Source: Clostridiales bacterium | GTDB lineage: Bacteria; Bacillota; Clostridia; Oscillospirales; Butyricicoccaceae | Length of the DNA stretch: 18,172 nt | Assembly: GCA_019418305.1 (NCBI GenBank) | Contig: DYCA01000016.1 | Location: 1-18,172, forward strand | Reading direction: 5' to 3' | Shown here: positions 1-18,172 of the stretch, piece by piece | Position numbering within the stretch: position 1 is the first letter of the stretch | How the letters are laid out: each line of letters opens with the position of its first letter | Made by a program: the position numbers and the translations under genes | The notes under the pieces: model-generated | What the model saw: only the letters and a program-made list of their open reading frames with translations | What the model was told of the DNA's origin: nothing | The model's database searches: none

Positions 1-452
1 TCGCACATCTGCGGCGGCTGTCGTCCGATGAACTCGCCCGCTATTGCGGCGGCGACGGACTGGAGCACCGGCTGCGTGCCGCCATCCGTGACAATACGAG
101 CTTTGCTTCGGTCTGCGCCGCCGCCCAAACCCGCCGTTATCCGCTCGCGCGGGTACGCCGTGCGCTCATGCGGGCGTGGCTTGACCTGCCGACCAGCATC
201 CCGCCGACCGCAGCATATGTCCGCGTCCTGGCCGTCGGTGCGCGCGGCCGGGACATCCTGCGCCGCATGAAAGACACCTGCGCGCTGCCGGTTATCGTCA
301 AACCGGTCACCGAACGCACGCTGCCGGACGCACTGCAACCCGCTCTGGCACACGATGCGCTCGCAGATGACCTGTACGCCCTCGCCTATCCCGATAACTC
401 GCTGCACGTCGGCGGCGACCACTTCCGCAAGTCCCCATTCTGCCTGTCATGA
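1..452 (+). CDS. tmcAL: tRNA(Met) cytidine acetate ligase, C-terminal part (5' truncated by window)
   Basis: This is the last 149 or so residues of a protein that enters from the left edge; the frame is open from position 3 and stops with TGA at 450-452. TmcAL (YlbM) uses ATP and acetate to make N4-acetylcytidine at the wobble base of elongator tRNA-Met in the cytoplasm. The match rests on the C-terminal pattern of the family: a 'GLEHRLRAAI' segment, an Arg-rich 'RYPLARVRRALM' segment, 'YVRVLAVGARGRDIL', 'LPVIVKP', and an ending with Gly-Asp...SP. The ATP-binding nucleotidyltransferase half lies outside the window, so catalysis cannot be judged. The next gene starts 41 nt downstream with no terminator between, so the two may be cotranscribed. 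The family call is from memory of conserved segments, not from a search. Confidence 0.82.
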   Translation, partial: AHLRRLSSDELARYCGGDGLEHRLRAAIRDNTSFASVCAAAQTRRYPLARVRRALMRAWLDLPTSIPPTAAYVRVLAVGARGRDILRRMKDTCALPVIVKPVTERTLPDALQPALAHDALADDLYALAYPDNSLHVGGDHFRKSPFCLS

Positions 453-493
453 CCTGTTTCACCCACCGACATCTTTTAAGGGAGGTATGACCG

Positions 494-715
494 ATGATGC
501 AATGCCCTTACTGCGGAAAAGAAATGCTCGACGGCAAGCTGTTGGGCGACCACAAAGCGCTGCGCTGGCAGCCGCAGGACAAGAAAATGCTGTTCGGCCT
601 GTGGGCCTGTGGCGGACTGACGGTCGGCTCCCACACGCCCACGCAGCGCGCCGAAGCACGTGCATGGTACTGTTCCTACTGCAAAAAGCTGATTATTGAT
701 TTGGAAAACTGCTGA
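494..715 (+). CDS. small zinc-ribbon protein (PF20097/DUF6487-like)
   Basis: A 73-residue protein with two CxxC knuckles, C4-P-Y-C7 near the N terminus and C60-S-Y-C63 near the C terminus, which would together hold one zinc ion. The opening 'CPYCGKEM' and the closing 'WYCSYCKKLIID' are typical of the DUF6487 zinc-ribbon proteins common in Clostridia, whose role is unknown. An AAGGGAGG ribosome binding site at 479-486 supports ATG 494; a second in-frame ATG follows immediately at 497. No signal peptide or membrane segment is visible. It lies 41 nt after tmcAL and is closed by a strong terminator, so it is probably the last gene of that transcript. Function cannot be assigned. Confidence 0.8.
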   Translation: MMQCPYCGKEMLDGKLLGDHKALRWQPQDKKMLFGLWACGGLTVGSHTPTQRAEARAWYCSYCKKLIIDLENC

Positions 716-725
716 AACCGCGCAA

Positions 726-757
726 AAAGCGGCCCAAATGGGCCGCTTTCTTTTTTA
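726..757 (+). terminator. intrinsic terminator after the zinc-ribbon gene
   Basis: A perfect 10-bp stem (726-735 with 740-749, AAAGCGGCCC / GGGCCGCTTT) with a 4-nt AAAT loop is followed by C and six T. It separates the tmcAL transcript from the padR promoter about 25 nt further on. Confidence 0.93.
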
Positions 758-773
758 TCGGAAAACCCGCACA

Positions 774-808
774 AACTACTTGACCTGTCGTAGTAGTTGT
801 GTTATTAT
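774..808 (+). promoter_or_regulatory. padR promoter with overlapping inverted repeat (likely PadR operator)
   Basis: TTGACC (780-785) and TATTAT (803-808) are separated by 17 nt, a good sigma-A type promoter for padR. A 7-bp inverted repeat, AACTACT (774-780) and AGTAGTT (792-798), straddles the -35 box and spacer. PadR proteins usually repress their own operon by binding such dyads, so autoregulation is a reasonable inference; the dyad is seen, the binding is not shown. Confidence 0.72.
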
Positions 809-842
809 TACTGCATCAGACGGAGTAGAAAGGAGGCCCGCC

Positions 843-1190
843 ATGCTGGGAAGCGACGTGATGCGCGGTTATAACGATATGCTGATTCTGTGCCTGCTGT
901 GCGAGGGGGATTCGTACGGCTATGCGATTTCCCGCGAGATCGAGCGGCGCAGTGGCGGCGAGTACCCGATTAAGGAAACTACACTGTATTCCGCATTCGG
1001 ACGATTGGAAAAACAGGGCTGGATCGTGCCCTATCAAGGCAGCGAAACGCAGGGCCGGCCGCGCACCTATTACACCATCACGGACGAGGGGCGGTGCGCC
1101 TATGCTGCCAAATGTGCCGAATGGCACGTACTTCAAACCGTGATCGATCGTTTTACAAAGGAGGATATGGGAAATGGAAACGATTCGTAA
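843..1190 (+). CDS. PadR family transcriptional regulator
   Basis: A 115-residue winged-helix regulator. The family pattern is clear: 'DSYGYAISREIE' (about 23-34), 'IKETTLYSAFGRLEKQGWI' (43-61) as recognition-helix region, and the wing 'GRPRTYYTITDEG' (71-83). It lacks a long C-terminal dimerisation arm, so it belongs to the short PadR-s2 type, which often controls membrane or export genes. The start at ATG 843 is chosen because AAAGGAGG lies at 829-836; an upstream in-frame ATG at 696 would run through the terminator and promoter and is unlikely. The gene overlaps the next one by 17 nt, the usual arrangement of PadR with a HAAS/DUF1700 membrane partner. It probably represses its own promoter through the dyad at 774-798. 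Confidence 0.92.
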   Translation: MLGSDVMRGYNDMLILCLLCEGDSYGYAISREIERRSGGEYPIKETTLYSAFGRLEKQGWIVPYQGSETQGRPRTYYTITDEGRCAYAAKCAEWHVLQTVIDRFTKEDMGNGNDS

Positions 1191-1881
1191 CTATATAGAA
1201 GCATTGTTCGCTACACTGCCGCAGAACGCGGACACGCAGCGCATCAAAGCCGATATGCTGTCGAATTTGGAAGAAAAGTATCACGCCCTGCTGGAAGAGG
1301 GCAAAAACGAAGCCGAGGCGACCGGTATTGTCATTGCATCCATTGGTTCAGCCGATGAACTGCGCGAGACATTCGGCTTTGCCGATGAGCCCGCGCCCGC
1401 AGAGCCGGACGCTGTACCGCACGCGGAAAGCGCACAGCCCGATCCTGCCGTTGTGCAGGAGTATGGCCGCTACCAAACGCGCAAGCACATTATGATTGCA
1501 ACCGCGGTCGCGCTGTTCATCCTGTCGCCGTTCACCCGCTCTTTTTTTAATGATGCGCTGCCCCGCGAAACACCCGGCACCTTTGTGATGTTCGCCATGA
1601 TCGCGGCAGGCGTGGCTTTGTGCATCCTGTCCGGCCGCAAAGATGGCTACTACCGTGAACTGTATGGTCTTGGCCGCCATGGCGATAAGGATGCCGACGA
1701 CGATCGAAAACATCCGATCAGCTCGCTGTTCGCCTCAATTGCGTTTCCGGTTGCAGCAGCAGTTTATGTGTGCATTGGCATATTCTATGGCCTGTGGCAT
1801 CCGGGTTGGGTCATCTTCCTGTTCTGCTCCGCAGTCACCGCTGCCATCGCAGCCTATGAAGAATACCGTCACCGCAATTGA
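1174..1881 (+). CDS. HAAS/DUF1700-type membrane protein, partner of PadR
   Basis: A 235-residue protein with an N-terminal helical 'permease prefix' or HAAS domain (about 1-70: 'YIEALFATLP', 'NLEEKYHALLEEGKNEAEA', 'IASIGSADELRETFGF'), then an acidic Ala/Pro linker (70-97), then four predicted membrane segments (about 105-121, 135-153, 184-207, 209-228). Such proteins are encoded directly after PadR regulators in many Firmicutes. A role in membrane-stress signalling or in modulating the regulator is suspected in the family but not settled. The start overlaps padR by 17 nt behind AAAGGAGG at 1157-1164, implying translational coupling. No catalytic motif is visible. Confidence 0.8.
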   Translation: METIRNYIEALFATLPQNADTQRIKADMLSNLEEKYHALLEEGKNEAEATGIVIASIGSADELRETFGFADEPAPAEPDAVPHAESAQPDPAVVQEYGRYQTRKHIMIATAVALFILSPFTRSFFNDALPRETPGTFVMFAMIAAGVALCILSGRKDGYYRELYGLGRHGDKDADDDRKHPISSLFASIAFPVAAAVYVCIGIFYGLWHPGWVIFLFCSAVTAAIAAYEEYRHRN

Positions 1882-1895
1882 ACGCCCGAAAAGAA

Positions 1896-1924
1896 TTGAC
1901 TTTACCCTGCTTTTGCCGTACAAT
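1896..1924 (+). promoter_or_regulatory. promoter of the DUF554 gene
   Basis: TTGACT (1896-1901) and TACAAT (1919-1924) are separated by exactly 17 nt, in the 84-nt gap between the HAAS gene and the DUF554 gene. It begins 14 nt after the preceding stop and no terminator is visible there, so read-through from padR is also possible. Confidence 0.8.
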
Positions 1925-1965
1925 TCAATTTAGTACAGTAAAGCAGAAGAGGGGTAATACACAAC

Positions 1966-2712
1966 ATGATCGGACTGGGTACCATAGTCAACTGCGCCAC
2001 CATCGCCGCAGGCACCACACTCGGCGTTTTTCTCAAGGGCGGACTGCCGCGGCGTTTTGAAACCACCATCATGCAGGCGCTCGGTCTGTGCACGTTTTTC
2101 ATTGGCATCGGCGGCGCAGCAAGCGGCCTGCTGACCATCGAAGACGGTACCCTTTCCACGCAGCACACCATGCTGCTGGTGCTCAGTTTGGTGCTGGGCG
2201 CGGTCGTCGGTGAAGCGCTGGATATCGAAACACGGCTCAACGATTTCGGCTCGTGGTGCCAGACCCGCTTTTCCGGCAGCAGCGAGGACGGCAAGTTCGT
2301 GCAGGGCTTTGTGGCCGCGTCTCTGCTGTTCTGCGTGGGCGCTATGGCGATTGTCGGTGCGCTGGAGGATGGACTGAACGGTGACCCATCCATTCTGATT
2401 GCCAAAGCGGTGCTCGACGGTGTATCCTCCGTGATCTTCGCAGCGTCACTGGGCAAGGGGGTTTACCTGTCCATCCTGCCGCTTTTCATCTATCAAGGCG
2501 GCATCACACTGCTGGCGCGGTTCATCCGTCCGTGGCTGACCGACGCGCTCATCAGCCAGATATCCTGCATCGGCTCGGTGCTGATTTTCGCCATCGGCTT
2601 CAACCTGATGTTTGACAAAAAGGTCAAGGTCGGCAACTTGCTGCCTGCCGTGCTTTTTCCCATCATTTTCTTCTTTCTCGCGCGTTTTTTCCCCGCACTG
2701 GGTACACTGTAA
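1966..2712 (+). CDS. DUF554 family membrane protein (YdfK/YqgA-like)
   Basis: A 248-residue polytopic membrane protein of the DUF554 family. The family opening is clear: 'GLGTIVNCATIAAGTTLGVFLK' followed by 'GLCTFFIGIGGA' and a 'LGAVVGEALDIE' segment. Six or seven hydrophobic segments are spread over the whole chain, ending in 'LLPAVLFPIIFFFLARFFP'. Members are usually 225-250 residues, so this one is full length. They have been suggested to be transporters, but no substrate is established. AGAGGGG at 1948-1954 precedes ATG 1966. The gene has its own promoter and a strong terminator and appears monocistronic. Confidence 0.9.
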   Translation: MIGLGTIVNCATIAAGTTLGVFLKGGLPRRFETTIMQALGLCTFFIGIGGAASGLLTIEDGTLSTQHTMLLVLSLVLGAVVGEALDIETRLNDFGSWCQTRFSGSSEDGKFVQGFVAASLLFCVGAMAIVGALEDGLNGDPSILIAKAVLDGVSSVIFAASLGKGVYLSILPLFIYQGGITLLARFIRPWLTDALISQISCIGSVLIFAIGFNLMFDKKVKVGNLLPAVLFPIIFFFLARFFPALGTL

Positions 2713-2716
2713 GCAT

Positions 2717-2748
2717 AAAAAGAGGAGGCCGCACGGCCTCCTCTTTTT
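2717..2748. terminator. bidirectional terminator between DUF554 gene and PTS IIC gene
   Basis: A 15-bp inverted repeat (2717-2731 with 2734-2748) whose centre is GAGGAGGCCG / CGGCCTCCTC, flanked by A and T runs, so it works as an intrinsic terminator on both strands. The outer bases overlap the TAA stop codon of the minus-strand IIC gene (2747-2749). Confidence 0.93.
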
Positions 2749-3835
2749 ATAATGTCATATCGCCGTCTTTGACCCAGCCGATACGGCGCAGAGCAAGATT
2801 GATGAGCGGACACAGCACTGCGGGCAGTACGAACGAAATCAGCAGCAGTCCCACCCAATCCTGCGCGGTAACCGCCGTCTTGACACCGGCAGCCACATCA
2901 TCCAACCAGCCGGTATACACACCAATCTGCCCCACCAGACCGCAGGTACCCATGCCGGAGGATACCGGCGGGCCGTTCATCTCCAGCCGGAACAGACAGG
3001 TTGCAATCGGACCGGTGATGGCCGAAGTCAGAATGGGCGCAATCCAGATGCGCGGATTCTTCACGATGTTGCCCATTTGCAGCATGGAGGTGCCGATACC
3101 CTGCGACACCAGACCGCCCCAACGGTTTTCCGGAAAGGACATAACCGCAAAGCCAATCATCTGCGCGCAGCAGCCCGCAACCGCCGCACCGCCGGCCAAG
3201 CCGGTCAAGCCGAGCGCCGCGCAGATAGCGGCGGAAGAAATCGGCAGCGTCAGCGCCACGCCGACCAGCACGGACACCAAAATGCCCATCAGGAACGGCT
3301 GCAAGTTGGTTGCCCACATGATGAGACTGCCCACCTGCATCGCCGCCGCGCCCAGCGCAGGCGCCCACCATGCGGAAAGCGCCACGCCCACGCCAATCGT
3401 CACCAGAGGCGTCACCAGAATATCAATGCGGGTTTCTCCCGCGACCGCCTTGCCAAGCTCCGCTGCGATGATTGCCACGAACAGCACGGCGAGCGGTCCG
3501 CCCGCGCCGCCCAGCGCATTGGATGCGAAACCCACGCTGATAAGCGAAAACAGCACCAGCGGCGGACAACGCAGCGCATAGCCAATGGCAACCGCCATCG
3601 CCGGACCGCTCATAGCCGAAGCCAGCGAGCCGACCGTATACGCCGTGTCGTTGACCGTCGCAACCGTCATCGTCAGAAACGGGATGCCCAGCTGTTTGCC
3701 CACCGTGTCAATGATGGTGCCAATCAGCAGCGAGCAGAACAGGCCCTGCGCCATCGCGCCGAGCGCATCAATACCATATCGTTTGACCGAAATCACGATA
3801 TCCTTGCGTTTGAGAAATTCTTTTACCTTGTCCAT
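2747..3835 (-). CDS. PTS transporter subunit IIC (PF13303, PfoR-like), orphan
   Basis: A 362-residue integral membrane protein of the PTS_EIIC_2 group, which includes the clostridial 'PfoR' proteins. Features are the N-terminal 'FLKRKDIVISVKRYGIDALGAMAQGLF', then about ten hydrophobic segments with Gly/Ala-rich loops, and the conserved region 'AQMIGFAVMSFPENRWGGL...QGIGTSMLQMGNI'. The family is annotated as a sugar-PTS membrane channel, but members often stand without IIA or IIB domains, and the substrate is unknown. No other PTS component is encoded in this window, so energy coupling would need partners elsewhere or another mechanism. The minus-strand ribosome binding site GAAGGG lies at 3841-3846, a few bases upstream of ATG 3835. 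It converges with the DUF554 gene and shares its terminator. Confidence 0.87.
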   Translation of the reverse strand: MDKVKEFLKRKDIVISVKRYGIDALGAMAQGLFCSLLIGTIIDTVGKQLGIPFLTMTVATVNDTAYTVGSLASAMSGPAMAVAIGYALRCPPLVLFSLISVGFASNALGGAGGPLAVLFVAIIAAELGKAVAGETRIDILVTPLVTIGVGVALSAWWAPALGAAAMQVGSLIMWATNLQPFLMGILVSVLVGVALTLPISSAAICAALGLTGLAGGAAVAGCCAQMIGFAVMSFPENRWGGLVSQGIGTSMLQMGNIVKNPRIWIAPILTSAITGPIATCLFRLEMNGPPVSSGMGTCGLVGQIGVYTGWLDDVAAGVKTAVTAQDWVGLLLISFVLPAVLCPLINLALRRIGWVKDGDMTL

Positions 3836-3901
3836 ATTGTCCCTTCTTTACCGCGCCGCACGCGATGTGTCAATTTCACTGTCAAGACAGCTTTCCGACC
3901 C

Positions 3902-3930
3902 ATTATATCACATGCGCCGGCAGATGCCCA
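3902..3930 (-). promoter_or_regulatory. probable promoter of the PTS IIC gene
   Basis: Read on the minus strand, TGGGCA (3925-3930) and a perfect TATAAT (3902-3907) are spaced by 17 nt, about 65 nt upstream of the IIC start. The -35 is only a 4 of 6 match. Two TTGACA-like hexamers (3868-3873 and 3880-3885) lie downstream but have no good -10 partner. Confidence 0.55.
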
Positions 3931-3968
3931 GCTTTTTTTCATCGGACAGGCAAATTTCTATCCTCTCC

Positions 3969-3997
3969 TTGCACGCGCCCCCACACAATGCTATACT
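3969..3997 (+). promoter_or_regulatory. promoter of the 135-aa membrane protein gene
   Basis: TTGCAC (3969-3974), 17 nt, TATACT (3992-3997), about 57 nt upstream of ATG 4054. It is divergent from and close to the IIC promoter on the other strand. Confidence 0.7.
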
Positions 3998-4053
3998 GAG
4001 GATATCCGGAAGGCCATTTCACCCGCTTTATGTGCGCCAAAGGAGGCGGTCTT

Positions 4054-4461
4054 ATGACGAAACACCCGAACCGCGCCCGTTTTCTTTTACCCGCAGGATA
4101 TTTTGCTGTCTGGCTGCTGGCTCTGCTGTTCTTCTGGTGCTTTACCGGCGCGACCGACGGCATGGCATACGGCTTGCTGGTTATGTGGCTGGCGCTGCCC
4201 GCTGCAACCTTTGTATTTTCCCTTCTGGTTGCAGAAACCAATTGCTGGAACAAGGGTTTCTGGCTCTGCCTGCCGCTGTGCGGCGTGCTATACATGCTGG
4301 TACCATACCTGACGTTTACGCTGGCAAACATGCTGTCCACCCACCGCCTGCACGCTCCCGACTGGAGCGCGCTGCTCATCGGCGCGGTCATCTCCTTGCT
4401 TGGTCTGACGATAGGCCACATCCTGCGCACCTTTCGCGCGCGGACCGTATCCCACCGCTGA
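4054..4461 (+). CDS. small four-helix membrane protein of unknown function
   Basis: A 135-residue protein dominated by four hydrophobic segments (roughly residues 10-32, 38-60, 68-95 and 108-127) with short charged ends. The start at ATG 4054 follows AAAGGAGG at 4039-4046 and is preferred over an in-frame ATG at 4030 upstream of that site. It has a recognisable promoter and a strong terminator, so it is probably expressed as a single gene. No family was recognised: there is no catalytic motif, no transporter signature and no Cys pair. The segment pattern resembles many uncharacterised clostridial membrane proteins. Confidence 0.7.
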   Translation: MTKHPNRARFLLPAGYFAVWLLALLFFWCFTGATDGMAYGLLVMWLALPAATFVFSLLVAETNCWNKGFWLCLPLCGVLYMLVPYLTFTLANMLSTHRLHAPDWSALLIGAVISLLGLTIGHILRTFRARTVSHR

Positions 4462-4467
4462 AAAACG

Positions 4468-4506
4468 AAAGAGCGTGCAAACCGGAAAACGGTTTGCACG
4501 CTCTTT
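4468..4506. terminator. bidirectional terminator between the small membrane protein and MATE genes
   Basis: A 17-bp perfect stem (4468-4484 with 4490-4506) with a 5-nt GAAAA loop, with an A run on the left and a run of six T on the right. It sits 6 nt after the plus-strand stop and 17 nt from the minus-strand stop, so it serves both convergent genes. Confidence 0.95.
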
Positions 4507-4523
4507 TTTCATACGGTCTGCCG

Positions 4524-5885
4524 TCAAGCGGCCTGCTCCTCGGCCTTCGGAAAGACCCGCCGCCGTACCGCAAAGTAACACACCAGATGCGCGCAGATGG
4601 TCAGCGCCCACGAAATCGGATAGGACACATACAAGCTGAACAGCGTGTGCTGCCACTGAAAGATGGTAAAAATCCAGATGATACGGAACACACACGCGCC
4701 CGCCAGCGATACCAGCATCGGCAGGATGGAATACCCAAGGCCGCGCACACTGCCCGCGACCACGTCCATCATGCCGCACAGAAAATAAGTAACGCTTACC
4801 ACGCCCAGACGCATCATGCCATAGGCAATGACCTCCGGATCGGTCGAATAAATGCCCAGCAGGCTTTGTCCCAGCAGATGCGCACCGTTGCCAAGCACCA
4901 CGCCAATCAAAACAACCATCACCAGACAGCGCACCAGCACTTGATCGATGCGGCGGTATTGCTTTGCACCAAGGTTTTGGCTGGTAAAGCTGAGCGAGGT
5001 CTGGTACAGCGCATTCATCGAGGTATAAACAAAGCCCTCGATATTGCTTGCCGCAGTGTTGCCCGCAACCACAATCGCGCCGAACGAGTTAATCGACGAC
5101 TGAATCAACACGTTTGAAATATTGAAAATCACGCTTTGCAGACCTGCCGGCAGACCGACCTGCATAATACGGGCAAATTTATCCCGATGGAAGTGCATCC
5201 GCTTGAGGTTGACGTTGCACATGCCGTCCACCCGCATCAGGCACAGCACAATCAGCACTGCCGAAATCACCTGCGCAATCACGGTTGCCGTGGCAACACC
5301 CGCCACGCCCATGTGCAGCGCAATGACAAAAAACAGATTACACACCACATTCACCGCACCGCTCAGCAGCAGAAAATACAACGGCCGCCGGGTATCGCCC
5401 ACCGTGCGCAGGATTGCCGCGCCGAAGTTATACAGCATGGTCGCAGGCATGCCAATAAAATAGATACGCATGTACAGCACCGCCTGTTCCAGCACCTCAA
5501 CCGGCGTCGCCATCCACTCCAGCATGGGCCGCGCCAGACAGATGCCCAGCACAACAAGAATCACGCCGCCCGCCACTGCGGTAATCAAAGCGGTCTGCAC
5601 GGTTTCCTGCGCATCATCAAAATCATTCGCACCGCAAAAGCGCGCCACCAACACGTTTGCACCGACCGAAATGCCAATAAAAAAATTCACCAGCAGGTTG
5701 ATGAGCGAGCTGGTGGATCCGACCGCAGCCATCGCATGACTGCCTGCAAACCGACCGACTACGATGATATCCGCTGCGTTGAACAGCAGCTGCAGCACGC
5801 CCGAACAAATCAACGGCAGCGCAAACAGCAGCAGTCGGCTGAGCAGCGGCCCACGCGTCATGTCGATTTCATAGGATTTCCTCAT
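4524..5885 (-). CDS. MATE family efflux transporter
   Basis: A 453-residue exporter with about twelve membrane segments. The start region 'MRKSYEIDMTRGPLLSRLLLFALPLICSG' and 'LQLLFNAADIIVVGRFAG' are typical of the clostridial MATE branch, with a second half-repeat from about residue 240 ('QVGLPAGLQSVIFNISNVLIQSSINSFG'). MATE proteins export cationic drugs or metabolites using Na+ or H+ gradients. The frame is open upstream to 5930, but the ribosome binding site AAAGGA (minus strand, about 5894-5899) best fits ATG 5885; an ATG six bases upstream is too close to that site. The gene is divergent from a two-component system, and the shared intergenic region suggests that system may control it. 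Substrate is not predictable. Confidence 0.93.
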   Translation of the reverse strand: MRKSYEIDMTRGPLLSRLLLFALPLICSGVLQLLFNAADIIVVGRFAGSHAMAAVGSTSSLINLLVNFFIGISVGANVLVARFCGANDFDDAQETVQTALITAVAGGVILVVLGICLARPMLEWMATPVEVLEQAVLYMRIYFIGMPATMLYNFGAAILRTVGDTRRPLYFLLLSGAVNVVCNLFFVIALHMGVAGVATATVIAQVISAVLIVLCLMRVDGMCNVNLKRMHFHRDKFARIMQVGLPAGLQSVIFNISNVLIQSSINSFGAIVVAGNTAASNIEGFVYTSMNALYQTSLSFTSQNLGAKQYRRIDQVLVRCLVMVVLIGVVLGNGAHLLGQSLLGIYSTDPEVIAYGMMRLGVVSVTYFLCGMMDVVAGSVRGLGYSILPMLVSLAGACVFRIIWIFTIFQWQHTLFSLYVSYPISWALTICAHLVCYFAVRRRVFPKAEEQAA

Positions 5886-5913
5886 TTCCATACTTCCTTT
5901 CTTTCCCTGCATA

Positions 5914-5943
5914 ATCTTAAGCCCTGCCAAAAGGCTCTGTCAA
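5914..5943 (-). promoter_or_regulatory. probable promoter of the MATE gene
   Basis: On the minus strand a perfect TTGACA (5938-5943) is followed after 18 nt by TAAGAT (5914-5919, 4 of 6), about 29 nt upstream of the start codon. Confidence 0.6.
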
Positions 5944-5970
5944 TCCTTTTTCCTTCCATCGCTCTTGCTA

Positions 5971-5999
5971 TTGACAGAAGATTATAGTAGTATTAGGAA
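5971..5999 (+). promoter_or_regulatory. weak candidate promoter of the two-component operon
   Basis: A perfect TTGACA (5971-5976) lies 100 nt upstream of the response regulator start, but the hexamer at 17-nt spacing, TAGGAA (5994-5999), is poor. Better -10-like hexamers nearby are spaced too closely. A promoter that needs an activator, such as the response regulator itself, would look like this; that is inference. Confidence 0.35.
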
Positions 6000-6076
6000 A
6001 AGCACACAAAGTGCCTGTCAATAAAAGGATTTTCCGGTGGATTTGTCTGCCGGGCAACGGAAACGGAGAGAAAATC

Positions 6077-6775
6077 TTGAAGTATACCATTCTGATTGCC
6101 GAGGACGACCGCGACATCATCGAGCTGCTGACATTGTATCTGAGCAGTGAATTTACCGTGCAGTCCGTCATGGACGGTACTGCAGCGCTTGAGCAAATCC
6201 GTGCAGGGGGCATTTCACTGGCACTGGTGGATATTATGATGCCCGGTCTGAACGGGTATGAGCTGATCCAGCGCGTGCGCGAATTCAGCAACCTGCCCAT
6301 TATCATTCTGTCCGCCAAAAGCATGGACACAGACAAGGTGCTCGGACTGAACATCGGCGCAGACGCCTATATCACCAAGCCCTTCAATGCGCTTGAAGTT
6401 GTTGCCTATGTCAAATCAGCGCTGCGTCGGTATTATCAACTCGGGGCGGACAATGTGTCCACTGCTGCGCCGCGCGTGCTTACCGTCGGTGAGTTAGAAC
6501 TGGATACGGATAAATTTGTGCTGCGGAAAAACGGCCTGACCGTTCCGCTGACTTCCACCGAGCTGAAAATCATTGCGGAAATGATGCGCTGCCCCGGCCG
6601 GGTATTCACCCGCGCACAGCTGTATGAATGTGTGGGCGGCACCTTTTACGAAAGCGATGACAGCACCATGATGGTACATATCTCCAACCTGCGCGCCAAG
6701 ATCGAGCACGATCCGGCCAATCCGCAGTATATTAAAACAGTCAGGGGGTTGGGCTACAAAATTGAAGACCAATAA
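6077..6775 (+). CDS. OmpR family response regulator
   Basis: A 232-residue two-domain regulator. The receiver domain (about 1-118) shows the acidic pair D10/D11, the phosphorylated aspartate D52 in 'LVDIMMPG', and K101 in 'ITKPF'. The C-terminal winged helix (about 135-230) has 'LTSTELKIIAEMM', 'VFTRAQLYECV' and the closing 'HISNLRAKIEHDP...IKTVRGLGYKI'. I chose TTG 6077 because CGGAGAG at 6064-6070 precedes it at 6-nt spacing and the receiver fold begins at once; an in-frame ATG at 6011 would add 22 unlikely residues. The kinase gene overlaps its end by 14 nt. The divergent MATE gene is a plausible target. Confidence 0.95.
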   Translation: MKYTILIAEDDRDIIELLTLYLSSEFTVQSVMDGTAALEQIRAGGISLALVDIMMPGLNGYELIQRVREFSNLPIIILSAKSMDTDKVLGLNIGADAYITKPFNALEVVAYVKSALRRYYQLGADNVSTAAPRVLTVGELELDTDKFVLRKNGLTVPLTSTELKIIAEMMRCPGRVFTRAQLYECVGGTFYESDDSTMMVHISNLRAKIEHDPANPQYIKTVRGLGYKIEDQ

Positions 6776-8372
6776 ACTGCTGCTGAGCAAAAGTTTTCTG
6801 CGCACCTGCATTTCCTATTTCATCCTCTGCTCTCTGCTGGTGTTTCTCAGCAACGCCGCGCTCAACGCACTGATCTCCAAGCGCCTGGACAACGCCTTTC
6901 CCTCCCTCGGCACAATGCTGCAATACCGCGAGGCGCTGGAACAGGATGATTTCGCCTCCATTCCCATGCGCCGCTTCAACGGCTGCGCTTTTATGGTGTT
7001 TGACGCGGACAGTAATATTCTTTATGCCTCAGACAACGACTTCAAAGAGCATTTTCACCCAGATGACCTCTGGATGATTAACGAATATGATTCCGACCTG
7101 TATTATACCGTACAGGAAATGGCAGATATGCCAAGGGACGGATATTACTATATTGCGCTGCACCGCTATGACAGCGAAACCGGCGAGGCTGATTTTCTGG
7201 ATTACTGCATTGTCGACGAGAATTACCGGATTGTCGAGGGCGATCTGTTCCCATGGCTCGAACAGCTATCCGACCGGGAGTTTGAGCTGCTGCAAGGCAT
7301 TTATCAGGGCCAGTGGGACATTACCAAAGCGGTTTATAATACGACGACCGGCGAGGAGCGTACGCTGGTCTTTGTTTGCCCGCGCTTTACCGAAACCGCC
7401 TATCTGAAAGCACTGGAGAGTGCCAACCGACTGTCGCTGCTCTCCCTTCCTATCATTCTGGTGGTCATCCTTCTGCTGGCCATTCTGTTCAGCCGTAAAA
7501 TCCGCCGCGCTATCCTGCCGCTGCACAAAGCGATTGTCGCTTACGGCGCAGGCCGTCGTGTGGAGGTTAACACCGATGCGCTTCCCATCGAATTCCGGCA
7601 GGTAACCGATAGCTTCACTCATCTGCTTGATCGATTAGAGCAGGTCAGTGCAGAAAAGCAAGCGGCCAATGAGGACAAGCAGCGTATGCTTGCCGACCTG
7701 TCACATGATTTGAAAACGCCGCTGACCGTCATCCAAGGCTATGCGCAAGCACTGGTCGACGGCGTAGTGCCGCCCGACAAGCAGCAGCAGTATCTGGAAA
7801 CCATCTGCCGCAAAGCCTCGGACAGCACCGTGTTGATGAACACGCTGTTTGATTATGTCCGCCTCGACCATCCGGACTATGTTTTACAAGCGGAAACTGC
7901 CGACCTGTGCGAATTCTGCAAAAGCTATCTGGCGGAAAAGTACCCTGAAATCGAGTCTCGCGGTTTTTCCCTCTCGCTCGACCTGCCGGATGAGTCGGTC
8001 ACGGCCTATTTTGATCCCCGCCTGCTGCGACGGCTGCTGGAAAACCTGACCAGCAACGCCCTGCAATACAATCCTGCCGGAACAACGCTGTTCTTCGGGC
8101 TGACAGACACTCCTGATGCCGTACAACTAACGGTGGCGGACAACGGTGTCGGTATTCCCCCTGAGTTGGCAGACACTCTGTTTGAGCCGTTCGTCACCGG
8201 GAATCGGGCCAGAACCTCGGGCGGCGGTACGGGACTTGGCATGGCGATCGTCAAAAAGGTAGCGGAGCTGCATAGCGGCTCTATCCGACTGGTGCGTCCG
8301 CCGCACGACGGCTGGCACACCGAATTTGAATTGACGCTGCCCCGACCGGCAGCGCCAACCGAACCCACATAA
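6762..8372 (+). CDS. membrane sensor histidine kinase
   Basis: A 536-residue kinase paired with the preceding response regulator. Segments in order: membrane helix (about 13-33), an extracytoplasmic region of about 185 residues rich in Asp, Tyr and Glu that I do not recognise, a second helix (about 224-243), a HAMP-like linker (244-300), the phosphoacceptor His315 in 'LSHDLKTPL', the N box around N428-N432, DNGVGIP (460-466) and GGGTGLG (487-493). All catalytic boxes are intact. Translation starts at TTG 6762 inside the regulator gene (14-nt overlap), with a GGGGG stretch at 6744-6748 as a rather distant ribosome binding site, so coupling to the upstream gene is likely. A terminator follows at once. 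The signal sensed is unknown. Confidence 0.94.
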   Translation: MKTNKLLLSKSFLRTCISYFILCSLLVFLSNAALNALISKRLDNAFPSLGTMLQYREALEQDDFASIPMRRFNGCAFMVFDADSNILYASDNDFKEHFHPDDLWMINEYDSDLYYTVQEMADMPRDGYYYIALHRYDSETGEADFLDYCIVDENYRIVEGDLFPWLEQLSDREFELLQGIYQGQWDITKAVYNTTTGEERTLVFVCPRFTETAYLKALESANRLSLLSLPIILVVILLLAILFSRKIRRAILPLHKAIVAYGAGRRVEVNTDALPIEFRQVTDSFTHLLDRLEQVSAEKQAANEDKQRMLADLSHDLKTPLTVIQGYAQALVDGVVPPDKQQQYLETICRKASDSTVLMNTLFDYVRLDHPDYVLQAETADLCEFCKSYLAEKYPEIESRGFSLSLDLPDESVTAYFDPRLLRRLLENLTSNALQYNPAGTTLFFGLTDTPDAVQLTVADNGVGIPPELADTLFEPFVTGNRARTSGGGTGLGMAIVKKVAELHSGSIRLVRPPHDGWHTEFELTLPRPAAPTEPT

Positions 8373-8376
8373 AAAC

Positions 8377-8409
8377 AAAAAGGTAGACGGTATCCCGTCT
8401 ACCTTTTTT
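8377..8409. terminator. bidirectional terminator between kinase and deoR-type genes
   Basis: A 14-bp stem (8377-8390 with 8395-8408; core GGTAGACGG / CCGTCTACC), loop TATC, with A run upstream and six T downstream. It closes the two-component operon on the plus strand and the regulator gene (stop at 8417) on the minus strand. Confidence 0.94.
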
Positions 8410-8416
8410 CATGCTG

Positions 8417-9214
8417 TCAGTCCGATGTCTCCGCCGGATCCGGTTGCTCCGCATCGGCATAGATGAGCTGGATATGATACCGTTCGATTTGCTCCAATAT
8501 GCTCTCCGGCAAAGTCGGTCCGGTGGTAATGATGGTGTCAATCTTGTCCGCATCACAGAAATTGAACATCTGGCTGTGATAAAACTTCTGGTTGGCCGCC
8601 ACGACAATGACCCGCTTCGCCGCCGCGATCATTGCCCCTTTGACAGCAGCCTCCGCTTTCAAACCGGTCGTCAGGCTGAGGTTATCCCATACACCCGAAA
8701 GGCCGATAAACGCTTTTTCCGCCTGAATACTGCGGAAGAAATGCTCGGCATCCGAGCCTGCGGTACACAAGCTGTGGTTGAGCATCTGTCCGCCAGCCAC
8801 GCTGATTAAATGGTCGCTGTCCGAAAGAGTATATGGAATGCTGATTGAGTTGGTCGCGATATTGACCGGCGGCCGCCCACGAATTTCGGTAGCGATTGCC
8901 AAAGTGGTAGTGCCTGCATCCAGAATAATCGTGTCATCGCGATCGATCATAGATGCCGCAACCTGCGCAATGCGTTTTTTGTCGTCAATCTGCGAAATCG
9001 AGCGCATATTAAATGGCAGATAGGATTGCTGTGTGGAGAGCGGCAGCGAAATTTTGCCATGCTGCCGCACAATCAGATTTTGCGCGGCAAGCGCACGAAC
9101 ATCCTTGCGGATGGTTACCAGCGAAACCCCCAGCTGCTCGGATAACTCTGCCACGGTTAATGTCCCACGATCCCGCAGCGCACTCAGTATATACTGACTC
9201 CTTGTATTTCCCAT
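8417..9214 (-). CDS. DeoR/GlpR family transcriptional repressor
   Basis: A 265-residue regulator. The N-terminal winged helix (about 6-57) contains 'TVAELSEQLGVSLVTIRKDVRAL' and 'RQHGKISL'. The C-terminal sugar-phosphate-sensing fold (about 79-240) contains 'ILDAGTTTLAIA' (97-108), 'NIATNSI', 'GLSGV', 'EAAVKGAMIAAAKRVIVVAANQKF', in the order normal for the family. DeoR repressors usually release DNA when a phosphorylated sugar intermediate binds that fold. It is divergent from the tct/transketolase operon, and TTCGAAA-type repeats lie on both sides, so it is very probably the operon's local regulator and represses itself. AGAGG about 6 nt upstream (minus strand) supports ATG 9214. The effector cannot be read from the sequence. 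Confidence 0.93.
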   Translation of the reverse strand: MGNTRSQYILSALRDRGTLTVAELSEQLGVSLVTIRKDVRALAAQNLIVRQHGKISLPLSTQQSYLPFNMRSISQIDDKKRIAQVAASMIDRDDTIILDAGTTTLAIATEIRGRPPVNIATNSISIPYTLSDSDHLISVAGGQMLNHSLCTAGSDAEHFFRSIQAEKAFIGLSGVWDNLSLTTGLKAEAAVKGAMIAAAKRVIVVAANQKFYHSQMFNFCDADKIDTIITTGPTLPESILEQIERYHIQLIYADAEQPDPAETSD

Positions 9215-9231
9215 ATTCCACCTCTGTAATA

Positions 9232-9252
9232 ATTCGAAAGCAAATTCGAAAG
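9232..9252. promoter_or_regulatory. tandem repeat operator in the leader of the DeoR-type gene
   Basis: ATTCGAAAG occurs twice, at 9232-9240 and 9244-9252, offset by 12 nt (about one helical turn). It lies just downstream of the minus-strand promoter and 18 nt from the start codon, where a bound repressor would block its own transcription. Confidence 0.65.
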
Positions 9253-9282
9253 TTTAGAAGTTAAAACCCTTTCCTTTTCTGC

Positions 9283-9312
9283 ATTATAGCATATCACGGA
9301 AAGTATTGTCAA
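9283..9312 (-). promoter_or_regulatory. promoter of the DeoR-type repressor gene
   Basis: On the minus strand a perfect TTGACA (9307-9312) and a perfect TATAAT (9283-9288) are separated by 18 nt, about 70 nt upstream of ATG 9214. Confidence 0.85.
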
Positions 9313-9470
9313 CCAGTAAGCATAACAATAATGGCAAACATATACAGTATTGGTTTTCCAATTCGTTTTCTCTCTGCTCGCAGTAAATATAGAATACAAA
9401 GCTCATTTACCTGCTGCTTTTCCTGCGTCCTTTTCTCTAATGAAGCACAAAACTGAATGCACAAATTTTC

Positions 9471-9501
9471 TTTCGAAATTTATACGAAATCAAATACGAA
9501 A
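9471..9501. promoter_or_regulatory. operator cluster upstream of the tctC promoter
   Basis: The palindrome TTTCGAAA (9471-9478) is followed by two TACGAAA repeats, at 9483-9489 and 9495-9501, again offset by 12 nt. The last ends 5 nt before the -35 box. This is the same core as the sites beside the repressor gene, in the orientation opposite to the downstream cluster. Confidence 0.68.
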
Positions 9502-9506
9502 ATAAA

Positions 9507-9535
9507 TTGACACTTTATTATAGTTATGATATATA
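9507..9535 (+). promoter_or_regulatory. promoter of the tct-transketolase operon
   Basis: A perfect TTGACA (9507-9512), 17 nt, and TATATA (9530-9535, 4 of 6). It is bracketed by TTTCG repeats on both sides and is the only good promoter seen before the eight genes that follow. Confidence 0.75.
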
Positions 9536-9570
9536 TAAAACATAAAAGAAAAACGATTGCTCGTTTTAGC

Positions 9571-9610
9571 TTTCGTATTTCGTAAAATTTAGTTTCGTAT
9601 GTTTCGAAAC
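9571..9610. promoter_or_regulatory. operator cluster in the leader of tctC
   Basis: TTTCGTA occurs at 9571-9577, immediately again at 9578-9584, and a third time at 9593-9599; it is followed by the perfect palindrome GTTTCGAAAC (9601-9610). The cluster sits downstream of the promoter and ends 5 nt before the ribosome binding site. TTTCG-type direct repeats are known for DeoR-family regulators such as AgaR, so repression by the divergent regulator is likely. Confidence 0.7.
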
Positions 9611-9628
9611 AATATGGAGGAGAGCGAA

Positions 9629-10627
9629 ATGAAAAGATTTCTTGCTACGTTGCTGGCCCTGACCATGACTGCATCGTTGGCTGCGTGCAGCAGCTCGAAC
9701 GGCAGCACAAGCGACACCGCCGATTCCGGCAATGATACCGCCGGTTCAGATTACCCCTCCAAGGGAATCGAAGTCATCGTCCCGTATAAGGTCGGCGGCA
9801 CAACCGACCTGGCGGTCCGCGGCGTGTTGGACGCCATCCCCAAAGACGTAATCGACCAGCAGATCACGGTAACCAACAAGGAAGGCGGCTCCGGCCTCAT
9901 CGGCACCGAGGACTTCCTGACACGGGATGCGGACGGCTACACACTCGGTCTGGTCAACTGTGACCTCGTCCTCAATTACGTTTCCGGTGCAACCGACATC
10001 AATCCAACCGAAGCGATGAGCCCGCTGGCTGCGGTAGAACAGGACCCGTATCTGCTGCTTGCATCCAAAGACGCACCGTTTACCAGCTTTGCAGAGTTCA
10101 TCTCCTACGCCGAAGCACATCCGGGCGAACTGGCTGTTGGCGTCACCGGCGTTGGCACCGTGCCCAACCTGCTCGGTTCTATTCTGACAGGCGCCGGCCT
10201 GCAGGTTTCTTCCGTTCCGTATGACTCCGCACCGGATGCCATCGCGGGCGTACTGTCCGGTGAAGTTTCACTGTGCATCTCCGCTATGGCGCCGGCAGTC
10301 GGCAATATTGATTCCGGCGACCTGGTTCCGATTGCCGTGACCTCCGCCGAGCGTTCGACCGCTTCTCCGGATGTCCCGACCATGGCGGAAACCGATGACC
10401 GCTTTGCCGATGTAAACCTGCTCAGCTGGATTATGATCGCCGCTCCCGCAGGCACTCCGGATGACATTGTTGCATTCCTGCAAGACGCACTGAGCGAAGC
10501 CGTCGCTTCCGATCAGTATGCGGAGACCCGCGAAGGCTTCTATTTTGAGCCGATCACCATCGGTGTTGACGATCTGGCCGGCTTTATTGCAGAGCAGTCG
10601 GATTATTATACCACTCTGGTTGGCTGA
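9629..10627 (+). CDS. tctC: tripartite tricarboxylate transporter substrate-binding lipoprotein (TctC/Bug family)
   Basis: A 332-residue extracytoplasmic binding protein. The signal peptide ends in a lipobox, L17-A-A-C20, so the mature protein should be lipid-anchored, followed by a Ser/Gly/Asp-rich linker to about residue 40. Family segments are 'YPSKGIEVIVPYKVGGTTDLAVRGV', 'EGGSGLIGTEDFLTRDADGYTL', 'VGVTGVGTVPNL', and 'SPDVPTMAE'. It captures the substrate for TctA/TctB; family ligands are mostly small carboxylates, and some members take sulfonates such as sulfolactate. GGAGGAG at 9616-9622 fixes ATG 9629; an in-frame ATG at 9599 falls inside the operator cluster. It is the first gene of the operon, and a stem-loop separates it from tctB. 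Confidence 0.94.
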   Translation: MKRFLATLLALTMTASLAACSSSNGSTSDTADSGNDTAGSDYPSKGIEVIVPYKVGGTTDLAVRGVLDAIPKDVIDQQITVTNKEGGSGLIGTEDFLTRDADGYTLGLVNCDLVLNYVSGATDINPTEAMSPLAAVEQDPYLLLASKDAPFTSFAEFISYAEAHPGELAVGVTGVGTVPNLLGSILTGAGLQVSSVPYDSAPDAIAGVLSGEVSLCISAMAPAVGNIDSGDLVPIAVTSAERSTASPDVPTMAETDDRFADVNLLSWIMIAAPAGTPDDIVAFLQDALSEAVASDQYAETREGFYFEPITIGVDDLAGFIAEQSDYYTTLVG

Positions 10628-10656
10628 CCCAGCCATATCGTATATCTGTAACAGCG

Positions 10657-10693
10657 GGGCGCGAACCGAACACTCCGTGTTAGGTTCGCGCCC
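10657..10693 (+). promoter_or_regulatory. intercistronic stem-loop between tctC and tctB
   Basis: An 11-bp perfect GC-rich stem (10657-10667 with 10683-10693), continued after a G/A mismatch by a 5-bp stem (10669-10673 with 10677-10681). The downstream sequence TATTTGTAT is not a proper T run. It is therefore more likely an mRNA-stabilising or partially terminating element that lets the binding protein be made in excess over the membrane subunits. Confidence 0.7.
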
Positions 10694-10720
10694 TATTTGT
10701 ATCCTGCGAGGTGAAAGCGT

Positions 10721-11188
10721 ATGAAAAAATACAACATCGGGATCTCGGTCATCCTGATCCTGCTGTCCGCGCTCATGATCCGCAGCAGCCTGCAAAGCGG
10801 TGCGGCGGTACAGGGCACAGCCATGGGGCCGGGTGTCTGGCCCATGATCCTTAGCGTGGCAATGATACTATTGTCTGTCATTCTGATCATACAAACACTG
10901 GTCCGCCCGCGTCCGGAGGGAGAGGAAAAACCGATTGATTTCCGCTCCGCCGGCATGAAGCGCATCTATATCCTAATCGGTCTGCTGGCCTTGTTCTGCC
11001 TGCTGCTCAAACTGTTCGGTTTCTATATAGCAATCATCTATCTGATCCCCTCGGTTATGTTCCTGCTGGGCGAACGGCGTCCATTGGTGCTGATTGGACT
11101 GACGGCCGGCATTGTCGTGTTCATCGTTATCGTTTTTGTCATGCTGCTGCAACTGAAAATGCCCGGCGGCATCCTTCTTTCGTTTTAA
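10721..11188 (+). CDS. tctB: tripartite tricarboxylate transporter small membrane subunit (TctB, DUF1468)
   Basis: A 155-residue membrane protein with about five hydrophobic segments (6-22, 38-60, 82-100, 102-118, 121-143). The phrase 'AMGPGVWPMILSVAMILLSVILI' is the DUF1468 hallmark, and the length is normal for TctB. It forms the transmembrane complex with TctA that accepts ligand from TctC, driven by an ion gradient. GCGAGG at 10706-10711 precedes ATG 10721. It lies 93 nt after tctC, behind the stem-loop, and its stop codon is followed by only 12 nt before tctA. Confidence 0.92.
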   Translation: MKKYNIGISVILILLSALMIRSSLQSGAAVQGTAMGPGVWPMILSVAMILLSVILIIQTLVRPRPEGEEKPIDFRSAGMKRIYILIGLLALFCLLLKLFGFYIAIIYLIPSVMFLLGERRPLVLIGLTAGIVVFIVIVFVMLLQLKMPGGILLSF

Positions 11189-11200
11189 GGAGGCGAAACT

Positions 11201-12712
11201 ATGTTAGAAAGCTTAATTTCGGTCATCGGCGTTGTCCTACAGCCGACGAACCTACTCATTATGCTGCTGGGTACCTTTGTTGGTATCTTTGTCGGTGCAA
11301 TGCCCGGCCTGTCCTCTATTATGGGTCTTAGCCTGATGCTGCCGCTGACCCTGCGCTTTGATGGTTCTACCGGTATCCTGATGCTGTTGGGTGTATTCTG
11401 CGGCGCCATCTACGGCGGTTCGATCACGGCAATCCTTGTGAAAACCCCCGGCACCGCAAACTCCGCCGCTACTGTGCTGGACGGCTATCCGCTGACCCAG
11501 CGCGGAGAAGCGGCACGCGCGCTCGGCATTTCCACCTTTACATCCACTTTCGGCGGCCTGTTCAGCGCAATTATGCTGCTGTGGACCGCACCGCTGCTTT
11601 CCAAGGTTGCGCTGTCTTTTACCTCCCCGGAATATTTCTCACTGGCCATCTTCGGTCTGAGCATGGTCACCAGCCTGTCCTCCAAGGACGTCACCAAGGG
11701 CCTCATCAGCGCCGTGATCGGCCTGATGCTTGCCACGGTCGGCATGGATGCACTGACCGGCGCCAAGCGTTTCACCTTTGGTTCGACCTATCTGCTCGCA
11801 GGCATCGCCATGGTGCCGGTGCTGATCGGCCTGTATGCCTTTTCACAGGGTCTGTTTAATGCGGAAACCATTTCGCAGACAGCCGAACGCAGCAAAGCCA
11901 AACTGCGCCGCACTTTCCCGACTTTCAAGGACATCCGCACGACCTTCCCAACCATGCTGCGTTCGAGCATCATCGGCACGCTGGTCGGCGCTATCCCGGG
12001 TACAGGCGGCGATATCGCTTCCTGGCTTGCCTACAATGAGGCGCGCCGCTGGAGCAAAAACCCCGAAGAATTCGGCACCGGCCGCATTGAAGGCGTCGCT
12101 GCACCGGAGGCAGCAAACAATGCCGTCTCAGGCGGTGCACTTATCCCGCTGCTGACGCTGGGCATTCCAGGCGACGCCGGCACCGCCGTCATGCTGGGCG
12201 CACTGATGATGCAGGGCATCGTCCCCGGTCCGCTGCTGTTCACCTCGGAGCAGACCAAGGTGTACACCATCATTGTCGGCCTGTTCATCGCCAACCTGTT
12301 CATGGGCCTGCTGGGCTTCGGCGGCATCCGTCTGTTCGCCAAGATCGGCGACGTCCACAATAAATACCTGACCCCAATCGTGTTTGTATTCTGCATCGTC
12401 GGCACGTTTGCACTCAATAACAGCGTCAACGATATTTTCCTGATGATGATTTTCGGCCTTATTGCTTTTTTCCTGATCAAGCTCGACTTCCCGATGCCGC
12501 CCATCATTCTCGGCCTGATCCTCGGCAACACGCTGGAAAAGAACCTCCAGCGCGCCCTTTTGGTCAGCAAAGGAGATTTCTCGATCTTTTTCACCCGTCC
12601 CATCTCGCTCGCACTGCTGCTCATCGCCTTCGGCTCTGTGTTCCTGCCGGTCATTCTGCGCAAGATCAACGCAGCGCGGGAAGCCAAGCAGGCAGAGAAA
12701 AACGCGCAGTAA
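11201..12712 (+). CDS. tctA: tripartite tricarboxylate transporter large membrane subunit (TctA)
   Basis: A 503-residue polytopic permease with the strongly conserved TctA blocks. These are 'GAMPGLSS' (32-39), 'TPGTANSAATVLDGYPLTQ' (82-100), 'GAIPGTGGDIASWLAYNEA' (about 262-280), and 'EGVAAPEAANNAVSGGALIP' with 'LGIPGDAGTAVMLGAL' following. About eleven hydrophobic segments fit the family, and the length is typical. It carries the substrate across the membrane with TctB. AAGGAGG (11187-11193) overlaps the tctB stop, 7 nt from ATG 11201, indicating coupled translation. The specificity of TctA cannot be read from sequence alone. Confidence 0.96.
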   Translation: MLESLISVIGVVLQPTNLLIMLLGTFVGIFVGAMPGLSSIMGLSLMLPLTLRFDGSTGILMLLGVFCGAIYGGSITAILVKTPGTANSAATVLDGYPLTQRGEAARALGISTFTSTFGGLFSAIMLLWTAPLLSKVALSFTSPEYFSLAIFGLSMVTSLSSKDVTKGLISAVIGLMLATVGMDALTGAKRFTFGSTYLLAGIAMVPVLIGLYAFSQGLFNAETISQTAERSKAKLRRTFPTFKDIRTTFPTMLRSSIIGTLVGAIPGTGGDIASWLAYNEARRWSKNPEEFGTGRIEGVAAPEAANNAVSGGALIPLLTLGIPGDAGTAVMLGALMMQGIVPGPLLFTSEQTKVYTIIVGLFIANLFMGLLGFGGIRLFAKIGDVHNKYLTPIVFVFCIVGTFALNNSVNDIFLMMIFGLIAFFLIKLDFPMPPIILGLILGNTLEKNLQRALLVSKGDFSIFFTRPISLALLLIAFGSVFLPVILRKINAAREAKQAEKNAQ

Positions 12713-12736
12713 GCGGGAATCGCAGGCGAAACGAAT

Positions 12737-13660
12737 ATGAAACCAAAAAACCTGATCCCTTTACTCTCGCTTGCCGTGATCTGGGGTACCTACTATGTCG
12801 CCAGCAATAAAGCCGTCGAATCCATGTCGGTTTTCAATGTCGGCATCATTATCCGGCTGCTGACCATGCTGTTTTTAACCATAATCATGCTCGGAAAAGG
12901 CGAGATGCACACCTTACTGCACACGCGCGGCGTGCGGTTCCGGCTGTTCCTTATCGGCCTGATGGGCTTTCTGCTGGACTATACGGCGTTTGTCGGCCTA
13001 CAGATGTCAGCCTCAGCCGGGATTGGCACGGCGCTGCTCAAAACGGACATCCTGTTTGTCAATCTGATCAGCGTCATCCTGTACCGGCAGCACTTCAGCC
13101 GCCGCGAATGGCTGTACACGTTTGTGATGCTGTTCGGCGTGCTGATGGTGATGGGGCTTGGCTTATCCAGCCTATCGCAAATCGACCCCAGCTGTCTGTT
13201 TTTTATCCTCAGCGCGCTGTTTGTCTCGATCAATGCATTCCTGATCAAGAGTGTGCAGCGCAGTCCGGTCAATCCGGTTTCCAACCGGGTGATTGCGTAT
13301 TACAACAACTTTATTACCATGCTGTTTTTCCTCGCTACCGCTGCAGCAATGCACACCTTCGATCAGTTTGCGCGCATCGGCAGCAGCCGCCCGCTCGCGC
13401 TTGCCCTGCTCATAGCGGGTCTGGGACAGACACTGGTATATATTGTCTATTACTACAACCTCTCCCATTTCCCCGTCTGGCTGGTCAAAATCTTTCTGCT
13501 GTTCATGCCGGTCGTCTCCAGCGTCATCTCGTTTGTCCTGTTTGACGAACAGCTTGGAGGAAAGCAGATCGCCGGAATGCTGGTCGTGCTGATCGGCGCG
13601 CTGGGCATTCTCATCGAACAGCACAGAAAAGAGGAAGGCGAACTGGCAAACCAAATGTAA
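12737..13660 (+). CDS. EamA/DMT superfamily transporter
   Basis: A 307-residue protein with ten membrane segments arranged as two EamA repeats (about 5-142 and 154-294). It starts with 'LLSLAVIWGTYYVASNKAVESM', has 'ALLKTDILFVNLISVILYRQHFSRREW' at the end of the first repeat and 'MPVVSSVISFVLFDEQLGGKQIAGMLVVLIGALGIL' at the end of the second. Most characterised members export metabolites. The ribosome binding site is weak (CAGGCG, 12723-12728). It follows tctA by 24 nt and precedes the dehydrogenase by 30 nt. That position within a catabolic operon suggests it removes an end product, such as the alcohol formed by the next enzyme. The export role is inference from family and context. Confidence 0.9.
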   Translation: MKPKNLIPLLSLAVIWGTYYVASNKAVESMSVFNVGIIIRLLTMLFLTIIMLGKGEMHTLLHTRGVRFRLFLIGLMGFLLDYTAFVGLQMSASAGIGTALLKTDILFVNLISVILYRQHFSRREWLYTFVMLFGVLMVMGLGLSSLSQIDPSCLFFILSALFVSINAFLIKSVQRSPVNPVSNRVIAYYNNFITMLFFLATAAAMHTFDQFARIGSSRPLALALLIAGLGQTLVYIVYYYNLSHFPVWLVKIFLLFMPVVSSVISFVLFDEQLGGKQIAGMLVVLIGALGILIEQHRKEEGELANQM

Positions 13661-13690
13661 CTCCTCTATACAAGAAAGGAAGCAAGCAAC

Positions 13691-14802
13691 ATGAATTCCG
13701 AATTTCGCTTTTGGATGCCCGCGCATATCCGCTGCGGGCAAGGCGCAGCACGCAATATGCTCGATGAAATCCGCGGCGACAGCGTGCTCATCATTTCCGA
13801 CCCCTTCCTGTATCAAAATGGCACTGCGGAGCGGATCGGCAATGCGCTGACCGGCAAAACCGTGACCTATTTTTCCGAGATTGAGCCCAACCCAAGCACA
13901 ACCAGCGTAGATGCCTGCGCTGCGCTCGCGCGGCAGGCCGGTGCGCAAACCATCGTCGGTCTGGGCGGCGGCTCCAGTCTGGACGTAGCCAACTGACCAC
14001 CAACGAGGGCAGCATCTATGACTACTACGCAGGCGGTACCAAGCAGTTTGCACCGCGTACCACCCGCCTCATCCTCATCCCGACGACTGCGGGCACGGGC
14101 AGCGAAGTGACCAACGTCGGCGTGTTCACCGACCCGCGCGCAGGCATTAAAATGCCGTTTGTCTGCGGCGAGTTCTGGGCGGATGTGGCGCTGATCGACC
14201 CGGAAATGACCTATACGCTGCCCAAGGGGCAGACCGCTTCAACCGGCATGGACGCATTCTGTCATGCCATTGAAGCCTATTGGAACCGCGAAAGCCAGCC
14301 GATGTGCGACTATCTGGCGATGGGCGCCATGAAAACCATTCTGGAAAATATTCGCACCGCTTATGATGAGCCGCAAAATGCACAGGCGCGCGCGGCGATG
14401 ATCGTCTCCGCACTGACGGCGGGCGTAGCATTCAGCCAGACGCGCACCACCGGCGTGCATGCAGTCAGCTTCCCGCTGACGACCGAATTCCACGCCAACC
14501 ACGGCACCGCCTGCGCCATCACCCTGCCGGCCTTCATCCGCGTCAGCACCGAGATGGCGGCGGACAAAATGCAGGCGCTCGCGCAGTTCCTCGGCTATGC
14601 CGATGTGCAGGCGCTGGCCGACGGCATCGAACAGCTGATGGTCGGCATGGGGATGCCCGTGCGTCTGTCGCAGTTGGGTGTGACCGATGCGGACATAGAG
14701 CATATTGCCGCGGTCGGCATGGGTGCCGCCGCGCAGATGCAGTTGACACCCGCCACCATGACGCAGGAGACACTGTGCCGCCTGCTCCGCACAATTTTAT
14801 AA
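13691..14802 (+). pseudogene. iron-containing alcohol dehydrogenase, disrupted by a frame-changing deletion
   Basis: Two frames together give a near full-length group III (iron-type) alcohol dehydrogenase, which reduces an aldehyde with NAD(P)H. The first frame (13691-13996) ends in the nucleotide-binding '[11 protein letters not shown]' and then reads Asn-stop. The second frame resumes at about 13993 with '[12 protein letters not shown]' and runs to 14802. It contains '[12 protein letters not shown]' and all four likely metal ligands: Asp (14251-14253) and His (14263-14265) in '[12 protein letters not shown]', His (14458-14460) and His (14500-14502). Relatives carry about five or six further residues, starting with Lys, between 'DVA' and 'LTTNEGS', so a deletion of roughly 13-19 nt (1 more than a multiple of 3) explains the break better than a single-base slip. 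AAAGGA at 13675-13680 supports ATG 13691. A sequencing or assembly error is possible. Confidence 0.85.
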
Positions 14803-14814
14803 GGAGGCTGCCAA

Positions 14815-15651
14815 ATGGACATGCAAACCAGCCGGATGCTGCGCGACAAGGCGCAGCTGATCCGAAAAATGACCATCCGGGAGATTGGCGAACTGTCCGC
14901 CGGGCATATCGGCGGTTCGGTCGATTTGTGTGAACTGCTCGCGGTGCTGTATTTCCACGCCATGCGTATCCGTCCCGAGCAGCCGGAGTGGAACGAGCGC
15001 GACCGCTTCGTGCTGTCCAAGGGACACGGCGGCCCGGCGGTATACGCGACCCTCGCACTGCGCGGCTATCTGCCGGAGGAGGCGCTCGCCACGCTCAACC
15101 GTCCCGGCACGCAGCTGCCCAGCCATTGCGATATGCAGCGCACCCGCGGCATTGACATGACTACCGGTTCGCTCGGTCAAGGCTTCAGCTGTGCGGTCGG
15201 TATGGCGATCGCCGCCAAAATGGACGCACTGCCCAGCTTCATCTACGCCTGCATCGGAGACGGTGAAAGCCAGGAAGGTCAGGTCTGGGAAGCCGCCATG
15301 CTGGCGGGCAGCCGGCATCTGGGCAACCTCATCGCCTTTACTGACTACAACAAAATGCAGATTGACGGCTGCATCGAGCAGGTCAACGGATTGGAACCGC
15401 TGGACGCCAAGTGGCGCGCGTTCAACTGGCATGTGCAGACGGTGGATGGCCACGATGTGGATGCCATTGCGCACGCAATCGACACCGCACAGAAAATCCA
15501 GAGCCGCCCGTCCATGATCATTCTGGACACAATCAAGGGAAAAGGCTGTGACTTTGCGGAAAACCGCCTTGGCAGTCATAACATGAAGGGGATAACCACG
15601 GATATGTGGCAGAATGCAATCCGCAAGCTCGAACAGCAGGAGGTGCAATGA
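14815..15651 (+). CDS. transketolase family protein, N-terminal (thiamine diphosphate-binding) subunit
   Basis: A 278-residue subunit of a split transketolase. The thiamine diphosphate motif runs from GDG (148-150) through 'EGQVWEAAMLAGSRHLGNL' to N179-K180. Other family marks are H31 in 'SAGHIGGS', 'SKGHGGPAVYATLA' (68-81), 'TTGSLGQGF' (116-124) and 'KGKGCDF' followed by H255. With the C subunit it would move a two-carbon ketol unit from a ketose donor to an aldehyde acceptor in the cytoplasm. AAGGAGG (14801-14807) overlaps the dehydrogenase stop, 7 nt before ATG 14815. Its stop overlaps the C-subunit start. The length matches stand-alone N subunits of Clostridia. Within a dedicated catabolic operon it is more likely a pathway enzyme than the housekeeping pentose phosphate transketolase. 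Confidence 0.93.
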   Translation: MDMQTSRMLRDKAQLIRKMTIREIGELSAGHIGGSVDLCELLAVLYFHAMRIRPEQPEWNERDRFVLSKGHGGPAVYATLALRGYLPEEALATLNRPGTQLPSHCDMQRTRGIDMTTGSLGQGFSCAVGMAIAAKMDALPSFIYACIGDGESQEGQVWEAAMLAGSRHLGNLIAFTDYNKMQIDGCIEQVNGLEPLDAKWRAFNWHVQTVDGHDVDAIAHAIDTAQKIQSRPSMIILDTIKGKGCDFAENRLGSHNMKGITTDMWQNAIRKLEQQEVQ

Positions 15652-16601
15652 TGGCAAGAGAACTGGAAACGCAAGGTCTGCGTGAAGTATATTCCGACCT
15701 GCTGATCGAATACGGCAAACAGGATCCTCGCATTTGCGCGGTAGACGCCGACCTGATGAACGCCTCTTCCGTGCTTCGGTTTCAGGCAGTTTTCCCCGAA
15801 CGTGCGATTGACGTCGGCGTTGCCGAGGCCAACATGATTGGTGTCGCCGCCGGACTCTCTGCGATGGGAAAAATCCCGTTTACGCACAGCTTCACCCCGT
15901 TTGCCACCCGCCGCTGCTGTGATCAGGTGACGCTGTCGGTCGCTTATGCCGGACTGAATGTCAAAATGGTCGGCAGCGACCCCGGCATCACAGCCGAACT
16001 CAACGGCGGCACCCACATGAGCACCGAAGATATTGCAATCATGCGCAATATCCCCGGCATGGTGGTCTATGAGCCAGTGGACGGCACCCAGCTGCGCGCC
16101 GCCTTCCCGCAAATCCTTGCACACAACGGACCGGTGTACATCCGGCTGCTGCGCAAACAGGCGGTACATATTTATGATGAAAGCACACCGTTCACGCTCG
16201 GCAAGGGCAACCTGCTGCGCGAAGGCAGCGACGTTTCGATTTTCGCCAGCGGCATCATGGTTGCAGAGGCACTCGACGCCGCAGAGCTGCTGCAAGCCGA
16301 GGGCATTTCCGCCGAAATTATCAACATTCACACCATCAAGCCGCTTGATGAAGAGCTGGTGCTTGCCAGCACCGCGCGCACGGGCTGCGCCGTCACCGCA
16401 GAAAACGCCAGCATCCTCAATGGGCTTGGCGGCGCGGTGGCCGAATGCCTCGTGGAGCACGCCCCCTGCCCGATGGAACGCGTCGGTTTCCGCGACCGGT
16501 TTGGTGAAGTGGGAAAAATGGAGTATTTGCGTCAAGCCATCGGGCTGACCGCACAGGATATCGCGGAGGCTGCGCGCCGCGCCGTCGCCCGTAAGAAATA
16601 A
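15651..16601 (+). CDS. transketolase family protein, C-terminal subunit, variant active site
   Basis: A 316-residue partner of the preceding subunit, with the pyrimidine-binding domain first ('DVGVAEANMIGVAAGL', catalytic Glu59) and the C-terminal transketolase domain after about residue 190. Compared with E. coli transketolase as I remember it, phosphate-binding His461 corresponds to D110 in 'VGSDPGIT', Asp469 to N118 in 'ELNGGTHM', while His473 (H122) and Arg520 (R165 or R168) appear kept. Housekeeping split subunits normally read 'ATHAGIT.GEDGATHQ' here. This SDPG/NGGTHM subgroup is common in Clostridia but poorly characterised. AGGAGG at 15638-15643 fits ATG 15651 at 7 nt; ATG 15648 is the alternative. 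The start overlaps the N-subunit stop, favouring equal production. Confidence 0.92.
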   Translation: MARELETQGLREVYSDLLIEYGKQDPRICAVDADLMNASSVLRFQAVFPERAIDVGVAEANMIGVAAGLSAMGKIPFTHSFTPFATRRCCDQVTLSVAYAGLNVKMVGSDPGITAELNGGTHMSTEDIAIMRNIPGMVVYEPVDGTQLRAAFPQILAHNGPVYIRLLRKQAVHIYDESTPFTLGKGNLLREGSDVSIFASGIMVAEALDAAELLQAEGISAEIINIHTIKPLDEELVLASTARTGCAVTAENASILNGLGGAVAECLVEHAPCPMERVGFRDRFGEVGKMEYLRQAIGLTAQDIAEAARRAVARKK

Positions 16602-16612
16602 ACCTGAATACC

Positions 16613-16636
16613 AAAGGAGGAAAGGCGAATTTCGCC
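16613..16636 (+). promoter_or_regulatory. ribosome binding site bridged to its start by a hairpin
   Basis: AAAGGAGG at 16613-16620 is 23 nt from ATG 16644, too far for normal use. Between them GGCGA (16624-16628) pairs with TCGCC (16632-16636) around a 3-nt loop. Folding this hairpin leaves an effective spacing of about 10 nt. No other in-frame ATG, GTG or TTG lies nearer. Confidence 0.5.
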
Positions 16637-16643
16637 GCAAGCC

Positions 16644-17123
16644 ATGAAAAAAATCATTGTAGCATCCGACCGCGCAGGCTTTACACTCAAGGAAGCGGTC
16701 AAGGAGCATTTGACCGAACTGGGATACGAAGTGACCGATGTGGGCAGCAAGGACACCGGAGACGGCGGCATGGCCTATTGGCAGGCCGCAAAGAATTTAG
16801 CGCCCCGCGTCAGCAGCGGTGAATTTGAGCGCGGCATCCTGGTATGCGGCACAGGCATGGGCATGAGCATCGTTGCCAACAAGTATCCGAACGTCTATGC
16901 TGCGCTTTGCGAAAATACCTTCTGCGCGCACAACTGCCGCGCCGTAAACAATGCCAACGTACTGACCATGGGCGGCTGGATCACGCCGCCGTATACCGGC
17001 ATCGCCATCACCGACACCTTCCTGAACACGGAATTTCTCGAAGGCGTCACCGAGTGGCAGACGGAAAACCTGCCAATCTTCTTGAGTGAGGTAAAAAATA
17101 TCGAAAAAGAGAATTTCCACTGA
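16644..17123 (+). CDS. RpiB/LacA/LacB family isomerase lacking the usual phosphate pocket
   Basis: A 159-residue aldose-ketose isomerase of the PF02502 family. The core 'LVCGTGMGMSIVANKYPNVYAALC' holds the catalytic Cys68 and Thr70, and 'NNANVLTMGG' is also conserved. Compared with E. coli RpiB from memory, His10 is R10 ('SDRAG'), ring-opening His99 is V101 ('RAVNN'), and the phosphate-binding Arg133 and Arg137 align with T136 and T140. The canonical 'DYP' is 'MAYW'. The catalytic base is kept but phosphate and ring handling appear lost, so ribose 5-phosphate is an unlikely substrate. LacB proteins also differ at some of these sites, so this is suggestive only. It is the last gene of the operon, 42 nt after the transketolase. 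It would interconvert an aldehyde and a ketone intermediate between two transketolase steps if the pathway is of the sulfo-TK type. Confidence 0.9.
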   Translation: MKKIIVASDRAGFTLKEAVKEHLTELGYEVTDVGSKDTGDGGMAYWQAAKNLAPRVSSGEFERGILVCGTGMGMSIVANKYPNVYAALCENTFCAHNCRAVNNANVLTMGGWITPPYTGIAITDTFLNTEFLEGVTEWQTENLPIFLSEVKNIEKENFH

Positions 17124-17171
17124 TTCCATCTTTTCTTCCGATACCTCTCTATATACTATCCCCTATTCCAA

Positions 17172-17207
17172 GGACAGACCCTATTTCACGGGTCTGTCCA
17201 TTTTTTT
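17172..17207 (+). terminator. terminator of the tct-transketolase operon
   Basis: A perfect 10-bp stem, GGACAGACCC (17172-17181) with GGGTCTGTCC (17190-17199), an 8-nt loop, then A and seven T. It is the first good terminator downstream of the operon promoter at 9507, implying a transcript of about 7.7 kb. Confidence 0.93.
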
Positions 17208-17275
17208 GCTTTCTTTAGATTTTTTTAGGTTTGCTGAAGAGTCTATAAATACTGCCGTAGTATCTTAACATCATC

Positions 17276-17291
17276 AAGAGCAAGTGCTCTT
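17276..17291 (+). other. small hairpin in the lipoprotein leader
   Basis: AAGAGC (17276-17281) pairs with GCTCTT (17286-17291) around AAGT, 11 nt upstream of the ribosome binding site. No convincing promoter was found in this gap; a TATAAA (17244-17249) has no -35 partner at normal spacing. Confidence 0.35.
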
Positions 17292-17318
17292 CACCAAACA
17301 CCAAAGGAGATCTTACAC

Positions 17319-17744
17319 ATGAAGTCAATGAATCATAAAACCGCAAAAGGCGTTGCCGCTATTTCGCTGGCTATGATGATGGCACTGCCCGCGCTGACCG
17401 GCTGTTCTTCGCTTATCAAATCCGACCAGAACGCCGAACCCGCACAGGAGGCAACCACGCAGACACAAACGCAAACGACCACTGCTGACACCAAGGACAC
17501 ATCCAGCACGGATACAAAGAGCAAAGCCAGCTCCTCCACCAAAAAGAAGGCGGCAGTCAAGCAGTCCGGCAGCGTCAAATCCTCCAAGAAGAGTGTGAAG
17601 AAGGCTTCCGGTAAGTCCTCCTCCACCCAGAAGGCTGCAACGTCCTCTAGCAAGACCGCATCCACTCAGAAGACTGCAACGTCCTCCAACAAGACCACAT
17701 CCACTCAGAAGGCCGCCTCCACACCGGCCGCCAATAAGAAATAA
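17319..17744 (+). CDS. low-complexity Ser/Thr/Lys-rich lipoprotein
   Basis: A 141-residue protein with a lipoprotein signal peptide ending in L26-T-G-C29, preceded by 'AAISLAMMMALPA'. After the anchor comes a Gln/Thr-rich stretch (about 40-60), then a strongly basic Ser/Thr/Lys region to the end, including a 13-residue repeat (STQK-x-ATSS-x-KT-x) present twice and begun a third time. No folded domain is recognisable, and the chain would extend as a flexible, positively charged tether from the membrane into the cell wall. AAAGGAGA (17303-17310) precedes ATG 17319 by 8 nt. The stop is 42 nt before an adenylation-enzyme gene, with no terminator between, so they may be cotranscribed. Function unknown; wall or teichoic acid contact is only a guess from charge. 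Confidence 0.78.
   Translation: MKSMNHKTAKGVAAISLAMMMALPALTGCSSLIKSDQNAEPAQEATTQTQTQTTTADTKDTSSTDTKSKASSSTKKKAAVKQSGSVKSSKKSVKKASGKSSSTQKAATSSSKTASTQKTATSSNKTTSTQKAASTPAANKK
17623..17718 (+). repeat. 39-bp in-frame tandem repeat
   Basis: Unit 1 (17623-17661) and unit 2 (17662-17700) match at 34 of 39 positions, and a partial third copy begins at 17701. Units are a multiple of three, so copy number can change without breaking the frame; each encodes 13 residues. Confidence 0.85.
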
Positions 17745-17786
17745 GCATTCCGCCGAAAACCGGCACGAAGCAAAAATGAGGTAATT

Positions 17787-18172
17787 ATGAACAACATCCT
17801 GGAACTTCTAGAGCACACCGCCGCCGCGCGGCCGGAAAAAACCGCCGTCATCGACGAAAACGGCGCAGACCGCTTTGACACGCTGCTTGACCGCAGCCGC
17901 CGCTGCGGCACCGCGCTTGCCGCGCACCTCTCCCCCACCGCACCGGTTCCGGTGCTGCTGGACAAGAGCCGCGAAGCTCTGTACGCCTTTTTCGGCGCGG
18001 CGTACGCGGGTTGCTTTTATGTTCCGCTCTCTCCCGCGCTGCCGCAGCCGCGGCTGACGCAGATTCTCTCGGTCCTGCAAGCCCCCTGCATCGTGACCGA
18101 CCGGGAACATGCCGCGCTGGCCGCGCAGCTGCCCGGCGTGGGACGCATTCTTCTGGTTGAAGAGCTGCTGCA
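17787..18172 (+). CDS. AMP-binding adenylation enzyme, N-terminal part (DltA/NRPS-like), cut by window end
   Basis: The frame starting at ATG 17787 stays open to the window edge (128 complete codons). The sequence fits the first subdomain of an ANL-superfamily adenylating enzyme of the amino acid type: 'ILELLEHTAAARPEKTAVIDENG', 'LLDRSRRCGTALA', 'VPVLLDKSREALYAFFGAAYAGCFYVPLSP', then 'RLTQILSVLQAPCIVTD'. The AMP-binding core motifs lie beyond the window. Relatives activate an amino acid or carboxylic acid with ATP and load it on a carrier protein, as DltA does with D-alanine for teichoic acid. A weak ribosome binding site (TGAGG, 17777-17781) precedes it. DltA and stand-alone NRPS-like ligases cannot be separated from this fragment. 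Confidence 0.82.
   Translation, partial: MNNILELLEHTAAARPEKTAVIDENGADRFDTLLDRSRRCGTALAAHLSPTAPVPVLLDKSREALYAFFGAAYAGCFYVPLSPALPQPRLTQILSVLQAPCIVTDREHAALAAQLPGVGRILLVEELL

Follow-up and report, generated by a model that had tools for sequence, protein, structure and literature searches.

Which compound feeds an operon that places a TctABC importer and an EamA permease ahead of a split transketolase and an RpiB/LacAB-type isomerase? The window, meaning the whole 18,172-nucleotide stretch of DNA analysed here, carries one such operon, for which an earlier note had proposed either a sulfo-transketolase-like (sulfo-TK-like) route or a keto-uronate route ending in glycolate; the first finds support in homology and is favoured here, whereas the second was not substantiated. 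With a probability of about 0.6, the operon would be a reductive sulfo-TK core (SqwF, SqwG, SqwH and SqwI together with EamA) in an Agathobaculum-like bacterium, one that lies behind TctABC and a DeoR regulator and turns a sulfosugar into isethionate. This reading draws on observed gene content, gene order, family membership and the position of the transketolase in a tree, and every reaction and transport step given below is predicted from these.

Operon layout and control region

Pfam searches confirmed all gene classes that the earlier note had named, each in its place and on its strand. A divergent DeoR/GlpR-family regulator (8417–9214, minus strand; Pfam DeoRC 140.9 bits, with HTH_DeoR) is followed on the plus strand by tctC-tctB-tctA-eamA-(Fe-ADH)-TK-N-TK-C-rpiB. 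These genes encode the solute-binding lipoprotein TctC (9629–10627; Pfam TctC 128 bits), whose ATG at 9629 gives 332 amino acids in agreement with 332-aa homologues; the small membrane subunit TctB (10721–11188; 71.8 bits); the large membrane subunit TctA (11201–12712; 522.5 bits); an EamA/DMT permease (12737–13660; 90 bits); the pieces of an iron-type alcohol dehydrogenase (Fe-ADH); the SqwG-like N-terminal (ThDP) transketolase subunit TK-N (14815–15651; 190.3 bits); the SqwH-like C-terminal subunit TK-C (15648–16601; Transket_pyr 109.9 and Transketolase_C 102.3 bits); and a SqwI-like RpiB/LacAB-type isomerase (16644–17123; LacAB_rpiB 146 bits). The operon from tctC to rpiB is real, and its intergenic gaps measure 93, 12, 24, 30, 12, −4 and 42 bp (maximum 93 bp), with an ATG at 15648 assumed as the TK-C start in an open reading frame that itself opens with GTG at 15606. 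An intrinsic-terminator-like stem with a T run (17172–17199, plus strand; 10 pairs, 7 GC) follows rpiB; it is the longest of 10 such stems in a scan where 9.3 are expected by chance, which leaves the whole scan near chance.

The reductase listed in the earlier note is not one intact frame in the window. Its SqwF-like N-terminal piece (13691–13996, plus strand; ORF and Pfam) is closed by a stop at 13996 after 101 amino acids, and the remainder lies in another frame (14107–14802, plus strand, counted from the first start codon of the ORF; ORF and Pfam). The homologue in L001, the locus of a related Agathobaculum MAG on a 23.6-kb contig, is intact with 374 amino acids; against it the window is 13 bp short at about 13990, a difference that could stem from a mutation or, equally, from faulty assembly. 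The other operon genes are open in the window and 96–99% identical to those of L001, and both contigs end soon after rpiB.

The 414-bp control region between the DeoR and TctC genes (9215–9628) contains 11 of the window's 12 matches to TTTCGWA, which occupy nine separate places, two palindromes being counted on both strands; 12 matches were reached in none of 200 shuffles of the window. The corresponding gap of L001 likewise holds 11 of 12 matches. The motif is absent from the Butyricicoccus locus (L140), where four of nine TTTCGWW matches fall within its 339-bp gap. These repeats are putative DeoR operators, and a sigma-70-type site for DeoR, scoring 12 of 12, lies at 9312–9283. The regulator itself is 97% identical to that of L001, 72% to that of the Butyricicoccus locus and 50% to that of the neighbour locus L044.

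Kinship with reductive sulfo-transketolase loci

In a maximum-likelihood tree of 108 loci with UFBoot support, the transketolases of the window, L001 and a further related locus, L002, are nested within the clostridial/Acholeplasma sulfo-TK (SqwGH) group, most loci of which carry sulfoquinovose (SQ)-pathway genes. The pair joins that of Clostridium sporosphaeroides at UFBoot 100, and the latter's locus carries SftI, a YihQ-type GH31 and DUF4867. The best solved relative of TK-N is 6yak, a split-chain transketolase. The pair did not cluster with enzymes of proven phosphorylated substrates, an outcome that the earlier note had counted against its proposal, in a comparison set without any such enzyme, e.g., AptAB. 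AptAB, the apulose-4-phosphate transketolase, also consists of two subunits and acts on a kinase-made phosphorylated substrate; compared by description, its dependence on a kinase contrasts with the operon's lack of one. The apiose pathway was set aside, the operon having no kinase and no paper that links apulose, apiose and transketolase being found in the accessible literature. An ordinary pentose-phosphate role for the transketolase and RpiB was likewise judged unlikely, given that the family's split transketolases form a separate clade and that canonical RpiB residues are absent.

The remaining enzymes and the permease also resemble those of clostridial sulfo-TK loci, as the sulfo-TK-like option would have it. 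The intact Fe-ADH of L001 is 61–64% identical to those of 10 such loci, which places it with SqwF; identity is 48–55% to L010, L017 and L019 and only 38–40% to the clostridial sulfo-TK loci L007, L008, L015 and L029, and none of the NCBIfam models for Fe-ADH, the SarD one among them, reached its cut-off. EamA is 52–59% identical to its counterparts in clostridial sulfo-TK loci and 40–45% to those of Thermotogae. Among 80 loci, all 13 with EamA, L001 being one, also contain Fe-ADH and none contains SqwD/SqwK, while MatC co-occurs with these oxidative genes in 16 of 16 loci; EamA is likely to export the C2 product.

The closest published systems are the reductive sulfo-TK clusters of Clostridium sp. 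MSTE9 and Faecalicatena, which share with the window the four enzyme families, the split transketolase, the EamA-type permease, and a reductase gene upstream and an isomerase gene downstream of the transketolase. Compared with Faecalicatena contorta (L030), identities are 63% for TK-N, 71% for TK-C, 55% for the isomerase and 58% for EamA, and 64% for the intact L001 reductase; the accessible text of PMC11659671 gives 63, 68, 58 and 64% for SqwG, SqwH, SqwI and SqwF between Faecalicatena DSM22707 and strain MSTE9. The core's distance from F. contorta is thus about the same as that between the two published members, and the gene order of L030 matches the consecutive gene numbers in that text. 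The published systems differ from the window in using ABC or MFS import rather than TctABC, a ROK rather than a DeoR regulator, and another isomerase signature; they also include an SQ isomerase, a sulfoquinovosidase (SQase), DUF4867 and a transaldolase, none of which turned up in the window, in L001 or L002, or on the extended contigs L139 and L140.

In the favoured reading, a sulfonated sugar would be imported via TctABC, and the split transketolase would transfer a C2 unit from the sulfonated ketose to glyceraldehyde-3-phosphate; besides xylulose-5-phosphate, this would yield a sulfonated aldose of four carbons. Isomerisation by the RpiB-type enzyme would turn this aldose into a ketose, from which the transketolase would remove a second C2 unit to leave sulfoacetaldehyde; the Fe-ADH would then reduce sulfoacetaldehyde to isethionate for export by EamA.

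Isomerase, importer and the candidate substrate

Among the parts of the core, the isomerase stands apart: it differs at 21% of the sites invariant in nine sulfo-TK loci, against 4–7% for TK-N, TK-C and the reductase, whose changes stay within the leave-one-out range. Across 119 usable top relatives it belongs to a sharply defined subclade, with Arg10/Gln139 in all 18 members and Arg139 in all 101 others; the isomerase tree has a weakly supported backbone. The window's enzyme is SqwI-like at Cys68, at Thr70 and in missing His101, yet it has Gln139 in place of its relatives' Arg139 and also lacks their Lys97. All 47 SftI-linked isomerases lack the ring-opening His of RpiB, and so does the window's group, as would be expected for an aldose unable to close its ring; because this residue is absent, the RpiB-type protein itself was judged unlikely to be the SQ isomerase. 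The canonical RpiB residues His10, His101, Arg142 and Arg146 (window numbering) are present in five of five chosen RpiB comparators and in none of the window, L001 and L002; the roles of these His and Arg residues are described in the parts consulted of PMC4783025 and PMC3755991, and the accessible part of the LacAB paper places the active site of LacAB-type isomerases between subunits.

TctC, TctB and TctA in one operon constitute a TTT transporter by Pfam. A TTT system for a sulfonate is known in SlcHFG, which serves sulfolactate and has just the transporter family in common with TctABC; known TTT ligands are mostly carboxylates, glucarate and galactarate included (PMC5812351, Table 1, as far as accessible). 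TctC's best solved relative is 25hk_A (122.5 bits), and its solved relatives are not decisive on the ligand. At E ≤ 1e-60, the related operon-bearing MAG G001 gave the sole TctC match among 391 class genomes; across 45 genomes of related transketolase loci, the next best matches after G001 and a second operon-bearing MAG, G002, reach just 33–34%, so that the ligand is unreadable from gene context. TctA also adjoins sulfo-TK genes in the SftI-bearing loci L010 and L060; the window's TctA is 45 and 43% identical to these, respectively, and up to 55% to TctAs away from sqw genes.

The earlier note was right that the window holds no SQ isomerase, and none occurs on the 23.6-kb L001 contig. Genome-wide searches for entry enzymes covered G001 and G002, both MAGs of unstated completeness, and, among SQases, the YihQ type: SftI had no match in G001 and only a 70.6-bit match in G002, adjoining a DUF4867 fragment in an arrangement resembling the kinase-linked set of G003, while neither MAG gave a PF07221 (YihS-family) match or a YihQ-type GH31 sulfoquinovosidase over the family cut-off. 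Since no convincing SQ isomerase was found in the two related genomes that carry the operon, and since the RpiB-type isomerase has moved away from the SqwI type, the pathway probably starts from something other than sulfoquinovose processed in the standard manner. A more specific proposal is tentative, its odds somewhat short of even: Agathobaculum-type bacteria may use a TTT system to import a different sulfonated ketose or sugar acid and process it with a re-specialised SqwI-like isomerase and no SQ isomerase, and genome G005, with its SsuA-like importer, zinc dehydrogenase and lack of an SftI match, may represent a second such design around a different transketolase.

Competing readings, novelty and distribution

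Ordinary use of sulfoquinovose, with TctABC importing SQ, an SQ isomerase encoded elsewhere and the importer alone unusual, overlaps the favoured reading and is unlikely as a full account. SftI may indeed lie apart from the core, as in the L009 genome (G445), whose SftI shares the contig of the fetched locus but sits about 5 kb past its end; the genome G454 (L029) also has an SftI, at 420 bits, and TctA does adjoin the two SftI-bearing loci named above; the entry-enzyme searches of G001 and G002 argue against it, however, and the isomerase change would be left unexplained.

Somewhat less probable is a carboxylate analogue, in which a keto-uronate such as fructuronate or tagaturonate would enter via TctABC and be cut by the transketolase to a C4 aldehyde acid. 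After isomerisation of this acid, a second cut would give glyoxylate, whose reduction would yield glycolate for export. The carboxylate bias of TTT ligands and the loss of Arg139 and Lys97 would suit this route, as would a G005 gene that adjoins a similar module and exceeds the D-mannonate oxidoreductase cut-off; genes that resemble UxaA and UxaB by eye lie no more than about 11 kb away. Against it, the transketolase subunits and reductase are no more changed than those of the nine sulfo-TK loci among themselves, and G005 itself has an SsuA-like binding protein (98.8 bits, below the cut-off of 163.5) and an isomerase that retains Lys10/Arg139. Moreover, the C4 keto acid of this route would be a beta-keto acid, prone to decarboxylation. 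No description of a keto-uronate transketolase pathway was found in the titles and abstract openings of the papers retrieved on the subject.

Reuse of the module for a neutral or phosphorylated sugar is about as doubtful. The nearest transketolases outside the group belong to the sister loci L003 and L004, neither of which has RpiB or ADH. In L004 the transketolase lies beside an FGGY xylulokinase-type kinase, a mannitol-1-phosphate-dehydrogenase-like gene and a 3-hexulose-6-phosphate synthase, which shows that this branch has been reused; the neighbour L044, where PTS-like genes (by eye) accompany an RpiB-DUF3666 protein and a class II aldolase, points the same way. However, the window keeps EamA and the SqwI-type isomerase, neither found in L004 or L044, its operon has no kinase or PTS, and the phosphate-site residues His10, Arg142 and Arg146 of the RpiB comparators are absent. 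Equally doubtful is a decaying operon, out of use in the window's own strain as the missing 13 bp and the shift of frame near 13990 might imply, since the break may be an assembly error and the remaining genes are open and nearly identical to those of L001 with its intact reductase.

The favoured sulfosugar reading bears on gut ecology, where, according to the accessible text of PMC11659671, isethionate from sulfosugars feeds hydrogen-sulfide producers such as Bilophila. If the core runs on a compound other than SQ, an unrecognised sulfonated sugar would take part in diet or cross-feeding, and gene surveys requiring an SQ isomerase would miss Agathobaculum relatives; should the core act on a keto-uronate instead, uronates would have a transketolase-based route of which the literature, as far as accessible, gave no description. 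The arrangement appears new in its importer, isomerase signature and missing entry enzymes, the sulfo-TK core itself being known; it was not found in the accessible literature on TTT/transketolase/RpiB operons or on Agathobaculum and sulfoquinovose, in which Liu et al. 2021 and Chu et al. 2023 figure through citations.

Sulfo-TK loci do not form one clade, as the spirochaete and Bacteroidota ones are nearer other split transketolases of the window's family. In 24 same-family genomes, 25 split pairs (L088–L111, L113) make up a clade of their own, separate from that of the window (support 100), with no SftI in their 3–4-kb loci; these pairs are closer than the window to the spirochaete/Bacteroidota sulfo-TK group (98), and the transketolase family thus has no clean split by substrate. 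Two family relatives, L138 (in G005) and L141 (in G017), resemble the window in that EamA, Fe-ADH, RpiB and both transketolase subunits are encoded close together. They differ in having an SsuA-like ABC binding protein (below cut-off) instead of TctABC, a zinc dehydrogenase whose nearest model is that of L-idonate-5-dehydrogenase (below cut-off), and Lys10/Arg139 rather than Arg10/Gln139 in the isomerase; their transketolases do not belong to the window's group, the L138 pair sitting with other split transketolases of the family, and SftI has no match in G005. The window's own TK-N recurs at an identity of at least 80% in two of 87 family genomes, G001 and G002. Among 394 order genomes, matches at E ≤ 1e-104 are confined to G001 and G261 (60%), and among 297 genomes of G004's order, G004 alone matches at E ≤ 1e-112.

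Operon layout and local regulation

On the plus strand, the operon (9629..17123) runs in the order tctC, tctB, tctA, eamA, an iron-type alcohol dehydrogenase (Fe-ADH), the transketolase (TK) subunits TK-N and TK-C, and rpiB, with intergenic gaps of 93, 12, 24, 30, 12, -4 and 42 bp; deoR (8417..9214, minus strand) is divergent. The gene set named in the earlier note is present, but the Fe-ADH is not intact, as its first frame stops after 101 aa and the remainder lies in another frame; the remaining operon genes are all open. The nearest contig obtained, L001, comes from the MAG of an uncultured Agathobaculum sp.; it matches the window at 87.8% identity over 11.4 kb (97% for TK-N) and carries an uninterrupted 374-aa Fe-ADH gene, 13 bp longer at the break site. 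The source organism of the window is Agathobaculum-like. A 10-pair terminator-like stem 3' of rpiB is the longest of a scan whose total is otherwise close to the chance number.

The local DeoR regulator proposed earlier holds up, in that 11 of the 12 TTTCGWA matches in the window, at 9 places, fall inside the 414-bp gap shared by deoR and tctC, and 11 of 12 are likewise clustered in L001. TTTCGWA was not found in a Butyricicoccus relative (L140), where four of the nine matches to TTTCGWW lie within the same gap. This clustering is good evidence for a local regulon, in which the motif would be the DeoR binding site. Directly ahead of deoR lie an OmpR-type response regulator and a histidine kinase (6011-8372), and an ORF of the kinase's length (536 aa) also adjoins DeoR on the L001 contig. 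Elsewhere, the region 696-5987 holds a PadR-type regulator plus permease-prefix-domain protein, a DUF554 protein and three further ORFs; the ORFs at 2769-3581, 3585-5117 and 5136-5987 have no match at E 1e-4 in Pfam or at E 0.001 in NCBIfam. Beyond rpiB are a small Ser/Lys/Thr-rich, lipoprotein-like ORF (17319-17744) and the first part of an AMP-binding gene, truncated at the window end (17787-18172).

Kinship with sulfo-transketolase loci

The operon has the enzyme families and gene neighbourhood of a reductive sulfo-transketolase (sulfo-TK) core; in the best-supported reading, this core would have been rewired to an importer of the tripartite tricarboxylate transporter (TTT) family, TctABC, which would supply the compound to be degraded, with a product predicted to be of the isethionate type. 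A TK-N scan of the species-genome collection gave 425 confirmed stretches, and among the best 80 a relative of the sulfoquinovose (SQ) isomerase SftI (tblastn E < 1e-20, some just 21-31% identical to the query) occurs in 50, an RpiB relative in 62 and TK-C in 78, the SftI count being 27/39 for loci 16 kb or longer. SftI is the sole NCBIfam model to match the isomerases of L005, L010 and L014, at 407, 372 and 204 bits respectively, all below its cut-off of 700. The GH31 protein of L010 exceeds the cut-off of PRK10426, which we take to be the family of the sulfoquinovosidase YihQ.

L030 from Faecalicatena contorta has the gene order of the published Faecalicatena cluster, read from consecutive gene numbers. 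As described in PMC11659671, this cluster comprises an SQ isomerase, a glycerol dehydrogenase, (a kinase), a reductase, two TK subunits, an isomerase, two transaldolases, a drug/metabolite permease and a repressor, and most of its genes are SQ-induced; L030 differs in having a DUF4867 protein where the published cluster has a mutarotase. The operon is 63, 71, 55 and 64% identical to L030 for TK-N, TK-C, isomerase and reductase (the reductase taken from the intact L001 gene), close to the 63, 68, 58 and 64% given between Faecalicatena DSM22707 and MSTE9 (PMC11659671).

A TK tree (LG+G4+F) was built from 108 loci with both subunits, leaving out those without a long enough match to either, and is used for grouping only because its root is a midpoint on one divergent sequence. 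The window groups with L001 and the related locus L002 (support 100), joined in turn by L003 and L004 (100), L012 from Clostridium sporosphaeroides (100) and L044 (93), within a clostridial/Acholeplasma group (97-98) made up mostly of sulfo-TK loci; some intermediate nodes are weak (48, 51, 74). L004 (3825-9800) carries an FGGY kinase above the xylulokinase cut-off, a 3-hexulose-6-phosphate synthase and a mannitol-1-phosphate-dehydrogenase-like gene, and appears to encode a different transketolase pathway; a sugar ABC importer was also identified there by eye. L044 from Hungatella effluvii (5509-13932), where a class II aldolase and an RpiB-DUF3666 protein come after DeoR (50%), Fe-ADH and TK-N/TK-C, is a further relative of the module, probably supplied with a different compound; PTS-like membrane genes were seen by eye after the module. 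The contents of these two loci indicate that the window's TK branch has been reused, which counts against a simple reading of the tree. A second point against it is that spirochaete and Bacteroidota sulfo-TK loci share a group (98) with L138 and another 25 split TKs from the window's family, so that sulfo-TK cannot be told from other functions family-wide by TK sequence alone. Transketolases linked to SftI fall into more than one clade, and therefore sulfo-TK may have been gained or lost repeatedly.

Identity of the intact L001 Fe-ADH to its counterparts is 61-64% for ten sulfo-TK loci of clostridia and 65.5% for L138, falling to only 48-55% for L010, L017, L019 and L044 and 38-40% for L007, L008, L015 and L029. 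Among the best 80 of 425 loci, the permease EamA occurs in 13 (L001 included), in each case accompanied by Fe-ADH and in none by SqwD/SqwK; SqwD/SqwK occurs in 24, none with Fe-ADH, and MatC in 16, all with SqwD/SqwK. As these pairings are exclusive, EamA marks a reductive, isethionate-type ending, and the window retains it next to Fe-ADH, TK and RpiB.

Divergence of the isomerase

In the isomerase tree, the window forms one group with L001 and L002 (100); SqwI-type proteins are adjacent and canonical RpiB proteins make up a group of their own (100), on a weak backbone (37-76). Compared with 47 SftI-linked isomerases, the window protein retains Cys68, Thr70 and Asn102. A His present in all five canonical RpiB proteins chosen is replaced by Ile or Val in 47/47 and is likewise lost in the window; this His serves ring opening, according to PMC4783025 and PMC3755991, and its loss would fit an aldose bearing a terminal acid group and unable to close its ring.

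The protein collection holds 1129 relatives at E 1e-20. The best 120, less one 88-aa fragment (97% identical), divide sharply into a set of 18 (72-99% identity) and a set of 101 (no more than 63%). Arg10, Thr136, Gln139, Pro144 and Phe146 are found in 18/18 of the close subclade, and Ser11, Glu136 and Arg139 in 101/101 of the others, in which position 10 is Lys, Gly or Leu; Lys97 occurs in 96/101 of the latter versus 0/18. In the alignment, residue 10 corresponds to the His that binds phosphate in RpiB/LacAB. The segment around residue 139 has nothing aligned to it in canonical RpiB, where the Arg residues for phosphate fall at 142 and 146; a role for residue 139 in binding the acid group is therefore guesswork, based on its conservation and its position near the C-terminal Arg residues.

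Of the 62 isomerase positions that are invariant across nine sulfo-TK loci, 13 (21%) are changed in the window group, the leave-one-out values for the nine being 1/63 to 10/72, and the other enzymes stay inside their ranges (TK-N 5/130, TK-C 9/149, ADH 11/167). The isomerase is also the least similar enzyme overall (53% between L001 and the nine loci, versus 62-66% for the others), so its divergence may reflect faster drift instead of a changed substrate.

Importer and substrate entry

The ligands known for the TTT family are carboxylates such as citrate, glucarate/galactarate and, as a sulfonate, sulfolactate (PMC5812351). Among the best 80 of 425 loci, TctA stands immediately ahead of sulfo-TK genes in two others, L010 (90 bp before its GH31 gene) and L060, both at contig ends. 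These proteins are just 43-45% identical to the window TctA and some unlinked TctAs reach 55%, which supports TTT sulfosugar import as a recurring solution, not common inheritance. In the protein collection, one longest-contig value (9410) is common to isomerase P0136, TK-N P0005 and TctC P0252, and isomerase/TK-N pairs match at 5841, 18874 and 4825; these matches are a hint, though no proof, that other lineages also keep the operon in one piece.

Overall, a sulfonated sugar is the substrate with a probability of roughly 0.6, and would enter below or beside the SQ isomerase; entry other than SQ is a tentative proposal, at somewhat under an even chance. Ordinary SQ use, which overlaps with the sulfonated-sugar reading, is unlikely. 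SftI has no match in G001 (the genome of L001, 1.7 Mb) and reaches only 70.6 bits in G002 (that of L002, 2.7 Mb), where the match sits on a short contig and adjoins a fragment of DUF4867; since both are MAGs of unstated completeness, the absence of SQ-entry enzymes is suggestive only. Among the other genomes searched, SftI scores at least 200 bits in G017, G447, G445, G454, G446, G456, G479, G462 and G459, 135 bits in G461 and 52-67 bits in G003 and G004, with no match in G005. In G445 it shares a contig with L009, roughly 5 kb past the locus end, and G446 has two sulfo-TK loci, L010 with SftI and the short L011 without. A YihQ-type GH31 exceeds the cut-off in G447 only, of eight genomes, and the YihS family (PF07221) has no match in G001, G002, G004, G005 or G017. 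A weak SftI-like isomerase (52-71 bits) adjoins DUF4867 in L143 (80-1551, G002), where DUF4867 is a fragment, and in L081 (964-3693, G003), where an FGGY kinase match lies beside the pair; DUF4867 may travel with the SftI-like isomerase superfamily outside SQ loci.

The keto-uronate raised in the earlier note is quite improbable as the substrate; the hexuronate genes of L186 (1004-11994), at most some 11 kb away from the G005 module, are a hint in its favour. L186 holds an SDR over the D-mannonate oxidoreductase cut-off, and UxaA- and UxaB-like genes by eye. The G005 module itself, L138 (G005:C2:1258000-1277000), belongs to a family relative; in it an SsuA-like ABC importer precedes EamA, Fe-ADH (66%), RpiB (58%), TK-N and TK-C, its TK grouping with the other split TKs of the family, and there is a zinc dehydrogenase whose nearest model is L-idonate 5-dehydrogenase; it is possibly a sulfonated polyol pathway. 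L141 (G017:C35:90000-108000) combines SftI (52%), an SsuA-like importer, RpiB and TK in one stretch, together with a zinc dehydrogenase of the L138 kind, DeoR (38%) and EamA (41%).
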